Part shown: in pieces, positions 1 to 64,000 of the stretch
Layout of the letters: each line of letters opens with the position of its first letter
Position numbering within the stretch: the stretch's first letter is position 1
Assembly: GCA_900315345.1 (NCBI GenBank)
Contig: OMYP01000011.1
Coordinates: 62,001 to 126,000, forward strand
Length of the DNA: 64,000 bases
DNA from: an uncultured Selenomonadales bacterium
GTDB lineage: Bacteria; Bacillota; Negativicutes; Acidaminococcales; Acidaminococcaceae
Direction: 5' to 3'
Program-made: the position numbers and the translations under genes
Notes under the pieces: model-generated
Seen by the model: only the letters and a program-made list of their open reading frames with translations
Told to the model about the DNA's origin: nothing
Database searches by the model: none

Positions 1-39
1 TTCCAAACTATTGCAGACGCAAATAAAAGTTTTCGAGCC

Positions 40-921
40 TTACTTTACAAATCTTTTTATCCTGCTGTACACGCGCAGGGCATTTTCAAAATAAAATTCG
101 TTCCAGTGATCTTCCGGAACAATTTTCCCCAGGTTCCGGATATTATCCGGAATGTTAATCAGGGGCCAGTCGCTGCCGTACATAATTTTATCCCACAGTT
201 CATGGTACTCCAGCCACATGCGCACATACTGCTGGAATCCACTGATTTCTTTTTCCCGTTTCGTTGTGAGGCGGTGTTCCCACAGGCCGGAAAAATCGAT
301 GAACACGTTTTCATTTTTGGAAGCCACTTCAATGGCATCCGGCACCCAAGGGTTCCCCACATGGCAGATCACAAACCGCACCTCCGGATGTTCGCTGGCG
401 GCTTCGTCCACCGTCAGGGGGTGTGAGTAGCGCAGTCGGCCGTGATGGTTGGCCGTCTCCCCGCTGTGCATGGCAACAGGCACATCGTAAGCCTTCGCCA
501 GTTCGAACAAAGGCTCGTGACGTTTATCATACAGGTACACGTTTTGGTAGCCCATGTAAAACTTAATGCCCAGGCAATGGGGATCCCGCTGCAGGTAATA
601 CTCAAGTTCCATGGCGGTCTTTTCTGCATTCTCCGGCGTGATCTCTTCGCTCTGCACACCTAAACAGTAGCCAACATTTTCCGGCTGGTTGTAAGGCGCC
701 TCACAGAAAGGCTCTCCGCCCAGATTGATAAGCCGGGGAACCACGCCGCCGTAACGGCAGGGGGCATCGTAGCTGTTCCCCATGGCCACGGCAAAAGCAA
801 TTTCATTTTCATCGCAGATCTTCTGCCAGCCCGCCCGGGAATTTTCATGGTCAGCCAGCTTCGCCAGTTCGTCAAAGCCGTCAATATTAAAATAATGCAT
901 ATGGGCATCAATAATTTTCAT
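40..921 (-). CDS. Amidohydrolase family metal-dependent hydrolase
   Basis: This 293-residue protein has the amidohydrolase-2 (PF04909-type) TIM-barrel pattern. An N-terminal HMH pair sits at H7 and H9, H152 lies in an AMHSG motif, H187 in ICHVGNPW, and D251 in YGSDWP; these are the expected metal and catalytic positions. Relatives hydrolyse or decarboxylate small organic substrates in the cytosol. The substrate cannot be told from sequence. The start is the ATG at 921. It lies head-to-tail behind the Rrf2 gene on the same strand with a gap of about 90 bases, so it may be in that regulator's unit. The family assignment is secure; the function is open. Confidence 0.85.
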   Translation of the reverse strand: MKIIDAHMHYFNIDGFDELAKLADHENSRAGWQKICDENEIAFAVAMGNSYDAPCRYGGVVPRLINLGGEPFCEAPYNQPENVGYCLGVQSEEITPENAEKTAMELEYYLQRDPHCLGIKFYMGYQNVYLYDKRHEPLFELAKAYDVPVAMHSGETANHHGRLRYSHPLTVDEAASEHPEVRFVICHVGNPWVPDAIEVASKNENVFIDFSGLWEHRLTTKREKEISGFQQYVRMWLEYHELWDKIMYGSDWPLINIPDNIRNLGKIVPEDHWNEFYFENALRVYSRIKRFVK

Positions 922-1014
922 TGTGAAACCTCTTCACGTTTCCCAATCTGTCATGAAGTGGGCCTTTTTATCAATATTCTTTACGATACAAATTCAGAAT
1001 ATGCCAGCGCAGCT

Positions 1015-1494
1015 TCATGCTTCCGGAGTCTCTTCTTTTGTCTGGGTAAAGCCCAGCTTCCGGTTCTTCTTCATTTCTTTCCGCAGATCCTTCACCAGAT
1101 CCTGGAGGGTAATGTCGTCCATATCTTTCTGCAGGTTCCGCTTGAATTTCCGCAGCCTGCCGTCCATAACTGCATGGATGTTGGCCCCTACCGGGCAATC
1201 CGGATTGGGGTTCTCGTGAAAGTGGAACAGCTCTTCCTTTTTATCCTCTACGGCGCAGAAAATATCCCACAGGGAAATTTTTTTCGGATCCTTTGCCAGG
1301 GATGCGCCCCCTACTCCGGCTTCCACTGTAACCAGCCCTGCGTCCTTCAGCTGGCCCAAAGTCTTGCGGATGATGACCGGGTTCACATTGACGCTGCTTC
1401 CCAGAAAGTTAGACGTGGTTTTAAACTGTCCTTCAAATTCATTGACCGCCAGCAAAATATGCACGGCAATGGTAAAACGGGAAGAAAATTGCAT
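1015..1494 (-). CDS. Rrf2 family transcriptional regulator
   Basis: A 159-residue winged-helix regulator of the Rrf2 family. The recognition region is followed by the family's GVGGASLAKDPKKISL wing-like stretch. I chose the ATG at 1494 (MQFSSRF) because a GGAGGGAGA ribosome site lies just upstream; the longer reading frame to 1545 would start inside a MITE-like repeat. Only one cysteine (in DCPVGANIH) sits in the region where FeS-type Rrf2 proteins such as IscR and NsrR have three, so this member probably does not hold an iron-sulfur cluster and resembles the YwnA/CymR branch. It is divergent from a flavoprotein gene, a likely target. Confidence 0.85.
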   Translation of the reverse strand: MQFSSRFTIAVHILLAVNEFEGQFKTTSNFLGSSVNVNPVIIRKTLGQLKDAGLVTVEAGVGGASLAKDPKKISLWDIFCAVEDKKEELFHFHENPNPDCPVGANIHAVMDGRLRKFKRNLQKDMDDITLQDLVKDLRKEMKKNRKLGFTQTKEETPEA

Positions 1495-1525
1495 GACGTC
1501 TCCCTCCATTTTTTCAAAGCTTTCC

Positions 1526-1603
1526 TTAAGGAACCACTGACTCATTCGTATGCACTCTTACTCTGCATCAGCATAAAAACTCATTTAATCACTGTTTCCT
1601 TAA
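1526..1603. repeat. MITE-like repeat, copy 1
   Basis: A 78-bp unit bounded by TTAAGGAACCACTGA on the left and AATCACTGTTTCCTTAA on the right, so the ends are imperfect inverted repeats. It lies in the promoter region between the Rrf2 gene and the divergent flavoprotein. Its ends match the unit at 16208-16281 while the centre differs, as expected of a non-autonomous mobile repeat. No transposase is present in the window. Confidence 0.65.
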
Positions 1604-1739
1604 TATAATATTTTATCATTCGTCAGTTGTAAGGTCAACGAATACAGCAACTTCTCAAAAATATTTCACGGATTTTTTTCGCAGGAATATTTGAAAACGT
1701 GATATACTTAACAAAACGCACAACGAAAGGGGACTCATC

Positions 1740-2369
1740 ATGGCAGAAAAATTAAAAGTGTTGATCCTTAACGGCAGTCCGCGAGCCAACGGCAATACCA
1801 GCATCGCCGTCCGGGAACTGCAGAAAGTTCTGGAAGAAAACAATGTGGAAGCAGAAACCATCCAGATTGGCAAAGAAGCCATTCGGGGCTGCGTAGCCTG
1901 CGGTTATTGCGGGGAACACGGGAAATGCGTGTTCAAGGATGCCGTAAACGAAATTGCCCCCAAGTTTGAAGCGGCAGACGGTCTGGTCATCGCCAGCCCG
2001 GTCTATTACGGTTCCGCCAATGCCACGCTCATCGCCTGTCTGGATCGGCTGTTCTTCAGCACCCATTTTGACAAGACCATGAAGGTAGGCGCCAGCATCG
2101 CCTGCGCCCGCCGGGCCGGAACCACTGCCACCTTCGACGAGCTGAACAAATATTTCACTATCTCCAATATGCCTGTGGTTTCCAGCCAGTACTGGAACAA
2201 CATCCACGGTATGAATCCGGGGGACGCGGAGCAGGACGGGGAAGGCAAGCAGACCATGCGCACCCTGGCCCGGAACATGGTGTTCCTCATGAAGAGCATC
2301 GCCTTAGGCAAAGAAAAATTCGGACTGCCGGAAAAAGAAGAATGGATTGGCACCCATTTTATCCGGTAA
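1740..2369 (+). CDS. Flavodoxin-fold NAD(P)H-dependent FMN reductase / iron-sulfur flavoprotein-like
   Basis: A 209-residue flavodoxin-like protein. The FMN phosphate loop is LNGSPRANGNTS (about 10-21). It is followed by a compact four-cysteine motif at C51, C54, C57 and C63, as in archaeal/bacterial iron-sulfur flavoproteins, and by ASPVYYG (about 85-91), a typical FMN isoalloxazine-contact motif. It probably reduces flavin, quinone or an electron carrier at NAD(P)H expense. The AAAGGGG ribosome site precedes the ATG at 1740. It is transcribed divergently from the Rrf2 regulator and closed by a strong terminator. Whether the cysteines bind a cluster is inference. Confidence 0.85.
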   Translation: MAEKLKVLILNGSPRANGNTSIAVRELQKVLEENNVEAETIQIGKEAIRGCVACGYCGEHGKCVFKDAVNEIAPKFEAADGLVIASPVYYGSANATLIACLDRLFFSTHFDKTMKVGASIACARRAGTTATFDELNKYFTISNMPVVSSQYWNNIHGMNPGDAEQDGEGKQTMRTLARNMVFLMKSIALGKEKFGLPEKEEWIGTHFIR

Positions 2370-2387
2370 AAAAAGGTAATAAAAAAC

Positions 2388-2439
2388 AAACCGTGTACCC
2401 TTTCCGTTTATTACGGAATCAGGATACACGGTTTTTTTA
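2388..2439 (+). terminator. Bidirectional Rho-independent terminator
   Basis: The 10-bp arms AAACCGTGTA and TACACGGTTT are followed by a T run on the plus strand and preceded by an A run. It can therefore stop both the flavoprotein transcript and the convergent LUD gene. Confidence 0.85.
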
Positions 2440-2442
2440 TTT

Positions 2443-3078
2443 TCAGAACCCAATGTCCTCGCCCACTAAAATCACTTTGATCTTATGGGCCGGTTTGCTG
2501 CGGCGGGTGACAACGATATAGTTACAAATGGTATCGTCGCAGTTACAATCGGCACAGACCCCCGTAAGGCAGCAAGGCGTCTTCGCCCCGAACCGCTGCA
2601 CGTTAATGGACGCTGCCGTTGCATGGGCCCGGTCAATGGCGCTGTGGAGATTGCCTGTTACCTTGTTGAGCCCGGCGATGACAAGGACCTGCTTCGGACC
2701 GTAAATCATAGCAGCGCAACGGTTGCCGTTGCCATCAATGTTTACCAGTTCGCCGTTAACGGTCATGGCGTTGGTACTCATAAGGAAGGTATCACAGAGA
2801 AGCCCCTGCCGCATGATCTCCATCCGTTCTTCCGGCGTCTTCGCCGTATCCCTGTCAATGCACCGGAAATTTTTCCGCACATAGTCCAGCAGGCCGATCT
2901 CCGCAATGGAGGCCGAACCGCCCCAGCTGATTACATCATCCTTCGGGATCAGCTCCAGCGCCTTTGCCAGCGCCTCTTCCTTTGTAGCGCAGTAATAGGC
3001 GTCGAAAGCCCGTGCCTGCAACTTTTTCACTAAGGTCGCGCCTAAAATCCTGTTCCGTTCTGTTCTCGGATCTGCCAC
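2443..3078 (-). CDS. LUD-domain (DUF162, LutC-like) protein
   Basis: A 211-residue single LUD domain. It shows the WGGSAS motif (about 52-57), the STNAMTVNGELVNIDG block and the GPKQVLVIAGLNKV block, all hallmarks of the LutC/DUF162 family. A dense C-terminal cysteine cluster (C169, C170, C175, C178, C180, C185) resembles that of stand-alone DUF162 proteins and may bind metal or a cluster. LutC takes part in lactate oxidation with LutA and LutB, but neither lies nearby, so the exact role is unknown. A GAGGGGGAAT ribosome site supports the ATG at 3078. Confidence 0.88.
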   Translation of the reverse strand: MADPRTERNRILGATLVKKLQARAFDAYYCATKEEALAKALELIPKDDVISWGGSASIAEIGLLDYVRKNFRCIDRDTAKTPEERMEIMRQGLLCDTFLMSTNAMTVNGELVNIDGNGNRCAAMIYGPKQVLVIAGLNKVTGNLHSAIDRAHATAASINVQRFGAKTPCCLTGVCADCNCDDTICNYIVVTRRSKPAHKIKVILVGEDIGF

Positions 3079-3175
3079 AATGATTCCCCCTCTTTTTTCT
3101 TTTTATATTTTTTTACGTTTATGCTTACCACATGCAAACAAGCCTACAGCTCTCTGCTAAAACGCAGCTTCCCTT

Positions 3176-4141
3176 TTACCCTTTCGGCACAACCGCAGGG
3201 CCCCGGTCAGTTTTAAACTTCAGCCGCTCATCCGCAAACACCGGCCACATTTTATTGTCGTATAACGTTAACAGCTTCACTTCGTTCCCCGTATCCCCTA
3301 CGATGAAATTCATCTGGTAACGGGAATCGTACTCGTTCATGTGCTTGTCTTCCCACACGGTGACCTGGTACCACCCCGCCCAGGAATCTACCGGCGGGTT
3401 ATCCCCGGTCTTGAATTCAATTTTGTAATCGTAGAACTGGGACGTGCTCAGCATATTGGTTGCAGCCGGAATAAAATCTTCCAGCATGCATTTGATCATG
3501 GCCTGCTGCAGCACCAAAGGAGCCGGCCGGTCCGTAACCGGAATGTAATGGCCGCATATGGGAGCAGGCAATGTTTCCGAGCCAATGACATTGATGCGCC
3601 CTTCCCCCGCTTCCATCATCAGGAACATCTTCGGCTGGTTTTTCTGCATTCCTTTCACGCCGTCGCGAATGGTTTCCGCGTAATCTAAAAGGAACGGAAG
3701 TTCATTGTCGTTAATCACCGGCGGACTGTCCACCAGGCCGCCCAGTTTTATCTCTTTCGGACTCCGCAGCCGGGCCGCCATGAAGACGCTGCCGTCAGGT
3801 TTTCCGGAAGGATGGTTACGCTGCACCGATTCGATGCCGATGTAAGTCCGCTCAAAGGAATCCCCTGCCAGATCGCCTTTTTTATGCATCACCACTAAAT
3901 AAGTTGTCGTGCTTTCATCGGAAAAGCGCCGGTACACTCCTTCTTTGAAAACTTCAGGCGCGGATTTTCCTGAAAGAGTTTTCGCAAAACGGCCGGCGCT
4001 GCGGACTGTCGTTGCGCCGTCATTGTTTCCCTCAGCGAATACCGTCCCGCAGGCAACGGTCAGCAGAAGAGTAAAACAAGCAACTAAAAACGTAACAAGT
4101 TTTTTAGAAATTTTTGAAACCCGTTTCGCATTCATTTTCAT
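3176..4141 (-). CDS. Exported protein of unknown function
   Basis: A 321-residue protein with a basic N-terminus and a hydrophobic segment at about residues 14-30. The segment ends in TVAC and VFAEG, so cleavage could be by signal peptidase II (weak lipobox) or I at the AxA-like site. The mature part shows no family I recognise. It is rich in short beta-like stretches, and its end (YQMNFIVGDTGNEVKLL) resembles extracytoplasmic ligand-binding folds. A GGAGG-like site precedes the start. It is the first of a series of exported proteins on this strand, each with its own spacing, so probably its own promoter. Confidence 0.7.
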   Translation of the reverse strand: MKMNAKRVSKISKKLVTFLVACFTLLLTVACGTVFAEGNNDGATTVRSAGRFAKTLSGKSAPEVFKEGVYRRFSDESTTTYLVVMHKKGDLAGDSFERTYIGIESVQRNHPSGKPDGSVFMAARLRSPKEIKLGGLVDSPPVINDNELPFLLDYAETIRDGVKGMQKNQPKMFLMMEAGEGRINVIGSETLPAPICGHYIPVTDRPAPLVLQQAMIKCMLEDFIPAATNMLSTSQFYDYKIEFKTGDNPPVDSWAGWYQVTVWEDKHMNEYDSRYQMNFIVGDTGNEVKLLTLYDNKMWPVFADERLKFKTDRGPAVVPKG

Positions 4142-4291
4142 TTTTATCCCGCGCCTCCTTTATGTCCTGCAGCTTTTGTATTTATATTGCAACTTTGTAT
4201 TTATATTATACATGATAAGAAATCAATAAAACAATTTTTTCTTTTCAAAAAAATCCTGTCCCCGAACGATTACCGGAGGCAGGATTATGTT

Positions 4292-4789
4292 TTACTGATA
4301 CGCAATCACGATGCGGGAGACGCGCCCGTTCTTCACGAACACATACAGGTTGCCTACATTGATCTTTTCCCGCGTGTCATGGTTATACCAGTAGAGGGTC
4401 TCGCCGTTTTCCGCCGGGCTTTTTACGTCTTCCTTTCCCAGCCGGGCGTACACATCATTTAACGGCATGCCCACCGTTACCCCGTCGGGGGTGCGCCATC
4501 CGTTGTCGCTGTTGGATTCGATCCGCCACGCGTCTTCATTATAAAAACTCACTACAAGGGAATGATTGCCGTAAATGAATTTGGATTCCACAAAATCCCC
4601 GTAGGCCTCCGATTTAATTTCTTCCATGGTGACCCGGTCGGGTACGCCGAACACTTTCTTCGCATCCTCAAACTTCGCACCTAACTGTATGCCCAAGGCG
4701 ATGCGGTTAGAGGACAGCTCCGCATAAGAAACACTCATGAAACTAAACAGCAATACTAAAACCATAGTAATGATCCGGAACTTTTTCAT
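4292..4789 (-). CDS. Exported small protein, BamE/SmpA-like repeat motif
   Basis: I read 165 residues from the ATG at 4789 (MKKFRIITMVLVLLF), which has a GGGGTGTG site and begins a clean signal peptide ending SYA. The frame extends further upstream without signal. The mature protein has two halves built on the same theme: IALGIQLGAKFEDAKKVFG and GVTVGMPLNDVYARLG. This G-x-x-x-G-M/A-x-x-x-D-V pattern is like SmpA/OmlA (BamE) folds and recurs in the lipoprotein at 5644-6495. The function is unknown; it is probably periplasmic or cell-surface. Confidence 0.65.
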   Translation of the reverse strand: MKKFRIITMVLVLLFSFMSVSYAELSSNRIALGIQLGAKFEDAKKVFGVPDRVTMEEIKSEAYGDFVESKFIYGNHSLVVSFYNEDAWRIESNSDNGWRTPDGVTVGMPLNDVYARLGKEDVKSPAENGETLYWYNHDTREKINVGNLYVFVKNGRVSRIVIAYQ

Positions 4790-4881
4790 AATCACACCCC
4801 GTTTCGCATTTTTTATAAATTGAAGTTTGTGTACCAAAGTTATGCTGTCAGGCAAAGGCATCGCAAACCCGTCACCGATTG

Positions 4882-5526
4882 CTATTCCATGGACTCATTC
4901 ACCCTCGCATGATTACAGTGGGCTTTTATATAATCTGCCACGAAAGCAAAATCTTCCTCCTCCGCATAGACCTGGTTGCGGCTCAGGGTTTCGTTCACAC
5001 GGATCAGGTTTTGTTTCGGCAAAATTTCCAAGGTCTTCACATCGTTGAAAGCAGTATGCATGGCCGTGCGTGACGCCGCCAGAATGCCGGTGCCCGCAAT
5101 GCCGGGCCGGCCCCCTGCAATACCTGCCAGCACGGTCAAGGCCCCGATGAGCTTCGTCTTCTTCACGTCTTTCGGGTGCTGGATGTGGGTAATGCCCTTT
5201 TCATCCATTTCAAATACCACACAGTACTTGCCGCCTGTTACGTAAGCATAAATCAGATAGGATACGATGCTGAGGGGAATAAAAATTGCAAGGAGGATGC
5301 CGCACATTTCCCCAAGAAACTTTAACGTATCCATAATGCCATCCCCATCCATCAGGGAGAAGATTCCTATCAGCAGCATCACGATAACCAGGGTGATGCC
5401 TAACACTTTCAAGATTTCGGAAAAGATCGCCGATGATTTGTACAGGTTCAGCTCATACACCCAGCGGTATTTTCCGTCCGGGTACATCATGATATTTTTG
5501 CTTTTGTAAGTCCCGTCAGTTTTCAT
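4882..5526 (-). CDS. Membrane protein of unknown function
   Basis: A 214-residue protein with two transmembrane helices at roughly residues 40-58 and 76-97. A cytoplasmic-looking C-terminal domain follows, containing a glycine-rich stretch (GIAGGRPGIAGTGILAAS) and the phrase FNDVKTLEILPKQNLIRVNE, typical of bacterial PH-like domain proteins. I take the ATG at 5526, which has GGAG upstream; an ATG four codons earlier lacks a ribosome site. It sits between two exported-protein genes on the same strand. No firm family name. Confidence 0.65.
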   Translation of the reverse strand: MKTDGTYKSKNIMMYPDGKYRWVYELNLYKSSAIFSEILKVLGITLVIVMLLIGIFSLMDGDGIMDTLKFLGEMCGILLAIFIPLSIVSYLIYAYVTGGKYCVVFEMDEKGITHIQHPKDVKKTKLIGALTVLAGIAGGRPGIAGTGILAASRTAMHTAFNDVKTLEILPKQNLIRVNETLSRNQVYAEEEDFAFVADYIKAHCNHARVNESME

Positions 5527-5643
5527 AGCAAGCTCCATTCAGCAACCATTGTTCCGCGGCACAAATAGTAAATAGTAACGAAAGAATCATCTTTCACACT
5601 AATTCCCCCAGAACACGCTGCCCGTTCCACTCTGTTCCCGCCT

Positions 5644-6495
5644 TTAATTCTGCGCAACGATGTATCGGAACAGTTTTCCTTTTTTAAATTCCAAAAACAG
5701 ATTATATGGGGCCGTTTCTTCCATGGCAAACTGGGTCACTGCGTCGAAACCGTCCGGCTTATTGGTCCGTTCCGCCTTTAACTCATTGGTTGTTAACCTG
5801 GGATTCTTTTTTACGTATTTTGTTTTCAGGACTTTATACACCTGGTCCCGGGTCATGCCGATTGTCACACCAGCGTCCGAGGTAACATTCTTGCCGGTCA
5901 TCGTAACGCTTTGCACGGTTCTGGAGACCCATTTTTTCAATCGTTCCTGAGAGGGAACGCCCCCGCCGATTATGTCTTCAAACTTCAATCCTTTGTAAAC
6001 GTATTGTTTCGTGCCGGGAAACTGATTCCCCGTACTTGCCGGTTTGCCGTAGACCATTTCCACTTCCTGCCAGGTGCTTCCTACGCCTACGATAAACGTG
6101 TCCCCGGAAAGACGGCCCTGGGAAATTTTCTTCACAAAACTGATTCGGTCCTGACGGACTTTATCCCGGAACTGCCGCAGATCTTTCTTTTCCTCTTCTT
6201 TTTCTGCCTTGCCCAGCAAGGCCGCAATCTGTGCGTCCGATTTCCGCATTTCCGCCAGCATTTTATTTTCCGCAGCAATCAGTTTGTTCAGGCCTGCCTG
6301 GTATTCTGTATAATCCTGCTTGGTCGGCGGAGGCTGCTGGGACGGATCCGGTTTGACCAGAACAGGTACTTCCATGCTCATGGCAGTTTTTTCCGCCTTA
6401 CTGATCGCTTCCTTTTCTTTTGCAAATTTGTCGCCGCATCCGGATATGATCACGGTCGCCAGGCAAAGCAAGAGTAATAATAGCTTTTTCATCAT
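5644..6495 (-). CDS. Lipoprotein with coiled-coil region and SmpA-like motif
   Basis: A 283-residue lipoprotein. The ATG at 6495 follows GGAGGAAACGG, and the signal peptide ends in a clear lipobox (IISGC). The first third of the mature chain is charged and probably helical (AEKTAMSMEVPV, then KAEKEEEKKDLRQFRDKVRQ). The rest contains two GVGSTWQEVEMVYGKP / GVTIGMTRDQVYKVL units, the same motif as in the 4292-4789 protein. It is likely anchored to a membrane and periplasmic. The paired motif suggests a small paralogous set; the function is unknown. Confidence 0.7.
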   Translation of the reverse strand: MMKKLLLLLLCLATVIISGCGDKFAKEKEAISKAEKTAMSMEVPVLVKPDPSQQPPPTKQDYTEYQAGLNKLIAAENKMLAEMRKSDAQIAALLGKAEKEEEKKDLRQFRDKVRQDRISFVKKISQGRLSGDTFIVGVGSTWQEVEMVYGKPASTGNQFPGTKQYVYKGLKFEDIIGGGVPSQERLKKWVSRTVQSVTMTGKNVTSDAGVTIGMTRDQVYKVLKTKYVKKNPRLTTNELKAERTNKPDGFDAVTQFAMEETAPYNLFLEFKKGKLFRYIVAQN

Positions 6496-6603
6496 CCGTT
6501 TCCTCCGATAAAATGGTGCAGCATATTGCAACCCATTAAGCTCCCACTGAACAGCCGCTGTAACACACCGAGCCTTATTATTTCTCCAGTCCTTCTCTGT
6601 CCT

Positions 6604-7908
6604 CTATTTGCCTATGCCTTCCCAATGAACGTCGTGAGCCGTAACCGCAAAATTATTGAACTCGTCCTTGGGCGCCTTATCCGGAAGTTCCACTGTCAGC
6701 ATGGGTGAATCCTGAAGAGGCTTAATTTCCATACCGGTAAAAGCTTTTGTGTATTTTATGTTCTTCTCGTTCAGCAATTCCTTATCCACATCCCGCAGCA
6801 CGATATCCAGTTCCATTGCTTTAACTGAGATAATGGTGCGATTTTTTTTGCCGTTGTAGAAATGCCCGGAAATTGTCAGGTCGTTGCCTTTGCGCTGTAC
6901 GTTTTCCACTAAGAAAACAATTTTTTCGTTGGCCGTAGCATCCTGCTTTTTCTGCGCGTTGGCCGCTTTCATTTCCTCTGCGTATTTTTTCAGTTTTTCT
7001 GCCTTTACCGCCGGGTCCATGGGCTTTTCCGCCTCCGGCTTCGCAGTTCCGTTATCTTTCTTTTCGGTCTCTGCTTTGGTTTCAACTTTCGGCGGTTCAG
7101 CTACAGGGGGCGTTTCCTTCTTTTTGCCAAACATAAAGTACGCGCCGATCAGCAACAGCAACACCGCCGCGCCGATCGCAACTTTTTTCATCATGCCGTT
7201 GTTGCTCTCTGCTTCCGCTGAAGAAACTGCAGGCGCCTCCTGTTTCTTGGCTGCTTCATGAACTGCTTTGGCTTCCGCAGCTTTACGTGCTGCTGCTTCT
7301 TCTGCCGCTTTACGCGCCGATGCCTCCTCTGCTGCTTTGCGGGCAGCTACTTCTTCCGCAGCTTTGCGTGCCGCTGCTTCTTCTGCCTCCTTACGTGCTG
7401 CTTCCTCTTCTGCCGCTTTGCGTGCTGCTTCCTCCTCTGCCGCTTTGCGGGCCGCTGCCTCTTCCGCCGCTTTGCGTGTCGCTGCTTCTTCTGCTGCTTT
7501 ACGCGCTGCTGCTTCTTCTGCCGCCTTACGGGCCGATGCCTCTTCTGCTGCTTTGCGTGCCGCTGCTTCTTCTGCCGCTTTGCGGGCCGCTGCCTCCTGT
7601 GCTGCTAATGCCGCAACCGCTTCGCTTCCATTTTCTGTTGCCGGTTTGCTGTTTCTTGGCGGAGCTGTCACAGTACTGCCCGCAAGTTTCCCTTGCATTG
7701 CAGCCGGGCGTGGCGAACCGCACTTTACACAAAATTTCCCTGTATTCCTCTTCCCACAAGCACACACCCATTCCGTCTGCCTGGCGGCCACGGGCTGTGG
7801 AGGCGCTACTGGACGCGGTGCGCCGCAATTTACACAAAATTTTCCCGTATTGGTTTTTCCGCAGCTGCACGTCCATGTACCTGCAGTATTGTTATCAAAT
7901 TCAGCCAT
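6604..7908 (-). CDS. Zinc-ribbon membrane protein with 12 AARKAAEEA-type repeats
   Basis: A 434-residue protein. Two zinc ribbons lie at the N-terminus (C14, C16, C25, C28 and C49, C51, C60, C63), followed by a nine-residue repeat present about 12 times (residues 106-213) that should form a long charged helix as in TolA. A single membrane helix (about 243-260) follows, and then a 170-residue C-terminal domain that would be outside the membrane. There is no signal peptide, so the zinc ribbons are cytoplasmic. The repeats make opposite-strand reading frames that are only shadows. Its leader is duplicated at 13927-14050. Function unknown; the architecture resembles zinc-ribbon envelope proteins such as YvbJ/TcaA. 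Confidence 0.8.
7270..7593. repeat. 27-bp tandem repeats inside a coding region
   Basis: About 12 units of 27 bp encode AARKAAEEA with small variations (S, T, V or E at the first position). The array is prone to slippage, so strains may differ in helix length. Confidence 0.8.
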
Positions 7909-8774
7909 GGTTTACACTCCCTTTTCCATTCTTCTCATTTTCATAAAAAGCAAAACTGCGCCCCTGCCATATTCATTTGTGAGTTTTACGGGAACGGATT
8001 TCTGATAAAACAAACACAAAATCTGGCAACAGCGCAGCGTCAATTCTTAAAACAATTTTATAAATTTTTCAAATTATTTTTTCCCATTGGGAAATAACAT
8101 CATATGCTTTCTTCAACTTTATTATACCATCGTTTATCAATTTTTCATAAATTTTTCTTTTGTTATTCTGCCTTACCCTACTCGCTCTTTTTGCCTTCAT
8201 AACTTTCAGCAGAATCGCAAAATATTCAGTCCGTTTTGTCTATTACGAATATACATTTGTTTTAACAAATCCAAAAAATTCCTAAAAAGACCTGTGCACC
8301 CCAGACCATTGACTTTTTGTCTTTTCGGTCTAATTTAAAATTTTCGAATCATTAAAATCAGTTATATTCCACTATAATTTTGTATATTCAAATATTATTC
8401 TAAAATTTCTTTGTTTTTCTCTTTGTTTCTCTTATTTTCTTTATTTTACTCGTTATTACATTTTGCAAAAATCACTTAAAGCCTCAAATTTTTGTCTTTT
8501 TGACTTTCGGATTTTTCAAGCATGCCCTGAAACGTCCGTATTTCGTTTCTGAGCGATTTTGCCCCTTTTTGGATATATGTATCGTCTCAAAACAACATAG
8601 GGCCTTACAGGGCATTTCTCGCGGTCGGCTTTTAAAACAGCCTGTTTTTCTTATATCGGCTATCACATTTCCGACTTGGTTTGCTAAATATATTTATCTT
8701 TTTGGTTCGTGTTTACTTAATATATTTTAGTAACACTTGGGATTAGAAGCACCAACTTTTTATCCGGAAAACTC
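7909..8774. other. AT-rich intergenic region with duplicated leader
   Basis: No convincing gene is visible in about 870 bases. The part nearest the zinc-ribbon gene (7945-8070) is nearly the same as 13927-14050. The rest is AT-rich with short homopolymers. The plus-strand reading frames here lack ribosome sites and have unlikely composition. Confidence 0.6.
7945..8070 (-). promoter_or_regulatory. Duplicated leader/promoter, copy A
   Basis: This stretch upstream of the 6604-7908 gene matches 13927-14050 upstream of another exported-protein gene. Shared words on the plus strand are TGTGAGTTTTACGGGAACGG, CTGATAAAACAAACACAA and ATCTGGCAACAGCGCAGC. In the sense of the gene, a CTGCGC near the 5' side can pair with GCGCAG near the 3' side, so a structured leader is possible. 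A shared operator is the alternative. Confidence 0.5.
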
Positions 8775-10130
8775 TCACACCTTCGCCCCGCAGTTTCCGC
8801 AGAACACGCCGCCCGGTTCCAGTTTAGCGCCGCAGTTCGTGCAAAACTCCGGTGTGTTGCGGGCGCCGCAGTTTTCACAGAAACGGCTGTCATGATCTAA
8901 GGGCGCGCCACATTTTTTGCAAAACAGTTTCGCTGTTCCCGCTGCAGTTTGCTGCCCGCCACCCACTCCGGACAGGGGAGCTGCACCGTTAATCGCCGCA
9001 CTGCTTCGTCTTGTTTGCTGCTCGCCCGCCACATTATTCGCCGCTGCACTGTTTCTTCTTGTTTGTTGTGCGCCAGCAACGTTATTCATCGCCGCGCCGG
9101 TTCGTCCTGTTTGTTGCGCGCCAGCTGCACGGTTCATCGATGCACTGCTTCGTCCCGGTTGCTGCTCACCACCGGCCGGGTTAGTGCGAGCAAAACGTTC
9201 CGGGTTCTGAGGAACCGATTCAGCATTTACATTTTTGCCTACGCCATTTTCTTTACCGCCGCGGCCTTTGCCTAAAAACTTGAACGCGCCAAAGCCAATG
9301 GCTCCCACGGCAGCGACGCCGATGGCAATTTTGGCCGCTGTACCCAGGCCGCCGGAATCTTTGCCGTCAGATGCTTTGCCAGTCTGCTTGCCTTCCGATT
9401 TCGCGTTGGATTTTTTATCGCCGCCAAGAACAGAAGAAATCGCACCGGCGGCACTGTTGCCGGTCATTAAATCATATGCCTTTTTACATGCTGCATCGGA
9501 GGTAAAAATATAATAGGTACGGGTTATATATGGCGTCCTACGATACGTGCCGACAGAAGATAGCTTTTCAGTGCCAACTTCGAATCCAATCGTCGGAAAA
9601 TCTATAGTAACCGTTGCAGTTACTTCTTCCACGTCCTTAGGAATTGTATGTTTTTTACCATAACTATTTTCCTTACCGAGAGACGTCAGCTCTTTTAACG
9701 TTCCTATCTTCTTATGATTATAAAATTTTGTAGTTTCCGAATAATTAGCAGATCTGACAGGCTTTGAAAGTATACCCGGTATAGGCGCCGGTTCCGCCGT
9801 AATCGTTATCTGGCTTCCCGGCGCGGCTTTCGCGAATACGACATGCCCGTATTTGGCGTTTTTACGTAATTCGGCAGTGTATTTCGCATAGGCATTTAAA
9901 TCTAAATTTTCCAGCATCACATGCATTTTCATCTGTGCGATTTTCGTCTCATTGCTGCTTAAACGAGGCTTTATCGTTACCGTCCTCGTAATGGTTTCAG
10001 ACGTTACAGCTGCATCGACTGTTTTAATCCCCGACATCCCCAACGCAAACATAAAGGCCGCCAGCAAAATAGAAAAATATTTTTGCCAGAAAATTTCTGT
10101 GGAATGATTTCTATAACGATTCTTTTTCAT
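8775..10130 (-). CDS. Exported-domain membrane protein with C-terminal zinc ribbons
   Basis: About 451 residues from the ATG at 10130, with GGAGG upstream; an ATG two codons earlier is also possible. A signal-anchor segment (SILLAAFMFALGMSG) leads into an exported domain of about 220 residues, then a membrane helix (about IAIGVAAVGAIGFGAF). A linker of repeated AAGAQQTGRTGAAMN-like units follows, and three C-terminal CxxC pairs form at least one and a half zinc ribbons ending FCGNCGAKV. The zinc ribbons should face the cytoplasm, the reverse order of the 6604-7908 and 10252-13122 proteins. Its closest relative in the window is 16291-17349. Confidence 0.75.
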   Translation of the reverse strand: MKKNRYRNHSTEIFWQKYFSILLAAFMFALGMSGIKTVDAAVTSETITRTVTIKPRLSSNETKIAQMKMHVMLENLDLNAYAKYTAELRKNAKYGHVVFAKAAPGSQITITAEPAPIPGILSKPVRSANYSETTKFYNHKKIGTLKELTSLGKENSYGKKHTIPKDVEEVTATVTIDFPTIGFEVGTEKLSSVGTYRRTPYITRTYYIFTSDAACKKAYDLMTGNSAAGAISSVLGGDKKSNAKSEGKQTGKASDGKDSGGLGTAAKIAIGVAAVGAIGFGAFKFLGKGRGGKENGVGKNVNAESVPQNPERFARTNPAGGEQQPGRSSASMNRAAGAQQTGRTGAAMNNVAGAQQTRRNSAAANNVAGEQQTRRSSAAINGAAPLSGVGGGQQTAAGTAKLFCKKCGAPLDHDSRFCENCGARNTPEFCTNCGAKLEPGGVFCGNCGAKV

Positions 10131-10251
10131 CACCATACCACCTCCGCAGGCATTCTTCATCACAGGAGCAAGCGAAATGCTTTACAACTTAATTCTAAAG
10201 TTTATTACTGTCAAAGTCGAAACAAATCGTGAGCCTAAGTTGTATCGCCTT

Positions 10252-13122
10252 TTATTCCAGTATGGTTATCTTGCCCTCTTTACCCGCTGATAGGTTTTTC
10301 CCTTTAAGCTCACTGGACCATTTTCCTTCAAATTTAATGTTATAGGCTTCTCTTGTAGGAAATCCCCACTTCCAGGTAGTTCCATCGGCATTATAATTAA
10401 CAATGATAACCGGCTCTTTGCCTTCCGTATTGACTTTCATAGTACAGTCGAGTGTAACTACTTCTTCCATTTTCCTGGCAGGATTTTTGGAGACATCTTC
10501 TTTGAACTTTCTGTGTCCCTTCCACGTTTTCTGCTTTGCGTCATAGGTCAGGGGTATATTGGCAGCTGCTGCCATATAATCCCCATTCGCCTGACATACA
10601 TTCAAGCCCCACCGACCGTCCTTTCCTTTGGAAAGCCTGAATCCCAAAACATTGTTACGCGTTGCGGTTTTCTTTCCCTGCGTCATGGTCGCCTTGCCAT
10701 GATAAATTCCCTCTTTCAGTTCTTCCTTTTCCAGCGTAGCCTTCAGCACGATATTTTGCTTTTTATCCTTTGTGGAGGTTACCAAAACGAGAAATACGTA
10801 ATTATCTTCTGTCTGTTTTTTGAAATCTTTTATAATGTTATTAGAGCTTGATACTGCATTTTTGTAGTTTACTGTTTTATATCTGATAACCTGTACCCGA
10901 CAACCTCCTTCTGCCTCTAACTTCAACTGACATTTTTCCGGGAGATCATCGGCTATGTTTTCTATTTGTTTTCGGCTGTTTTGTTTTTGAGGAACCGCCA
11001 GTGCGATTATACAACCCCCATACGGTCCAAGTTCAAAGGGCGGGCTGGTAAATACGACCGGCGAAGCTCCTTCTTCCTCTTTTTCTATTTTTTCTTTGGT
11101 TTTATCATCCAGTTGTATTTTGATCGCGCCTAAATAACGATCTTCTCCCGTAACCACATCCGGATGTAGACAAGCTTGGTAATATAGTGGAAGAGGTATG
11201 TGACCTATTTTTGTCATAACCTCCCTATAAAAATCAGCGGCAAAAATACCTTCTGTCAAGGCAATCTTTCTTATGTAAGACTTTAGTCGCCGACAATCGG
11301 CAGTCCAATTTTCATAACAATCCTTAATCCAGGCATCGCCACCCATCTTACTGCTTATATAATCAATCAACAATACACGCCCATAACCATCTTCTGCTGT
11401 GTTATTTTCAGGAATCACCCCACCCCACATGAACCTGGAAAATGATTGTCCATTCTCAGGAACCGCGTCGGGATAAACCACCCTTTCAAAATGCGTTGCT
11501 GTCGCCTCATCAAACCACAAGGTTTTCGTAAAATAAGAAGCCGCCCCATTGATTATACCCTGTTGTACTGCGTGAAAGAATTCATGGTAGATAGTTTTCC
11601 TTACATTCGGTCTTCGAGCTTCATCATCATAGGGCATGTTACGGTTATCACCAAACAAGCTTTTTTCCTTGAGCTGTATTTCGCCGGTCGATGAAAGCCA
11701 ACCGCCTTCATCCTTGATGTCTTCGATATAAACGTCAATCGGGGTAAATGCATCTACATAATCGGCATAACCATTCTTTTTATAGTAATTGTAGGCCTCT
11801 TCCAGATCGCTTAGCAGCTTTTGGGCGTCGTCTCCCCCCATATAATGGTTTCTAGCTGTCAGCGTATAATAGTTGTACCACAGGCGAAAATGGCCTTTAG
11901 AATATTTATAGCCCTCACCATATTGAGGCATGAATTCGTATTTTAAATAGTATCCCACATATTCCGTATACTCGCCCAAGTCCGGGGCTGTCTCCGCTGA
12001 TTTTTCAGTTGCCTTATTTCTAATCGTGCTTTGTGCCACAGCAGCCGGGTCAATGACAGCTACAGCTTTTCCATCTTTTACTTCGGCATCAAAGTAACTG
12101 TAACGCCGCGTTGTTTTGCCGTTCACCATAGGGTACTCACGACCGATGCCGAGTTTGATGTGTTGTCCGTCGTTGTTCCCCGGCTTATACTCCTTCGGCA
12201 CCGGTACGGATACCGTGACCTTTCCCTGGCAGCTCTTGTCAATCTTCATGACATACAGGTCGCCAATCAGTCCGTTATTTATTTCTTCTTCCTTATCTTT
12301 TACGGTAGTCATCGTGGCTGCGCCGTTACCCAGGTTCGTCTGTTTAAAATCCAACGTAATGTCCTTTAACGCCAGCACTCCGTTTTCCAGTTTAGCCGTG
12401 GGACGGAACAGATCCAGCAAATAGCCGGGCTTCCAGAAGCCAGTAATGCCAATGACCAACAAAACCACGGCCGCAGCGGCTGCCATCAGCCTTTTGTTCC
12501 GGCTGGATTTTTGCGGCAGTTGCGTCTGTGGTTGCGAATCTACAGATTCCCGGTTTTGAAACTGCGGTTGCGCCTGATGCTGGTACGGCTCTTCCTGCCG
12601 CGGGTATTCCTGATCCTGCTGCTGTGCTTGTTGCTGCTGCGCATATTCCCAATCTTGCGCTTGCTGTTGATACTGCGCTTGCTGCTGTACGTATTCCTGT
12701 TCTTGCGTTTGATACGACGGATCGCTTTCCACGGTTGCAGGTCCGGAGGCATACGCTCCGCCCTGTTCCAGACTCATTCCGCAATTTCCGCAGAACACCG
12801 CATCCGGAGGCAGCGCTTCCCCGCACCCGGGGCAGACAGACTGTACCGGAGCCGCTGCTTCTTTCAGCTTGGCGCCGCACATTTTGCAAAAGGTGGCGCT
12901 TTCCTTCACCGCAGCACCGCATTCGGGACAGAACGACTGCATTGGAACGCTTTCCCCGCCCAGCCTGGCGCCGCACTCTGCACAAAATTCCGCTTCGGGC
13001 AGGTTCCGGCTGCCGCACTTAGCACAGGTGGGCCCCACCAGCTGACGCACTACAGGAGCGCCGCAGTTGCTGCAAAAGTCTGAGCCTTCCAAAATTTTTT
13101 GTCCACAATTCGGGCAATGCAT
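10252..13122 (-). CDS. Zinc-ribbon membrane protein with exported HEFFH metallopeptidase-like domain
   Basis: A 956-residue protein. Four zinc ribbons lie at the N-terminus (cysteines 3/6/17/20, 33/36/47/50, 65/68/79/82, 97/100/111/114). A Q/E/Y-rich linker (about 135-205) and one membrane helix (about 211-229) follow, then a long exported part. There, YHEFFHAVQ places an HExxH zinc motif at 513-517, and WFDEATATHFE follows about 22 residues later with E539 as the likely third ligand, the gluzincin arrangement. A beta-rich C-terminal region follows. It probably cleaves or binds protein outside the cell membrane under control of a cytoplasmic zinc-ribbon tail; that is inference. Confidence 0.8.
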   Translation of the reverse strand: MHCPNCGQKILEGSDFCSNCGAPVVRQLVGPTCAKCGSRNLPEAEFCAECGARLGGESVPMQSFCPECGAAVKESATFCKMCGAKLKEAAAPVQSVCPGCGEALPPDAVFCGNCGMSLEQGGAYASGPATVESDPSYQTQEQEYVQQQAQYQQQAQDWEYAQQQQAQQQDQEYPRQEEPYQHQAQPQFQNRESVDSQPQTQLPQKSSRNKRLMAAAAAVVLLVIGITGFWKPGYLLDLFRPTAKLENGVLALKDITLDFKQTNLGNGAATMTTVKDKEEEINNGLIGDLYVMKIDKSCQGKVTVSVPVPKEYKPGNNDGQHIKLGIGREYPMVNGKTTRRYSYFDAEVKDGKAVAVIDPAAVAQSTIRNKATEKSAETAPDLGEYTEYVGYYLKYEFMPQYGEGYKYSKGHFRLWYNYYTLTARNHYMGGDDAQKLLSDLEEAYNYYKKNGYADYVDAFTPIDVYIEDIKDEGGWLSSTGEIQLKEKSLFGDNRNMPYDDEARRPNVRKTIYHEFFHAVQQGIINGAASYFTKTLWFDEATATHFERVVYPDAVPENGQSFSRFMWGGVIPENNTAEDGYGRVLLIDYISSKMGGDAWIKDCYENWTADCRRLKSYIRKIALTEGIFAADFYREVMTKIGHIPLPLYYQACLHPDVVTGEDRYLGAIKIQLDDKTKEKIEKEEEGASPVVFTSPPFELGPYGGCIIALAVPQKQNSRKQIENIADDLPEKCQLKLEAEGGCRVQVIRYKTVNYKNAVSSSNNIIKDFKKQTEDNYVFLVLVTSTKDKKQNIVLKATLEKEELKEGIYHGKATMTQGKKTATRNNVLGFRLSKGKDGRWGLNVCQANGDYMAAAANIPLTYDAKQKTWKGHRKFKEDVSKNPARKMEEVVTLDCTMKVNTEGKEPVIIVNYNADGTTWKWGFPTREAYNIKFEGKWSSELKGKNLSAGKEGKITILE

Positions 13123-13179
13123 GGGAACCTCCTGTCTGCATGAAAGCCAAAATCGTTACTTATAACTGTCTTTATTTGT

Positions 13180-13869
13180 TTAATCCACGCCTTCATAAAT
13201 CGTTGACGCATTCATCACAGAGGTATCGTATACGGAATCGTCGTAAGAAGTCGGTACATCATGATACACGGGAACGTTCAGGTCCTGGTATCCGAACCAG
13301 TTGCGGTTTAAGTCCCAGAACAGGCGGTACCGGGTGGGGTTCGCCTGGCGGTTCACGCTGTCAAAGCGCAGTTCCAGATCACCGTCCGGACGCACCAGCA
13401 TGCTGGGTAAAGGCAGCGGGCTCCAGTAATTTATGCTGTCCACATACAGTTCCAGTTTTTTCGCAAAGGTATCGTACCCGTACAGCACGATGCGCCCGTG
13501 GGCGTCCATGGCAAAATACACCCTACCAGTCTTGTTGTCACGGAACACTTTAAAGCCATACCCGAAGTTGTTCTTGGGGCTGTAACCGTCCGCTACCCTT
13601 TCGTACTTGCCTTTTCCCGGGTCCCGCCACCAGATGAGAAGGTGGTAACGCTTGTTTTCCTTGGAGTTGGCCAGATTGCGGAAACGGATCTTTACGTCCC
13701 CCATTTTGGTACGGTATTCTTTTTCCCATTTTTCATTGGCTTTCAATTGCAGCACGCCGGTATCGGCCACCTCCACAAAATTCCCGGCTTCGGCAATGGC
13801 TGTTCCGCCCAATAAAACGCTTACTGCAACAAAAAGACTCAACACCAGACTCCAAAGTTGTTTTTTCAT
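13180..13869 (-). CDS. Exported protein of unknown function
   Basis: About 229 residues from the ATG at 13869, which has GAGGAGGCGCGG upstream and starts a standard signal peptide ending IAEAG. The mature protein is rich in aromatic and charged residues (FGYGFKVFRDNKTGRVYFAM, YRLFWDLNRNWFGYQD) and looks like a beta-rich extracytoplasmic domain. No family recognised. The 5' region repeats the leader of the 6604-7908 gene, so the two may be controlled together. Confidence 0.65.
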   Translation of the reverse strand: MKKQLWSLVLSLFVAVSVLLGGTAIAEAGNFVEVADTGVLQLKANEKWEKEYRTKMGDVKIRFRNLANSKENKRYHLLIWWRDPGKGKYERVADGYSPKNNFGYGFKVFRDNKTGRVYFAMDAHGRIVLYGYDTFAKKLELYVDSINYWSPLPLPSMLVRPDGDLELRFDSVNRQANPTRYRLFWDLNRNWFGYQDLNVPVYHDVPTSYDDSVYDTSVMNASTIYEGVD

Positions 13870-13926
13870 ATCCGCGCCTCCTCGTTTTCTTTGCGTTAAC
13901 ACAACGTTTTTATTCTTTTTATTTTC

Positions 13927-14050
13927 AGAAAAACAAAACTGCGCCGCCACCATATTAAATTGTGAGTTTTACGGGAACGGGTCTCTGATAAAACAAACAC
14001 AACATCTGGCAACAGCGCAGCATCATTTCATATAACAATTTTATAAAATT
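13927..14050 (-). promoter_or_regulatory. Duplicated leader/promoter, copy B
   Basis: This is the second copy of the sequence described at 7945-8070, here upstream of the exported protein at 13180-13869. The two copies differ at scattered bases and keep CTGATAAAACAAACACAA and GGCAACAGCGCAGC. Confidence 0.5.
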
Positions 14051-14147
14051 TTTGACTGGCTTCTCAACATATCGCAACAGGTTTTCTGTTCTTTAATCAT
14101 AGCATATAAATTTGCGGATGTATATAAAACTTTTCTATTAATGCCTT

Positions 14148-14531
14148 TTAATAACACCAGAAATCTTCCGTCCGATAGGTCCATCCAATGCGCTTCATGC
14201 AAAATTCAAACACTTTGTTTCCCGGAGAAACCACCGTCATGTTAGAACCGCCCATCATGTTCGTTTCATAGCGCCACATTTCATCCCGGAACTTTGCGAA
14301 TTTCCATTTTACTATATTTCTGATTTTCCCGTCCTGCATCATTTTCGTTGAGACCCGGAAAACTTTTCCATCCAAATTTTCTTCCCATTCAAGGGTCGTA
14401 TCCATCACATACACATCTGCCTGGTTCTGTTCCCAGCGCTCTACCCACACGTCTTTCGCCTCGCAGGCCCGGTCAAAAGCGGAAAAGAAAATGGCAGTCA
14501 CAGCCAGCAACATAAAAACGATCCGTTTCAT
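14148..14531 (-). CDS. Small exported protein
   Basis: A 127-residue protein with an N-terminal signal peptide (MKRIVFMLLAVTAIFFSAF, cleavage likely near CEAKD). The mature part is about 100 residues and rich in W, M and K. A GAGGAGGAACC site precedes the ATG. It lies 5' of the AlbA_2-type gene's 3' end on the same strand with a small gap. No homologue recognised. Confidence 0.6.
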   Translation of the reverse strand: MKRIVFMLLAVTAIFFSAFDRACEAKDVWVERWEQNQADVYVMDTTLEWEENLDGKVFRVSTKMMQDGKIRNIVKWKFAKFRDEMWRYETNMMGGSNMTVVSPGNKVFEFCMKRIGWTYRTEDFWCY

Positions 14532-14579
14532 AATGGTTCCTCCTCATTGTTTCCTTAATAAATTTATTTTGTTTTGTAT

Positions 14580-16052
14580 TTATATATGATATTCACTTTC
14601 CGATTCCGCGCACACAAACCGCTGGTTCTCGCTGCCTGGCCTGTCCGGAATGCTCAGTTTTACAAACCCTTTTTCAATCAGAGGATTTACATACTTTTGC
14701 ATGGCGTATGTAGCAGACTGCAATCCCAAAAACGCTATGATTTCCTTCCGGCTGCGGGGCGCCCCCAGAAATTGCAGCAGCGCCTTGTCTTTTTCGGTGA
14801 GATGCCCCTTGGGCAATGTATTCTCCGGGGCCGGGCGATTATATAAAATCACCGTAAAGCTGCCCCGTTCATCCAAAAACACCGGAGCCTGCAGCCCGTA
14901 GTCCCCCATGGCCCTGCGTATGGTGGGTATGCCGGAGTACCGGTTCTCTGTAATTCCCAGCGTTTCCAGGGCTCTGGCCAGCACCGGGTTCCGGGTATCC
15001 GGCTGCACCTTTCCCAGCTGGTCCACCCGCAGGCGCCCATAAATGCCGCCGGGGTTTTTAATCACGATCCGATCCGGATACATGACAATCTGAATGGGCA
15101 TCCCTTCCGTATGGATGCTGTAATCCCGGTGCACTAATGTATTGAGGAGCACTTCCCGCACAGCGGTAACCGGGTAATCGGTCCGGTCTTCCCGCCTCCC
15201 GGTCCGGGGATTGATGATGGTTTTTGTCCGCATGTTTTTGCACACAAAGTCAATGGCCTGCTCCAGCATTTCCGGAATCGTTCCTTCTATACGGCGGTTA
15301 TCCAGAAACCGTTCGCCCGCTTCCCCCGTTTCCCCCATTTCACTGCCGGGAAGAGCCACCGCTGTAATACAAAGTTGGGGGAAAAACGCCTGGGGATACG
15401 GACAAAAAAGCAAAACGGAACTCAGCGTAACCTGTCCGCCCCGGGTTACGCTCATCAACTCATACAGGGTTTCGTCCTGCAACGCGCTTAAATTTCTTCT
15501 TTCCTTTTTTAATCGGCCGATATATTCTGTCAGCAACGTCTGGTCCAGTACGGTAAGCGCTGCCCGTGAAACCGGCCTTACATCGTCCTGGTATTTTTTC
15601 CGGAAGGCTTCGTAGCTGTAGACTTCATATTCCGTCATAGGCTCGTCGCTGTCGCCCACCCGGATACGGGAGCCTTTTAACCTGCCCTGCCCTCTATAAT
15701 AACAGGGCCGCTCCGCAATATCCACGCCGGGAATTTCCGCAGAAACAAAAACTTTCCCTTCTTTTTCAGCAACGGTCAGCAAGGGACGCACCGGCGGTTC
15801 CATCTGCATGCACTGCTCCGCAATTTTTTTCTGCAGGTCCTGTGGATCGTAAACGCCGCAGGGATCGTAACCGTTTTTTTCGTCTATGCCAAAAATAATC
15901 ATGCCCCCGTCGTCCTGATTGGAAAAGGCAGACAAGGTATCGTATAAACGCCTCGGGCAGCCTTCTTTTGCCGCTTTTATTTCCAGCGTCCGGGTCTCGC
16001 ATTGGCGCTTTTGGATTTCATTTAGTTTTTCCAGCAATTCTTCCGTAGTCAT
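14580..16052 (-). CDS. AlbA_2/Schlafen-type putative DNA-binding regulator (RecG-like COG2865 family)
   Basis: A 490-residue protein. The N-terminal AlbA_2 domain (about residues 18-140; EIKAAKEGCP...FSNQDDGGMIIFGIDEKNGY) is followed by the HATPase_c_4-type region, with VREVLLNTLVHRDYS and IKNPGGIYG around residues 295-345. A winged-helix segment closes the chain (KEIIAFLGLQSATYAMQKYVNPLIEKGFVK). Such proteins are often annotated as ATP-dependent DNA helicase-like or transcriptional regulators, and some belong to defence islands. Here it sits alone within a cluster of exported proteins. Family sure, role unknown. Confidence 0.85.
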   Translation of the reverse strand: MTTEELLEKLNEIQKRQCETRTLEIKAAKEGCPRRLYDTLSAFSNQDDGGMIIFGIDEKNGYDPCGVYDPQDLQKKIAEQCMQMEPPVRPLLTVAEKEGKVFVSAEIPGVDIAERPCYYRGQGRLKGSRIRVGDSDEPMTEYEVYSYEAFRKKYQDDVRPVSRAALTVLDQTLLTEYIGRLKKERRNLSALQDETLYELMSVTRGGQVTLSSVLLFCPYPQAFFPQLCITAVALPGSEMGETGEAGERFLDNRRIEGTIPEMLEQAIDFVCKNMRTKTIINPRTGRREDRTDYPVTAVREVLLNTLVHRDYSIHTEGMPIQIVMYPDRIVIKNPGGIYGRLRVDQLGKVQPDTRNPVLARALETLGITENRYSGIPTIRRAMGDYGLQAPVFLDERGSFTVILYNRPAPENTLPKGHLTEKDKALLQFLGAPRSRKEIIAFLGLQSATYAMQKYVNPLIEKGFVKLSIPDRPGSENQRFVCAESESEYHI

Positions 16053-16290
16053 TTCAGTTTCCTCCTGATAATTTAATTTTACTATAAAAAATTAAAGTTT
16101 TCAAGAAGAATTTAAATTTTAATTTAAGTTTTTATTTTTAACAGTTCATTTTTAATTTTAATTTTAGTTTGATGCTTCAATTTTTATTTTAATCTTTTAT
16201 TTTAGCCTTAAGGAAACGCCGGTTAAATGAATTTGTGCGATTGCCGAAAGCGCGCGGACAAATCAATCAGTGGTTCCTTAACTTAAAACA
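16053..16290. other. AT-rich spacer with homopolymer-like TTTAAT repeats
   Basis: Between about 16075 and 16205 the sequence consists almost only of A and T in irregular TTTTAATTTTAA-like units, followed by the MITE-like repeat. It may hold the promoter of the AlbA_2 gene; no gene is seen. Confidence 0.6.
16208..16281. repeat. MITE-like repeat, copy 2
   Basis: A 74-bp unit with ends TTAAGGAAACGCCGGTTAAA and AATCAGTGGTTCCTTAA. In the reverse orientation of copy 1 both ends align (AAAC at one end, ACCACTGA at the other) while the middle diverges. It lies between two convergent-spaced minus-strand genes. Confidence 0.65.
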
Positions 16291-17349
16291 TTACACCTTC
16301 GTCCCGCAGTTTTCGCAGAAACGGCTGCCGGGTTTCAGTTTCGCGCCGCAATTGGAGCAAAAGTGCGGTTGCTCTGTTACTGCTGTCTGATTTGAAATAA
16401 GATTCGGTGCGGAAGAAGCGGCACCGATGGTTCCCGCCGCATCAACCGGCTGCTTCGCCTCTTGTTCCTGCAATACATGTTTGCTTTGTTCTTCCTGTTG
16501 CGGTTTTATTTCATTTTGTTTCCGCTGTTCTTGTTGCTGCGGATACATCATATCCTGCTGAAGCTGTTCTTGCTGCTGTGCCGAACCGGCGCCGGTTTTC
16601 TTTTTTCCCCGGTGGAACAGCCAGTAAATGAACGCGGCCACAAATGAGCCGCCGATGCCGATGGCCCCTACGATGGCGTCCGAATGTTTATCTTCAATGA
16701 TGATCCGCTTGCCTTTGTTATCGTTTACCTTTTTTACGGATTTTCCGCTAAAGGGCGTCGCATTGGCTTCCGCGTAGCCTACGACACGCAGTTCATACTC
16801 CACTGTAGTGTAGCGGGGCAGGGTTTTGTTTCCTTCTTTGTAAAAATCCTTCAGCTGTGCCGTCACAACCAGCAACCGCGCCTTGGGCGGAATTTTGTAT
16901 TCTACGTTCACGTTCAGCTGCTTGCCCGGGGATCCCTTTGCTTTGCGGTAAAACGTTTCCATCTTCTTTCCCGCGTAACGGTTCACCACGTCGAAGGGCT
17001 GCACGGTCAGTTCCATTTCCTGGACCGCGCCGGGCAGTGACTGCATGGCCGACAGAAGAAACCGGAGGGGCTGTCCGGGATCCGCCGTGCCGGTTCGTGT
17101 GTAAAAAATTTTCCCGTTGGCGTTGTCTTCCTTGTACCCGGTGTGCTGTGACTTTACCCCGTAAACCATAAACTCCGCCGTAACGGCGTTGCCAATGGAA
17201 AACTGATCCCGGTCCACCGGTATGGCAGGGGTGGCAAAAACAGATTGGGGCATCCAAAAGAAAACGACAAGTACCGTCAGCAAAAGAGAAAAATATTTTT
17301 GCAAAAAAATTTCCGCAAATTTCTTTCTGCGTTCCTTTGTCGTTTTCAC
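16291..17349 (-). CDS. Exported-domain membrane protein with C-terminal zinc ribbon
   Basis: About 352 residues from a GTG at 17349 with GGAGGTGGCAAA upstream. The arrangement mirrors the 8775-10130 gene, including the ribosome site. An N-terminal signal segment (FSLLLTVLVVFFWMPQSVFA) leads into an exported beta-rich domain of about 200 residues. A membrane helix (AIVGAIGIGGSFVAAFIYWLF) and a Q/E-rich linker with several QQQEQ words follow, and one C-terminal zinc ribbon ends the chain (CSNCGAKLKPGSRFCENCG). The ribbon should be cytoplasmic. Function unknown. Confidence 0.75.
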   Translation of the reverse strand: MKTTKERRKKFAEIFLQKYFSLLLTVLVVFFWMPQSVFATPAIPVDRDQFSIGNAVTAEFMVYGVKSQHTGYKEDNANGKIFYTRTGTADPGQPLRFLLSAMQSLPGAVQEMELTVQPFDVVNRYAGKKMETFYRKAKGSPGKQLNVNVEYKIPPKARLLVVTAQLKDFYKEGNKTLPRYTTVEYELRVVGYAEANATPFSGKSVKKVNDNKGKRIIIEDKHSDAIVGAIGIGGSFVAAFIYWLFHRGKKKTGAGSAQQQEQLQQDMMYPQQQEQRKQNEIKPQQEEQSKHVLQEQEAKQPVDAAGTIGAASSAPNLISNQTAVTEQPHFCSNCGAKLKPGSRFCENCGTKV

Positions 17350-17410
17350 TTTGCCACCTCCAACCATTTTTGCAAGTCAGCAGTCCAACGATTTTTTGCA
17401 GCTCAACCTT

Positions 17411-18751
17411 TTACCCTTTAGCGCCTTCCACTTCATACACCTGAGGCGCGCCGTCTTCCCCTACCCGGCAGGTGAGCCTGGTCCCGGGCGTATAACCGCT
17501 GCCCGGCATGGCCGTCATGTAAAAGGCCTGGGGATTGGTCATCACATACCAGTCCTCGCCGTTTTGCCCTACCATGTCAGAGATGAAACGGCTCATGGCA
17601 TATTCGCCCACAAAGACCGGCTCGTTGCCCAGGGCGTACACCCGCAGGGCGTGCTGGCCGTTTTCTTTTTCGCAATCCACATACAGGAAACGCTGTTCCT
17701 TTTCATCTAACTTGTTGCTCACAAAAGTAGCGCGGATTTTTTTTGCGTTGAATTTATCTTTCAGCTGCTCGCCGCAGTAATCGATAACCAGTTCTTCCCA
17801 GTCGTTCATTACTGCAAGCCTGTCCCCCCCGGGGCTGTCGCTTAAGCGCACGGGCAGGTATGTGGGTATTTCCATGCAATAGGAATGCGGCCCCCGCCAG
17901 GTGATAGCCTGGGTGTACTGGTCGTGTTTGAAGATTTCCGGCCGCTCGGAATACAGCAGCGTGGTAGTATAAATCCCTTCCGCATAGGAGCCTATGATAT
18001 AGGGATTGAAATAGAATGTCACACCCCGGGGATCCATGTTCCAGATCAGGTGGCCGTCTTTTGCCATCTGGTCAACCGTTTGACGCATGCTGGCCCCGTT
18101 GTTTTCCCGAAAAGACGCGTTGGGATAATCAAACATCAGCTGCTGCTTAATAGCAGAGGTCATAGCGGTGGGGCTGGTGAAAATATCCGTCAGCTGCATC
18201 TCCTTACCGGTGTAGGTGTCGAAGGTCTTTCCGATTACGCCGTACATACCGTGGGCGCCTCCCATATAACTGGAGACAAATTCCAGCATGCTCACCACCA
18301 GGGAGTCAGCCCTGCGCACATATATATCGCTGCTATTTTCAAAAGCAGGGAAAAAATCAGAACCATACTTCGCCCGTTCACTGTGGTCCAGGCGGGCGTC
18401 CCGTACCATTTCCTTGCAGCTCTTGTCAAACTGTTTGCTTTCATTGGCAGTGTAGACATCTAAGGCTTTGTTGATATTGGGTTCAAAAGGCACGGGACCG
18501 GTCACCCGGATCCCCGTCCAGCGGGCCCGAAGAAGTTCGCCCTTATCGTCGCTTTCCACAAAATGTTCCGTCCGGGTCACCAGCGGAATATGGTGCAGGC
18601 CCACCTGATAATCCACGCCGTTGCCCTGGGCAAAAGCGGAACGGGAGCAACTAAAATCCAAAACGTCGGTACTCCCCGAATCCAAAATGGGAGCAACCGT
18701 AAATGCGAACGTTGCAGCCAGCGCAGCGGCTAAGAATTTTGCTTTTTTCAT
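17411..18751 (-). CDS. Exported DUF3298 (RsiV-like) domain protein
   Basis: A 446-residue protein with a signal peptide (MKKAKFLAAALAATFAF, Ala-rich) and an AFA cleavage-like site near residue 41. The core carries the DUF4163/DUF3298 signature: SYMGGAHGMYGVIGKTFDTYTGKEMQLTDIF and, later, GVTFYFNPYIIGSYAEG. In RsiV this fold binds lysozyme outside the membrane; here there is no membrane helix or anti-sigma domain, so it is a soluble periplasmic or surface member. A GGAGG site supports the ATG. The extra C-terminal 150 residues are unassigned. Confidence 0.8.
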   Translation of the reverse strand: MKKAKFLAAALAATFAFTVAPILDSGSTDVLDFSCSRSAFAQGNGVDYQVGLHHIPLVTRTEHFVESDDKGELLRARWTGIRVTGPVPFEPNINKALDVYTANESKQFDKSCKEMVRDARLDHSERAKYGSDFFPAFENSSDIYVRRADSLVVSMLEFVSSYMGGAHGMYGVIGKTFDTYTGKEMQLTDIFTSPTAMTSAIKQQLMFDYPNASFRENNGASMRQTVDQMAKDGHLIWNMDPRGVTFYFNPYIIGSYAEGIYTTTLLYSERPEIFKHDQYTQAITWRGPHSYCMEIPTYLPVRLSDSPGGDRLAVMNDWEELVIDYCGEQLKDKFNAKKIRATFVSNKLDEKEQRFLYVDCEKENGQHALRVYALGNEPVFVGEYAMSRFISDMVGQNGEDWYVMTNPQAFYMTAMPGSGYTPGTRLTCRVGEDGAPQVYEVEGAKG

Positions 18752-18864
18752 AGGGCGCCTCCTTTTCTAACAGTGAATGGGTATTGGAGTTTTTTATTAT
18801 TTGTCATGCTGAATTCCTGACATTATTATAACATAAATGCAGAATTATTAATTGGTTATTAATT

Positions 18865-18908
18865 AAAAATCCGGAATACCTTGATCAGATATTCCGGAAA
18901 TTTTTTAG
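18865..18908 (-). terminator. Terminator of the glycerate kinase gene
   Basis: Inverted arms TCCGGAATA and TATTCCGGA, with T-rich flanks on both strands, lie just downstream of the glycerate kinase stop. Confidence 0.8.
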
Positions 18909-18977
18909 TCTATAGCGTTCCAAAATTTTCAGCAAAATTTTGTAAACGTTCAACGCATTTGCCGTTTCCTTAAAATT

Positions 18978-20213
18978 TTATTTTTTCAGCAGCGCGATGG
19001 CCACGTCGTTTACGTTGGTGCCGGTAGGGCCTGTCATGATCAGCCCGCCGATGGCTTCCAGGGCATGGTAGGAATCGTTTTCCCGGAGCATGGCGTAATA
19101 ATTCAGATCCAGATCCTGCAGGGCGTCAAAACTTTCCCCGTCCACATAACCGCCGGCCGCATCAGTAGGACCGTCTGTCCCGTCGCTGTCGATAGAGAAC
19201 ACGGCTGCGCCTTTTATTCCTGCAATGCCTTCCGCTGCCGCCATAGCCAGTTCCTGGCTGCGGCCGCCGGAACCGTACCCGGTTACGTGGACCACCGTTT
19301 CGCCTCCGGCAATAAAAGCCAGGGAACAGTCGCTATTGGCATGGGTCTTTAAAATGCTGGCAAGAAAACTGCCGGCCGCGCTGGCTTCACAGCAAAGCTC
19401 GTCCGTTAAAATAAAAGGTTTGTACCCCAACGTTTCCACCGCTTTGGCCGCTGCAACGCAAAGGGCCTTCACGGAACCGTTCACATGAGTCTCCACGTTA
19501 TGCAGCTCTTTTGGCGTTTCCTGTTCCAGACAGGCCGCCGCTTCGGTTGAAAGATGGATCTTGTACCGTTTCACAATATCCCTTGCCTGCTTGCAGGTGC
19601 TGCTGTCCGGATAGGCCGGGCCGCTGGCGATGCTGTCCAGAGGATCCCCCAGCACGTCGCTGAGCACAATGCTCAGCACTTTAGCCGGGGCGCAGGCCTG
19701 GGCGAAGCGCCCCGCCTTCACGCTGCTGAGGCGTTTACGTATTTTGTTCAGCTCTACAATATTGGCGCCACTGTGGAGTAAATCCATAGTGATCTTCTGC
19801 AGTTCTTCCCCGGAGATAAGAGGCAGCTCGAAAAGGGCGCTGCCGCCTCCGGACACCAAAAAGATCACTGTGTCTTCCGGTTTCAGATCTTTTACCAGTT
19901 CCAGCGCTTTTTTCGTAGAGGCAAAACTGTTTTCATCCGGAATGGGATGGCCCGCTTCACAGCATTCCACCCCGGGGATGTCCCCCTTCACATGTTTGTA
20001 TTTGGTAATGACGATACCTCTGTCCACCTTGCCCAGAGTATCCACCGCCGCCTTTGCCATCTGCCAGGCCGCCTTGCCGATGGCCACCAGAATTTTCCGG
20101 CCGTCGCTGAACTGATAATCCTTCAATGTATGTTTTACCGCTTCGTCCGGCATCACTGCCTGCAGCGACTTGGCGATAATGGTTTCCGCATCGTTGCGCA
20201 ATTCTTTATTCAT
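18978..20213 (-). CDS. Glycerate 2-kinase, MOFRL/TtuD (GckA) type
   Basis: About 411 residues from the ATG at 20213, which follows AGAGGGGAACCGG; the frame is open for 14 more codons without a site. The DUF4147/MOFRL pattern is complete: VAIGKAAWQMAKAA, FLVSGGGSALFELP, the KIRKRLSSVKAGR helix, SDVLGDPLDSIASGP and, at the end, FSIDSDGTDGPTDAAGG. It phosphorylates glycerate in serine, tartronate or hydroxypyruvate metabolism, feeding lower glycolysis. Its neighbour pckA also works at the PEP end of the pathway, each with its own terminator. Confidence 0.93.
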   Translation of the reverse strand: MNKELRNDAETIIAKSLQAVMPDEAVKHTLKDYQFSDGRKILVAIGKAAWQMAKAAVDTLGKVDRGIVITKYKHVKGDIPGVECCEAGHPIPDENSFASTKKALELVKDLKPEDTVIFLVSGGGSALFELPLISGEELQKITMDLLHSGANIVELNKIRKRLSSVKAGRFAQACAPAKVLSIVLSDVLGDPLDSIASGPAYPDSSTCKQARDIVKRYKIHLSTEAAACLEQETPKELHNVETHVNGSVKALCVAAAKAVETLGYKPFILTDELCCEASAAGSFLASILKTHANSDCSLAFIAGGETVVHVTGYGSGGRSQELAMAAAEGIAGIKGAAVFSIDSDGTDGPTDAAGGYVDGESFDALQDLDLNYYAMLRENDSYHALEAIGGLIMTGPTGTNVNDVAIALLKK

Positions 20214-20322
20214 CCGGTTCCCCTCTTTCCATTGCAGCAAAATAAAATTCCGCATTTCCGTCTGCGCCGTCGTCCTCCTTTGTTACTTTGCGGCGCCGGC
20301 GACTTGGTAAATTCGTTATTGT

Positions 20323-20363
20323 AAAAAATCCGGAATGCACCGCAGCACATTCCGGAAGTTTTT
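20323..20363 (-). terminator. pckA terminator
   Basis: Arms TCCGGAATG(T/C)GC and GCACATTCCGGA, with T runs on the minus strand, lie directly after the pckA stop. Confidence 0.8.
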
Positions 20364-20374
20364 AAAAATAATTC

Positions 20375-21988
20375 TTACAGCTTCGGACCCGCTGCAACCA
20401 GCTTCTTGCCCTCCGCGTTGCCTTCGTACTTATGGAAGTTTTTAATGAACCGGTCCGCCAGGTCTTTAGCCTTTGCTTCCCATTCCGCCGGATCCTTATA
20501 AGTATCCCGGGGATCCAGGATGGCCGGATCTACGCCGGGCAGTTCCGTGGGAACTTCCAGATCAAAGACAGGAATCTTTTTGGTAGGCGCCTTGTTTACG
20601 TCGCCGTTCAGGATGGCGTCCACAATGCCGCGGGTATCTTTAATGGAAATGCGTTTGCCGGTGCCGTTCCAGCCTGTGTTCACAAGGAATGCTTTTGCGC
20701 CCACTTTTTCCATTTTCTTGACCAGTTCGTCCGCATACTTGGTAGGATGCAGTTCCAGGAAAGCCTGGCCGAAGCAGGCGGAGAAGGTAGGCGTCGGTTC
20801 CGTAATGCCCCGCTCCGTTCCCGCAAGTTTTGCGGTAAAGCCGGACAGGAAATAATATTTGGTCTGTTCATGAGTCAGGATGGAAACCGGAGGCAGCACC
20901 CCGAAAGCATCTGCAGACAGGAAGATCACATTCTGTGCATCAGGCCCCTGGGACGTGGGACGGATGGTCTTTACGTTATGCTCAATGTGTTCGATGGGAT
21001 AAGAAGCCCGGGTATTTTCCGTCAGGCTCTTGTCATGGAAATCCACCTTGCCATCCGGGTCAACGGCTACGTTTTCCATCAGGGCATTGCGGCGGATGGC
21101 GTTGTAAATATCCGGTTCGGAGTCTTTATCCAGGTCGATGACCTTGGCATAGCAGCCGCCTTCCAGGTTGAAGATGCCGTGATCGTCCCAACCGTGTTCG
21201 TCGTCGCCGATAAGCAGACGGTTGGGATCCGTGGACAGGGTGGTCTTGCCGGTGCCGGACAGGCCGAAGAAGATAGCAGTGTTCTCACCTTTCAGGTCCG
21301 TGTTCGCGGAGCAGTGCATGGAAGCAATGCCCTTCAGGGGAAGGTAGTAGTTCATCATGGAGAACATGCCCTTCTTCATTTCGCCGCCGTACCAGGTGTT
21401 CAGGATCACCTGTTCATGGCTGGTGATGTTAAAGGCGATGCAGGTTTCCGAATTCAGCCCCAGCTCCTTGTAGTTTTTTACCGCAGCCTGAGACGCTTCG
21501 TAAACCACGAAGTCCGGTTTAAAGTTCTTCAGTTCTTCTTCCGTAGGAGGAATGAACATGTTCTTTACAAAGTGGGCCTGCCATGCCACTTCCATAATGA
21601 AGCGGACGGCCATGCGGGTAGCCTTGTTGGCGCCGCAGAAAGCGTCTACCACAAACAGCCTTTTACCGCAGAGATGTTTTACAGCCAGTTCCTTTACAGC
21701 CTTCCAGGTTTCCTGGCTCATACGGTGGTTGTCGTTAGGATATTCATCAGAAGTCCACCAGATGGTATCTTTGGAATTTTCATCTTCCACAATGTATTTG
21801 TCCTTGGGGGAACGGCCGGTATAAATGCCTGTCTTTACATTTACGGCGCCCAATTCCGTAAGCTGGCCCTTATCGAAACTTACCAGGTCTTTCCGCATTT
21901 CTTCCTCAAAAAGGAATTCGTAGGAAGGATTGTAAATGATTTCCGTTGCGCCGGTAATACCGTACTGTTCCAAATTCAGCTCTGCCAT
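20375..21988 (-). CDS. pckA: Phosphoenolpyruvate carboxykinase (ATP)
   Basis: A 537-residue protein, the usual length. It has the substrate loop RSPKDKYIV (59-67), kinase-1a P-loop GLSGTGKTT (242-250), kinase-2 [11 protein letters not shown] (about 259-269), and HCSAN and the metal-site FFGLSG context. It interconverts oxaloacetate and PEP with ATP/ADP in the cytosol; in anaerobes it often fixes CO2 toward oxaloacetate. The GGGAGAGAGTT site precedes the ATG. It has its own terminator. Assignment secure. Confidence 0.98.
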
Positions 21989-22240
21989 GTCCCTTAACTC
22001 TCTCCCATCTCAAATATTTTTTACGTAAAAAAATCGAACAAAACACTTCTCTATTTGTATCATATTTATTAATAAAAATCAATAAGAAAAAACAGCAAAA
22101 AGATAATCGTAAAAAGACGTAAAAAGATAATGCGGAAACCGAAAAAATAAATTCCCGGAACATCTGAAAACCGGTGTTCCGGGTTTTAAGGAAATTCCTT
22201 TTTAACCGTAGTACGAATTTGATACGATTCAAAAAAAGAA

Positions 22241-22284
22241 AATCCCTGAAACTACTGTTATAAAAAGTGCTTCAGGGATTTTAA
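22241..22284 (-). terminator. Terminator in the left att arm
   Basis: The arms AATCCCTGAA and TTCAGGGATT (perfect 10 bp) are followed by T-rich sequence on the minus strand. In a chromosome without the element this would lie just after guaA and end its transcript. Confidence 0.75.
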
Positions 22285-22303
22285 TTTTTATTCGTATTCA
22301 ATG
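22285..22303. repeat. Left attachment-site core (attL/attR copy 1)
   Basis: The 19-bp sequence TTTTTATTCGTATTCAATG is identical to 32372-32390. In the right copy it is the last codons of guaA (IEYE-stop). This copy is separated from guaA by the whole element. Confidence 0.85.
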
Positions 22304-22433
22304 CTATTTTGCTTTTATGCTAATTCGGCCACTTTATATAGTGTTTTTATTATGTTTTTGTTTACTATATATTGTGGCTTGTTTTTATTTTTTTATAAAA
22401 TGGTACGAATTTAGAACGCTTTTTACAAAACTC

Positions 22434-22513
22434 CCGGCGCGGAACGCCACGCCCCGGTAAACACGCCCGGAACGGTTCAAACGTTGACCATAGCACTGAC
22501 CACCATGACCGCC
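22434..22513. repeat. GC-rich mosaic repeat, unit 1
   Basis: It contains GCGGAACGCCACGCCCCGGT, CCGGAACGGTTCAAACG and TTGACCATAGCACTGACC, variants of the words found in the other units. Confidence 0.6.
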
Positions 22514-22539
22514 GCTACTTTTTCGCGCGCGCATGTAGC
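22514..22539. repeat. CG-tract hairpin, copy 1
   Basis: GCTAC and GTAGC arms enclose TTTTTCGCGCGCGCAT. Followed by GAACTC as in the other two copies. Confidence 0.7.
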
Positions 22540-22580
22540 GAACTCCTGCTTGTTTAAAATCACAAATTGTTACTTTAAAC

Positions 22581-22608
22581 GCTACTTTTTCGCGCGCGCG
22601 CATGTAGC
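22581..22608. repeat. CG-tract hairpin, copy 2
   Basis: Same hairpin with one extra CG step, 67 bp after copy 1 in the same orientation. Confidence 0.7.
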
Positions 22609-22741
22609 GAACTCAAATTTAGAAAAATTAATGCAAAAATATTATAGTTGTTTCTGTTTCTATAACTTTTATCAGCCCTTGTTATTACTGGCTTTTTAAC
22701 CCCTGCCAACTCTTGCACGATTAAACCTTTAGCCACATAAT

Positions 22742-22779
22742 AAAAACGGCGTCACGGCCATTTTGTGACGCCGTTTTTA
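22742..22779 (+). terminator. Strong bidirectional terminator
   Basis: The arms AAAAACGGCGTCAC and GTGACGCCGTTTTT (14 bp, perfect) face no nearby gene, so it may insulate the element end. Confidence 0.8.
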
Positions 22780-22828
22780 TGATTTTAATATAATTTGAAC
22801 GATTTTTAACGATTTTTGAACACTTTCT

Positions 22829-22893
22829 ATTCCTGCTGGCCACGCTGCCAAAATTCAAAAAAACCGACCCGGATCAGGAACGCCCCGCCCCTT
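22829..22893. repeat. GC-rich mosaic repeat, unit 2
   Basis: It contains CTGCTGGCCACGCTGCCA, CCCGGATCAGGAACGC and CCCCGCCCC, words shared with other units in a different order. Confidence 0.6.
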
Positions 22894-22912
22894 ACGTAAT
22901 ATTTATATAATT

Positions 22913-22934
22913 GCCCGGTTAACCGGGCTTTTTG
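22913..22934 (+). terminator. Short terminator
   Basis: The palindrome GCCCGGTTAACCGGGC is followed by TTTTTG. Confidence 0.7.
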
Positions 22935-23031
22935 TTTTCCCCTTATTTTTTTCCGGTTTTTCCTATAATACTTGATTCGACTATGAAACAAATATTATTT
23001 ACTCTTTTTGTAAAATGTCAATTATCTTTTA

Positions 23032-23094
23032 CCGTCCCTGGAATGGTTCACACGCTGGCCATGCTATCAGATCACCAACGCCAACCGGGAAAAT
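23032..23094. repeat. GC-rich mosaic repeat, unit 3
   Basis: It runs GGAATGGTTCACACGCTGGC, CATGCTATCAGATCACCAAC, GCCAACCGGGAAA and directly abuts the stop of the ArpU-like gene. Confidence 0.7.
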
Positions 23095-23588
23095 TATTGC
23101 TTAATTAAATTCAAAAATATTTTATTATAATCTTTATCGTTTAATAGCGCATTATCTAAAATTTTCTCTTTAGCCGCTTTGTGTAATCTACGGCAATGAT
23201 GATTACTTAACTCCAATTTTTCAGCAATTTTATTAAAATTGTAACCGTTTATATAGTGCATTATCAAAATTGTTTCTTCTTTTCCACTTAAATTATTATT
23301 TTTTATTATATTCATTACCCGCTTGTAATTTTCCACTAAATCAAAAGAGGTTTTTTTAATTTCTTTTTCTATTATCTCTAACGATTCCACTTTGTCAGTA
23401 AAATTTTTTGTTTTACCGCCTTTTATTTTAGAATTTGTAAAAATTCTAATTCCGTACCTTGCAGCCGCCGAAATATGTATTTGCTTATCTAACAACATAT
23501 CAATTTTATTTTTTGCGTTTATGTATGAAAATAAATTTATTTCATTTTCTTTTTCTTTTTCTCTAATATATGCAAAAATCCTTTCCAT
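23094..23588 (-). CDS. ArpU/DUF1492-like sigma-region-4-type phage regulator
   Basis: A 164-residue protein. The C-terminal half holds a region-4-like helix-turn-helix (EETILIMHYINGYNFNKIAEKLELSNHHCRRLHKAAKEKI), the layout of ArpU/DUF1492 proteins that control late genes of phages and satellites in Firmicutes. The N-terminal half is lysine-rich and probably helical. No strong ribosome site is visible at 23588, so the start is uncertain. It is the last gene of the leftward series in the element. Its AT-rich codons differ from the host. Confidence 0.7.
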   Translation of the reverse strand: MERIFAYIREKEKENEINLFSYINAKNKIDMLLDKQIHISAAARYGIRIFTNSKIKGGKTKNFTDKVESLEIIEKEIKKTSFDLVENYKRVMNIIKNNNLSGKEETILIMHYINGYNFNKIAEKLELSNHHCRRLHKAAKEKILDNALLNDKDYNKIFLNLIKQ

Positions 23589-23650
23589 ATTTGCGCCCCA
23601 TCAAATATTACGCTTATTATTTGTTTACGCTATTGCTATTATAACATAAC

Positions 23651-23745
23651 ACCAGCCGCCACGCTACCGACACGAACAAAACACCATTACTATAACGCCT
23701 GGGCTTTCCCTGATAATAATAAAATGCCTTGCCCCGGGAAACATG
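23651..23745. repeat. Direct repeat pair, copy 1
   Basis: It shares CACGAACAAAACACCATTAC, TATAACGCCTGGGCTTTCCC and AAAATGCCTTGCCC with 23903-24010. It is followed by CCGGGAAACATGCCCCGG, a small terminator-like hairpin. Confidence 0.7.
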
Positions 23746-23902
23746 CCCCGGTCTTTTCCTTTTCCTTTTCCTTTTCCGTTTCCGCTGGCCATGCTGGCCA
23801 CACTTTCCCGGAATGATTCACACTGCTTTTCATTGCCATTACCGGCCATCATGGGAAAAGGAAAAGCCCAGCCGGGAAACTTACCGCCCTTTTACTTTCC
23901 AC

Positions 23903-24010
23903 CAGCCGCAACGCCACCGATCACGAACAAAACACCATTACTATAACGCCTGTTACTATAACGCCTGGGCTTTCCCTGATAAAAACAAAATGCCTTGCCC
24001 GGCCGTCAAC
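23903..24010. repeat. Direct repeat pair, copy 2
   Basis: Same words as 23651-23745, with an internal doubling of TTACTATAACGCCTG, and again followed by mosaic words (CGGCCACCGGAACGGCCAGC) and a terminator. Confidence 0.7.
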
Positions 24011-24092
24011 AACCACGCCCGGAACGAACGGCCATCGATCAGGACGGCCACCGGAACGGCCAGCAGCCCCAACACGCTGCCAATTTAAAACA

Positions 24093-24123
24093 GGCCGGGC
24101 AGTTAACGTTTCCCGGCCTTTTT
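24093..24123 (+). terminator. Terminator hairpin
   Basis: GGCCGGG pairs with CCCGGCC around a 12-base loop, then TTTTTG. Confidence 0.7.
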
Positions 24124-24228
24124 GCATTCATTCGCTATTTTTATAAAATTTTGTTTTTACGTTTTTTTGCATTTTTTAAAAATAATAATTTTATAGTGTT
24201 TTTCTGTGTTTTTTCCTTTCCATATAGT

Positions 24229-24275
24229 AAAACTCCCAAAAAATGTATTTTTCATTACTTTTTTTGGGAGTTTTT
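24229..24275 (-). terminator. Bidirectional terminator after the leftward operon
   Basis: The arms AAAACTCCCAAAAAA and TTTTTTTGGGAGTTTTT lie downstream of the small coiled-coil gene and can serve both directions. Confidence 0.8.
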
Positions 24276-24425
24276 GCAGAAATTGATAGGGGGCGCGATT
24301 CCGGTCGGCATCTTCAAAACTTTTTCACCCAGGGGGGTGTCCTACGTTTTTTATTGCGTTAAAAAGCGTATTTTGAAGCGTTTCTTTAGCGTTTTCCCCT
24401 TCTTCATAAATCACAAAGTAAAATT

Positions 24426-24572
24426 TTATTTATTTGGTAGTAGCACTGTTGCAATTCTTTCAACCATCGTTTTTACTCTTTGCAATTCTCCTTTTATTTC
24501 TTTGTTTTCTTCCTTTAATCTGTTTACATCTTCTTTAATTTCTTTTTCACTTTTTGTTTCAAAAATGCTCAT
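24426..24572 (-). CDS. Small coiled-coil protein (48 aa)
   Basis: A 48-residue protein, MSIFETKSEKEIKEDV followed by NRLKEENKEIKGELQRVKT with leucines/isoleucines at heptad spacing, so a short coiled coil. The CGGAGGAAAAAAAC ribosome site is strong. It follows the 186-residue gene by about 20 bases and ends before a terminator. No family recognised; a dimerising accessory factor is possible. Confidence 0.65.
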   Translation of the reverse strand: MSIFETKSEKEIKEDVNRLKEENKEIKGELQRVKTMVERIATVLLPNK

Positions 24573-24590
24573 TTGTTTTTTTCCTCCGTT

Positions 24591-25151
24591 TTATTCAGGA
24601 TATTCTATACTTTTTCTAATTCCTAATTTTAATTCTATTTTTTGCGTTCTGTATTCATCTGTTTTTTCAAATTCTTTGCGTCTTTGTGCTGCTTCTTCCT
24701 GCATTTTCAAGTATCTTTTATAAGCTCTTTTTGCCGCTCGTATTTCCGGAATTGTAAACCCTTTTTCAATGTGTTCAATATAATCGTTTTCAAGTGCAAT
24801 TAATAAAAGTTTTGTGTAAACCGCTATACAAATTGGCCTTGTGCTTCCACTTGTTAAAATATTTCTTAATATTGCTTCCGCTTTGTTTGTATATAATTTT
24901 TTTTCAAAAGGGAACTGCTTTTCAATTTCATTTAAGGTTTTTATAAGTTTAGCTGATCCCTTTTTTAATTGTTCGGCTAAATTCTTAAATTCTTCATCTT
25001 TGAAAAACTTTTCTAATTCACCATCTTTTTGTTGATAGTCTAAAAAAAATTTCAATCCGTTGTATTCAAATTCTTTACTTAATTGTTCTTTTGTTTTTAG
25101 GCCGTCCCAGTATTCCACCGGTTTAATAAAATCCATGTATTCGTCACGCAT
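24591..25151 (-). CDS. Element protein of unknown function (186 aa)
   Basis: A 186-residue, mostly helical, charged protein (KRAYKRYLKMQEEAAQRRKE near the end) without membrane segments. An AGAGAGGTAAT site precedes the ATG at 25151. It is followed in the same direction by the coiled-coil gene. I do not recognise the family. Codon use is AT-rich like the rest of the element. Confidence 0.65.
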   Translation of the reverse strand: MRDEYMDFIKPVEYWDGLKTKEQLSKEFEYNGLKFFLDYQQKDGELEKFFKDEEFKNLAEQLKKGSAKLIKTLNEIEKQFPFEKKLYTNKAEAILRNILTSGSTRPICIAVYTKLLLIALENDYIEHIEKGFTIPEIRAAKRAYKRYLKMQEEAAQRRKEFEKTDEYRTQKIELKLGIRKSIEYPE

Positions 25152-25245
25152 TTTTTTATTACCTCTCTTTCACTTTATGTCAAAATACAATTCATTATTT
25201 CGTGTGAATGCCACCCGCTGCCATAGATTCACCTCACTTTTACCA

Positions 25246-25392
25246 TTATTTGTTTTTATAAAAAAAAGAAAAAACAATATTTTCCCCTTTTCGCTTTCCT
25301 GTTTTTTTGCGTTTTCTTGCCTGCTCGCGCGCCCTTTTCATGCGTTCTGTAAATATTTTTTTTATTTGTTTTTTTGTCATTATTCTTTCCAT
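25246..25392 (-). CDS. Small basic protein (48 aa)
   Basis: A 48-residue, very basic protein (TERMKRAREQARKRKKTGKR in the middle). GGGAGGTG lies about 16 bases before the first ATG; the ATG four codons later is equally possible. Its charge suggests nucleic-acid binding. It lies between the mosaic repeat at 25430-25618 and the 186-residue gene. Weakly supported because of the long spacing. Confidence 0.4.
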   Translation of the reverse strand: MERIMTKKQIKKIFTERMKRAREQARKRKKTGKRKGENIVFSFFYKNK

Positions 25393-25429
25393 ATTGCTTT
25401 GCTTTTTTCACCTCCCACGTTACCTTAAC

Positions 25430-25618
25430 CGCCCCCGCCCCGGTTCAAATTCCCAAACGTTTGTGAATTTGCCGGAACGGTTCAACCGCTGGCCATACTG
25501 CCAGATCATCAACGCCAGCCGGAAACGCTGCCAACTTTTCCAGCAGCCACGCCCGGAACGGAACGGCCAGCCGGATCAGGAACGCCGCCACGCCCCGCCC
25601 TGGGAAACTTGCCCCGGG
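25430..25618. repeat. GC-rich mosaic repeat, unit 4
   Basis: In order it holds the palindromic AAATTCCCAAACGTTTG box (25447-25470), GCCGGAACGGTTCAACCG, CTGGCCATACTGCCAGATC, AACGCCAGCCGGAAACGCTG, then CCCGGAACGGAACGGCCAGC and a GCCCCGGGGC terminator at its end. Confidence 0.75.
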
Positions 25619-25623
25619 GCTTT

Positions 25624-26043
25624 TTATTTCATTTTCCGTAACGCCTTATTTGCTACGCTTTCCAGACGCGCCGCTTCAAAAAATGATAGTATAAGATTCA
25701 TTATTTTTCCTATACTCCATTTTATGCCATCGCTTTTTGTTAGCGATCCATAATTTGCAACGTAAATATTTTTAAATGCAGCCGCCTTTTTGCTGGCCGC
25801 TTCAAATTCCTGTAACGCTTCACCCGCCCGGAACGCTAAAAAGAATACTACTTTCCCATGTTTCAAAACATGCAGACTTTTTTCTGTATAACTGGCCGCT
25901 GCTCCTTTCATTGCGGCCTTTTCTTCTTCTGTGTCCGAAAAGCATTTATATTTTATCCCCGCTGCCTGTAACTCCTGCAATGTGTAATCGTAGTCGCTAC
26001 TATTGGCCAGCCTTTTTCCTGCTGTTTTTTTCGTGATGATCAT
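25624..26043 (-). CDS. Element protein of unknown function (139 aa)
   Basis: A 139-residue protein, alanine- and lysine-rich, with no motif I recognise. The phrase GKVVFFLAFRAGEALQEFEAASKKAAAFKN is probably a strand-helix unit. It begins one base after the stop of the 70-residue gene, with GGGGGCG as its ribosome site, so it is translationally coupled to the rep operon. It may be a replication accessory; this is inference from position. Confidence 0.65.
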   Translation of the reverse strand: MIITKKTAGKRLANSSDYDYTLQELQAAGIKYKCFSDTEEEKAAMKGAAASYTEKSLHVLKHGKVVFFLAFRAGEALQEFEAASKKAAAFKNIYVANYGSLTKSDGIKWSIGKIMNLILSFFEAARLESVANKALRKMK

Positions 26044-26044
26044 T

Positions 26045-26257
26045 TTACACGCCCCCTTTCATTTTCTTCAAAATCTCTTTCAAGCTATAAATCGTTTCAC
26101 TGTTTAAATTTTCCTTTAGATAGCAACGCCGCCCCGGTAACTTGCAGCCACACCCGGCGCAACGGTTACGGCCTGCACACGCTTGTATTATTTTAAAGAG
26201 GTATTTTTTCCGGCGCGCTTCAAAATCAGCCCGCAACCTTTCCGCTACGTTTACCAT
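26045..26257 (-). CDS. Small cysteine-rich protein (70 aa)
   Basis: A 70-residue protein. A basic N-terminus (ADFEARRKKYLFKI) leads into CAGRNRCAGCGCKLPGRRC, six cysteines able to form a small zinc knuckle. The ATG overlaps the rep stop codon (ATGGTAA), indicating coupled translation. It is probably a nucleic-acid-binding partner of the initiator, by context only. Confidence 0.65.
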   Translation of the reverse strand: MVNVAERLRADFEARRKKYLFKIIQACAGRNRCAGCGCKLPGRRCYLKENLNSETIYSLKEILKKMKGGV

Positions 26258-27246
26258 AATACCCCCTGTATACCTTTTTCTTTATAACCCGGAATAGCTA
26301 ACGTTATGTCATTTCCCGCCGCTTCAAATTCCTTTAACGCTGCCTCATCATATAAGGCCATTACCCGCGCCCATTTCTTTTTGCTCATTAATTGCATACT
26401 GATATAAAAATTCCCTGTATAGCTGTTATATTCCCTTTTTATGTCAGTTACCACAAAATTTCTGTGATACTTTTTTACAAACTTTATTAATTCATTGTGT
26501 GACGCTTCAAAACTACTGCTGTTAAACAGTGATATTTGTTCAAACTGTTTTTTGCTGCAAACGTTATCAGCCTTACTTGTACCCGGTAAAATTAAACCCG
26601 TTGACTGTTTCCACCGTTTCCGGCCTTGCCCTTTTCGTGTTTCTTTTGTCATATAGCGGGAAATTCTGACCATATAATCCGGGCTTTTCCCTTTTAATGT
26701 TGCGCTTGCTATTTGTATCCGTTTTGCGTTCGCCCAGCCCAGCCGCTCACGTTCAGAACAAAACGGCCTTACTTGCCTTGACCATAAATTTTCTATTAAA
26801 TCACGCGGTAAACAGTTTTTTAATAACATGTGGTGATGTATACGCCCGCGCCCTGTTTCCGTAACGTAAATATATTTTAATGTTTTCACGCCCTGGGCTT
26901 TTGCTGCCTTGCGTAATTCCCTAATATATTTCTTTATGATCTTTTCCGCGTCCGCTTCCGTTTCTGGTAAAAATTTATCTGAATAAGTCAGTGATATAAA
27001 ATAGTCGCTTTCGTCAAAATTTCCTTTTACCAGTAAATCAAAATATAAACGGCTCTTTTTGTCGTTTAAAATTTGTTTTGCCGGAGCGGTTAATTTTTCT
27101 TTTCCGTCTTTCGTCTTTGTGATCTGTATAGGCTCTAAATCTTCCGGGCTATGCTGAAAAATAATAACGTTTCTATATTCTGCTTTTTTTATATCCCTGT
27201 TACTGTAAAATGTCCGCTGCCTAATATTACTATTACTTTTCATCAT
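26251..27246 (-). CDS. rep: HUH-type rolling-circle replication initiator
   Basis: About 331 residues from the ATG at 27246 (a GTG at 27267 is possible). FISLTYSDKFLP (about 83-94) fits motif 1. GRIHHHMLLK (about 134-143) is the metal-binding HUH motif 2. YMVRISRYMTKET (about 191-203) carries the candidate nicking tyrosines, as in Microviridae/inovirus-like and plasmid Rep proteins. It would nick an origin and start rolling-circle synthesis or mobilisation. The upstream mosaic repeat at 27340-27615, with its palindrome, is a candidate origin or operator. Two short genes overlap or abut its end. The HUH call is good; the substrate origin is inference. Confidence 0.8.
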   Translation of the reverse strand: MMKSNSNIRQRTFYSNRDIKKAEYRNVIIFQHSPEDLEPIQITKTKDGKEKLTAPAKQILNDKKSRLYFDLLVKGNFDESDYFISLTYSDKFLPETEADAEKIIKKYIRELRKAAKAQGVKTLKYIYVTETGRGRIHHHMLLKNCLPRDLIENLWSRQVRPFCSERERLGWANAKRIQIASATLKGKSPDYMVRISRYMTKETRKGQGRKRWKQSTGLILPGTSKADNVCSKKQFEQISLFNSSSFEASHNELIKFVKKYHRNFVVTDIKREYNSYTGNFYISMQLMSKKKWARVMALYDEAALKEFEAAGNDITLAIPGYKEKGIQGVLW

Positions 27247-27339
27247 TGCCCGCCCTTGTGTTTCCACTTTTTAGCCTACACTTGCAAGACCAACGCGGCC
27301 TAACGCCGCCTTTATTATTTCTCTTTTTCCCCGCGCTGC

Positions 27340-27615
27340 CATCGCTGGCCACGTTTCCAGCCCCAGAACGCCCTACACGCTGCCACGGATCAGAACGAAC
27401 GCCAGCCGGTTCAGGTACGCCCACGCGCCGCCGCCCTGACTCAAATTCCCAGACGTTTGTAAATTTGCCGGAACGGTTCACCCGCTGGCCATGCTATCAG
27501 ATCAGGAACGCAAACCCGGGAACGCTGCCAACATTACCTGCAGACGCGCCCAGAATGAACGCCAGCAGCCGGAACGCCCGGAACGATTCCCGCCCCGGTA
27601 CGTCCGGCCATGCTT
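27340..27615. repeat. GC-rich mosaic repeat, unit 5 (upstream of rep)
   Basis: The longest unit. It holds CTGGCCACG, CACGCTGCCACGGATCAGAA, the AAATTCCCAGACGTTTG box (27443-27466), GCCGGAACGGTTCACCCG, CTGGCCATGCTATCAGATC, GGGAACGCTGCCA and CCCGGAACGATTC. An opposite-strand reading frame in it is an artefact. Confidence 0.75.
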
Positions 27616-27619
27616 CCAA

Positions 27620-27874
27620 TTATCGCCGTGCAAATTTATTGTTTTTCAAGTGATTATACATTGCTACATCGTCGGCAAACCATTTTTGCACAGATACCCA
27701 AAAATTATAAAGTGTTTCATCTTTAAAATTTGGTTCAATACCGTTTACAATGTATTTGTAAATCGCCTTGATACATTCCCCGGCCTGTTCGTCTGTCATT
27801 CCTGCTATGCTGTCAGACCATTTAACAGGCATTTTAAACCACACAAAACCTTTTGCCGCTTTATCACTTTTCAT
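27620..27874 (-). CDS. DUF6291-like phage/element protein (84 aa)
   Basis: An 84-residue protein with the pattern FVWFKMPVKWSDSIAGM, DEQAGECIKAIYKYIVNG and FWVSVQKWFADD, as in DUF6291-type proteins next to phage replication genes, where a longer form contacts DNA or the initiator. This copy stops soon after the core. The GAGGTAAGC site precedes the ATG. It lies just upstream of the repeat that precedes rep. Confidence 0.7.
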   Translation of the reverse strand: MKSDKAAKGFVWFKMPVKWSDSIAGMTDEQAGECIKAIYKYIVNGIEPNFKDETLYNFWVSVQKWFADDVAMYNHLKNNKFARR

Positions 27875-27891
27875 TTTGCTTACCTCTTTTT

Positions 27892-28043
27892 AGATTCCAG
27901 CAGCCCCGCCCCGGTTCAAATTCCCAAACGTTTGAGAATTTGCCGGAACGGTTCACCCGCTGGCCATGCTTTCAGATCAGGAACGCAACCCGGGGAACGC
28001 TGCCACGGATCAGAACGGCCATGACCGCCCCCGGCTTGCTTTT
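27892..28043. repeat. GC-rich mosaic repeat, unit 6
   Basis: Contains the AAATTCCCAAACGTTTG box (27918-27941), GCCGGAACGGTTCACCCG, CTGGCCATGCTTTCAGATC, GGGGAACGCTGCCACGG and ATCAGAACGGCCATGACCG in the same order as unit 5. Confidence 0.75.
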
Positions 28044-28068
28044 TAAAATATCCCTGTGCTATAATGAA

Positions 28069-28320
28069 TTAGCCCTTAATTTCTATGGTGGATTTTAACG
28101 GCTTGCCCTGTTTCCGTTGGCGCGGTACAGGGCTTTTTCTTTTTTCCGGCCACATTCTCGCGTAACCCTCCGCTATTGCTATTAAATATTCGCCCGCCGT
28201 TTTAATGTGTGCAAAATCAATATTGTTTAGAGTGCAAGCTATTTTTGCAGCCGTTTCCCCCACATATTCAGCGCGCTTTGTATCATTTGTCATTGTAATA
28301 TCAATTATTTTTGCTGTCAC
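28069..28320 (-). CDS. Element protein of unknown function (83 aa)
   Basis: An 83-residue protein beginning MTAKIIDITMTNDTKRAEYV and ending in a basic tail (RKSPVPRQRKQGKPLKST). The middle helix (YLIAIAEGYARMWPEKR) is common in small phage proteins. It starts about 10 bases after the upstream gene, which suggests an operon. No family recognised. Confidence 0.55.
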   Translation of the reverse strand: MTAKIIDITMTNDTKRAEYVGETAAKIACTLNNIDFAHIKTAGEYLIAIAEGYARMWPEKRKSPVPRQRKQGKPLKSTIEIKG

Positions 28321-28330
28321 TCGTTGCGCC

Positions 28331-28699
28331 CTACCCTTTCCACGGTTTATTTATAAGGCCGTCCCTGTCCTGCCAGCCGTCCAAATAACCTAATTCGTAA
28401 CCGCTGGCCGTGGCCTTGAATAATAAATCTCCGTCCGATTCCCTTACTTTGTCAAATTCTGGCAAATTTAAGAAGTCTAACCAGCCATCATTAAAATCTA
28501 ATCTATGTAATAGCTTTTCATTTAAAGTCGTTTTGTTTCCGCTATGGCCTGCCCTAATTCCGTACAGTTTGCAACCATATCCCGCCCTGTAATTCCTGCT
28601 AATATCGTTACCGTTTCCAGCCTTACCAATTCCATAATTTTTTCCGTCAATTTTTCCGCTAAACTCAATATAAACACCCCTTACAAACTCATTACCCAT
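28331..28699 (-). CDS. Element protein of unknown function (up to 122 aa, N-terminus doubtful)
   Basis: The open frame gives 122 residues. The last 55 or so (RLDFNDGWLDFLNLPEF onward) look like a real protein. The first half (KNYGIGKAGNGNDISRNYR) has odd composition and overlaps a good-looking frame at 28522-28668. The ATG at 28699 lacks a clear ribosome site. The true gene may start later at a non-standard codon, or the region may have a frameshift. Confidence 0.4.
   Translation of the reverse strand: MGNEFVRGVYIEFSGKIDGKNYGIGKAGNGNDISRNYRAGYGCKLYGIRAGHSGNKTTLNEKLLHRLDFNDGWLDFLNLPEFDKVRESDGDLLFKATASGYELGYLDGWQDRDGLINKPWKG
28522..28668 (-). CDS. Alternative small protein (48 aa, TTG start)
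   Basis: In another frame than 28331-28699, a TTG with AAGGGG upstream opens 48 residues: LSLAEKLTEKIMELVRLE then TVTILAGITGRDMVANC and LGQAIAETKRL. Its composition is more protein-like than the overlapping frame (regular amphipathic helices). It starts about 13 bases past the stop of the small membrane protein, as expected in a tight operon. Only one of the two frames need be real. Confidence 0.45.
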   Translation of the reverse strand: MSLAEKLTEKIMELVRLETVTILAGITGRDMVANCTELGQAIAETKRL

Positions 28700-28827
28700 A
28701 ACGCCCAGCTTACCAGCTTATGAACTGCAAACGCCGTTGCCAATGTTGCCAACGTCAGCAACGTATATTTGAAAATCTCACAACCGTAATAATAAAAGCA
28801 CATTGCCATAAAAGAAAATCTGTCCAT
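28681..28827 (-). CDS. Small membrane protein (48 aa)
   Basis: A 48-residue protein with one hydrophobic helix (TLLTLATLATAFAVHKLVSW), preceded by an aromatic and Cys-containing segment. AAGGGGTGAAATC before the ATG is a fair ribosome site. It follows the excisionase-like gene. It resembles small hydrophobic proteins of phages and satellites (holin-like or superinfection-control), but nothing specific identifies it. Confidence 0.55.
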   Translation of the reverse strand: MDRFSFMAMCFYYYGCEIFKYTLLTLATLATAFAVHKLVSWALWVMSL

Positions 28828-28838
28828 GATTTCACCCC

Positions 28839-29042
28839 TTACACTTGCAATTTACTTTCAAAATATTTCCTGTTTACCTTTCCTCTAATAGTCAGCTTTC
28901 CCATTGCCTTTAATTCCTCGTTACATTGCCTAATAACCTTATAGGCCAAACCAATTTTACAGCCTAACGCCGCCGCTACTTCCGGCGCGTCCATCATATA
29001 ACGCCGTTGTCTATCCGCTGCCATATTCCCCGCCGCTTCCAT
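28839..29042 (-). CDS. Excisionase-like / AlpA-type HTH protein
   Basis: A 67-residue protein. YMMDAPEVAAALGCKIGLAYKVIRQCNEELK is a winged-helix/MerR-like HTH, and LTIRGKVNRKYFESK is the typical tail of Firmicutes Xis-like proteins. It would bind the att arms and direct the integrase toward excision, or act as a regulator. It stands first in the long leftward series. The call rests on family pattern. Confidence 0.7.
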   Translation of the reverse strand: MEAAGNMAADRQRRYMMDAPEVAAALGCKIGLAYKVIRQCNEELKAMGKLTIRGKVNRKYFESKLQV

Positions 29043-29079
29043 TGCTTTTCCCCCTTTCCCACTTCCAGCTTTTCCGCTG

Positions 29080-29172
29080 TCTGAAAGTCTTAACTGCTGG
29101 CCATGCTTTCAGATCACCAACGCCAGCCGGGGAACGCTGCCAAACTATCAGGACGTACACGCCCCCGGTTCA
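29080..29172. repeat. GC-rich mosaic repeat, unit 7
   Basis: It holds CTGCTGGCCATGCTTTCAGA, TCACCAACGCCAGCCGGGGA, ACGCTGCCAAACTATCAGG and CGCCCCCGGTTCATGACC. Confidence 0.7.
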
Positions 29173-29202
29173 TGACCTGGCCACGCTGGCCGCCCATTGC
29201 TC

Positions 29203-29226
29203 CCCGGTAACGTTACCGGGCTTTTC
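29203..29226 (+). terminator. Short terminator
   Basis: The palindrome CCCGGTAACGTTACCGGG is followed by CTTTTCTTT. Confidence 0.65.
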
Positions 29227-29270
29227 TTTCCCGGTATGTTTCCGGGATCATTGCGGCCATATTCCCCGCC

Positions 29271-29296
29271 GCTACTTTTTCGCGCGCGCATGTAGC
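29271..29296. repeat. CG-tract hairpin, copy 3
   Basis: GCTAC and GTAGC around TTTTTCGCGCGCGCAT, followed by GAACTG; same as the copies at 22514 and 22581, about 6.7 kb away. Confidence 0.7.
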
Positions 29297-29375
29297 GAAC
29301 TGACATTTATATTCCCTGTTTTCCTCACTTCCTTTCATTGCCGGAACGTCCTACCGCTTCCGGCTTTTTTATTTG

Positions 29376-29482
29376 CAACCGCTGCCAATACTGGCCATGT
29401 ATCAGGCCAGCCCCGGAACGGTTCACGCCGGAACGGTAACACCACCAGCCAGATCAGGAACGAAACACCCAGCCCCAGCAGC
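29376..29482. repeat. GC-rich mosaic repeat, unit 8 (overlaps a gene end)
   Basis: CAATACTGGCCATGTATCAG, CCCGGAACGGTTCACGCCGG and CAGCCAGATCAGGAACG. Its right part is read as the last codons of the HTH gene at 29423. Confidence 0.65.
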
Positions 29483-29908
29483 TAACGCACTTTCAAAAAG
29501 CTTTTTGTTTTCATTCTCTAAATAAGCTTCGTAAATATCACGCGCCATATTTAGACCACACTCTAACAGCTTTAACGCCGCCGCCAATGCTTCCGATATG
29601 TCGCTGTTATCCGCTGCCACTTCCGCGCCGTCTAAAATACTTTCCCGCGCTTCCGTTATTATCTGTATAAGTTCTTTGTAATCGCTTCCATTTACCCCGG
29701 CGGGCTTTTCCTTTTCAAAACCTAATAATGTATTTACATCTGTACCCAATGCCGCCGCCAGTTTTAACAGTGTTTCTATTTTAGGCTCATAACCGCGCGT
29801 TTCATAATTGTTATAAGTCGAAAAAGAAATACCTATTTTTTCGGCAAGTTCTTTTTGACTATAATTAGCTTTTTCGCGATAATACCGCAATCGTTCTGAA
29901 AAACTCAT
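29423..29908 (-). CDS. XRE-family HTH regulator
   Basis: A 161-residue protein with a classic HTH_3 domain at residues 4-60 (RLRYYREKANYSQKELAEKIGISFSTYNNYETRG), followed by a helical alanine-rich region. The last 15-20 residues (VPDLAGGVTVPA) are encoded by a mosaic repeat, so the natural C-terminus may have been replaced. It is on the strand opposite the repressor-like gene at 30413 and may activate or repress the leftward genes. Confidence 0.8.
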   Translation of the reverse strand: MSFSERLRYYREKANYSQKELAEKIGISFSTYNNYETRGYEPKIETLLKLAAALGTDVNTLLGFEKEKPAGVNGSDYKELIQIITEARESILDGAEVAADNSDISEALAAALKLLECGLNMARDIYEAYLENENKKLFESALAAGAGCFVPDLAGGVTVPA

Positions 29909-30006
29909 TCCCTTTAATTTCCCTTTCCGCTGCCATGTTGGCGCATAGCAGACTATTCCCGTATTAGCATATAGTGTATGGTGGATTTCCTACGGCTTGC
30001 CCCGGT

Positions 30007-30204
30007 TCATGCGCTGGCCAAAATTTCCGCAACGTCAACGCCCAACGCCGCCGCCAGCTTGCCCGCTGTTTTGGTGTTTACTTCTTTGCCGTCCTTTATA
30101 CGTTTTGCTGTAAAGCTTGAAGTGTGTGCAGCTTTTAACGCTTCCCCAACTGTTAAACATTTTCGCGCACATGCCAACCGGATTTTTTCAAAATCTAATT
30201 TCAT
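30007..30204 (-). CDS. Cro-like XRE HTH protein
   Basis: About 65 residues from the ATG at 30204, which has AAAGGGGCGAAAA upstream; the frame is open further but without a site. LACARKCLTVGEALKAAHTSSFTAKRIKDGK is a small XRE-type HTH and TKTAGKLAAALGVDVAEIL its last helices. It is divergent from the larger HTH gene at 30413 across a 208-bp AT-rich control region, the arrangement of cI/cro or stl/str switches. Its stop falls at the edge of a repeat word. Confidence 0.75.
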   Translation of the reverse strand: MKLDFEKIRLACARKCLTVGEALKAAHTSSFTAKRIKDGKEVNTKTAGKLAAALGVDVAEILASA

Positions 30205-30412
30205 TTTTTCGCCCCTTTCAATTTTTAACATTTGTTTTGCATATGCAAAATTATATTTTGCTTTATTACGAATTTTATCAAATATGTTTTTGCATGTCAA
30301 TATAAATTTTGCTTTTTTTTGTTTTATGTTAAATATAATTTTACTTCTTTTCCTTTCCGTGCTATAATACGTAAAAATACAACCTTTTATTTTTTTAAAA
30401 TTTGGTGATTTT
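30205..30412. promoter_or_regulatory. Divergent control region between two HTH genes
   Basis: About 208 AT-rich bases with TTTGCATATGCAAAA (a palindrome, about 30236-30250) and TTTTTGCATGTCAA near 30290. On the plus side CCGTGCTATAATACG gives a -10 at about 30361-30366 for the repressor. The TTGCATATGCAA palindrome is a likely operator. Confidence 0.55.
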
Positions 30413-30964
30413 ATGAAATATTATGATAAGCCTATTACATTCCCGCAAAATTTAAGAAAAGCACGAACTAACGCTGGTTACACACAAGCAGCTTTAGCCG
30501 AAAAATTAGGAATGACAAGGCAAAATTACGCAAGATATGAAAACGATTTAATGTATGCTACCCCTACATTAGATTTATTATGTGATTTATCCGCTATTTT
30601 AAGTGTTGATATTAATACCCTTGTTGGATTTCAGCAGGACGAACACGCCGCCTTGCTGTCATTGTTGCGTACTGCTGACATACGTTTTGAAGTGGATCCC
30701 GATGACTGCAACGCCTTATTTGTAGAAAACTGTTTTGATGATAGCAATAATAAAGACTGGTATATGGAAATAGCCGCACATTTGACTTTTGATGATTTAA
30801 AAGTTATCATTGCCACAACGCAAACAGAAATAGAAAAGCTAACCGCGCCTATTTTTTATCGCGTTTTTCAAGATAATCTGTTTAAATTTAAAGTAAATAG
30901 CCCATCTGATCCAAAAGATAGAATGTTATGGAAAACACCGCCGGAAGATACCGGGAGCGAATAA
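30413..30964 (+). CDS. cI-like XRE repressor
   Basis: A 183-residue protein with an N-terminal HTH_3 domain (NLRKARTNAGYTQAALAEKLGMTRQNYARYEND, about residues 13-45) and a 110-residue C-terminal region of unknown fold, with no visible LexA-type serine protease motif. It is divergent from the Cro-like gene and upstream of the integrase on the same strand, so it is probably the maintenance repressor. Ribosome site weak (TTGGTGATTTT). Stop lies directly before mosaic repeat unit 9. Confidence 0.8.
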   Translation: MKYYDKPITFPQNLRKARTNAGYTQAALAEKLGMTRQNYARYENDLMYATPTLDLLCDLSAILSVDINTLVGFQQDEHAALLSLLRTADIRFEVDPDDCNALFVENCFDDSNNKDWYMEIAAHLTFDDLKVIIATTQTEIEKLTAPIFYRVFQDNLFKFKVNSPSDPKDRMLWKTPPEDTGSE

Positions 30965-31128
30965 GCCGCCCCAGCTTTTCCGCTGCCAGCAGCTCACACG
31001 CTGGCCACCATGCCGGGAACGGTTCAACCGCTGGCCATGCTTTCAGATCAGGAACACCAGCCCCAGCACTTCCCGAAACGCCAATCGGGAAACGCTGCCA
31101 CGGATCAGAACGGCCAGCCCTGGGAAAA
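30963..31128. repeat. GC-rich mosaic repeat, unit 9
   Basis: It holds CACGCTGGCCACCATGCCGG, GAACGGTTCAACCGCTGGCC, ATGCTTTCAGATCAGGAACA and GGGAAACGCTGCCACGG. It fills the space between the repressor and the integrase hairpin. Confidence 0.75.
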
Positions 31129-31157
31129 ATAAATAATAAAACCACCATAGAAATAAT

Positions 31158-31190
31158 AAAGCCGCCTGTTACGCCAATAACAGACGGCTT
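31158..31190 (+). terminator. Hairpin before the integrase gene
   Basis: AAGCCGCCTGTTA pairs with TAACAGACGGCTT with one mismatch. It lacks a good T run, so it may be an attenuator or an operator rather than a strong terminator. Confidence 0.5.
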
Positions 31191-31225
31191 GCAAGGGCTT
31201 TTCTTATGCCCGGAAAGGGTAAATC

Positions 31226-32299
31226 ATGCCTGTAAAATCTTATAAAGACAGGAACGGAAAAACAAAATATTATTGCAGCTTTTACTACACCGATTCTAAC
31301 GGCGAACGTAAGCGAAAAAAGATAGAGGGTTTTTCTTTCAGCCGGGACGCAAAACAAGCGGAAAAGGATTTTCTTGATAAAATAGCCGGTAATACTACAA
31401 TGACGTTTCGGTTATTGTCAGAATTATATTTAAAAGACTGTAAGGCACGTTTAAAACCGACAACATATAAAGCGAAAGAATATTTCTTTAACGCTAACTT
31501 AATTAATTTCTTTAAAGATAAACCTGTTTGTGAGATCACCCCGGCCATGATCCGGGACTGGCAAAACCAACTTTTGACACACCGGCCGCCGTATTCGCAA
31601 ACATACATGAAAACTTGTAGTAATTGGTTATCAGCATTTTTTAATTTTGCCGTCAGGTATTACGATTTAAAAATCAACCCTGTACGAATTGCCGGAAGTA
31701 TAGGAAAAAGCCATTCGGGACGGCTTGATTTTTGGACCGTTAGCGAATATAAAACATTTATGCAAGCTTTAAAAGCTGATACGCCTTTTTCAATGGCTTT
31801 TGAATTGCTGTTTTATACTGGTATGCGTGAGGGTGAACTGCTGGCCTTGACCGTTTCCGACATCGATACAGCCGCCGAAACAATAAGCATAAATAAAACC
31901 CTGTCAGTAATTGACGGTAAAATCATCGTCACGCCGCCCAAAACCCCAAAAAGTAAACGTATTGTAACTATACCGCAAAAAGTAGCGAAACATTTACAGG
32001 CTTATATAAATTCCCTGTATGATCCACAACCAGCCGAAAGACTTTTCCCAATGGTAAATAAATATAGTTTAGGAAAAATGCTAAAAAAGACGGCCACCGC
32101 CGCCAATGTAAAAATAATAAGAGTGCATGATATAAGGCACTCTCACGCAAGTTTATTAATTGAATTAGGTTTTCCCCCGCTGCTGATTTCCGAACGGTTA
32201 GGCCACGAACGCATAGAAACGACATTACAAATTTATTCGCATTTGTACCCAAACAAAGCAACTGAAGTAGCAAAAAAATTAAATAATTTTGTGGAATAG
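31226..32299 (+). CDS. int: Tyrosine-type integrase
   Basis: A 357-residue site-specific recombinase. The N-terminal AP2-like arm-binding region (KSYKDRNGKTKYYCSFYYTD) and SAM-like core-binding domain (about 60-150) are followed by the catalytic domain with R201 (TGMREGEL), H301 and R304 (HDIRHSH), H327 (LGHERI) and Y337 (IYSHLYP). All catalytic residues are present, so it should be active. The ATG at 31226 follows GGAAAGGGTAAATC. It lies right beside the att core at the guaA end, as usual for integrases. Confidence 0.93.
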   Translation: MPVKSYKDRNGKTKYYCSFYYTDSNGERKRKKIEGFSFSRDAKQAEKDFLDKIAGNTTMTFRLLSELYLKDCKARLKPTTYKAKEYFFNANLINFFKDKPVCEITPAMIRDWQNQLLTHRPPYSQTYMKTCSNWLSAFFNFAVRYYDLKINPVRIAGSIGKSHSGRLDFWTVSEYKTFMQALKADTPFSMAFELLFYTGMREGELLALTVSDIDTAAETISINKTLSVIDGKIIVTPPKTPKSKRIVTIPQKVAKHLQAYINSLYDPQPAERLFPMVNKYSLGKMLKKTATAANVKIIRVHDIRHSHASLLIELGFPPLLISERLGHERIETTLQIYSHLYPNKATEVAKKLNNFVE

Positions 32300-32371
32300 T
32301 ACGAATTTGGTACGATTTAAAAAAAGTAAACCCCGGAACGCCTGTTATTATCAGTGTCCCGGGGATTCTGT
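32300..32371 (-). terminator. Right att arm with terminator
   Basis: GTACGAATTT and GGTACGATTT are putative integrase arm sites. A hairpin follows (ACCCCGG with CCGGGGAT), T-rich on the minus strand, which would end guaA transcripts. The arrangement is the same as at 22211-22284 with different stem bases. Confidence 0.65.
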
Positions 32372-32390
32372 TTTTTATTCGTATTCAATG
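32372..32390. repeat. Right attachment-site core (copy 2)
   Basis: Identical to 22285-22303. It overlaps the guaA stop codon and its last five codons, so insertion keeps guaA intact. Confidence 0.85.
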
Positions 32391-33358
32391 GTCGCCGTGG
32401 GTTTCGGGGTGAAATCGAACAGCACCCGGTTCACGCCTTTTACTTCATGGACGATACGGTCGGTAATGTGCTGCATCAGTTCGAAGGGAACGTTTTCCAC
32501 CGTGGCGGTGATGGCGTCCTTGGTGTTGACGGCACGGATGATGACAGGCCAGTCGAAGGTCCGTTTACCATCCCGGATGCCTGTGGATTTGAAATCAGGC
32601 ACTACGGTAAAGTACTGCCATACTTTTCCTTCCAGTCCGTTCTTCGCGAATTCTTCCCGCAGGATCGCATCGCTTTCCCGTACAGCTTCCAAACGGTCAC
32701 GGGTGATAGCGCCGGGGCAGCGCACGCCCAATCCCGGTCCCGGGAAGGGCTGACGGTATACCATGTTGTCCGGCAGGCCCAGTTCCTTGCCAACCACACG
32801 GACTTCATCCTTGTATAACAGTTTCACCGGTTCCACCAGTTCAAAATTCAGTTCGGGAGGCAGTCCCCCAACATTGTGATGGGCTTTGATACCCTGTTCG
32901 CTTTCCAGAATATCCGGATAGATTGTTCCCTGGGCCAGGAACTCGATACCTTCCAGTTTTTTCGCTTCTTCCGCAAACACTTCAATGAATTCGCCGCCGA
33001 TGATTTTCCGTTTTGTTTCCGGATCGCTGACGCCGGCCAGTTTTCCTAAGAACCGTTCCGTTGCATCAACGTAGATCAGGTTAGCTTTCATTTCATCCCG
33101 GAATACTTTGATAACCTGTTCCGGTTCGCCTTTGCGCAGCAGGCCGTGGTTCACATGCACGCAGACCAGCTGCTGGCCTACCGCTTTGATCAGCAGCGCG
33201 GCCACAACGGAAGAATCTACGCCGCCGGAAAGTGCCAGCAGTACTTTTTTATCGCCAATCTGTTTCCGCAGCTCCGCAACCTGTTCGTCAATAAAGGCTT
33301 TTGCCAGTTCCGGGGTAGTAATGCGTTCCATCGTTTCCGGACGTTTTGCCTGTTCCAT
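32375..33358 (-). CDS. guaA: GMP synthetase, ATP-pyrophosphatase subunit (no glutaminase domain)
   Basis: A 327-residue protein covering the ATP-PPase domain (P-loop SGGVDSS at 44-50) and the C-terminal dimerisation domain (RQPFPGPGLGVRCPG, ending ATIEYE). Usual bacterial GuaA is about 510 residues with an N-terminal class I glutaminase, which is absent. The ATG has a strong CCAAGGAGGTCC site and an intergenic region before it, so this is a native short form, like the split archaeal GuaAb, not a truncation. It aminates XMP to GMP with ammonia, free or from a separate subunit. Its 3' end is the element's attachment site. Confidence 0.93.
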   Translation of the reverse strand: MEQAKRPETMERITTPELAKAFIDEQVAELRKQIGDKKVLLALSGGVDSSVVAALLIKAVGQQLVCVHVNHGLLRKGEPEQVIKVFRDEMKANLIYVDATERFLGKLAGVSDPETKRKIIGGEFIEVFAEEAKKLEGIEFLAQGTIYPDILESEQGIKAHHNVGGLPPELNFELVEPVKLLYKDEVRVVGKELGLPDNMVYRQPFPGPGLGVRCPGAITRDRLEAVRESDAILREEFAKNGLEGKVWQYFTVVPDFKSTGIRDGKRTFDWPVIIRAVNTKDAITATVENVPFELMQHITDRIVHEVKGVNRVLFDFTPKPTATIEYE

Positions 33359-33447
33359 ATTGGACCTCCTTGGACTCCAATTAATGTTAAAATTTTAAAC
33401 AAACATTTTTAAAGTTTTTTGTGAGTAGTTGTTGCGACAAAGAAATT

Positions 33448-34647
33448 TTAGTTTGAATAATTATCGAAGTAGCCCTGTACCAGTACTACCGGCGTGCCTT
33501 TGTCGCCGGAGCCGGAGGTCAGGTCGCAAAGGGAACCGATCAGGTCGGTAAGCTGGCGGGGAGTCGTGCCTTCGGAAGCCATGTGGCCTACCAGGCTGCC
33601 GCTCTTCTTAACGATGCTGTCGGTAATGGCTTTTTTCAGTTCTTCCCCGGACAGGTTTGCGAAATCGTTATCTGCCAAGTACTTCAGTTTCAGTTCGTTA
33701 GGGGTGCCTACCAGGCCGCTGGTAAAGGCCGGGGAAACAACGGGGTCAGCCAGTTCCCAGATCTTGCCCTGGGGATCCTTGAAGGCGCCGTCGCCGTAGA
33801 CCATAACTTCCACATGTTTGCCGGTAGCTTTCAGGATGCGCTCCTGGATTTCTTCCACCAGTCCCTGGCACTGATGGGGGAACAGTTTTACCTTGTCTTC
33901 CGTGGATTTGTTGGACCCCAGCAGACCGTATTTTTCATTATAGCCGCTGCCGTTCACCGGGGCGGTCATAATGTCGTCCAGGCCGCAGACAACTTTGGCG
34001 CCGGCTTTTTTCAGAAGGCGTTTGGTGCGGGCCCGGGTATGGATATCGCAGTTCAGCACTTTGTCCGTATATTTCAGGATGGCTTCCGGATGGTTGGCGA
34101 AGATCACTTCCACTTCCGCGCCGCTGGATTCCATCAGCTCTTTATAATAATCCACGTAATCCACGCCGGTGAATTCATGAACCGTAGCGCCAAAGAGCTC
34201 CCGGTATTTTTCCAGCGTCAGGATATCGCTGAAAGGATTAACGCCGGCTTCATCGATCTGATCCAGGCTTACCAGATGGTTGCCCACTTCGTCGGAGGGA
34301 TAGCTTAACATCAGCACAACTTTTTTTGCGCCTTTGGCAATACCCCGCAGGCAGATGGCAAAACGGTTCCGGGACAGGATCGGGAAAATAACGCCGATGG
34401 TCTCGCCGCCTAATTTTGCTTTCACGTCCGCTGCAATATCATCTACGGAGCAGTAGTTACCCTGAGAACGGGCCACGATGGATTCCGTAATGGAAATAAC
34501 ATCCCGGTCCCGGAGGGCAAAACCTTCGCTCTCCGCCGCTTTCAGCACGCTGTCCGTAACAATGTCGGCCAGGTTGTCCCCCTGACGGATAATGGGTAAA
34601 CGGATGCCTCTGGATACAGTACCTACCAAACGTTCTTTGTTTTCCAT
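33448..34647 (-). CDS. CofE-like (coenzyme F420-0:L-glutamate ligase family) protein
   Basis: About 399 residues from the ATG at 34647 (AAGGGAATAATTTTT upstream). The chain follows the F420_ligase family: GIRLPIIRQGDNLADIV, RDRDVISITESIVARSQGN at the start, and YGDGAFKDP and DLTSGSGDKGTPVVLVQGYFDN later. CofE adds glutamate to F420-0 with GTP, but no F420 genes are near and this lineage is not known for F420, so these enzymes probably make another glutamyl conjugate. It stands upstream of guaA with an 89-bp gap. Confidence 0.8.
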   Translation of the reverse strand: MENKERLVGTVSRGIRLPIIRQGDNLADIVTDSVLKAAESEGFALRDRDVISITESIVARSQGNYCSVDDIAADVKAKLGGETIGVIFPILSRNRFAICLRGIAKGAKKVVLMLSYPSDEVGNHLVSLDQIDEAGVNPFSDILTLEKYRELFGATVHEFTGVDYVDYYKELMESSGAEVEVIFANHPEAILKYTDKVLNCDIHTRARTKRLLKKAGAKVVCGLDDIMTAPVNGSGYNEKYGLLGSNKSTEDKVKLFPHQCQGLVEEIQERILKATGKHVEVMVYGDGAFKDPQGKIWELADPVVSPAFTSGLVGTPNELKLKYLADNDFANLSGEELKKAITDSIVKKSGSLVGHMASEGTTPRQLTDLIGSLCDLTSGSGDKGTPVVLVQGYFDNYSN

Positions 34648-34796
34648 AAAAATTATTCCCTTCTTAAGGCCTTGCGGCCGGATTTGTTCCACTATTTATT
34701 TTACCTGCATTCTTATGCAGACGCAAGTCCTACATAAGTTTTCTTTACATATTTTATAATTTGAAGTTTGTGTTCATAAGTTATGCACATAAATTC

Positions 34797-37229
34797 CTAT
34801 TCCCGCAACTGTGCCTCGTAAGCTTCAGCCACCTTCGCCACCAGGTTTTTAATGATGGGGTCGATCTCCCCGTCGGTCAGGGTGCGGTCCTCTGCCTGGA
34901 AAGTCAGGTTAAAGGCAACAGACTTGCATCCTTCCGCCACCTGCTTGCCAGTGTAAACGTCAAAGACCCGGATGCCTTTCAGCAGTTCGCCGGCATTAGC
35001 CCGCAGCACCCCTTCCAGTTCCTTGACCGTCACTTCTTTCGGAACTACTACCGCAATGTCGCGGCTGGTGCCGGGGAATTTTGCCAGGTGCACGTACTGG
35101 GGAACCCGCAGGGCAGATTCAGCCAGAGGTGCCAGCTCCAGTTCCAGCACATAGGTTTCTTCCGGCACATCGAAGTTTGCAGCAGCCGTAGGATGGAGGC
35201 AGCCGAAATAGCCAATAACTTTTCCGCCGGCCCGGACTGCGCAGCTCTTACCCGGATGCATGTAAACCTGTTCGTTAGGAATCAGTTCGTAATCTGTCAG
35301 CTGCATTTTGGCCAGCAGGCCTTCCACTACGCCTTTCATATCGTAGAAGTCCACACTGTCCTTGCCGCTGGTCCAGGAAAGGTCATTGCGCCGACCGCTC
35401 ATCACCGCGCCGATGATCCGGCGTTCTTCCGGATGTTCCGTAAGAGGCAGGGATTTGGGCAGGTACACGCGACCCACTTCAAAAATCTTTACGCTTTCCG
35501 CCTGCCGGGCCAGATTGTAGGCTGCCGTATTCAACAGGCTGGGCAGCATGGTGGTCCGCATGACGCCGAACTCGTCGCTGATGGGATTCATCAGTTTAAT
35601 GACATTGCGGCGGGAATCGTCAGCCCGCAGCATCATTTTATCCATGAAGGAAGGATGAATGAATGTATAAGTCATTACTTCGTCAAGACCAGCGGACGCA
35701 AGATAATCCTCCGCTTCGCTCTTCACTTCTTCCATGGGGTCTTCCTTGCCCTGACGCAGGGCAAGTTCAGGATTGTGGCTTTCAATTTTATCGTAAGAAT
35801 GCATACGGGCGATTTCTTCGGAAATATCCGCATCGCATGTTACATCCTGCCGCCAGGTAGGTGCCGTAATCACCAGGGCTCCCTTTTCTTCTTTCACGTC
35901 AAACTGCAGACGGGTCAGGATCTCTATCATTTCTTCTTTGGGAATTTCCACGCCGATGCGGGTGTTGATGGCTTCCGGCGTAACAGTCACCACTGCCGGT
36001 TTATAGGGAACAGGATACGCGTCCGCAATGCCGCAGACCGTTTCGCAGGCGCCCATTTCTTCCAGCAGATGGGCCGCACGGTCCAGCGCCCGATGACAGT
36101 TGGCAATGTCCACGCCCCGTTCAAAGCGCATGGAGGCTTCGCTGCGCAGGCCCAGGGCCTTGGAGGTCCGGCGGATGGAAGGACCGTTAAAAGCCGCCGC
36201 TTCCAGGATAACGGTTGTAGTTTTGTCAGTTACTTCCGTAATCAGGCCACCCATCACGCCGCCCAGGCCGACGGCCTTTTCCGTGTCTGCAATCGTGATC
36301 ATGTCGGTAGTCAGGGAACGGTCCTGATCGTCCAGGGTCTGGAGATGTTCGCCAGGTTTCGCCCTGCGTACAATGAGGGCGTGGTCTTTCAGTGTATCGT
36401 AATCGTAGGCGTGCATAGGCTGGCCCAGTTCCATCATTACGTAGTTGGTTACGTCTACTACGTTGTTGATGGGCCGCACACTGCAGGCCCGCAGTTCATT
36501 CTGCATCCAGTCCGGGGAGGGCATGATCTTAATATTTTTCAGCACCCGGTTGGTGAAACGGCTGCACAGTTCCGGAATCTCAATTTCGTTGCGCATCATG
36601 TCGTTCACGTTGCCGCCGGCCGCTTCCTTCACGGTCATGTCCGGCATGCGCATGGTCTTTCCCAAAACCGCCGCCGCTTCCCGGGCAATGCCGGTCATGC
36701 AGAAGCAGTCCTGTTTGTTGGCGGTAAGATCAATGTCCAGCACCGTATCGTTCAGGCCTAATACATCTTTAATATCCGCGCCGATGGGGGTATCCGGGGA
36801 CAGGATCAGGATCCCTTCCCGCTGTTCCGGCAGCAGCAGCTTGCTGTCGATGCCCAGCTCGTTGGCGCTGCACAGCATGCCGTAGGAATACACGTTGGCC
36901 ATTTTTACTTTTTTCAGTTTCATGCCGTTAGGCAGTTCGGCCCCAATGGTAGCCACGGGAACCATGTCTCCTAACTTTACATTCTGGGCGCCGGTCTGGA
37001 TCTGTACGATCTCGCCGCTGCCGTAATCCATCTGGCATACCCACAGATGGTCGCTGTCGGGATTCCGTTCAATAGCCGTAACCTTTCCGGCCAGCACGCC
37101 GGAGATCCCTGCTCCCTGATGAATAACGCTTTCCACTTCCAACCCTACCCGGGTCAGTCTGTCAGCCAGTTCTTCGGGAGTTACATCAATATCAACATAG
37201 CGTTTTAACCATGCAATCGAAGCTAACAT
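34797..37229 (-). CDS. pheT: Phenylalanyl-tRNA synthetase beta subunit
   Basis: An 810-residue protein, full length. The EMAP-type tRNA-binding domain lies at about 40-150 (KVTAIERNPDSDHLWVCQMD), B3/B4 and B5 in the middle, and the ferredoxin-fold anticodon-binding domain at the end (FPGTSRDIAVVVPKEVTVKELE). It forms the alpha2-beta2 enzyme with PheS. It starts 14 bases after pheS, with GGGAGGGATAGG as ribosome site, and shares the Phe T-box leader. Confidence 0.97.
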   Translation of the reverse strand: MLASIAWLKRYVDIDVTPEELADRLTRVGLEVESVIHQGAGISGVLAGKVTAIERNPDSDHLWVCQMDYGSGEIVQIQTGAQNVKLGDMVPVATIGAELPNGMKLKKVKMANVYSYGMLCSANELGIDSKLLLPEQREGILILSPDTPIGADIKDVLGLNDTVLDIDLTANKQDCFCMTGIAREAAAVLGKTMRMPDMTVKEAAGGNVNDMMRNEIEIPELCSRFTNRVLKNIKIMPSPDWMQNELRACSVRPINNVVDVTNYVMMELGQPMHAYDYDTLKDHALIVRRAKPGEHLQTLDDQDRSLTTDMITIADTEKAVGLGGVMGGLITEVTDKTTTVILEAAAFNGPSIRRTSKALGLRSEASMRFERGVDIANCHRALDRAAHLLEEMGACETVCGIADAYPVPYKPAVVTVTPEAINTRIGVEIPKEEMIEILTRLQFDVKEEKGALVITAPTWRQDVTCDADISEEIARMHSYDKIESHNPELALRQGKEDPMEEVKSEAEDYLASAGLDEVMTYTFIHPSFMDKMMLRADDSRRNVIKLMNPISDEFGVMRTTMLPSLLNTAAYNLARQAESVKIFEVGRVYLPKSLPLTEHPEERRIIGAVMSGRRNDLSWTSGKDSVDFYDMKGVVEGLLAKMQLTDYELIPNEQVYMHPGKSCAVRAGGKVIGYFGCLHPTAAANFDVPEETYVLELELAPLAESALRVPQYVHLAKFPGTSRDIAVVVPKEVTVKELEGVLRANAGELLKGIRVFDVYTGKQVAEGCKSVAFNLTFQAEDRTLTDGEIDPIIKNLVAKVAEAYEAQLRE

Positions 37230-37243
37230 TTCCTATCCCTCCC

Positions 37244-38275
37244 TTACCGGAACTGGCGGATGAACCGCAGATCGTTTTCAAAGAACAAGCGCAGATCGTC
37301 AATGCCGTATTTCAGCATGGCGATCCGTTCTACGCCCATGCCAAAGGCATAGCCGTTCATAATGGACGGGTCGTAGCCGCTCATGGCCAGTACATTGGGA
37401 TGCACTTCCCCGGCCCCTAAAATTTCCAGCCAGCCGGAATGCTTGCACACGTTGCAGCCTTTGCCGCCGCAGATCACACAGCTGATGTCCACTTCGCAGC
37501 TGGGTTCCGTAAAGGGGAAATAGCTGGGACGTAGACGGATCTTCACGTTGCTGCCGAACATTTCTTTACAGAAAGTTTCCAGGGTCCCTTTCAGATCTGC
37601 CAGGCTGATATTTTTATCCACTACTAAGCCTTCCACCTGATGGAACATGGGGGAATGAGTGGCGTCGTAATCGTTCCGGTACACCGCGCCGGGAGAGATC
37701 ATGCGGATGGGCGTGTTCGGCTCCTTGCTCTGCATGGTACGTGCCTGGACGCCGCTGGTTTGGGTCCGCAGCAGGAAATTATCCGTAATATAGAACGTAT
37801 CCTGCATGTCCCGGGCCGGATGATCTTTCGGCAGGTTCAAAGCTTCAAAGTTAAAGTAATCGTTATCGATTTCCGGGCCTTCCACCACGTCAAAGCCCAT
37901 ATGCATGAAAATCTTTTTAATCTCACGGTTGGTTAAGGTAATGGGATGAAGATGACCGCCCGCCGGCTTACGGCCCGGCAGGGTAATATCCACTTTATCG
38001 TTTGCGATTTTCGCTTTCAGCGCTTCCGCCCGCAAAATTTCCGTACGGTCCTTCAGGCACTGTTCCAGTGTCTGCTTCACCTGGTTTACGATTTCGCCGA
38101 TCTTCGGCCGTTCTTCTGCCGGCACTTTGCCCATGCCCCGCAAAATTTCCGTCATAGGGCCTTTGCGCCCCAGATACTTGACCTTCAGGTCCTGCAACTC
38201 CTGGGAGCTGGCTGCGGCTTCCAGGTCTGCCAGCGCTTTTTCCTTCAGCTCCAGCAGCATGTCTCTCATACTCAT
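37244..38275 (-). CDS. pheS: Phenylalanyl-tRNA synthetase alpha subunit
   Basis: A 343-residue class II synthetase. The N-terminal coiled coil (residues 1-85) is followed by motif 2 ([33 protein letters not shown]) and motif 3 ([22 protein letters not shown]). It charges tRNA-Phe together with PheT. The start ATG has GAGGAGGCAAAACC upstream. Transcription is controlled by the T-box at 38405-38640. Confidence 0.97.
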
Positions 38276-38284
38276 GGTTTTGCC

Positions 38285-38404
38285 TCCTCATGGCTCGTGC
38301 GCGGCGCATCGCTTCTCGCCTGCGGCTTGCGCTCTGCGGCGCACTGCATATGGACAAAATTTGCCAATCAGCTTCGCCCTGCGGGCTCGCTTCTTGGAAT
38401 TTTG
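38285..38404. repeat. GC-rich palindromic spacer between T-box and pheS
   Basis: GACAAAATT and AATTTTGTC arms enclose AAGCGAGCCCGCAGGGCGAA. A second GC-rich segment rich in GCGCCGCAGAGCGC-type words follows. It looks like a REP-type inserted repeat between attenuator and ribosome site; no second copy is in the window. Confidence 0.45.
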
Positions 38405-38640
38405 TCACAAAAAAACTTCCGTCCCTGTGAAGGGGCGAAAGTTATATTCCGCGGTACCACCCTAATTTGTGCTCTTGCGCCTTAACGCGGCAAACGCTCC
38501 GCCTACTTTTGTTCAGCAAAGGCACTCCCAGGTGAACTTCACGCTATCGCCGCTGCCCGGCTTCCACCCTCCCGGACTCTCTTTGTGTTTTGAAAGCGCT
38601 ACTCTCCTGTTCCTTGTGCATAATAATTGTTAGGGACGTA
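38405..38640 (-). ncRNA. T-box riboswitch (phenylalanine) of pheST
   Basis: The minus-strand transcript has the canonical AGGGTGGTACCGCGG T-box (38450-38464), a terminator stem (AACTTTCGCCCC with GGACGGAAGTT and seven T at 38411-38444), a stem I with GAGAGT, and a TTC codon in GTGAAGTTCACC as a fitting Phe specifier. Uncharged tRNA-Phe would stabilise the antiterminator. A promoter (TTGCCT, 17 bases, TATAAT) lies at 38657-38685. Confidence 0.92.
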
Positions 38641-38656
38641 TTTAATTGACTGAAAT

Positions 38657-38685
38657 ATTATAGCACAAGAACAGCCGTTAGGCAA
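38657..38685 (-). promoter_or_regulatory. Promoter of the pheST leader
   Basis: On the minus strand: -35 TTGCCT (38680-38685), 17-base spacer, -10 TATAAT (38657-38662). Confidence 0.7.
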
Positions 38686-38689
38686 CTTA

Positions 38690-39142
38690 TCATAATAAAA
38701 CAATGTCCCTTTCCTTTTTGCATGACAGCATCGTCATATAAAAAAAGACGACATCATAGCGCACAAACGATATCATTCCTCAGTAAGACCTTTTAATTTT
38801 TGACCGACGCTCATATTTCGCCTGTAAGGCTTTTGAAAAAAGCTGGCCATAGAAATTATGGGAGGCGGCGTTAAATACGACACAACGAATCCGTGCGCAA
38901 TAATATATTTTTCTAATATACAAATTCATATATTTGGCGAACGTTGATAGAATTGCGCGACACTTTAGTGTGTGAAAGCGTATGTCGCACGCTACATAAT
39001 GTACGTCAAATATATCAATACACAATATATGGTATATTAAAATTAACCTGTTCCCTAACAACATGTTAATATTCCTCTTGCCATATAGGGAACTTTTTTA
39101 TATAAATGTTGTGGGAAAATTCCCTATCTGTTTCCACACATC
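38690..39142. other. AT-rich region without a clear gene
   Basis: About 450 bases with no gene I can support; the minus-strand frame at 38780-39064 has no ribosome site and implausible composition. It holds an inverted repeat, GTTCCCTA (39051) with TAGGGAAC (39086) followed by TTTTTT, which looks like a plus-strand terminator with no plus-strand gene before it. Confidence 0.5.
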
Positions 39143-39622
39143 TCAATCCGTAAACTCCGCAATCTCTTCCAGGGCAGCCACGATTTTTTTCAGCCCCGCT
39201 TCGTCTTCTTCCGTAAAGCGGTTCTTTATCGGGCTGTCCAGATCAAGAACACCTACCAGCTTACCGTTCTTATGAATGGGGATGACGATCTCCGCATTGC
39301 TGGCGCTGTCGCAGGCAATGTGTCCGGGGAACCGGTGCACATCGTCCACCCGCTGTACTTTGTCCTGCAAAGCCGCCGCACCGCAGACCCCGGCGCACAA
39401 AGGAATACGGATGCAGGCAGGATTTCCCTGAAAAGGACCCAGCACTAAAGAATCCCGGTTCATCAGGTAAAAACCGGCCCAGTTCAGGTCCGGCAGGGCG
39501 TTCATCAATAACGCGGAAGTATTGGCCAGCACCGGCAGCCAGTAGTTTTCCTCTTCGCCTAACGCTTTCACCTGCTTGACTAACAAATCGTAATCGGTTT
39601 TCAAATTCTTTTCCTGTACCAT
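39143..39622 (-). CDS. msrC: Free methionine-(R)-sulfoxide reductase, GAF domain
   Basis: A 159-residue GAF-fold protein of the fRMsr/YebR family. The substrate region WAGFYLM is present, as are the cysteines in ACIRIPL, GVCG and HIACDS, the three redox positions of the family. The end reads LVGVLDLDSP. It reduces free Met-R-sulfoxide with thioredoxin, an oxidative-stress repair step in the cytosol. An AAGGAACTAAAG site supports the start. It is divergent from the exported protein at 39800. Confidence 0.9.
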   Translation of the reverse strand: MVQEKNLKTDYDLLVKQVKALGEEENYWLPVLANTSALLMNALPDLNWAGFYLMNRDSLVLGPFQGNPACIRIPLCAGVCGAAALQDKVQRVDDVHRFPGHIACDSASNAEIVIPIHKNGKLVGVLDLDSPIKNRFTEEDEAGLKKIVAALEEIAEFTD

Positions 39623-39760
39623 CTTTAGTTCCTTCCTGTTCTGTCAAATCTTATTTTCGGATTATTCCTGAACGTTACAAAATTCCTGCCTCACATACTG
39701 TTATGTGACTTTACAAACTGTTCTGATGCTGTTTTTATTTCCATTTTATCAAATTCTTGC

Positions 39761-39766
39761 TATAAT
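39761..39766 (+). promoter_or_regulatory. -10 box before the exported protein gene
   Basis: TATAAT, with only a weak -35 (TTTCCA) 17 bases upstream. Confidence 0.5.
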
Positions 39767-39799
39767 GAATACAGGAAATTTTAGCAGGAGGGAATGGTA

Positions 39800-40399
39800 A
39801 TGAAAAAGCTTTTTATCCTTGCGCTTATCCTTGTAATGACCGTTATGGGCACCGCATCCGCTTCCAAAAGTAAATTTAAAGATCCCAACTATAGCTTCGG
39901 CAATATAATGAACATTTATCTGGCCGAATGCGTTTACACCCCAAAAACGAATCAGCCTCACGATCTGCAGGAAGACAGCAATCCTACAGGCCGCGCCCTC
40001 AATTCCCTGCGGACCGCTATGGCCAAAAAGAGCAAAAACCTTATCGTTCCTCCGGATGAACCAACCCGGGCAAGGCTGGATCTGCATCTGGTGGTACACA
40101 CCCTTGCCACCTACACTTACTGGAAAGAACCCTGGGATGAAGAAACTTACGAAAATAAAAAGATCACCGAAAAAGGAAGGGACGGAAAGGAACGGACCAT
40201 CACCATTCCCGTCAAAAGGATCATTCACCATCCGGGCCAGTGGATCACCGACGCTTACGCGGAAGTGGAGTTCACACTGAAAGACCGCAGCAACGGAAAA
40301 ACCGTTTATAATTGCATTGATACCCGGTCCCGGCAGGATTCCGGTTACGATGGCATGCTGAACCGGATCTGCAATGACTTTGTCAGCGATTTGAAATAA
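39800..40399 (+). CDS. Exported protein of unknown function
   Basis: About 199 residues from the ATG at 39800 (AGGAGGGAATGGTA upstream), with a short signal peptide ending GTASASKS. The mature part binds the pattern YLAECVYTPKTNQPHDLQED, RARLDLHLVVHTLATYTYW and DAYAEVEFTLKDRSNGKTVY, close to DUF4136-like/lipoprotein folds that present a small beta-sheet domain. No lipobox. Function unknown; single-gene unit with its own -10 box. Confidence 0.65.
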   Translation: MKKLFILALILVMTVMGTASASKSKFKDPNYSFGNIMNIYLAECVYTPKTNQPHDLQEDSNPTGRALNSLRTAMAKKSKNLIVPPDEPTRARLDLHLVVHTLATYTYWKEPWDEETYENKKITEKGRDGKERTITIPVKRIIHHPGQWITDAYAEVEFTLKDRSNGKTVYNCIDTRSRQDSGYDGMLNRICNDFVSDLK

Positions 40400-40416
40400 C
40401 GGTTTTGAAATACGGC

Positions 40417-40465
40417 ATTAAATGAAATTATGAAATGAGTTAAAGACTTGCATGCGGTTCCTTAA
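40417..40465. repeat. Decayed MITE-like copy
   Basis: ATTAAATGAAATT and GGTTCCTTAA match the inner left and the right end of the family at 16208-16281; the outer left end is missing. Confidence 0.45.
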
Positions 40466-40599
40466 CTGCCATAAGGCGTTACACCTTTTGGCAGTTTTCT
40501 TTTGCCGCGAACCGGCATATTGTTCCCCGTTTTCTAGTTTCCTGTGTATTTGTTCCCTGTTTTTTCACAATTCGTTTGTCGTAATTGAATCTGTCTTGT

Positions 40600-40686
40600 A
40601 GTATAATTAGATAAGTGAGATTCCCGATAAAACAAAACTCTCACAAACGTTTTCAATAGTTGTTTAGTATAAAGGAGGTCTTTATC
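40600..40686 (+). promoter_or_regulatory. Promoter/leader of the alcohol dehydrogenase gene
   Basis: TATAAT lies near 40600. It is followed by a hairpin GTGAGA ... TCTCAC that encloses GATAAAACAAAAC, a word also present in the duplicated leaders at 7945 and 13927. The ribosome site is AAAGGAGGTCTTTATC. Confidence 0.5.
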
Positions 40687-41904
40687 ATGTCAAGATTTAC
40701 ATTACCCCGCGACCTGTATCACGGAAAGGGCGCGCTGGAAACCCTGAAAACCCTGAAAGGCAAACGGGCCATCATCTGTGTAGGCGGCGGCAGCATGAAG
40801 CGTGGCGGCTTTCTGGACAGGGCCCTGGCCTATCTGAAAGAAGCGGGTATGGAAACGAAAGTCATTGAAGGCATCGAAAGCGACCCTTCTGTAGAGACCG
40901 TTATGAAAGGCGCGGCCGTCATGCAGGAATTCCAGCCTGACTGGATCGTGGCCATGGGCGGCGGCAGCCCCATCGACGCGGCCAAAGCCATGTGGATCAA
41001 ATACGAATACCCGGAAACTACTTTTGCGGATATGTGTAAGGTATTCGGCCTGCCGAAGCTGCGCACCAAAGCACACTTCTGCGCTATTTCCTCCACCAGC
41101 GGCACCGCCACGGAAGTTACTGCCTTCTCTATCATCACCGATTACCAGAAAGGCATTAAATATCCTATCGCTGATTTCGAAATTACCCCGGATATCGCTA
41201 TCGTAGATCCGGAACTGGTGCACACCATGCCCCAAAAGCTGACGGCCCACACGGGCATGGACGCCATGACCCACGCCATCGAAGCGTACGTGTCCACAGC
41301 CCACAGCGCTTATGCGGATGCGCTGGCCATCCACGCCATTGAACTGATCCAGGCTAATCTGGTGAAGTCTTACAACGGCGACATGGAAGCCCGGGACATT
41401 ATGCACGACGCCCAGTGCCTGGCCGGCATGGCCTTCTCCAACGCACTGCTGGGTATCGTCCATTCCATGGCCCACAAGACCGGCGCGGCCTTCGCTGACT
41501 ACGGCGCCCACATCATCCACGGCGCGGCCAATGCTATGTACCTGCCTAAAGTAATCAAATTCAATTCCAAAGACCCTGCGGCATTAAAACGCTACGGCGT
41601 CATTGCGGATTACATGCACTTAGGCGGCAAGACCGACGAAGAGAAGGTCGACCTGTTAATCGCTTACCTGCGGAAAATGAACGACGACCTGAACATCCCC
41701 CACAGCATCAACCATTACGGACCGAAAGGCCTGCCGGAAGAAAAAGGCTTTGTTCCGGAAGAAGTGTTCCTGGAACGGGTAGAACGGATCGCTGCCGACG
41801 CTATCCTGGATGCCTGCACCGGTTCCAACCCCCGCCAGCCCAGCCAGGAAGAAATGGTGAAGCTGCTGAAGTGCTGCTACTACGATACGGAAGTTAACTT
41901 CTGA
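40687..41904 (+). CDS. Iron-containing alcohol dehydrogenase
   Basis: A 405-residue group III (Fe-ADH) dehydrogenase. The NAD(P) region GGGSPIDAAKAM follows the GGGS fold signature. Metal ligands lie in GMDAMTHAIEAYVS (D and H) and GIVHSMAHKTGAAF (two H). I start at the ATG at 40687, after AAAGGAGGTC. It reduces aldehydes to alcohols or the reverse; in anaerobes these act in butanol or 1,3-diol formation. The substrate is not determinable. It ends before a terminator and is transcribed alone. Confidence 0.93.
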   Translation: MSRFTLPRDLYHGKGALETLKTLKGKRAIICVGGGSMKRGGFLDRALAYLKEAGMETKVIEGIESDPSVETVMKGAAVMQEFQPDWIVAMGGGSPIDAAKAMWIKYEYPETTFADMCKVFGLPKLRTKAHFCAISSTSGTATEVTAFSIITDYQKGIKYPIADFEITPDIAIVDPELVHTMPQKLTAHTGMDAMTHAIEAYVSTAHSAYADALAIHAIELIQANLVKSYNGDMEARDIMHDAQCLAGMAFSNALLGIVHSMAHKTGAAFADYGAHIIHGAANAMYLPKVIKFNSKDPAALKRYGVIADYMHLGGKTDEEKVDLLIAYLRKMNDDLNIPHSINHYGPKGLPEEKGFVPEEVFLERVERIAADAILDACTGSNPRQPSQEEMVKLLKCCYYDTEVNF

Positions 41905-41934
41905 TAAGCAAGAAAAAAATTATTGAATGAATAT

Positions 41935-41972
41935 AAAAACGCCGTCTGTGATTTTCACGGACGGCGTTTTAC
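41935..41972 (+). terminator. Alcohol dehydrogenase terminator
   Basis: AAAACGCCGTC(T/C)GTG pairs with CACGGACGGCGTTTT. Confidence 0.85.
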
Positions 41973-42084
41973 TATGATTTACGATTTGTTTTTTGTTTTA
42001 ATTTAAAGTGTCATCAACGTATCCACCCATTACTATGCCATTATGGTCACCTTTGCTTTTTATGCAAATAGTGCTGCTAACTGC

Positions 42085-43341
42085 TTACAGCAACACCCGG
42101 TACAGCCCGAAGTAGGCCAATAAACTCAGCACCACAACTCCCAGGGCGGAGATAGCAAACATTTTAAGGAACAGCCTGTGCTGCTGGACCGGTGTAGCGC
42201 CAGAAGCGGAAGAATAAGCCGCCAGGGCCAGAGCGCCGCCGGTAGAAAGGGGGCTGATGCCTGCTGTGTTGGAAATCATGGTGATGGCCGTCGCCATTTC
42301 CAGCTCCAGCATGGCGCCGCCTTCCCCCAGCCTTGCCAGGATTTCCGGTATGGTGGGAAGTAACGTGGGCATAACTACGCCGGAGGTAGAACTGAACCAG
42401 CTCATGATACCGGAGGTGATACCCATGATCGTGACGGATGTGGCCGGAGTCATTACGCTGGCCAGTGCGTTGGACAATAATTTGATGCCTCCCAGCATGA
42501 TGATGATATGCATTAATACGCCTACGCCGGTGATCAGCAGCAATGTGCCCCAGGGGATCCGCTTGATAGCCTCCCCTTCGTCTGCAACCCGCAGGAAGGA
42601 AAGGACCATAGCTACCGCAAACCCGGTAAGGCCCACATTCACTTTCAGGAACAGTACCAGCACCACCATTGCCCCGATACCGATAAGGGTAATGATCTGT
42701 TTTTTATTGAAAGGAGGTATGTCGCTCTGGCTGATGACTTTATCCGAATGGAGCTTGTAGCCGCCTAACAGAAAATAAACAATGACGGCATAGACAGTGG
42801 AAGATAAAATACCGTTCAGCAGGAAGGGCTGCTCGATTCCTGTAAGACCAAAGCCCGCGCACAGGTTGATGCCGATAATCCCCGTTGCCGCCAGAGGAGA
42901 AACACCGCCGCCGGAAGCCCCTAATACAGACAGGGCGGAAAGCATGGCCGGGTCGATTCCCATTTCCGCAGCCAGGGCCATAGAGAACACCATCATAATG
43001 GCCATGGTAGGAACGGTACCGGGACCTAATGCAGACAGTACTACAGAAAAAACGTAAATGACGATGGGGATCATAAAGGTATGCTTCCCTGCCAGAGCCA
43101 CCACTTTTTTCGCCAGAAGTTCCAGGGAGCCGTTAAGCTGCGCCAGGCTGAACAAATACGTTACGCCCAGCAAGATCATAAACAGGGAATAATTAAACCC
43201 CTGGATGATTTCTTTATCCGGAATGCCGCAGGCCCGCCCCAGTATCAGAGCAAAGCCTATGGCCAACAGCCCCGTATTCATGTGACGGAAAAATCCGAGG
43301 AAAATTGAAGCAAGCAGCAGCTCTAAGGAAAGTAAGGCCAA
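42085..43341 (-). CDS. MatC/dicarboxylate carrier family membrane transporter
   Basis: A 418-residue protein with about 11-12 membrane helices. The N-terminal half (GLLAIGFALILGRACGIPDKEIIQGFN, and GPGTVPTMAIMMVFSMALAAEMGI) is the MatC_N pattern, and the repeat GISPLSTGGALALAAYSSA resembles the substrate loops of the ion-transporter superfamily. It probably exchanges or imports C3/C4 dicarboxylates such as malonate or succinate in the cytoplasmic membrane. Ribosome site AACAGGAGATGAATTT. Next to the Fe-ADH but convergent with it. Confidence 0.8.
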   Translation of the reverse strand: MALLSLELLLASIFLGFFRHMNTGLLAIGFALILGRACGIPDKEIIQGFNYSLFMILLGVTYLFSLAQLNGSLELLAKKVVALAGKHTFMIPIVIYVFSVVLSALGPGTVPTMAIMMVFSMALAAEMGIDPAMLSALSVLGASGGGVSPLAATGIIGINLCAGFGLTGIEQPFLLNGILSSTVYAVIVYFLLGGYKLHSDKVISQSDIPPFNKKQIITLIGIGAMVVLVLFLKVNVGLTGFAVAMVLSFLRVADEGEAIKRIPWGTLLLITGVGVLMHIIIMLGGIKLLSNALASVMTPATSVTIMGITSGIMSWFSSTSGVVMPTLLPTIPEILARLGEGGAMLELEMATAITMISNTAGISPLSTGGALALAAYSSASGATPVQQHRLFLKMFAISALGVVVLSLLAYFGLYRVLL

Positions 43342-43602
43342 AATAAATTCATCTCCTGTTTTTTGAAATTAAATGCTGACAATATTTGCCATATTAATTA
43401 TATTTCTTACTATACCTCTTTTAAGCTATAAAGTAAAATATTATTTTTTCATAAAGTTATAATATTTATTTATATTTCAAATGTTTCCTTCCCAAATAAA
43501 AAAAGGCTGACAACATGCCAGCCCGCACTATATTCGTCAGCCCCAATGATACGTGGGAATTAAGGAAACGCTGATTAAATCCATTTCATCGTAGTTTTAC
43601 AG
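43342..43602. other. Intergenic region with terminator and truncated MITE-like repeat
   Basis: Contains the promoter region of the transporter, the terminator at 43497-43542 and the half repeat from 43560 (TTAAGGAAACGCTGATTAAA). No gene. Confidence 0.6.
43497..43542 (-). terminator. Terminator of the methyltransferase gene
   Basis: GGCTGAC and GTCAGCC arms with seven T on the minus strand. Confidence 0.8.
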
Positions 43603-44499
43603 TTACCGGAAAAATTTCCGCTGCCGCAGTCCTTCAAACAAAATGATGCCTGCTGCCATGGCCACGTTCATGGATTCCGCCATTCCCTCCATAGGAATGA
43701 AAAGGCGCGTTTCCGCGGCCGCCTGCAGCTCTTCAGATACGCCGTTGGCTTCGTTGCCTAAAATGTAAGCCATCTTTTTGCTTAAATCGGTTTTGTACAG
43801 GTTCGCGGCTCCTTTTAGGGCTGTGGCCGCCGGTTCATACCCGTTGCGGTAACACCAGGTCAGTGCTTCTTCCGGGGAAATTTCCTGCACCACCGGCAAA
43901 TGGAACAGGGAACCCATGGAGGCCCGCACCACCTTGGGGCTGAAGGCATCCACACAGCCCACCAGCAAAATAAGGCCCAGGGCTCCCGCCGCATCCGCCG
44001 TACGGATGATGGTTCCCAAGTTGCCGGGATCCTGGATCCGGTCCAGAATCACCACCGGCGCGTTATTGTCAAAGTCTTTTTCCGGCATGATTGCCTTTTT
44101 GCTTTGCGGTTTTCCGTATTCATCCAAAACGTTGCCGCGGCATTTGCTTTGCTTTTTTGCGATTGCCTCCGATTCCAGCTGCCGCAAATCATTTTCCGGC
44201 ATAGAGATCACCGCCAGCACCCCCTGGGGCGTTTTGGTATCGCTGAGCTTTGCCATCACTTTATCGTCCACCTGGTACAGCCGCGCGCCCTTTTCTTCCG
44301 CTGTCTTTAAAATTTCATCCAGTCGGCCTTCTTCCAATCTGGTAAAAAACAGATCCGTTACATCCCCATAGCGCACCGCTTCTGTCACTGCACGCAGCCC
44401 TTCCGCAAAAAACGCGCCCCTCTCCGTGCGGAATTTTTTCTGTTTTAAGTTAGCCACGTCTTTAATGCGGGCGTTATTAACACTGGTAATCGTTTCCAT
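43603..44499 (-). CDS. TrmH/SpoU family RNA 2'-O-methyltransferase
   Basis: A 298-residue protein. An N-terminal substrate-binding domain (about 5-100) and a C-terminal SPOUT knot with the three motifs NLGTIIRTADAAG, AYILGNEANGVSEEL and IPMEGMAESMNVAMAAGIILFE. It should 2'-O-methylate a ribose in rRNA or tRNA with SAM. A 30-residue insertion rich in K (KKQSKCRGNVLDEYGKPQSK) separates the domains. It is upstream of rplT on the opposite side of a terminator, the usual Firmicutes neighbourhood. Confidence 0.92.
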   Translation of the reverse strand: METITSVNNARIKDVANLKQKKFRTERGAFFAEGLRAVTEAVRYGDVTDLFFTRLEEGRLDEILKTAEEKGARLYQVDDKVMAKLSDTKTPQGVLAVISMPENDLRQLESEAIAKKQSKCRGNVLDEYGKPQSKKAIMPEKDFDNNAPVVILDRIQDPGNLGTIIRTADAAGALGLILLVGCVDAFSPKVVRASMGSLFHLPVVQEISPEEALTWCYRNGYEPAATALKGAANLYKTDLSKKMAYILGNEANGVSEELQAAAETRLFIPMEGMAESMNVAMAAGIILFEGLRQRKFFR

Positions 44500-44628
44500 T
44501 TACATTTCTCCCGTAACTTTTTCTCGGCAAAAGCTCACATCAATACTCACTGCAATGGATAAATTATTTTAACCAATATATTCGAACCACATACAAGTTT
44601 ATTATACCACATCAAAAAATTTTCCCAT

Positions 44629-44664
44629 AAAAAAAGAACCTGAACAGATCATTCAGGCTCTTTT
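44629..44664 (-). terminator. rplT terminator
   Basis: GAGCCTGAA and TTCAGGTTC arms with a long T run on the minus strand, just after rplT. Confidence 0.85.
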
Positions 44665-44681
44665 ACATTGCGGATGTTCAA

Positions 44682-45035
44682 TTACAGCGCAGCTTTTGCG
44701 GTTTCAACCAGCTTGGTGAAAGCAGCAGCGTCGTTGATAGCCATGTCGGCCAGCACCTTGCGGTTCAGTTCGATACCGGCTTTGCTCAGACCGTAAATGA
44801 AACGGCTGTAGGACATGCCGTTAGCACGGGTCGCAGCGTTGATACGGGCGATCCACAGATTGCGGAACTCGCGTTTTTTGGCGCGACGGTCGCGACGTGC
44901 ATACATCAGGGCTTTCATTACGGTCTCATTGGCTTTTCTGAATAACAGATGTTTTGCTCCCCGATAGCCCTTTGCTAATTTCAGAATATGTTTATGACGA
45001 CGATGGGCAGTTACGCCAACTTTAATTCTTGCCAT
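44682..45035 (-). CDS. rplT: 50S ribosomal protein L20
   Basis: A 117-residue protein with the standard L20 sequence (start [22 protein letters not shown], later [22 protein letters not shown]). It binds 23S rRNA early in 50S assembly and represses its own operon through the leader before infC. The third gene of infC-rpmI-rplT, 28 bases after rpmI, with CAGGAGGAGAACAACC as ribosome site. Confidence 0.99.
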
Positions 45036-45063
45036 GGTTGTTCTCCTCCTGTTTCCTCAAGTC

Positions 45064-45261
45064 TTATGCGTACGGCAGCATTCTTGCTACGCGTTCATGA
45101 TCGGTCTTGTGAACGAGACCTGCTTTGCGCAGATTTCTCTTACGGGTAGGAGATTTATGTTCCAGGATATGGCTGCGGAACGCTTTTCCACGTTTGAATT
45201 CACCGGTACCGGTTACTTTGAAGCGTTTTGCCGCGCTTCTGCGGGTTTTCATCTTAGGCAT
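45064..45261 (-). CDS. rpmI: 50S ribosomal protein L35
   Basis: A 65-residue L35 ([35 protein letters not shown]). Second gene of the operon, 18 bases after infC, GGAGGACAAAACA ribosome site. Full length and typical. Confidence 0.99.
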
Positions 45262-45279
45262 TGTTTTGTCCTCCTTCAG

Positions 45280-45795
45280 TTACTTTTTCTTAGGCGCAAT
45301 GACCATGGTCATATTGCGTCCTTCAATTTTCGGTTTCTTTTCCACAATGGCTGTATCGCCTAACTCTTCAGCCATTTTATTCAGCAACGCTTCGCCCAGT
45401 TCCGGATGGCTCATCTCACGGCCGCGGAACATGATCGTAACCTTGACCTTGTTCCCGTCCTCCAGGAAACGGGCTGCATTTTTAAACTTAACGCCAAAGT
45501 CATGGTCTTCAATACCGGGGCGCAGCTTTACTTCTTTGATTTCAAAGACTTTCTGGTTCTTGCGGGCTTCTTTTTCCCGTTTCTGCTGCTCATAACGATA
45601 TTTGCCATAATCCAATATCTTGCACACGGGGGGACGGGCCTGCGGGGAAATCTCCACCAGGTCCAGATGACGTTCCTGTGCCAGAGCATTTGCTTCCCGG
45701 CTGGACATGATGCCCAGCTGCTGGCCGTTCTCGTCGATCACGCGCACCTCGCGCCAGCGGATATCATCGTTAATGCGTAAGTCTGCCTTGCTTAT
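45280..45795 (-). CDS. infC: Translation initiation factor IF-3 (ATA start)
   Basis: About 171 residues. The annotated-style start at a GTG (45747) would lack the conserved N-terminal SKADLRINDDIRWREVRVID stretch. Reading upstream, that stretch begins at an ATA codon at 45793-45795, placed seven bases after GGAGGTG. infC is known for non-standard starts (AUU, AUC, AUA) used in autoregulation by IF3 discrimination, so ATA is the likely start. IF3 N-domain, linker and C-domain (MFRGREMSHPELGEALL) are complete. It controls start-codon fidelity on the 30S subunit. Confidence 0.93.
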   Translation of the reverse strand: MSKADLRINDDIRWREVRVIDENGQQLGIMSSREANALAQERHLDLVEISPQARPPVCKILDYGKYRYEQQKREKEARKNQKVFEIKEVKLRPGIEDHDFGVKFKNAARFLEDGNKVKVTIMFRGREMSHPELGEALLNKMAEELGDTAIVEKKPKIEGRNMTMVIAPKKK

Positions 45796-45933
45796 AGCGG
45801 TTCACCTCCAAAATAAACTGCGTAACAAAAAAAACGGGCGGAACAGATTCCACCCGCGCAAATCGCTGTATTCAACCCTGTCGAGCGTGGCCGCAAGGTG
45901 AGAAGCGGATGGCTTCTTCTTTGTTACTGGAAT
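45796..45933 (-). ncRNA. infC-rpmI-rplT leader (L20-type attenuator)
   Basis: About 138 bases from the promoter to the ATA start. The stem CGGGTGGAATC with GATTCCACCCG-like complement is followed by eight T (45827-45857), a Rho-independent terminator inside the leader. The 5' part (GAAGAAGCC, CCTTGCGGCC) fits the L20-binding leader described in Firmicutes. Confidence 0.75.
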
Positions 45934-45962
45934 ATGATAGCACGCAGTGCATGCAATGTCAA
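45934..45962 (-). promoter_or_regulatory. Strong promoter of the infC operon
   Basis: Minus strand: -35 TTGACA (45957-45962), 17 bases, -10 TATCAT (45934-45939). Confidence 0.85.
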
Positions 45963-46096
45963 GCCTGTATTATAAATTTTGCCGCTTTCCGCAAAGAAGT
46001 AAACAACTCCAGACAAACTTTGCGAAAGTACTGATCAATTTGCCTGCACACGATCCGATGCATTGGGGGAAAGCCTGCATGTTCCCGATACATCGC

Positions 46097-47359
46097 TCAA
46101 AAATGCATTTTGCTGCTTTTGTGTTCAATGCGCACCCACTTTTTCTGGGGGAAAAACAGGGACTGCAACGAAATGTAAGAGAACAGGGAATAAAATACGG
46201 GGAATGTCAGGATCCCCGGCAACAGTTTTTTTACAGGCCAGCTGCTTTTGGCCGCTGCCGCAAACCCAACAGAGATTGTTGCCACATAGGAAAGCAGCGT
46301 GGACACCACAAGCACCCCAAGCTGCCCCTGCCAGATCAGAAGGGCCCCATGTATAAGGTAACTTACCGCCGTCAGGCCAAAAAACACCGTCATGCCTACG
46401 CCCATAAAAATATCCCACAGGCGCCAGGAGGGATTTTTTGCAAAAGCTTTCACCCACTGCCCGAAATAGCGGAAAGCAATCTGGAAATCCCCGGTGCACC
46501 AGCGGCGCAGTTGGGTCCACATGACAGAAAGACGGACCGGCTGCTCGTCGTAAAAGATTGCTTCATTTAAATAGGTAACACAATGACCTTTCAGGTTTTC
46601 CAGAAAGGTAAACTCAATATCTTCCGACAGACTGTAGGTTTTCCAGCCGCTGTCCCTGATCAGTTCCATGCGAAAGGCAAAACCGGTACCGGATAACATG
46701 GAGGACAGCCCCAGATTCTGCCGGGGACGGTTGTACAGAGAATTTACCACCGCCCAGTACAGAGTATACCACTGGCTGATGAGGGAATCAAAGGGGTTTT
46801 CCGTCAGGCGCCGTCCCGTTACGATTTCCGCACCTTGAAGGAAAGCGCCGTTCATCTGCTGCAAAAAGTCCGGCCGGATTTGGTTGTCCGCGTCAAAAAA
46901 CAAAACGCAGTCAAATTCATTTTGCTTTTGCAGAATTTTCTCCATGCCCCAGTTCAGCACCGCGCCCTTTCCGCTTCGTTCCCCACCGGTCCGTTCCCAG
47001 ACCGTTACGTTGGCAAATGCCTTTGCCTTTTTAACCGTGCCGTCGCTGCAATGGTCCGCCAGCACAAACACATGGAAATTTTCTTTGGAATACTTCTGTT
47101 CCTGTAAATCTTCCAGCAGGTTCCCGATTACGTTTTCTTCATCGTGGGCGCAGATAACCACGGCAAAACGGATTTTTTTTTCTACTGCGGCAGCTACAGA
47201 ATTATTTTGCGAATATGCTTCGGAATTTTTTCCTAAAAACGTTTCGCGATTTTTATTTAAAGTCTGCGAAATATTTTTTCCCCTATGCAAAAAGCCCAAA
47301 AACGCAATGAATAAGCACCAGATAAAAAATGAAGAAAGTAACGTCTGAATAATAAACAT
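46097..47359 (-). CDS. Membrane glycosyltransferase, family 2
   Basis: A 420-residue protein. An N-terminal membrane helix (residues 2-24) is followed by a GT-A domain with VVICAHDEENVIGNLLE (68-84), DAD (156-158), SED (245-247) and QLRRW (283-287). Three or four C-terminal helices complete it. This is the processive or polysaccharide-type GT2 layout, as in cellulose synthase, PgaC or IcaA relatives. It probably adds sugars to an envelope polymer or lipid at the inner face of the membrane. No neighbour polysaccharide genes. Convergent region to the left holds no gene. Confidence 0.85.
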   Translation of the reverse strand: MFIIQTLLSSFFIWCLFIAFLGFLHRGKNISQTLNKNRETFLGKNSEAYSQNNSVAAAVEKKIRFAVVICAHDEENVIGNLLEDLQEQKYSKENFHVFVLADHCSDGTVKKAKAFANVTVWERTGGERSGKGAVLNWGMEKILQKQNEFDCVLFFDADNQIRPDFLQQMNGAFLQGAEIVTGRRLTENPFDSLISQWYTLYWAVVNSLYNRPRQNLGLSSMLSGTGFAFRMELIRDSGWKTYSLSEDIEFTFLENLKGHCVTYLNEAIFYDEQPVRLSVMWTQLRRWCTGDFQIAFRYFGQWVKAFAKNPSWRLWDIFMGVGMTVFFGLTAVSYLIHGALLIWQGQLGVLVVSTLLSYVATISVGFAAAAKSSWPVKKLLPGILTFPVFYSLFSYISLQSLFFPQKKWVRIEHKSSKMHF

Positions 47360-47524
47360 AAAGATCCCTTTTGTTTTTTTATAAATAACACAGTGCGCAA
47401 AAAAAATCCCACGCTGTCCAAGCTAAGCCATTAACACACTTGTTGCAGTATACTACAAGATGCTTCATATTACAAGGGAAACATTATGTAAGAAAGCTCT
47501 GATTCATCAACAGTTTTTACAAGA

Positions 47525-47562
47525 AAAAACTGTCCGGCAATAAGTGTCGCCGAACAGTATCT
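47525..47562 (-). terminator. Terminator of the DASS transporter gene
   Basis: ACTGTTCGGC with GCCGGACAGT and T run on the minus strand. Confidence 0.8.
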
Positions 47563-47706
47563 TTCATAGATGTCAAATTTCGCAACAAATTCCGGCTGGA
47601 AGAGTCTTACCCAGCCGGAATACAAAGAAGGAGAAGAGGTGTCCGCAGCGGCTCAGACTGCGGAACTTGAATTATTAAAGACCTTTCCGGAAAAATATAG
47701 TCCGAA

Positions 47707-48990
47707 TTATTTTCCAGGAAAGAAAGGCCAGACGATAGGGATAACGATAATGGATACTACCAGGCAGACAAAAATCAGTCCGCCGCCCGCTTTAACATAA
47801 TCCATAAAGCGGTAATGTCCGGGTCCCAGCACCAGCGTATTGGGCGGCGTACCTACCGGAGATGCGAACGCGCAGGATGAAGCAATCAGAATCGCCATGA
47901 GTACAGCACGTGGCGATGCGCCTAACTGGGATGCCAGCGCAATACCCACAGGGCACAACAGCGCTTTGGATGCCGTGTTGGACATGAACTGCGTCAGCAC
48001 TACGGCAAGGACAAATAATACGGCAGTTACTACATAAGGCGAAGGATCGCCGCCTAACATTTCTACTGTTGCAGAAGCGATGGCCTTTCCAGCCCCGCTG
48101 GTATTCATGGCTTCTGCCACGGGAATCATACCTGCAAACAGGAAAATGGTAATCCAGTCGATAGAATCATAGGCTTGCTTTTCCGTCAGACAGCCGGTAA
48201 GTACTGCCAGCAACGCGCCGATGACCGCAACAATGTGCAGCGGGATCAGGTCAAGCCCCATGGCGGCAATGACTGCCAATACAATCGCGCCGCAGATAAT
48301 CTGCTTACTGGTTTTCACTGCAATGCCTTCGCTGTCAATTGCCTGTTCCTCCAGCTTGTCCGGGTCAAAATCGCGGTTTTCCGGCAGAAGATATTTACCA
48401 ACAAACATCATATACAAAATACCTGCAACTGTAATCGGGATGCCGATGTAGGCATATTCAAAAAAGCCAAACTGGAGCTCCGGCATGCCGGCCGCTTTTA
48501 AGGCAACATTTGCCAGCATGTTAGGCGGCGTGCCAATCAGAGTAATTGTCCCGCCCAGGCCGGCAGCAAAAGCCAGCGGCATCAGCTGGCGCTGGGGAGA
48601 CAGTTTGGCAGTTGCGCAGACGCTCATAACCACCGGGATAAGGCAGGCAGTCGTTCCCGTGTTGGATAAGAAGGCAGACATGGCAGCTGCCACTACCATC
48701 AATCCAATCATCAGGCTGTTTTCACTTTTACCGCAGAGACGAACCACTTTGCTACCAATTTTTTGAGCAACGCCCGTGTGGAACATGGATGCGCCTACTA
48801 CAAACATACCGGCAAACAGGACTACGGTAGAATCTGCCAATCCTAAAAAAATCTGTTTTGCCGGAACCAGACCCAGCATCCAGCAAGCAATGGCAGCGCC
48901 CATTGAAGTAACTGCCAGGGGGATAATTTCCGTAACAAACAACAACGCTACTACAAGCAGCAGCAGCAAACATTTTGTAACAGGTGTCAT
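47707..48990 (-). CDS. DASS/SLC13-type anion or dicarboxylate:sodium transporter
   Basis: About 427 residues from the ATG at 48990 (TTGGAGGCAATTGATTTT). The longer frame adds a basic stretch without a ribosome site. Two inverted repeats each hold the SNT-type hairpin motif: MSAFLSNTGTTACLIPV and TQFMSNTASKALLCPVG. Conserved IGTPPNMLAN and VGTPPNTLVLGPG loops show the SLC13/CitM group, which imports succinate, citrate or similar anions with sodium. It follows the 81-residue gene and lies divergent from a LysR regulator, a likely controller. Confidence 0.9.
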   Translation of the reverse strand: MTPVTKCLLLLLVVALLFVTEIIPLAVTSMGAAIACWMLGLVPAKQIFLGLADSTVVLFAGMFVVGASMFHTGVAQKIGSKVVRLCGKSENSLMIGLMVVAAAMSAFLSNTGTTACLIPVVMSVCATAKLSPQRQLMPLAFAAGLGGTITLIGTPPNMLANVALKAAGMPELQFGFFEYAYIGIPITVAGILYMMFVGKYLLPENRDFDPDKLEEQAIDSEGIAVKTSKQIICGAIVLAVIAAMGLDLIPLHIVAVIGALLAVLTGCLTEKQAYDSIDWITIFLFAGMIPVAEAMNTSGAGKAIASATVEMLGGDPSPYVVTAVLFVLAVVLTQFMSNTASKALLCPVGIALASQLGASPRAVLMAILIASSCAFASPVGTPPNTLVLGPGHYRFMDYVKAGGGLIFVCLVVSIIVIPIVWPFFPGK

Positions 48991-49009
48991 AAAATCAATT
49001 GCCTCCAAT

Positions 49010-49255
49010 TTATTTTTTTCGCGAAGATTTCTTCGCCTCTTTTTTTTCCGCATGAACCGGGAAAATTTCCGGCAGTTCACGCAAGGTGTACATCTTGTCA
49101 GGGTTCAGGAAAAAGGGATAGTTGGCAGCATCCCCGATAATCCGGTGATAGCGATGCGAATCCAGACTTTGCAAAAACTTTTCCAGCCGTTGCTTTTCTT
49201 CCGATAAATCCACGTTGATATTTTTTGTATTTTTCATGGCAAAATCCGATACCAA
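49010..49255 (-). CDS. Small soluble protein (81 aa) coupled to the transporter
   Basis: An 81-residue protein without membrane segments, N-terminus acidic/helical (LSEEKQRLEKFLQSLDSHRYHRII) and basic lysine-rich end (AEKKEAKKSSRKK). A TTG at 49255 follows GGAGGAAACGGAG; the ATG six codons later has no site nearby, so TTG is the better start. It ends about 20 bases before the transporter start. Function unknown; possibly a regulator or stability factor of the transporter. Confidence 0.65.
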   Translation of the reverse strand: MVSDFAMKNTKNINVDLSEEKQRLEKFLQSLDSHRYHRIIGDAANYPFFLNPDKMYTLRELPEIFPVHAEKKEAKKSSRKK

Positions 49256-49558
49256 CTCCGTTTCCTCCTTTTCAGTTTGCAGCTTTGGGAAATTTTTGGG
49301 TCACAGTTAGTATATGGCAAAATTGAGGAAATGAATAATATCCATTTGGAAAAACAATTATGAAAAACCGGAATAATTAAAATTAATTGTCATTTAGAAT
49401 TCATTGCTTTTAAAAATCCGTTGTGCTAAAATTAATTTGTACGTCCATTCCTAATCACATTGACACCTGCAGTAAATAATCATTTTGACGAATTATAAAT
49501 TCCCGGATGTATTACATCATCACTTACGCTGTTACTGAAACGGCAGATTGGAGTCTCT
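49256..49558. promoter_or_regulatory. Divergent control region of LysR and transporter genes
   Basis: AT-rich, about 300 bases. AATTAAAATTAATTGTCATT and GCTAAAATTAATTTGTAC near 49375-49442 hold T-N11-A-like symmetry typical of LysR sites. No gene. Confidence 0.45.
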
Positions 49559-50494
49559 ATGGATCTTGAAAACTATCGGAATTTTTTAGCAGTTATTGAA
49601 ACCGGAAGCCTGACCGGAGCCGCCGAGTATGTTCATGTGGCGCAACCGGCGCTGAGTAAGCAGATTCGCGCGTTGGAAACTTTTTATGATGCAAAGCTGC
49701 TAATTACGGAGCGCGGCAGCCGGAAGGTCATACTGACCGAAGCCGGGCGCCTGCTATACCAGAAAGCAAAATACATCTGTTCACTGGAAGACCTTGCCAA
49801 AGAAGAAATTGTCAGTACCCAGCGAGGTGCTGCAGGCACGCTGCGCATCAGCGTAGCTAATTCCCGTTCGGCTTCGTTTATAAAAAACAATCTACAGCCT
49901 TTTTCCGAACTGTACCCGGAAGTCAATTTCGAAATTTTTGAAACCAGCTTTTATGAACAAAGCCAGCAGTTGTTGAACGGAATTACAGAGATTGGCGTAC
50001 TGAGCACACCTATCGGCCAGGAAGACAATTTTGAAGAGCTGTTCCGCAGAGATGAATATTTGGCTGCAGTTTTCAGCAACAATTCCCAATGGCAGCTTCA
50101 CACCAAACGAAAAGGTATTAATTTATCCGATTTGCGTAATATTCCATTAAGCGTTTCTTCCGGCTGTCATGCCATTTTACGCAAAACCTGTGACAGCATA
50201 GGATTCCGTCCTAAAATACTCAGCATCAATACCACAAGATACACCGCGCTGCAGTGGGCGCTTATGGACCAGAGTGTCGCCATCGTCCCCGTTGAACCCG
50301 GCGAAGACCTGGGTGAAAAATACCTGATCAAAAAGATTCTGGATGTTGACACCGAATTGTATAAATCAGTGGTTAAAGTGAAAGGCCGCCCTCTCTCCCC
50401 GCTTGCACTGAAATTTATCCAGTTCTACAATGAAAACAGCGATTCCCGCCGGCTATGCGACATGCGCAGACTTGAATCAGAAAGCAAAGTGTAG
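49559..50494 (+). CDS. LysR family transcriptional regulator
   Basis: A 311-residue regulator. The N-terminal winged HTH (residues 2-60; NFLAVIETGSLTGAAEYVHVAQPALSKQIRALE) is followed by an effector-binding periplasmic-type domain. Divergent from the small gene and DASS transporter, so it probably controls them in response to the transported acid. Ribosome site is weak (AGTCTCT). It is followed by a good terminator. Confidence 0.93.
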   Translation: MDLENYRNFLAVIETGSLTGAAEYVHVAQPALSKQIRALETFYDAKLLITERGSRKVILTEAGRLLYQKAKYICSLEDLAKEEIVSTQRGAAGTLRISVANSRSASFIKNNLQPFSELYPEVNFEIFETSFYEQSQQLLNGITEIGVLSTPIGQEDNFEELFRRDEYLAAVFSNNSQWQLHTKRKGINLSDLRNIPLSVSSGCHAILRKTCDSIGFRPKILSINTTRYTALQWALMDQSVAIVPVEPGEDLGEKYLIKKILDVDTELYKSVVKVKGRPLSPLALKFIQFYNENSDSRRLCDMRRLESESKV

Positions 50495-50532
50495 TTACTT
50501 CATTACGTAAGCCTGCAGAAACACTATCATTC

Positions 50533-50580
50533 AAAAAAAATCCGGTTCCGAACCTGTCAAGATTCGAAACCGGATTTTTA
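50533..50580 (+). terminator. LysR gene terminator
   Basis: AAAATCCGGTTCCGAA with TTCGAAACCGGATTTTT arms. Confidence 0.85.
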
Positions 50581-50628
50581 TTTTTGCAATAGCTAACAGA
50601 TAAATATACGGGAAATATGTATACGGAG

Positions 50629-50874
50629 TCAGTCCTGAAAGTTTTTGATCTTCGGGCTTAATTCATTTCCCGCCAGCGCTTCCCGTTGGATCAGAGCCTT
50701 TATTTCCTGACGGACAAAGCTTTTCAGCAAAGTCAGTTGTTCTTTCTCATGACTAGTGTTCAGCCCTTCGGGAGACGATTTCAAAATAGCCGCTTCCAAT
50801 TCTTTTTCTTTCTGCAGAAGATAGTCATACATTTCAAATAATTCGTTTTCATTGTACTGCCTTGTTTCGCTCAC
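50629..50874 (-). CDS. Small helical protein (81 aa), unknown
   Basis: An 81-residue, fully charged and probably helical protein (MYDYLLQKEKELEAAILK). GAGGAACGATC site before the ATG. No membrane segment, no motif. Next to the LysR terminator in the opposite direction. I do not recognise it. Confidence 0.55.
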   Translation of the reverse strand: MSETRQYNENELFEMYDYLLQKEKELEAAILKSSPEGLNTSHEKEQLTLLKSFVRQEIKALIQREALAGNELSPKIKNFQD

Positions 50875-51225
50875 GATCGTTCCTCCTTGAAATCCAATAC
50901 CATTATTTCAAAATAGCTTAACCCAACAGACCCAAAGAAACTTTACCCAACTGCAGACCCTTTCCCAAAACATGATTGCATTATAACTGCTTTCTGCTTT
51001 TCTTGCAAGTATTGCAATTTTTCAAGCTGAAAGAAAAACGCAACGGAAGAAAGTATCGTAATCTCAGCTATGGTAAGGATTTCCGCATTTTTTAAAATCC
51101 ATATATTCCTTTAGCGCATATCTTTTATGCCAGATTGATATATTTCCGGCCTCCTGTCGTTACGTATTCCAAAAATGAATATTTTTCATGCCGGATAGAT
51201 ATTATACATTTCAGCGCCAAACGTG
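50875..51225. other. Intergenic region
   Basis: About 350 bases with two divergent genes at its ends. The only feature I can support is the -10 box at 51226-51231 on the plus strand; the rest is AT-rich without hairpins of note. Confidence 0.5.
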
Positions 51226-51231
51226 TATAAT
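51226..51231 (+). promoter_or_regulatory. -10 box of the small gene at 51331
   Basis: TATAAT in GTGTATAATGCG, about 100 bases before the start codon; a leader of this length may be regulated. Confidence 0.55.
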
Positions 51232-51330
51232 GCGTTTAGAAATCAGGAACGGCTCCTGATAAAAACCGTAATACAGTTAATGACTTTACCGAAAGCGCTT
51301 GTAAGTGCAAAAAACAAGGAGGAAAACATC

Positions 51331-51531
51331 ATGTCAAGCGTAGTTTTAAGAACCGGATATCTGACAGTACCTGATTATTTCGTAAAAGAAGAAGCAAAAG
51401 AATCTGAAACCTATTTACAGCGTCTGACCCGTAAGCGCCTGAACCAAGCAGGTCATTACAAAATGCAGACCATGCGGAAGCTAAATACACCAGTACAATA
51501 TCAGGGCGTATTGTTCAGCTTCGGGAAATAA
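51331..51531 (+). CDS. Small basic protein (66 aa), unknown
   Basis: A 66-residue protein from the ATG at 51331, with CAAGGAGGAAAACATC, a very strong ribosome site, upstream; the open frame starts earlier without one. The chain is basic (YLQRLTRKRLNQAGHYKMQTMRKL) and ends YQGVLFSFGK. No family recognised. It has its own promoter and terminator, so it is probably expressed well. Confidence 0.6.
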   Translation: MSSVVLRTGYLTVPDYFVKEEAKESETYLQRLTRKRLNQAGHYKMQTMRKLNTPVQYQGVLFSFGK

Positions 51532-51580
51532 TTCCTGGAATCCTTGATAAAATCCCCCTCTTTCTTGAGCTCTCCTAAGC

Positions 51581-51614
51581 AAAACGCGTTACGGTTTTTT
51601 CCGTAACGCGTTTT
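51581..51614 (+). terminator. Terminator of the 66-aa gene
   Basis: AAAACGCGTTACGG pairs with CCGTAACGCGTTTT. It also faces the chrA operon and can serve both. Confidence 0.85.
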
Positions 51615-51667
51615 GTCTTTTCTATCTATTCAAGGCCATATCGTCGCCAGGCGCTTGTTATTACCAT

Positions 51668-52243
51668 TCAGGGCCGCATCCCCATCGCCATATAAAGAAT
51701 GAATCCTAACACACCGGATGAAGCAAGCAGCTTGATGGTCCCCATTTTCTTTTTCAGCAAAATATATGTAAGGATAAAAATCAGGATGGCGATCTTGTCT
51801 GCCTGCACCACCTCTACAGGCAGTTTTTCCTTGTTCCAGAAGGCCAGCAACATGATATCGACGCCTGCACGTGCGATCAGGGCCACCACCGCAGGACGAA
51901 GCCCGTTCAGAATTCCCCGGATCGGGCCTACGTTCCCGTATTTATAATACAGGAATGCCAGCAGCAGAACGATTACAACAGAAGGAAACACGAAACCCGC
52001 AGTAGCCGCAATGGAACCGGGTATCCCGGCTACTTTACTGCCTACAAAGGTAGCTGCGTTTATGCCGATGGGTCCCGGGGTCATCTGGGAGATGGTAAAG
52101 ATGTCTACGAATTCATTCATCGTCATCCATTTATATTTTGCAATGACCTCCGCCTGGATCAGGGGCATGGAAGCATACCCGCCTCCTACACAGAAAAGGC
52201 CAACTGTGGCGAAGCTGAAAAACAGCTGTAATAAAATCTCCAT
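51668..52243 (-). CDS. chrA: Chromate transporter family protein, subunit 2
   Basis: A 191-residue short ChrA half with six membrane segments. The signature GGGYASMPLIQ (residues 21-31) and the PGPIGINAATFVG motif are clear. Short ChrA proteins act as a pair; the partner begins 14 bases earlier. They are CHR family exporters; the native substrate in gut anaerobes is unknown, and chromate resistance is not implied. Confidence 0.9.
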   Translation of the reverse strand: MEILLQLFFSFATVGLFCVGGGYASMPLIQAEVIAKYKWMTMNEFVDIFTISQMTPGPIGINAATFVGSKVAGIPGSIAATAGFVFPSVVIVLLLAFLYYKYGNVGPIRGILNGLRPAVVALIARAGVDIMLLAFWNKEKLPVEVVQADKIAILIFILTYILLKKKMGTIKLLASSGVLGFILYMAMGMRP

Positions 52244-52257
52244 AGCGCCCGGCCTCC

Positions 52258-52857
52258 TTAATTATACTGGGGATCCCGCATCAGCAAGAGACCGATGATG
52301 GCGTCCACCAGAATGATGTGCATAATATTAATGTGGAAAAAGTAAGAGGCTACAAAGGTTCCTGCCATAATAACCAGCGGCAGCACCAGCTTCTTTTTTA
52401 CCTGCTTCACCAAAAGACCCAGCACCACGTCCAGCAGGATGGCGGTCACACCGCACTGCATCCCTTTCAGGAACATACGAACGTAAGGATTGGTGGCAAA
52501 GGCATCATAAAAATACGAAACGATGGTCAGTGTGATCAGTGGCGGCAGCACGGTACCCAGCAGGGCCGTAAAAGTTCCCAGTATCCCACCCAGCCGGTAG
52601 CCCATGATGATGGAAGCATTGACTGCTACGGCTCCCGGCGCACTCTGGGCAATGGAAACCAGATCCAGGGATTCGTTTTCCTTCATCCATCCATATTCGT
52701 CCACATATTTTGCTTTCATCAGCGGGATCAGTACAAAACCGCCCCCTACGGTAAAGGCGCTGATGATAAATGTGGAAATAAATAATTTACTGTAGCTGAA
52801 TGGTTCTTTTAAGACAGCGTTTTCCAGCTGTTCTTCAACATTTTTAGTATCGCTCAT
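52258..52857 (-). CDS. chrA: Chromate transporter family protein, subunit 1
   Basis: About 199 residues from the ATG at 52857 (GGAGGATGT). N-terminal hydrophilic segment, then GGGFVLIPLMKAKYVDEYGW and SAPGAVAVNASIIMGYRLGG, the CHR signatures, and six helices. It forms the two-subunit CHR transporter with the next gene. Upstream, 107 bases away, lies the small membrane protein. Confidence 0.9.
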   Translation of the reverse strand: MSDTKNVEEQLENAVLKEPFSYSKLFISTFIISAFTVGGGFVLIPLMKAKYVDEYGWMKENESLDLVSIAQSAPGAVAVNASIIMGYRLGGILGTFTALLGTVLPPLITLTIVSYFYDAFATNPYVRMFLKGMQCGVTAILLDVVLGLLVKQVKKKLVLPLVIMAGTFVASYFFHINIMHIILVDAIIGLLLMRDPQYN

Positions 52858-52964
52858 ACATCCTCCGGACAGAATCAAAATTGTAAGGAAGTACCGATTT
52901 ATATTTCAGCATGCACTGGCCTATCCTTTTACAGGATACGCGTTTTCAAGCATTGTCCAGAAAC

Positions 52965-53171
52965 TTACTGATTTCGCCCGCGCATATTCTTGTACCAGTA
53001 CAGGGGAAAGAAAATGATCCAGGCCATAAAAGTCCCGAAGGCCCACAGCCCTGCCCGTGGATTGTTATGGTTCCGCGCGTCGTTGTGGACATAATACGCC
53101 AGATATAACGATATGATAATGGCAAAAGGGCTGACCCCCGTAACGCCCGGTTCAAAAATCGAATCCAACAT
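52965..53171 (-). CDS. Small membrane protein (68 aa)
   Basis: A 68-residue protein with two hydrophobic segments (VSPFAIIISLYLAYYV and WAFGTFMAWIIFFPLYWY), probably two helices, and a basic tail. Ribosome site AAAAGGAGCAAGGCAA. It lies between DUF4127 and chrA genes, in the same direction. It resembles small putative PLDc_N-type/phospholipase regulators in length and aromatic content but has no sure family. Confidence 0.65.
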   Translation of the reverse strand: MLDSIFEPGVTGVSPFAIIISLYLAYYVHNDARNHNNPRAGLWAFGTFMAWIIFFPLYWYKNMRGRNQ

Positions 53172-53257
53172 TTGCCTTGCTCCTTTTATCTTACATTAAA
53201 ATAAAAATGTGAAAGTATTTCTGCAAATTAAAAGTTCCAAAATAAACTTTATCACAG

Positions 53258-54931
53258 TCACTTTGAATACACCGGTACATCCGGCAGCAGGCCTTTGGCA
53301 GACCGGCTCTTGCTGCGCAGTTTGCTTTTTTCCTGCTTCAGTTTCACGATATCCACTTCGAACAGCCGGTTCCAGGGGAACACCACATCAAATTTTGTTC
53401 CTGCGGTTATGTCGTAATTGGCTGCCAGACGGTTCATGATATCAAATGCCTGTTTCCTGACTTTTGGCATCATATCATTTAAGGTATATTTGAACTCTGT
53501 CTTCTTGGCCTTTTCCAGTTCATCCGTAATGAGACGGCGGGCATTTGACTGGTAATACCAGTCATCCAGAACCCGTTCCCGCATTAGCATCAGCTGCTTT
53601 TCCTTTTCAATTTTCGGCGCCAGCATTCCCTGGGCAATGGCAAAGCCGATGGTATTGTCTGCTGTGTTCCAACCATTATAGGCAGACAGTTTATCTGTGT
53701 AGCCCCGCAGGGACATCTCGTTCATGAAACCGTTGTCGCCGCCGTTTGAAAAGGCTACGTCCGCAAGAGAAATGTTTACGCCACGTTCCAGCATTTTTCC
53801 CAGGTTGGCGATGTAACGCTTATTGGCCGGGGAAGCAAAATACTGGTTGGAAAGACTGGTAGAATCATACATGGTCCCGTCGGCCGGCGTGTTGATGGCC
53901 AGTACCACATCGGCAGCTTCCGGCTGGTAAACGATTTTCCCTCCGGCAGCAATGATCTGTTCCGGCACGGAGGTTCCCAGGGGAAGATCGGAATATTGAG
54001 GAATGGTCTTCGGGCCTACCCCTTCCACATACATTTGGTACACCTTCGGCACCGTTCCCGATAATTCGTTGGCCGCCCTTGTCAGCAACAACAACCCAAG
54101 CTGGTCCACACCGGGCAGGATCTGGAAAGATTCATCGGATACATCCGCATTGCTGAAGGAAATTTTCCGGGCTTCCATGTGGGTATGGGACAGAGGCGCG
54201 TTATCGTCCTTGCCGATGGCAAAATAATCGAACCGTCCCATACGGGCCAACATAGCCAATTGCCGGTTCACTTCCATATTTTTATTGCGGCGGTCCAGCC
54301 AGTCCTTTAAGTGAGCCTTAGCCAGATTTCGTTCAAAAGCCCCTACTTCAAAATCTTCCAGTAAGGATTCTGCGTGAAGGTCTGATTTGTCCGAAAGCTG
54401 GGAGTAACGGTAGATGGCCGGCCCTACGTTGGAATAATACGCCGGTTCCACATTGCCGTAGCTTTCCCGGGGCGTACGCATCAAAGTACTGAAACCGTAG
54501 AAGCGGATATCTTTATCCATCTGCAGATCTTTCAGCCGGTTCACTTTTGCTTCCAGTGCTGCCATAGGAAGCATGTGGGTACGGGAAGCCACTAACCCTC
54601 CATAAATGAGGGCGTCTGTAGAGATAACTGCAGCGTCCACTTTCTCCGCCCGGCTTTCCAGCCACTTCCAAAGTTTTTCCGTATCTGCAGGGGTCGTGCG
54701 GGTAGCCAGAAATTTTTCCGGCGGCGTTAAAATTTTGTATCCTGCTGCTTCCATGACCTTGACCGGATAGGAATAGCACACCGGACGGTCGTCCAGCGGA
54801 ATGAAGATAAACGCGCCCTTTTCTTTTTCCCTGGCCTCTACTTGCGTTTCAAAAAAGGCAAATCCCAAAACAGTCAGCAATATAAAATGCAAAGCAGCTA
54901 TCAGTTTAAAACAAAAGCTCCATGTCTTCAT
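53258..54931 (-). CDS. DUF4127 exported protein
   Basis: A 557-residue protein with an N-terminal signal (LIAALHFILLTVLGFAFF), ending near EAREK. The chain begins FIFIPLDDRPVCYSYP, the hallmark of DUF4127, with ALIYGGLVASR and FAIGKDDNAPLSHTH later. Members occur mainly in Firmicutes and are thought to act at the cell envelope; activity unknown. The signal indicates periplasmic location. Followed on the same strand by the small membrane protein and chrA pair. Confidence 0.85.
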   Translation of the reverse strand: MKTWSFCFKLIAALHFILLTVLGFAFFETQVEAREKEKGAFIFIPLDDRPVCYSYPVKVMEAAGYKILTPPEKFLATRTTPADTEKLWKWLESRAEKVDAAVISTDALIYGGLVASRTHMLPMAALEAKVNRLKDLQMDKDIRFYGFSTLMRTPRESYGNVEPAYYSNVGPAIYRYSQLSDKSDLHAESLLEDFEVGAFERNLAKAHLKDWLDRRNKNMEVNRQLAMLARMGRFDYFAIGKDDNAPLSHTHMEARKISFSNADVSDESFQILPGVDQLGLLLLTRAANELSGTVPKVYQMYVEGVGPKTIPQYSDLPLGTSVPEQIIAAGGKIVYQPEAADVVLAINTPADGTMYDSTSLSNQYFASPANKRYIANLGKMLERGVNISLADVAFSNGGDNGFMNEMSLRGYTDKLSAYNGWNTADNTIGFAIAQGMLAPKIEKEKQLMLMRERVLDDWYYQSNARRLITDELEKAKKTEFKYTLNDMMPKVRKQAFDIMNRLAANYDITAGTKFDVVFPWNRLFEVDIVKLKQEKSKLRSKSRSAKGLLPDVPVYSK

Positions 54932-55060
54932 AAAATATTTTTTATCTCCACTTCAAAGATTTGAAAGCATAATTCACCATGATAATTTTGTATTATAATA
55001 TTATAACCTAAGCGCGTTGAAAATAAAAGTGGAATAAATTCCAATTTTACTTTACGATGC

Positions 55061-55088
55061 TTGACACGAAAAATTTAAGTGCTATAAT
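55061..55088 (+). promoter_or_regulatory. Promoter of the thrS leader
   Basis: -35 TTGACA (55061-55066), 16 bases, -10 TATAAT (55083-55088). Confidence 0.85.
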
Positions 55089-55093
55089 TGACG

Positions 55094-55357
55094 CATGAAC
55101 AAAATTGTAAAAGTAATGCGAAGGACAATGTTTTGCCCACTGCTCCACAGAAAATGCCGCGATAGCTGAGAGCGACAGAGAAAGCGTAAAACGGAACCAC
55201 CTTCAAACTGCCCTGTGAAAAGTTTTTCTTAGTAGCAGGCGCCGCGTAAACTGCGTTAAAGGTTCGTTGAGCGGGTTGCGTTTTTTTATGCGCAATCAAT
55301 CAGGGTGGAACCGCGATTAACCTCGTCCCTAATCAAGTTGGGAACGGGGATTTTTTA
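55094..55357 (+). ncRNA. T-box riboswitch (threonine) of thrS
   Basis: Leader with the T-box core AGGGTGGAACCGCG (55302-55315) and a terminator (CCTCGTCCC with GGGAACGGGG plus T run, 55321-55357). Stem I is present with AGCGACAGAGAAAGCG. An ACC codon in CGGAACCACC fits a Thr specifier. Uncharged tRNA-Thr would allow read-through into thrS. Confidence 0.92.
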
Positions 55358-55485
55358 TTTTCCGGAACGTGTTGCAGCTTTTAAAATTATATTCTTAGCG
55401 AGACACAGAAAAATTCTTTCCGGTTTTGTTTGAAATCCCGCGTTTACAACGAAAATTTCGTTTTATTTTTAGGAGGAAAAAGGAA

Positions 55486-57402
55486 ATGGCAGACGTAAAA
55501 GTAACACTAAAAGACGGCTCTGTAAAAGAATTTGCCGCTGGCTCCAGCTATCTGGAGATCGCCAAAAGTTTAAACCAAAAATTAGGAAAGCAGGCTTTGC
55601 TGGCTGTCGTTGACGGCGTAAACAAAGACCTCAGCGATACTATTGAAAAAGACGCAACGGTAGAATTTATCACTCCGGATTCTAAAGAAGGGCTCCATGC
55701 CATCCGCCATACTGCGTCCCACGTTATGGCACAGGCCATCCAGCATCTGTTCCCGGATGTGAAGTTCGCCATCGGCCCTGCCATTGACAACGGCTTCTAT
55801 TACGACATGGACAGCGAACATGTTTTTACTCCGGAAGACCTGCGTGAAATTGAAAAGGAAATGGCGAAAATCGTCAAACAGAACATCCCCCTGGTTCGCA
55901 GCGAAGTGCCCCGTAAGGATGCATTGGCCCGCTTTGCCGCAGAAAAAGAAATTTATAAAGTAGAACTGATCAACGACCTGCCGGAAGACGCAGTCATCAG
56001 CCTGTACACCCAGGGAGATTTCACCGACCTGTGCGCCGGGCCCCATTGCCCGTCCACCGGCCGCGTCAAGGCATTCAAGTTAATGAGCATCGCCGGCGCT
56101 TACTGGCGTGGCAATGAAAAAAATAAAATGCTGCAGCGCATTTACGGCACCGCTTTCCCCAGCAAGGAAGAACTTGACGAATACCTGCACATGCTGGAAG
56201 AAGCCGAAAAGCGCGACCATCGCAAATTAGGCAAGGAACTGGATATCTTCAGCATGCACGACGAAGGCCCCGGCTTCCCCTTCTTCCATCCCAACGGCAT
56301 GCGCATCCGCAATGCCATTCTGGAATACTGGCACCAAGTCCATCGCAAGTACCATTACGAACAGGTCATGACCCCCATGATCATGAACCGGGACCTGTGG
56401 ATCCGTTCCGGTCACTGGGATCATTACCGGGAAAACATGTACTTCACAAAAATCGATGACATGGATTATGCCATCAAACCCATGAACTGCCCCGGCGGCA
56501 TGCTGGTATACAACTCCCATCCCCATTCCTATAAAGAGTTACCTCTCCGTTATGCGGAACTGGGACTGGTTCACCGTCACGAACTGTCCGGCGCCCTCCA
56601 CGGCCTGTTCCGCGTACGCTGCTTCACACAGGACGACGCCCACATTTTTATGACTCCGGAGCAGATCCAGCCGGAAATCACCAACGTAATCAAACTGTTT
56701 AACGAAGTATACTCCACTTTCGGCCTGAAATACCATGCGGAACTGTCTACACGTCCGGAGAACTCCATGGGTGACGACGCATCCTGGGAACTGGCTACCG
56801 AAGGCCTGCGCAAAGCGCTGGAAGCCAACCACCTGGATTACATCATCAACAAAGGTGACGGTGCGTTCTATGGCCCGAAGATCGACTTCCATCTGCAGGA
56901 CTCCATCGGACGTACCTGGCAGTGCGGCACCATCCAGCTGGATATGCAGCTGCCGGAAAAATTCAACTGCGAATACACCGGGGAAGACGGCCTGAAGCAT
57001 CGCCCGGTTATGATCCATCGCGTAGTTTACGGTTCCATCGAACGCTTCATCGGTATCCTCATCGAGCATTACGCAGGTTCCTTCCCCGTATGGATGGCTC
57101 CCAACCAGGTCCGGGTAATGCCCATTACCGACAAGCAGCTGGACTACGCAAAAGAAGTTAACGATAAGCTGTTTGAACTGGGCTATCGTACCCAGCTGGA
57201 TGACCGCAGTGAAAAGATCGGCAAAAAGATTCGCGAAGCACAGGTACAGAAGGTACCTTTCATGCTAATCGTAGGCGAGAAGGAAGTAGAATCCCGTACC
57301 GTTGCCGTACGCCAGCGCCACGGTGGGGACCTGGGCGCCATGAGCCTGGAAGACTTCATCGCCCGCATGCAGAAAGATATTGATGCAAAAGTAAATGACT
57401 GA
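55486..57402 (+). CDS. thrS: Threonyl-tRNA synthetase
   Basis: A 638-residue protein from the ATG at 55486 (AGGAGGAAAAAGGAA upstream). An N-terminal TGS domain (VKVTLKDGSVKEFAAGSSYLE, 1-60), an editing domain with HTASHVMAQAIQ and LCAGPHCPSTG, and a class II core (HPNGMRIRNAILEYW, MNCPGGMLVYNS, FRVRCFTQDDAHIF) are followed by an anticodon domain (VRVMPITDKQLDYA). Charges tRNA-Thr. Regulated by the T-box. It overlaps the next gene by eight bases, so the two are coupled. Confidence 0.98.
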   Translation: MADVKVTLKDGSVKEFAAGSSYLEIAKSLNQKLGKQALLAVVDGVNKDLSDTIEKDATVEFITPDSKEGLHAIRHTASHVMAQAIQHLFPDVKFAIGPAIDNGFYYDMDSEHVFTPEDLREIEKEMAKIVKQNIPLVRSEVPRKDALARFAAEKEIYKVELINDLPEDAVISLYTQGDFTDLCAGPHCPSTGRVKAFKLMSIAGAYWRGNEKNKMLQRIYGTAFPSKEELDEYLHMLEEAEKRDHRKLGKELDIFSMHDEGPGFPFFHPNGMRIRNAILEYWHQVHRKYHYEQVMTPMIMNRDLWIRSGHWDHYRENMYFTKIDDMDYAIKPMNCPGGMLVYNSHPHSYKELPLRYAELGLVHRHELSGALHGLFRVRCFTQDDAHIFMTPEQIQPEITNVIKLFNEVYSTFGLKYHAELSTRPENSMGDDASWELATEGLRKALEANHLDYIINKGDGAFYGPKIDFHLQDSIGRTWQCGTIQLDMQLPEKFNCEYTGEDGLKHRPVMIHRVVYGSIERFIGILIEHYAGSFPVWMAPNQVRVMPITDKQLDYAKEVNDKLFELGYRTQLDDRSEKIGKKIREAQVQKVPFMLIVGEKEVESRTVAVRQRHGGDLGAMSLEDFIARMQKDIDAKVND

Positions 57403-58102
57403 CGTTAAAGAAAAAGCGCCATCTGCAATAAAAAACAATATAGAAAAAAATGTTTCTGCAAAAGTCATTACCCCCCGGCAGAAACGAATCGCCCTGGCAA
57501 AAATCAAACGGAAAAACTGGCGCAGACAGATCCAGCTCCAGGTAAACAAAAATGAGATCCTTATTCCCCACCATTGCGACCTGGTTGTATTTGATCTGGA
57601 GGGCGCCGGTTTCCTGGAAGAAGATATTACGGAAATCGCGGCCATTAAAATATCTGCTCATGGCGAGGTCCTTGATACCTACCAGCAGCTGGTGAAACCA
57701 ATCACTAAACTGAACAAGCGGGTCGTGGCCATGACAGGCATTACGGAAGAAATGCTGAAGGACAAGCCACCCTTATCGGATGTGCTGGACAGCTTCTTTG
57801 AATTTGTTGACGGATGTACCGTGTTAGGACACGATATCGGATACAACGACATCATGAATATCAACATGGCCTGTCGGCGGTTTCAGCGTAAACAGCTTTT
57901 CCTGCCCCGGTTCCTGGATACGGAACGAATCGCAAAACGTCTGCTTCCTACGGAAACCGAAGGAAAATATGGGCTGGACGCGCTGATGAAATACTACAAT
58001 CTCCAGACAAACTGTGAGCACCGCGCCCTGGCTGACTGTTATTCTGCCCTGGCCGTATACCAGTGCCTGATACAGGAATTTGAAAATAAAAAGCCTTTCT
58101 GA
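57395..58102 (+). CDS. DEDDh 3'-5' exonuclease (DnaQ/PolC epsilon-like)
   Basis: A 235-residue protein. A basic N-terminal tail of about 60 residues is followed by Exo I FDLEGAGFL (D67, E69), Exo II GHDIGYND and Exo III HRALADC with H and D, the complete DEDDh set. It would remove 3' nucleotides from DNA or RNA. The ATG overlaps the thrS stop by eight bases. The C-terminus (ENKKPF) lies within an inverted repeat shared with the opposite gene. Confidence 0.88.
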   Translation: MTDVKEKAPSAIKNNIEKNVSAKVITPRQKRIALAKIKRKNWRRQIQLQVNKNEILIPHHCDLVVFDLEGAGFLEEDITEIAAIKISAHGEVLDTYQQLVKPITKLNKRVVAMTGITEEMLKDKPPLSDVLDSFFEFVDGCTVLGHDIGYNDIMNINMACRRFQRKQLFLPRFLDTERIAKRLLPTETEGKYGLDALMKYYNLQTNCEHRALADCYSALAVYQCLIQEFENKKPF

Positions 58103-58186
58103 TATGATATGCTCCCCTCCGGGCAGACAAGCAAAACAATAAATGCTTGTTACCCGAAAGGGAGCTTTTTTATCAGAAAGGCTTAT
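58093..58186. repeat. Inverted repeat of convergent gene ends
   Basis: AAGCCTTTCTGATA (58091-58104) and TATCAGAAAGGCTT (58171-58184) are perfect complements. They encode the KPF-stop ends of both convergent genes and surround the terminator. Confidence 0.7.
58111..58171 (+). terminator. Shared bidirectional terminator
   Basis: GCTCCC with GGGAGC and TTTTTT, within the long inverted repeat of the convergent gene ends. Confidence 0.8.
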
Positions 58187-59858
58187 ATTTTTTCATAATG
58201 GCCCGGGCCACATGGTAGCCGTCCAAGGCCGCGCTCATAATGCCGCCGGCATAGCCGCAGCCCTCCCCACAGGGATATAATCCCTCATGGGTCACGCTCT
58301 GGTAATCGGCGCCCCGGATGATGCGAAGAGGAGCGGAAGTGCGCGTCTCCACGCCGGTCAGTATACCGGTGGGCCCGTCAAATCCCTGAATCCTTTGACC
58401 AAAATACCGAAGCCCCTGTTTCAGCGTATCAGAAACATAAGAAGGAAGAATCGAATCCAGCGCATATTCCGTCACACCCGGACGGTAACTGGGAAAAACT
58501 CCCGCCCATACGCTGCAATTCTGCTTTACTCCGTCCCTTCCACTCCCCTGACCTGCCGATTCCCGCAGATATTTCTGTGCGTCTTTAATATCGGGACGTG
58601 CATTTTCCAGGAATGTTCTGACGCTTTGGGCCGGTGCTTTATAGTTCTTGCCTCCTGCAGCGAAGGCAAGTTTTTCATATTTTCTCTGGAATGCAACCCC
58701 TGCAAGAGGCTCTGTACCAAAGTCCTCCGGCGTCACATTCACAACCAAGGCGCTGTTGGCAATACCGCTGTCGCGATTGTACATGCTCATACCGTTGACC
58801 ACCACACCGCCAGCTTCGGAAGCCGCTGCCACTACCTGCCCTCCCGGACACATACAGAAGGAATAAGCAGCCCGTTTCCGGTCTTCCGTATGATACACCA
58901 GGGCATAATCCGCAACACCCAGCCGCGGATGCCCTGCAAAATCCCCATACTGGGCCTTATCGATCAGGGACTGGGGATGTTCCACTCGAAGGCCGATGGC
59001 AAAGGCTTTTGCCTCCATGCCAATCCCTTTCGCCGCTAACACCTGGTAGGTGTCCCGGGCACTGTGGCCGCAGGCCAAAACGACCGTTTCCGTTGACAGA
59101 ACCGTTCCGTTATTTAAAACAAGCCCGGCGATCCGCCCCTCTTTAACAACGAAGTCCGTTACCTGGGTCTCACAGCAAATATCCCCGCCGTAACTTTCAA
59201 TTTCCGCTGCCAGCCCCTGTACCATAGTCCGGAGCTTATCCGTTCCCACATGGGGCTTATGTTCCGTCAGGATTTCTCCCGGAGCCCCGGCTTTCACAAA
59301 AGCCTGTAGGATTTCCCCCATCACCGGGTCATTGACACGGGTGGTCAGCTTTCCATCAGAAAATGTCCCGGCCCCGCCCATGCCAAACTGCACATTGGAA
59401 GCCGGATCAAAATCCCCCGTTTCCCAAAAACGGGTTACATCTTCTACACGTTTATGAAGAGCCCGGCCCCGCTCCAGCACAAGAGGACGGTAGCCGTACT
59501 TTGCCAGTTCCAAAGCGGCAACCAGTCCTGCCGGACCTGCGCCGATCACAATGGGACGTTCGGTCATAGGGATATCCCCCATATGAGGGGACTCCGCCTG
59601 AACCGGTACAAACAAACTTATCCCCGGACGTTTAACGATTTTTTGTCCCAGTGACTGGGGTACTTCTATCTCCGCTATCACATGATACAGCAGACAGATA
59701 TTGTTCTTTCTTCTTGCATCTACGGCACGGTGCACCACCTGCACCTTCCGGAAGGCGCTTTTCTTAATTCCAAGTTTGTCCGCTACACATTCCTTTAATG
59801 TTTGTTCCTTCCGCAGGCTCATCCGGATATCGTTGACCCGCAGCTTCAGTACTGTCAT
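58173..59858 (-). CDS. FAD-dependent oxidoreductase (COG2509 family)
   Basis: A 561-residue protein. N-terminal small RNA-binding-like domain (about 1-95; LKLRVNDIRMSLRKEQT), FAD-binding VIGAGPAGLVAALELAKYGYRP (104-125), a second dinucleotide-type region, and C-terminal GLYPCGEGCGYAGGIMSAALDGY. The protein family is common in Firmicutes and has no proved reaction; it is cytosolic and binds FAD. It ends 12 bases before... the cdaR gene precedes it by 11 bases, so transcription is probably linked to cdaA-cdaR. Confidence 0.85.
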   Translation of the reverse strand: MTVLKLRVNDIRMSLRKEQTLKECVADKLGIKKSAFRKVQVVHRAVDARRKNNICLLYHVIAEIEVPQSLGQKIVKRPGISLFVPVQAESPHMGDIPMTERPIVIGAGPAGLVAALELAKYGYRPLVLERGRALHKRVEDVTRFWETGDFDPASNVQFGMGGAGTFSDGKLTTRVNDPVMGEILQAFVKAGAPGEILTEHKPHVGTDKLRTMVQGLAAEIESYGGDICCETQVTDFVVKEGRIAGLVLNNGTVLSTETVVLACGHSARDTYQVLAAKGIGMEAKAFAIGLRVEHPQSLIDKAQYGDFAGHPRLGVADYALVYHTEDRKRAAYSFCMCPGGQVVAAASEAGGVVVNGMSMYNRDSGIANSALVVNVTPEDFGTEPLAGVAFQRKYEKLAFAAGGKNYKAPAQSVRTFLENARPDIKDAQKYLRESAGQGSGRDGVKQNCSVWAGVFPSYRPGVTEYALDSILPSYVSDTLKQGLRYFGQRIQGFDGPTGILTGVETRTSAPLRIIRGADYQSVTHEGLYPCGEGCGYAGGIMSAALDGYHVARAIMKKYKPF

Positions 59859-59869
59859 ATTTTTTCCTG

Positions 59870-60805
59870 TTAATTTTCTTCACTGTTCGTTTCTACTGTT
59901 ATATCAATATCTACAGTTTTTCTCGCCGTATTCACGCCGGAAGGCAGTATGATCTTTACCGGAACGGTTGTATCTTTGGTAACCGTTTCAAGATTTACCG
60001 GTTCCAGTTCCAGTTCCTTCAGTCCTTCGACAGCAGACGGAGCGCCAAAAACATTTACCCGGAAGGGATTCACGGTAGCGCTGGTAATTTTCAATCCTGC
60101 CGGCAGGGATCCTTTATACGAAACCTTTACCGGCACTGTTGCGGTCTGGACTTTTCTTTTCAGTTTTGTCCGTACGATCACTTCCGCCGGATCAACAGTC
60201 ACATCCTGCATATCCATTCCGTCTTTTCCCATGACCAGGGGCTTCTGGGTTACGGTAAACTCCTCGCTGCGCCCGCTGACATCAACCGGGACAAAGACTT
60301 TTTCCATTGCTTCTATACGGGTAGCGGCCCCCGACACTTTGACTTCAGAAGGAGTCAGCATGTGCTCTTCCACTACAAAATCCTTGTTAGGCGAGCCTAC
60401 GATCTCTGCCGTCACCGGCACGATTTTATCCTTTTTCATGTCAATAAACAAATTGACAGAAGGCGGGCTGACCTGGACCACATCCCCTCTTGCAAAGCGC
60501 GCATTGACCAGGATCGTATGGGTCCCCACCGAAAGTTTGCTCAGATTGACAAAGGCAAAAATATCGCTGACCGGCATATCAGCCAGTGCAGTGCGGGTTC
60601 CCCGTACCCGGACGCTGACTTTTTCCGGCACATTGAATGTAATCATGCCTTCACCCAGGTTACGTTGGGCCAGGGGCACTGCAAATTCTTTTTCCATAAT
60701 CGGATTCTGTTCGCTCATCACATACAGCCACAGGCAACAGGCGATCAAAATGCACATAAACCGGGCGAACCATTTATCACGATTAGCTGTATTCTTATTA
60801 ATCAT
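59870..60805 (-). CDS. cdaR: CdaR (YbbR-domain) regulator of c-di-AMP synthesis
   Basis: A 311-residue protein. An N-terminal membrane helix (WFARFMCILIACCLWLYVMS) is followed by several YbbR repeats (PLAQRNLGEGMITFNVPEKVSVRVRG, GLKITSATVNPFRVNVFG). The large domain is outside the membrane. It modulates the CdaA cyclase in the known operon cdaA-cdaR. It overlaps cdaA by eight bases. Confidence 0.92.
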   Translation of the reverse strand: MINKNTANRDKWFARFMCILIACCLWLYVMSEQNPIMEKEFAVPLAQRNLGEGMITFNVPEKVSVRVRGTRTALADMPVSDIFAFVNLSKLSVGTHTILVNARFARGDVVQVSPPSVNLFIDMKKDKIVPVTAEIVGSPNKDFVVEEHMLTPSEVKVSGAATRIEAMEKVFVPVDVSGRSEEFTVTQKPLVMGKDGMDMQDVTVDPAEVIVRTKLKRKVQTATVPVKVSYKGSLPAGLKITSATVNPFRVNVFGAPSAVEGLKELELEPVNLETVTKDTTVPVKIILPSGVNTARKTVDIDITVETNSEEN

Positions 60806-61694
60806 GACGTCCCTCCCGTTTTACTGGAAGTTTATCATCTTTATCTTCTCTTCCCCTGTTTCGGAATTCATCTATTTTTTCCCGGATCATCTGTTTAAAA
60901 GTGACATTATGATGTTGCATAATGGCAGATTGCAGCATGTCCACCACATCTTCCCGCCGCAGATAACGGTATATCTCCCCGTTTCTGGTAACTGAGATAG
61001 TTCCGGTCTCTTCACTGACAACTACCACCAGAGCATCCGACTGCTCAGAGATTCCGATAGCTGCCCTGTGCCGGGTGCCCAGCTCCTGGCTCAGTTCCCT
61101 TGCCTCCGTCAGGGGAAGCAGACAGGAAGCCGCAATAATGCGATTGCCCCGGATGATTACGGCACCATCATGAAGGGGCGTATCTTTTTCAAAAATGTTC
61201 AACAGCAGACTGTCTGTAACCAATCCGTCAATCTTTACACCCGTTTCAATCCGTTCTTCCAGACCGACAGCCCTCTCAAAAACGATCAGGGCGCCGATTT
61301 TCCGCTGACTCATGATCATAGCGGCATTGGCAACGGCTTCTATCATATCGATCAGTTCCGCTTCATCCAGCTCAACCCGCTTGCGGAACAGACGCCCGCG
61401 TCCAATCTGTTCCAGCGCCCGTCGCAGTTCAGGCTGGAATACTACCGGCAAAGCTACCATCAACATGGTCATGGATTTTTCCAAAATCCAGTTGATTACA
61501 TGCAGATTCAGCCATTTGCTCACCAATACAAGCGCAGCTAATACTGCCAAGCCCTTAGCAAGCGCTGCGGCCCGGGTATTTTTCAGCATTATATAAATAC
61601 GGTAAAGGAAAAATGCAACCAGACCGGTATCTATAACATCCAGGATCCCGATGGTTTTTCCTAATGTCTGAAACTGTTCCAGCAATGGCTTCAC
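60798..61694 (-). CDS. cdaA: Diadenylate cyclase CdaA
   Basis: A 298-residue protein. Three N-terminal membrane helices (about 15-85) are followed by a DisA_N cyclase domain with DGAVII (176-181) and GTRHRAA (206-212), the catalytic motifs that bind ATP. It makes c-di-AMP, which controls potassium transport and osmotic balance. Start ATG at 61694. Overlap with cdaR shows coupling. glmM, often next, is not here. Confidence 0.95.
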   Translation of the reverse strand: MKPLLEQFQTLGKTIGILDVIDTGLVAFFLYRIYIMLKNTRAAALAKGLAVLAALVLVSKWLNLHVINWILEKSMTMLMVALPVVFQPELRRALEQIGRGRLFRKRVELDEAELIDMIEAVANAAMIMSQRKIGALIVFERAVGLEERIETGVKIDGLVTDSLLLNIFEKDTPLHDGAVIIRGNRIIAASCLLPLTEARELSQELGTRHRAAIGISEQSDALVVVVSEETGTISVTRNGEIYRYLRREDVVDMLQSAIMQHHNVTFKQMIREKIDEFRNRGREDKDDKLPVKREGRHD

Positions 61695-61795
61695 CCTGTC
61701 TTTCTCAAATAACTACGGTAATACATCACACCCGTAATTTTTTTACATTATATTACATTTTATTATAACAAAATCTTTTTGAATGCGCTATATAA

Positions 61796-61860
61796 AAGAA
61801 ACCCCTGCCCGTAATTTTTTGAGAAAATTTCAACAAAAAATTCGCAAACAGGGTTCCTTT
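61796..61860 (-). terminator. argH terminator
   Basis: GGAACCCTG with CAGGGGTTTC arms around a long AT-rich loop, T run on the minus strand. Confidence 0.6.
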
Positions 61861-61950
61861 TATTTTAGGAAAAATTTAAAAAAATATTTTTTGCGAAAAT
61901 TATTATTTCTAACATTCCTTCTTAGAAATATTCGCAAAGGCAGTTTTTAA

Positions 61951-63363
61951 TCAGATTTTCTCCAACAGTTCTTTCAGTTTTTCTTCCTGCTTTTCCAGAA
62001 TCCGTTCTCCCTGCTCCAGCTGCCTGTCGTTTTCCACATAACTGGGACCGCCATAGGATACCCGGGCATTGACGCAGTGTTCCGGATCCAGAGCCTGCAT
62101 CAGGTCCGGTTCAAACAATTCGCTGAACTGTTTGTATTCCTCAAGGGTCATATCCAGCAGGAACTTATTTTCCTTAATCGCATAGGCAACGCACTGCCCC
62201 ACAACCGCATGGGCTTTCCGAAAGGGCATTCCCCTGCGGACAAGGTAATCCGCCAAGTCGGTGGCGTTGGAAAAGTCATGGGACACCGCCCAGCGCATCC
62301 GATCCGTTTTCACCGTCATGGTAGCGATCATGTCTTTATAAACCTGCAGAGTAAATTTCACCGTATCCATGGCATCGAAGAGGCCTTCCTTGTCTTCCTG
62401 CAGATCTTTATTGTAAGTCAAAGGCAAGCCTTTCAGTGTAGTCAGCATGGCCATCAACTCGCCATATACCCGGCCCGTTTTTCCCCGTACCAGTTCGGAA
62501 ATATCCGGATTTTTTTTCTGGGGCATCATGGAAGAACCGGTTGCGAATGCGTCATCCAGTTCTACAAAGCCAAACTCCGTACTGCTCCACAGGCACAGTT
62601 CTTCCGAAAGACGGCTCATATGCATCATCAGCACAGAAGCAAAGGACAGGAAATTCAAAATGTAATCCCGGTCGCTGACCGCATCCATGCTGTTAGGGTA
62701 AACCGTTGCAAAATTCAGCTGCTCCGCCACATAAAAACGGTCGATGGGAAAAGTGGTTCCCGCAATGGCGCCGGCCCCCAGGGGCATCATGTCCGCGTCT
62801 TCCCATACGCCCAGCAGGCGGCGGAAATCACGCTGCAACATGTTGAAATAAGCCAGCAGATGGTGGGCGAAGGTGATGGGTTGCGCCCGCTGCAGGTGGG
62901 TATAACCGGGCATCAGGGTCTTGTCGTGTTTTTTTGCCACTGTCAGCAGTTCCCGCTCAAAATCCAGCAACAGTGCCCCAATCTCTACCAACTGCCGTTT
63001 CATGTACATATGCATGTCCAAAGCCACCTGGTCGTTGCGGCTCCGGGCCGTGTGCAGCCTTGCCCCTGCGTCCCCGATCCGTTCTGTCAGGCGGGCTTCC
63101 ACATTCATATGGATGTCTTCCAGGGCTACGCTGAATTCAAAATTTCCGGCCTCAATGTCTTTCAGGATATCCTGGAGCCCCGCCACGATCTTCTTTCCGT
63201 CTGCCTCCGGAATGACGCCGCACTTTACCAGCATGTTGGCATGGGCAATACTGCCCCGGATATCTTCGCGATACAAACGCTTATCATAATTAATGGACGC
63301 ATTAAATGCGTCCACTAATTCGTTCGTATTCTTACTGAAACGACCGCCCCACAATTTGGCCAT
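61951..63363 (-). CDS. argH: Argininosuccinate lyase
   Basis: A 470-residue protein, full length. Contains [17 protein letters not shown], the signature [12 protein letters not shown], and [15 protein letters not shown]. Cleaves argininosuccinate to arginine and fumarate, the last step of arginine synthesis. Starts at the base where argG ends (one-base-type overlap), so argG-argH is one operon. Confidence 0.97.
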
Positions 63364-64000
63364 TATTTTAAAGTACCTTTCTTCATCATGGCCCGTACGG
63401 CTAACGGCAGGCCGAACAGGTTGATGAATCCGGTTGCGTCGCTCTGATCATATACTTCATCTTCACCGAAGGTCACGTATTCCTGGCTGTACAGGGAGTA
63501 CGGGGATTTGGCGCCGGCGCTGATGATGTTGCCTTTATACAGTTTCAGACGTACAGTACCGGTAACGGTTTTCTGTGTTTCGTTTACAAATGCATCCATT
63601 GCTTCCCGCAGGGCGCAGAACCATTTTCCGTCATAAACCAGTTCCGCGTACCTGATAGCCAGGCCTTCTTTGAAATGATAGGTATCCCTGTCGAGGCACA
63701 GGTTTTCCAGTTCATTGTGAGCATAGTAGATGATGGAACCGGCCGGGGTTTCATATACGCCGCGGCTCTTCATGCCGACCAGACGGTTTTCCACGATATC
63801 GCTGATGCCTACGCCGTTGCGGATGCCGATGGCATTCAGTGTTTCAACGATGGTAGCCGGGCTCATCTTTTTCCCGTTTACCGCTACCGGAACGCCTTCT
63901 TCAAATTCCAGCTCAATCATTTCCGGTTTGTCCGGCGCCGTTTCCGGTGTGCAGGTTACCCGGAACATTTTTGCCTGGGGCGCATTCCAGGGATCTTCCA
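63363..64000 (-). CDS. argG: Argininosuccinate synthase, C-terminal part (cut by the window edge)
   Basis: The last 212 residues are inside; the frame continues to the edge ([16 protein letters not shown]...). [27 protein letters not shown] is the ArgG signature, and the end (MKKGTLK) abuts argH. Ligates citrulline and aspartate with ATP. The ATG at 63968 is internal, not the start. Confidence 0.95.

Follow-up and report, generated by a model that had tools for sequence, protein, structure and literature searches.

Small modular repeats between genes are already known, and the usual reading of interspersed repeats in bacteria is that they are chromosome-wide parasites. In the neisserial intergenic mosaic elements (NIMEs), which are composed of dRS3 and RS repeats, the dRS3 follows the formula ATTCCC(N8)GGGAAT (PMC3898611). 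The pneumococcal BOX, RUP and SPRITE repeats lie across the chromosome on both strands, with ∼60% on the leading strand, and SPRITE resembles a terminator (PMC3049150). BIMEs alternate in orientation (PMC2817692). The stoperators of mycobacteriophages are one-directional intergenic repeats, 13-bp repressor sites that were proposed to damp stray prophage transcription (PMC3029335).

Here we compare these systems with a family of GC-rich blocks in one element of the window, the whole 64-kb stretch of DNA that was analysed. Like the NIMEs, the blocks are intergenic mosaics of short modules, and three of them hold a palindrome near the dRS3 formula. However, the palindrome is limited to 3 of ∼13 blocks and has one imperfect arm in each, no dRS3 brackets the blocks, and they are not genome-wide, whereas NIMEs are defined by hundreds of chromosomal copies. 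The exact dRS3 formula had no match in the own genome, and across the family few instances of the general formula occur; two further genomes of this genus contain the exact sequence ATTCCCAAACGTTTGGGAAT. With neither accompaniment by dRS3 nor chromosome-wide copies, we did not class the blocks as NIMEs. BOX, RUP and SPRITE are small, modular and intergenic as the blocks are, but the blocks occupy one element and one strand and no terminal inverted repeats were seen. A MITE-like repeat of the BOX or RUP kind was dropped, as there are no inverted copies and no terminal inverted repeat is apparent. BIME/REP sequences are mosaic intergenic repeats too, but here 20 of 20 matches run one way and the whole unit is no palindrome; in place of a palindromic, alternating, genome-wide family we found one strand of one element, and membership was rejected. 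In contrast to stoperators, the blocks are 60-nt mosaics beside intrinsic terminators and none lies in the repressor control region. Membership among stoperators or CI operators is unsupported: a stoperator is the same site as the operator at the repressor's promoter, and no block word occurs in 30204-30413. The initial annotation had rightly set the blocks apart from CRISPR: their spacing is irregular (475-2434 nt) and their identity 62-95%, unlike the near-identical, regularly spaced repeats of CRISPR with their unique spacers. The element itself resembles PICI-like satellites in being ∼10 kb long and att-flanked and in carrying an integrase, regulators and a replication gene (compare PMC13376191), and the searches made returned no described satellites with such repeats. 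The earlier statement that no described family fits also agrees with our searches, in which we found no close described match for a strand-locked family restricted to one satellite-like element.

The element and its repeat blocks

The element had been placed at 22.3-32.4 kb, and a 19-bp core identical at both borders refines this to ∼22,285-32,390 (10.1 kb), with integration at the 3' end of guaA. Its cargo comprises an integrase, CI/Cro-like regulators and a HUH-type Rep, and no virion structural genes were recognised in it. A length within 7-20 kb, flanking att sites, an integrase and genes for regulation and replication, together with the lack of virion genes, are the marks of a phage satellite, and judging from its genes and att sites we regard it as a phage-satellite-like integrative element. 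Most genes form a leftward array, cI and int run rightward, and 37% of the element is non-coding.

22209-22303, wider attL repeat, including a terminator hairpin
22285-22303, attL core TTTTTATTCGTATTCAATG, 19-bp identity to 32372-32390, 80% over 91 bp
23094-23588, - strand, late-regulator/sigma-like protein (DUF1492, phrog_36)
26251-27267, - strand, Rep, rolling-circle type initiator (PF23343, E 3e-11; phrog_3584, E 3.5e-46)
28839-29042, - strand, excisionase-like protein (phrog_989; weak ICEBs1 Xis match, below cut-off)
29423-29908, - strand, HTH repressor-like protein
30007-30204, - strand, cro-like HTH protein (weak Pfam match; 52% tblastx match to the G001 element)
30413-30964, + strand, CI-like HTH repressor
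31226-32299, + strand, tyrosine integrase (PF00589 with SAM-like and arm-binding domains)
32372-32390, attR core, overlapping the guaA 3' end

A 65-nt model of the repeat (R1) gave 20 matches in the window, all inside the element and all on the + strand. The five words on which the family had been defined were all confirmed, in similar order and at the places where they had been reported. Their counts on the + strand of the element are 10 for CCGGAACGGTTCA (2 mismatches allowed), 9 for CGCTGGCCATGCT, 9 for CAGATCAGGAACGC, 7 for GGGAACGCTGCCA and 4 for CGGATCAGAACGGCC, against 0 on the - strand for each. In the window the core CGCTGGCCATGCTNTCAGATCA is matched 6 times, versus 0 expected from shuffles; across the whole 2.3-Mb genome it was found 6 times forward and 0 times reverse, in the element only. 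A core of ∼21 nt is nearly invariant between copies, with unrelated flanks. Exact word matches fall in non-coding DNA in 61 of 70 cases, versus 37% non-coding in the element, though the p-value of this enrichment is optimistic because the words were picked from the blocks.

The proposal of an element-specific family held up on two counts: word densities are ∼20-110x lower in host DNA (0.42 Mb) than in the element, and the word order is common to the blocks. Model R1 had no match in 58 other genomes of the family, and phage, plasmid and IMG/VR searches for the repeat were empty. Among 300 genomes of the class it gave one weak match (G083, E 4.7e-5); this falls within a TetR gene and probably reflects chance. 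A search of genome contigs with a 21-nt pattern returned ten matches, single each and in unrelated taxa, which we likewise treated as chance. No blocks are present in the related G001 element. Within the genomes searched, the block family is thereby confined to this one element, apart from the probable chance matches.

The blocks are GC-rich in an AT-rich element and lie mostly between genes. At least nine had been counted; the blocks are there, though their number is ∼13, as 23651-24090 contains three. They had also been said to encode nothing; this does not hold strictly, since ORFs 29423-29908 and 30007-30204 have 3' ends that run into blocks. The orientation of the repeat stays constant even where gene direction reverses, and B13 keeps the + orientation though the surrounding genes run rightward. 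All blocks listed here are on the + strand.

22425-22500, + strand, B1, CCCGGAACGGTTCA words; R1 match 22466-22491
22509-22614, + strand, two copies of hairpin module CGCTACTTTTTCGCGCGCGCATGTAGCG (repeat search; fold z -3.5)
22826-22900, + strand, B2; R1 match 22832-22884
23028-23095, + strand, B3, full unit (R1 65.6 bits)
23648-23733, + strand, B4a; 48-nt repeat in common with 23953-24000
23776-23870, + strand, B4b; CGCTGGCCATGCT at 23783
23900-24092, + strand, B4c
25425-25596, + strand, B5 (R1 68.7 bits; 100-nt repeat D2)
25449-25468, B5 palindrome, ATTCCC-N8-GGGAAT-like
27325-27620, + strand, B7 and B8, the largest, upstream of rep (R1 73.3 bits at 27467-27530)
27445-27464, B7/B8 palindrome
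27892-28035, + strand, B9 (R1 73.8 bits)
27920-27939, B9 palindrome
29060-29200, + strand, B10 (R1 65.6 bits)
29266-29301, + strand, third copy of the hairpin module, CGCTAC...GTAGCG (100% identity to 22509-22544)
within 29340-29490, + strand, B11, overlapping the 3' end of ORF 29423-29908 (R1 matches 29391-29418, 29428-29483)
29998-30030, + strand, B12, partial, within the 3' end of the cro-like ORF; CGGTTCA and CGCTGGCCA
30965-31120, + strand, B13, between the cI-like gene and the integrase (R1 64.5 bits)

The hairpin module CGCTACTTTTTCGCGCGCGCATGTAGCG was found in this element only, with none elsewhere in 59 family genomes. The blocks are mosaics of shared modules. For two modules (palindrome present or absent; GATCAGG or GATCACC type) all four combinations occur among B8, B5, B13 and B10, as would be expected from exchange between copies. 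These combinations suggest such exchange and support the earlier remark that the words recombine like modules.

Predicted terminators of the leftward array

Strong predicted intrinsic terminators in the leftward array face against the genes, and several adjoin blocks. Both this rightward direction and the single orientation of all copies had been overlooked in the initial annotation.

22744-22776, intrinsic terminator, bidirectional
22913-22928, + strand, intrinsic terminator, rightward, 13 nt beyond B2
23734-23751, + strand, rightward, adjoining B4a
24093-24118, mostly rightward, called in both directions, adjoining B4c
25597-25620, + strand, rightward, adjoining B5 and the stop codon of ORF 25624-26043
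27295-27309, + strand, rightward, immediately left of B7, upstream of rep
28105-28133, + strand, rightward, within the 3' end of ORF 28069-28320
29203-29220, + strand, rightward, 3 nt after B10
29340-29364, + strand, rightward with a long loop, preceding B11; identified by eye
31159-31190, - strand, leftward, antisense to cI and int

The leftward array has 10 rightward terminators versus 0.7 in shuffles, and 3 leftward ones, 2 of them bidirectional. Between the genes of the leftward operon no terminator faces the sense direction only, so that the rightward ones would give this operon stop signals against antisense transcription. For co-directional gaps we counted 44 sense, 5 antisense and 11 both in the host, and 0 sense, 6 antisense and 1 both in the element. 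The sense:antisense ratio differs between element and host with a Fisher value of 1.6e-5, a comparison of small numbers in which the terminators are not fully independent because some resemble each other. The distance from block end to terminator is 1-3 nt in B4a, B4c, B5 and B10 and 13 nt in B2, with the block edges beside terminators set by eye. Not all blocks are paired: a rightward terminator is absent at B3 and B13.

Origin and possible role of the blocks

Our preferred reading, to which we give a probability of about one in three, is that the blocks are a one-way cassette which recombination copied among the gaps and that they partly bar antisense or read-through transcription, a function that we infer. 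Copies would spread from gap to gap by direct-orientation recombination or template switching inside the element, and would be kept because, together with the terminators, they form a one-way barrier. Transcription of the leftward replication operon would pass through it, and rightward read-through would be stopped, whether it arises at spurious antisense starts or enters from cI/int by way of the junction in the excised circle. With B13 in the rightward cI-int gap, such a barrier would also limit read-through from cI to int. Confinement to one 10-kb element and one strand, paired with terminators opposed to gene direction, suggests that the layout was selected. Counting against a barrier are that terminator function needs no conserved words, that some blocks have no terminator, that antisense C-richness of the Rho type is not peculiar to the element and that the related G001 element does without blocks. 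We consider it rather doubtful that the element is self-insulated by a self-copied, strand-locked cassette, a GC-rich module present in most gaps of the leftward operon and often next to an inverted terminator, which polymerase crosses in one direction only; the same low probability applies jointly to the dedicated, recombination-spread barrier family in a satellite that forms part of that idea. The locus could be used to test how satellites prevent convergent transcription from reaching the lytic operon; should the proposed function not hold, it would nevertheless be a clean example of repeat multiplication within a single mobile element.

Almost as probable is that the blocks are neutral or selfish GC clusters without function, tolerated only between genes, in which slippage, template switching and gene conversion multiplied a short GC-rich repeat during replication of the excised form. 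The partial mosaic copies with apparent exchange, the intergenic bias, the overlap with ORF 3' ends, the uniqueness to a single element and the absence of conserved RNA structure would all suit such clusters, whereas a nearly invariant ∼21-nt core between unrelated flanks and a complete orientation bias would not, and inverted terminators are not predicted by them. The parasitic repeat of the initial annotation keeps some probability, but spread with free orientation is unsupported because all 20 matches share one orientation. That polarity, the HUH-type Rep and the position of the largest block immediately upstream of rep would be in keeping with cis-acting DNA sites on one strand for replication or packaging, either for Rep binding and nicking or for a helper phage. 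We consider this unlikely: the G006 prophage, whose Rep is 67% identical, has no copy anywhere in it or upstream of its rep, and base skew at 4-fold sites shows no element-wide rolling-circle asymmetry beyond host level. The replication iterons suggested initially are unsupported because of this absence in G006 and because the blocks are scattered over 9 kb, unclustered, rather than at one origin. For the packaging sites suggested alongside them, the evidence weighs neither way.

Their place at gene borders and their apparent recombination might point to linkers, shared border sequence that lets related satellites swap genes as cassettes. Four further genomes of the genus contain the palindrome seen in three blocks, in several instances next to accessory genes; yet no exchange partner was seen, as no other element has blocks, and linkers seem distinctly improbable. 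By analogy with the similar layout of one-directional intergenic sites in mycobacteriophages (PMC3029335), the blocks might be operators of the element repressor, many asymmetric sites silencing stray transcription. This we regard as very improbable, given that the cI/cro promoter gap is free of block words, that the unit of at least 60 nt is far longer than the 13-bp stoperator and that the strand of B13 is unchanged though the genes reverse.

Several other readings were tried and dropped. Covariance modelling, proposed earlier as a check for RNA structure, gave no support: there is no Rfam match above the gathering score, and in a test of 6 sequences, with one pair changed on both sides, covariation did not count in favour of the fold. 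A coding origin was suggested by GTVHPLAMLSDQER, read in one frame of several blocks, but frames break and the variable columns do not fall mainly on third positions. Small RNA genes were dismissed, as consistent rightward promoters were not found left of the blocks. Neither GTTCC nor GAACC occurs on the + strand, but the deficit is small outside the blocks, and strand-restricted restriction sites were rejected. Alanine codons first hinted at a rolling-circle mark in the strand polarity; this reading was dropped because the 4-fold-site skew averages to host level. Rho utilisation sites were rejected, as antisense C-richness is common in the host and its relatives: Rho-type C-richness of the antisense strand, in windows per 10 kb, was 43 vs 12 in the host and 45 vs 1 in the element.

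The integrated segment and its repeat blocks

The element of about 10.1 kb (about 22,285-32,390) lies on contig C20 of the 2.3-Mb genome, between two genes that we take from their translations to be pckA and guaA. Its main parts are:

22285-22303 and 32372-32390: identical copies of a 19-bp core overlapping the guaA 3' end; the wider 91-bp repeat around the core takes in a terminator hairpin
22304-30204, leftward: genes including those for a cro-like protein, an HTH repressor, an excisionase-like protein, a DUF6291 protein, an HUH-type replication initiator (Rep; PF23343, phrog_3584), a DUF1492/phrog_36 late-regulator-like protein and several small proteins for which no family was found
30205-32296, rightward: genes for a tyrosine integrase (int) and a CI-like HTH protein

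No structural genes were recognised in the element, and its predicted gene content is that of a phage satellite. About 13 GC-rich blocks (B1 to B13) were found, most of them intergenic, with a GC content of 57% versus 35% in the rest of the intergenic DNA. Six blocks carry a full 65-nt unit (consensus TGCCGGAACGGTTCACCCGCTGGCCATGCTTTCAGATCANNAACGCCAGCCGGGGAACGCTGCCA), and GCTGGCCAT and CAGATCA are invariant in all six. A sequence model built from these units and run over the whole window on both strands (E ≤ 10) gave 20 matches, of which the weakest could each be chance. All 20 lie within the element and on the plus strand. The repeat family reported in the initial annotation is real and unusual. 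We place the blocks among the modular intergenic repeats.

The same annotation had considered the family specific to the element. This also held: across the genome the near-invariant core of the unit (~21 nt, at most 2 mismatches) matches six sites, each of them forward and inside the element, and the word counts, which agree with the model, showed a much lower density over 0.42 Mb of the host. Restriction to the element also holds for the hairpin module CGCTACTTTTTCGCGCGCGCATGTAGCG. Across 58 other genomes of the family we observed three scattered core matches, each with 2 mismatches, and no match to the 65-nt model; 300 genomes of the class gave a single model match (24.9 bits), within a TetR-family gene. 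Phage, plasmid and IMG/VR searches for the blocks returned no match. As the search tools state, some of the collections used, including those of genomes, may omit strains close to this genome.

Mosaic units and the upstream palindrome

The palindrome AAATTCCCAAACGTTTGNGAATTT is located 5' of the unit in B5, B8 and B9 and is absent from B3, B10 and B13. The unit centre reads GATCAGG in B8, B9 and B13 and GATCACC or GATCATC in B3, B10 and B5, and the unit end is CGGATCAGAACGGCC in B9 and B13 and AAC...CAGC...CGCCC in B5 and B8. All four combinations of palindrome and centre exist (B8, B5, B13, B10); judging from the alignment, exchange between copies would explain them simply.

Within the genus, four further genomes have near-identical palindrome sites (at most 2 mismatches), whereas no other genus of the family has such a site; the palindrome also occurs on one IMG/VR contig. 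Several of those in other genomes adjoin accessory genes, with three within 2 kb in genome G009. On contig C10 of G009 (9200-11211; stretches L088, L092 and L093) palindrome copies ATTCCCAAACGTTTGGGAAT lie between tandem paralogous genes whose products are 128-139 aa long and begin with MAKYLGGI, an arrangement that resembles a small cassette array. The block palindrome is close to the Neisseria dRS3 formula (PMC3898611), but in this family the formula is uncommon and we therefore treat the likeness as resemblance only.

Inverted terminators and possible function

Two features are new and carry the most information: the blocks keep to one strand, and the terminators are inverted. Across 22304-30204, where all genes run leftward, we detected 10 rightward terminator-like hairpins (shuffles: mean 0.7, maximum 2) and three leftward ones. 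Two of these three are bidirectional, and the other is at the extreme left, beyond the last gene. In 30205-32296 both terminator-like hairpins point leftward, against the genes. The identical procedure was applied to host and element and gaps between co-directional genes were compared: terminators in the host (0.42 Mb) were sense in 44 cases, antisense in 5 and two-way in 11, and those in the element in 0, 6 and 1, respectively (sense to antisense, Fisher 1.6e-5; some hairpins are similar to one another). With block edges set by eye, a hairpin lies 1-3 nt past the end of B4a, B4c, B5 and B10 and 13 nt past B2, and B7 and B11 start directly after one.

Together, blocks and inverted hairpins may form a one-way transcription barrier. 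Once the element is excised as a circle, cI and int would be directed at the leftward operon, entering it from its left end; as both run rightward, the map makes a rightward source of RNA polymerase plausible. The block copies would have been made in direct orientation through recombination or template switching. Almost equally probable is the main rival, under which the blocks would be neutral GC clusters. A role in replication or packaging has a lower probability, since no block copy is present in the G006 prophage, whose Rep is the closest (67% identical); we presume that it is a prophage from terminase- and portal-like ORFs named by eye. A role as operator sites is unlikely given that the cI/cro control gap holds no block.

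Related elements and further sequence features

In genome G001 a satellite-like element of 13 kb is inserted into a tRNA-Arg gene (contig C18; stretch L082, 1478-14707). It has the late regulator, a 186-aa protein and the cro-like protein in common with the present element, a long primase/helicase-like protein replaces Rep, and the blocks are absent. In G010 a different integrated element adjoins guaA (contig C25; stretch L049, 212-5380), with an integrase 43% identical and a mobilisation-type protein, so insertion at the guaA 3' end recurs within the genus.

In 22304-32296 there is one GGNCC site, versus 31-35 per 10 kb in the host flanks, a scarcity that selection by a restriction enzyme cutting at GGNCC might leave; GGCC is common there (53). 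Alanine codon preference in this interval reverses between the two gene directions, with 58 GCG and 16 GCC codons in leftward genes and 17 GCC and 4 GCG codons in rightward genes. Another short repeat, TATGGTGGATTT then ACGGCTTGCCC, occurs at 28080-28110 and 29972-30000, and 31140-31155 carries a related piece in inverted orientation. Elsewhere in the same genome, contig C7 (stretch L056, 18520-18803) holds tandem repeats of the GTTACATG type, arrayed over 280 bp and unlike the blocks.

Follow-up and report, generated by a model that had tools for sequence, protein, structure and literature searches.

A 10-kb insert in the chromosome of a rumen bacterium fits a small phage parasite better than a plasmid. 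We read it as a phage satellite of PICI-like design, a reading to which we give even chances and under which induction, packaging and use of a helper are predicted from its genes. The host genus is Succiniclasticum, since the other carrier of one of its proteins, o24591, is Succiniclasticum ruminis DSM 9236. Within the window (the whole 64,000-nt stretch analyzed), the element spans 10,087 bp between exact 19-nt direct repeats (Table 1), of which the window holds just two copies with up to 3 mismatches allowed; 100 shuffled controls never produced two matches, even when 3 mismatches were allowed. The relatives G004, G002 and G013 show the empty junction, in which the guaA-type gene directly adjoins pckA, versus a guaA-pckA spacing of 10,087 bp in the window; other genus members have different sequence downstream of the guaA-type gene. 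The element is integrated with its ORFs intact, and its sharp ends together with the empty site in three relatives favor the satellite reading.

The target gene is a stand-alone GMP-synthase C-terminal domain, conserved at 87-99% across most of the genus, and many genus genomes carry such a gene together with a separate full-length guaA-type gene, the two sharing 54-57% identity. The segment immediately left of attR is likely the trace of a former insertion, judging from its resemblance to the integrase end of the element. In genome G003 (locus L041, G003:C25, 3244-6321), a related integrase (43%) sits close to a guaA-type gene, on its 3' side, and about 2 kb from this integrase an ORF looks Mob/Pre-type by eye, from its translation. 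The ends of guaA may be a common target for different element classes.

The CI-like repressor and the integrase read rightward; the genes reading leftward are, in order, Cro-like, second CI-like, Xis-like, three small genes including the DUF6291 gene, rep, o26045, o25624, o24591, the 48-aa ORF and the sigma/ArpU-like regulator. The tyrosine integrase and phage-like switch noticed in the preliminary description are both recovered, the former through PF00589 and phrog_1 and the latter as HTH genes at 30413 (+), 30007 (-) and 29423 (-); promoter-like sites at 30300 (-) and 30340 (+) come from consensus matching only. The names ArpU and Stl are ones we take to be apt for the regulators of the element. 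The Xis-like candidate also matches NF047858 (ICEBs1 excisionase) at E 3.8e-11, yet below its cut-off, and Xis-like proteins accompany related integrases at loci L040-L043. This resemblance to the ICEBs1 excisionase, along with the Mob/Pre-type ORF (by eye) near the 43% integrase of G003, would suit an integrative mobilizable element dependent on a borrowed conjugation system, with Rep doubling as relaxase; we regard this as highly unlikely, given that no relaxase family matches, the relatives of Rep lie in phages and a late regulator is present.

Table 1. Features of the element and its insertion site (window coordinates).
Feature	Position	Strand	Basis or remark
Likely scar of earlier element end	22209..22284	.	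79% to 32297-32371 (integrase end of element)
attR, 19-nt direct repeat TTTTTATTCGTATTCAATG	22285..22303	+	exact repeat
Sigma/ArpU-like late regulator, last gene before attR	23094..23588	-	phrog_36 E 8.1e-11
48-aa ORF before terminal regulator	24426..24572	-	phrog matches weak, E 0.005 or worse
o24591	24591..25151	-	common only to S. ruminis element, 39% identity
Small protein o25624	25624..26043	-	starts 1 nt beyond o26045; no relatives found
Small protein o26045	26045..26257	-	overlaps rep stop by 7 nt; no family match
HUH replication initiator (Rep), single-Tyr YxxK type, predicted	26251..27246	-	profiles, motifs, AlphaFold model
DUF6291 protein	27620..27874	-	PF19808 E 1.1e-7, above cut-off
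Unknown small protein	28069..28320	-	no family match
Unknown small protein	28331..28699	-	no relatives in phages or viral contigs searched
Xis-like excisionase candidate	28839..29042	-	phrog_989 E 1.8e-14
Second CI-like HTH regulator	29423..29908	-	PF01381 E 5.9e-18; phrog_8 E 2.5e-21
Cro-like HTH protein, first in leftward operon, divergent from 30413	30007..30300	-	weak HTH matches; 52%/62 aa to S. ruminis element protein
CI/Stl-like HTH repressor, co-directional with int	30413..30964	+	phrog_8 E 2.8e-11; phrog_3 E 1.1e-10
Tyrosine integrase	31226..32299	+	PF00589 E 4.6e-24, PF14659, PF14657; phrog_1 E 2.2e-78
attL, identical 19 nt	32372..32390	+	overlaps last codons and stop of guaA-type gene
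guaA-type gene, insertion target at its 3' end	32375-33358	-	stand-alone GMP-synthase-domain gene

This layout parallels the Gram-positive PICI plan, which the excerpts of PMC6092414 used here give as an att-specific integrase, a divergent repressor, Xis, a replication gene and small genes to the far end, and the analogy favors the satellite reading. Like PICIs of the SaPI type, the element falls within 7-20 kb (the PICI size range in the part of PMC13376191 consulted), has att repeats and its own integrase, sends int and repressor one way and xis and replication gene the other, and holds distal small genes and no virion genes. It differs in having an HUH Rep alone in place of a primase homologue plus Rep module, in having no recognizable terS or capsid-redirecting gene and in ending on a late regulator; terS is not universal among PICIs, according to the excerpts of PMC6092414. 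Induction by a helper, a trait of PICIs, is predicted for the element. For the functions of SaPI genes we otherwise draw on general background. By analogy the element probably works like a PICI, yet we do not file it as one, because the primase-Rep module is lacking and its packaging features are predicted.

Motifs and the modeled fold of Rep (331 aa when read from ATG, 338 aa if translation begins at a GTG further upstream) agree, which supports its assignment as an HUH endonuclease with predicted nicking activity. PF23343 (REP_ORF2-G2P) matches at E 2.9e-11, with 43.9 bits versus a Pfam cut-off of 27.8, and phrog_3584 ("replication initiation protein") at E 3.2e-46. The HUH motif GRIHHHMLL had been pointed out before, and its three His residues (137-139) are invariant in all 34 aligned sequences. 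The nicking tyrosines proposed in YMVRISRYMTKE hold in part: the second (Y198) is invariant (34/34), with K201 in 33 of the 34, whereas the alignment's two closest relatives (virus contigs L084 and L085) already have Phe in place of the first, which is therefore not the conserved nucleophile. Structure prediction, named earlier as a possible refutation, yields an HUH fold (AlphaFold2; pLDDT 83.2, pTM 0.79) whose best match after realignment is the SIRV1 ORF119 Rep (2x3g; Z 8.9 over 110 residues, rmsd 3.0 Å), followed at Z 5-7 by parvovirus NS1 and the AAV, geminivirus and pMV158 Reps, interspersed with other ferredoxin-like folds. Foldseek alone gave no match with E <0.001 and placed AAV Rep and SIRV1 ORF119 in the top rows beside unrelated proteins; the Rep profile had 0 matches among PDB sequences.

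Judged by its relatives, this Rep belongs with those of tailed temperate phages, instead of with the Microviridae-like and rolling-circle plasmid Reps first suggested. Matches occur in 98 of 50,697 phage records (best E 1e-28 to 1e-13), those in Microviridae being weak (E 4e-6 or worse), and in 12 of 100 related genomes, its own counted. Single-sequence scans of the viral contig and genome contig collections returned no relatives; relatives were reached only by a search with alignment A2, from which the best 80 of 176 were used. The nearest relatives, at 59-67% identity, lie in tailed prophages or virus contigs where TerL and portal genes also occur: the 67% relative (genome G007) is followed downstream by TerS, TerL and a head-tail gene, and L084 and L085 (Rep 59-65%) show the order rep, regulator homologue, TerL and portal (by profile), with an HNH-like and a TerS-like ORF, recognized by eye from translations, lying between these genes. 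Across tailed prophages and phages the shared Rep family spans 25-67% identity and extends to full-length records of 28-55 kb (Latilactobacillus TMW phages, Faecalibacterium phage Toutatis and Butyrivibrio phage Arawn). Compared with the Rep relative at locus L014, the differences in rep fall at codon positions 1/2/3 as 94/57/182, mostly at the third position. The intact ORFs, this third-position excess and the tailed-phage type of Rep favor the satellite reading. A microvirus or inovirus origin of the element was ruled out by gene content and match ranking, and neither a Microviridae major capsid protein nor an Inoviridae Zot-type ATPase or coat protein was found in the family scans of the element.

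The preliminary description also offered an integrating rolling-circle plasmid, which would excise, replicate by Rep and move by chance uptake or generalized transduction. An HUH Rep beside an integrase, with no transfer genes, would suit such a plasmid, as would the one match to Rep among 72,556 plasmid records, a 30% relative on a 33.9-kb Paraclostridium plasmid. We nevertheless consider it improbable, because relatives of Rep are found in tailed phages and hardly any in plasmids; a plasmid origin was rejected on the same count, and it is hard to see what a plasmid would do with a phage-type switch and a late regulator.

Among 22 element ORFs scanned with PHROG, 12 of which were also compared with Pfam, none matched a capsid, portal, terminase, Zot or relaxase family, in agreement with what had been noted at the outset, and none a primase. 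Homologues of cpm, ppi and rpp were likewise not named by the family libraries searched. Because phrog_2 proved too narrow for TerL (8 of 47 records, and weak in G000), we built our own TerL and portal profiles and used PF03354 alongside them. The built profiles, which recover TerL at 39 loci other than this one, match nothing in either the window element or the S. ruminis element. Of the 80 viral loci that hold a Rep relative (the best 80 of 176), 31 have a TerL match, as do 7 of the 11 genomic ones. Eight loci served as profile seeds and match by construction, 7 of them among these 38; where the other loci show no TerL, the stretch may be too short or the gene too divergent.

The main rival to the satellite reading is a trimmed, non-mobile prophage remnant, in which a tailed phage lost everything after the late regulator in one deletion and kept its early genes and att ends. 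At L014, L084 and L085, TerL and portal-type genes flank rep, and the element has neither; at L084 and L085, the late-regulator homologue sits downstream of rep, as in the element, and upstream of the terminase genes, and the element stops at its regulator, a position that would suit such a deletion. Rep and the regulator (DUF1492 above cut-off, Sigma70_r4 just below) are moreover ordinary tailed-phage genes. We rate the remnant as rather unlikely: the att repeats and ORFs are intact, o24591 is known from these two elements alone, with no useful relative in the phage and virus collections searched, and the second element has the same terminal block with another site, integrase and replication module.

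That second element, in S. ruminis DSM 9236 (NZ_FONL01000008.1, L039/L083), measures 13.1 kb and is bounded by tRNA-Arg repeats. It encodes its own integrase, a CI-like repressor, a DUF927 primase-helicase (phrog_8841), an HNH gene and a phrog_36 regulator. Proteins in both elements are o24591 (39%), the Cro-like protein (52% over 62 aa) and the regulator (only 28%), which is the last gene in each, and neither shows a TerL or portal match. The S. ruminis element differs in its tRNA-Arg site, its size, its integrase, a DUF927 primase-helicase in place of Rep, the HNH gene and an extra switch; it may be a fusion, because a second CI-like/Cro-like pair lies in its middle. The common Cro-like protein, o24591 and regulator, set in a different site, integrase and replication module, favor the satellite reading, as does an o24591 frame that has stayed open in both elements despite divergence to 39%. 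Weighing against it are the lack of TerS and a family of two elements in which the regulator match is 28% and the S. ruminis member is mosaic. In our reading both elements are PICI-like satellites whose replication modules can be exchanged, with induction, packaging and helper use as predictions from gene content. A stronger statement, which we offer tentatively and think somewhat unlikely, is that they represent an undescribed Succiniclasticum satellite lineage with a swappable replication cassette (HUH Rep or DUF927 primase-helicase) and a fixed block of o24591 and late regulator that would take over the late programme of the helper.

The small genes at 26045 and 25624, putative accessory genes, are coupled to rep, as had been proposed, with a 7-nt overlap at the rep stop and a 1-nt spacing; capsid homology, sought as the earlier counter-check, was not found for the small genes in Pfam and PHROG scans, and o24591, o25624 and o26045 matched no terS or capsid-interference family. 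The gene for o24591 is present in 2 of 100 related genomes (its own counted), 2 of 59 family genomes and none of the 98 remaining relatives; the genome contig collection gave one match, the S. ruminis locus, the viral contig collection no relative and the phage records none useful. Matches of o24591 to methyltransferases were weak and are not believed, a PDB profile search returned nothing better than E 0.037, and its AlphaFold2 model (pLDDT 58.6) was too poor to read. PADLOC gave weak matches only, none of them believed.

We propose that a helper phage would relieve the repressor, after which Int and Xis would excise the element as a circle and Rep would nick its own origin through Y198, driving rolling-circle replication into concatemers; the helper terminase would package these into helper particles, and a particle would deliver the DNA for integration at guaA. 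The use of another phage's particles, an option already raised in the preliminary description, is upheld as one option, with helper use as a predicted step. If any element proteins influence the late programme of the helper, the 23094 regulator and o24591 would be the strongest candidates. Five of the 14 genomes of the genus have a PF03354-type TerL, G000:C30 and G004:C26 among them, and both element hosts carry a tailed prophage (C30 and C26) with regions 85-91% identical over about 8 kb; this co-occurrence of element and related tailed prophage, in two of two elements, is only suggestive. The tailed prophage on C30 may be the most obvious candidate helper, and comparison of the element with it gave no cos- or pac-like match (short-word blastn E 0.017 or worse on C30).

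Among other minimal integrated satellites, PICMI of Vibrio use AlpA and a primase, sit at fis and form concatemers by rolling-circle-like replication, as reported in the excerpts of PMC10803314 used, which mention no HUH Rep for them; the element resembles them in its minimal integrated form and predicted mode of replication and differs in those three features. The parts of the PICI and PICMI literature drawn on (PMC6092414, PMC13376191, PMC10803314) name primase-type replication. If the satellite reading is true, replication launched by an HUH nickase of tailed-phage type would suggest that satellites can adopt any initiator that yields packageable concatemers, and the element would extend satellites to the rumen genus Succiniclasticum; our literature search found no phage satellite described for Negativicutes and none for Succiniclasticum. 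The protein o24591 and the terminal regulator would then be named targets for testing the way these elements affect a helper.

A 36-nt sequence, CCGCCGCTACTTTTTCGCGCGCGCATGTAGCGAACT, is identical at 22509-22544 and 29266-29301, and its core occurs in 0 viral contigs. GC-rich dispersed intergenic repeats with units of 65-100 nt lie at window positions 22466, 23037, 25471, 27467, 27942, 29079 and 31013 and are, within the host's own genome, confined to the element; their patterns gave 0 matches in the viral contig collection. Six copies were folded as RNA: two had z-scores of -2.3 and -2.0, and the other four were unremarkable. A 26-nt near-palindrome, CAAATTCNCAAACGTTTGNGAATTTG, accompanies these repeats at 25446-25471, 27442-27467 and 27917-27942. 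Repeats with the palindrome flank rep, and the palindrome also occurs near or within several Rep prophages and in viral contigs with no matching Rep in the examined stretch. It is a tempting but doubtful candidate for the Rep origin: among 10 viral contig stretches with the exact core, Rep is detectable in only 2 and a DUF3102-like gene in 4. Elsewhere the palindrome partly overlaps genes of this latter kind, which we take to be DUF3102, and inside some of them it can encode NSQTFGNL.
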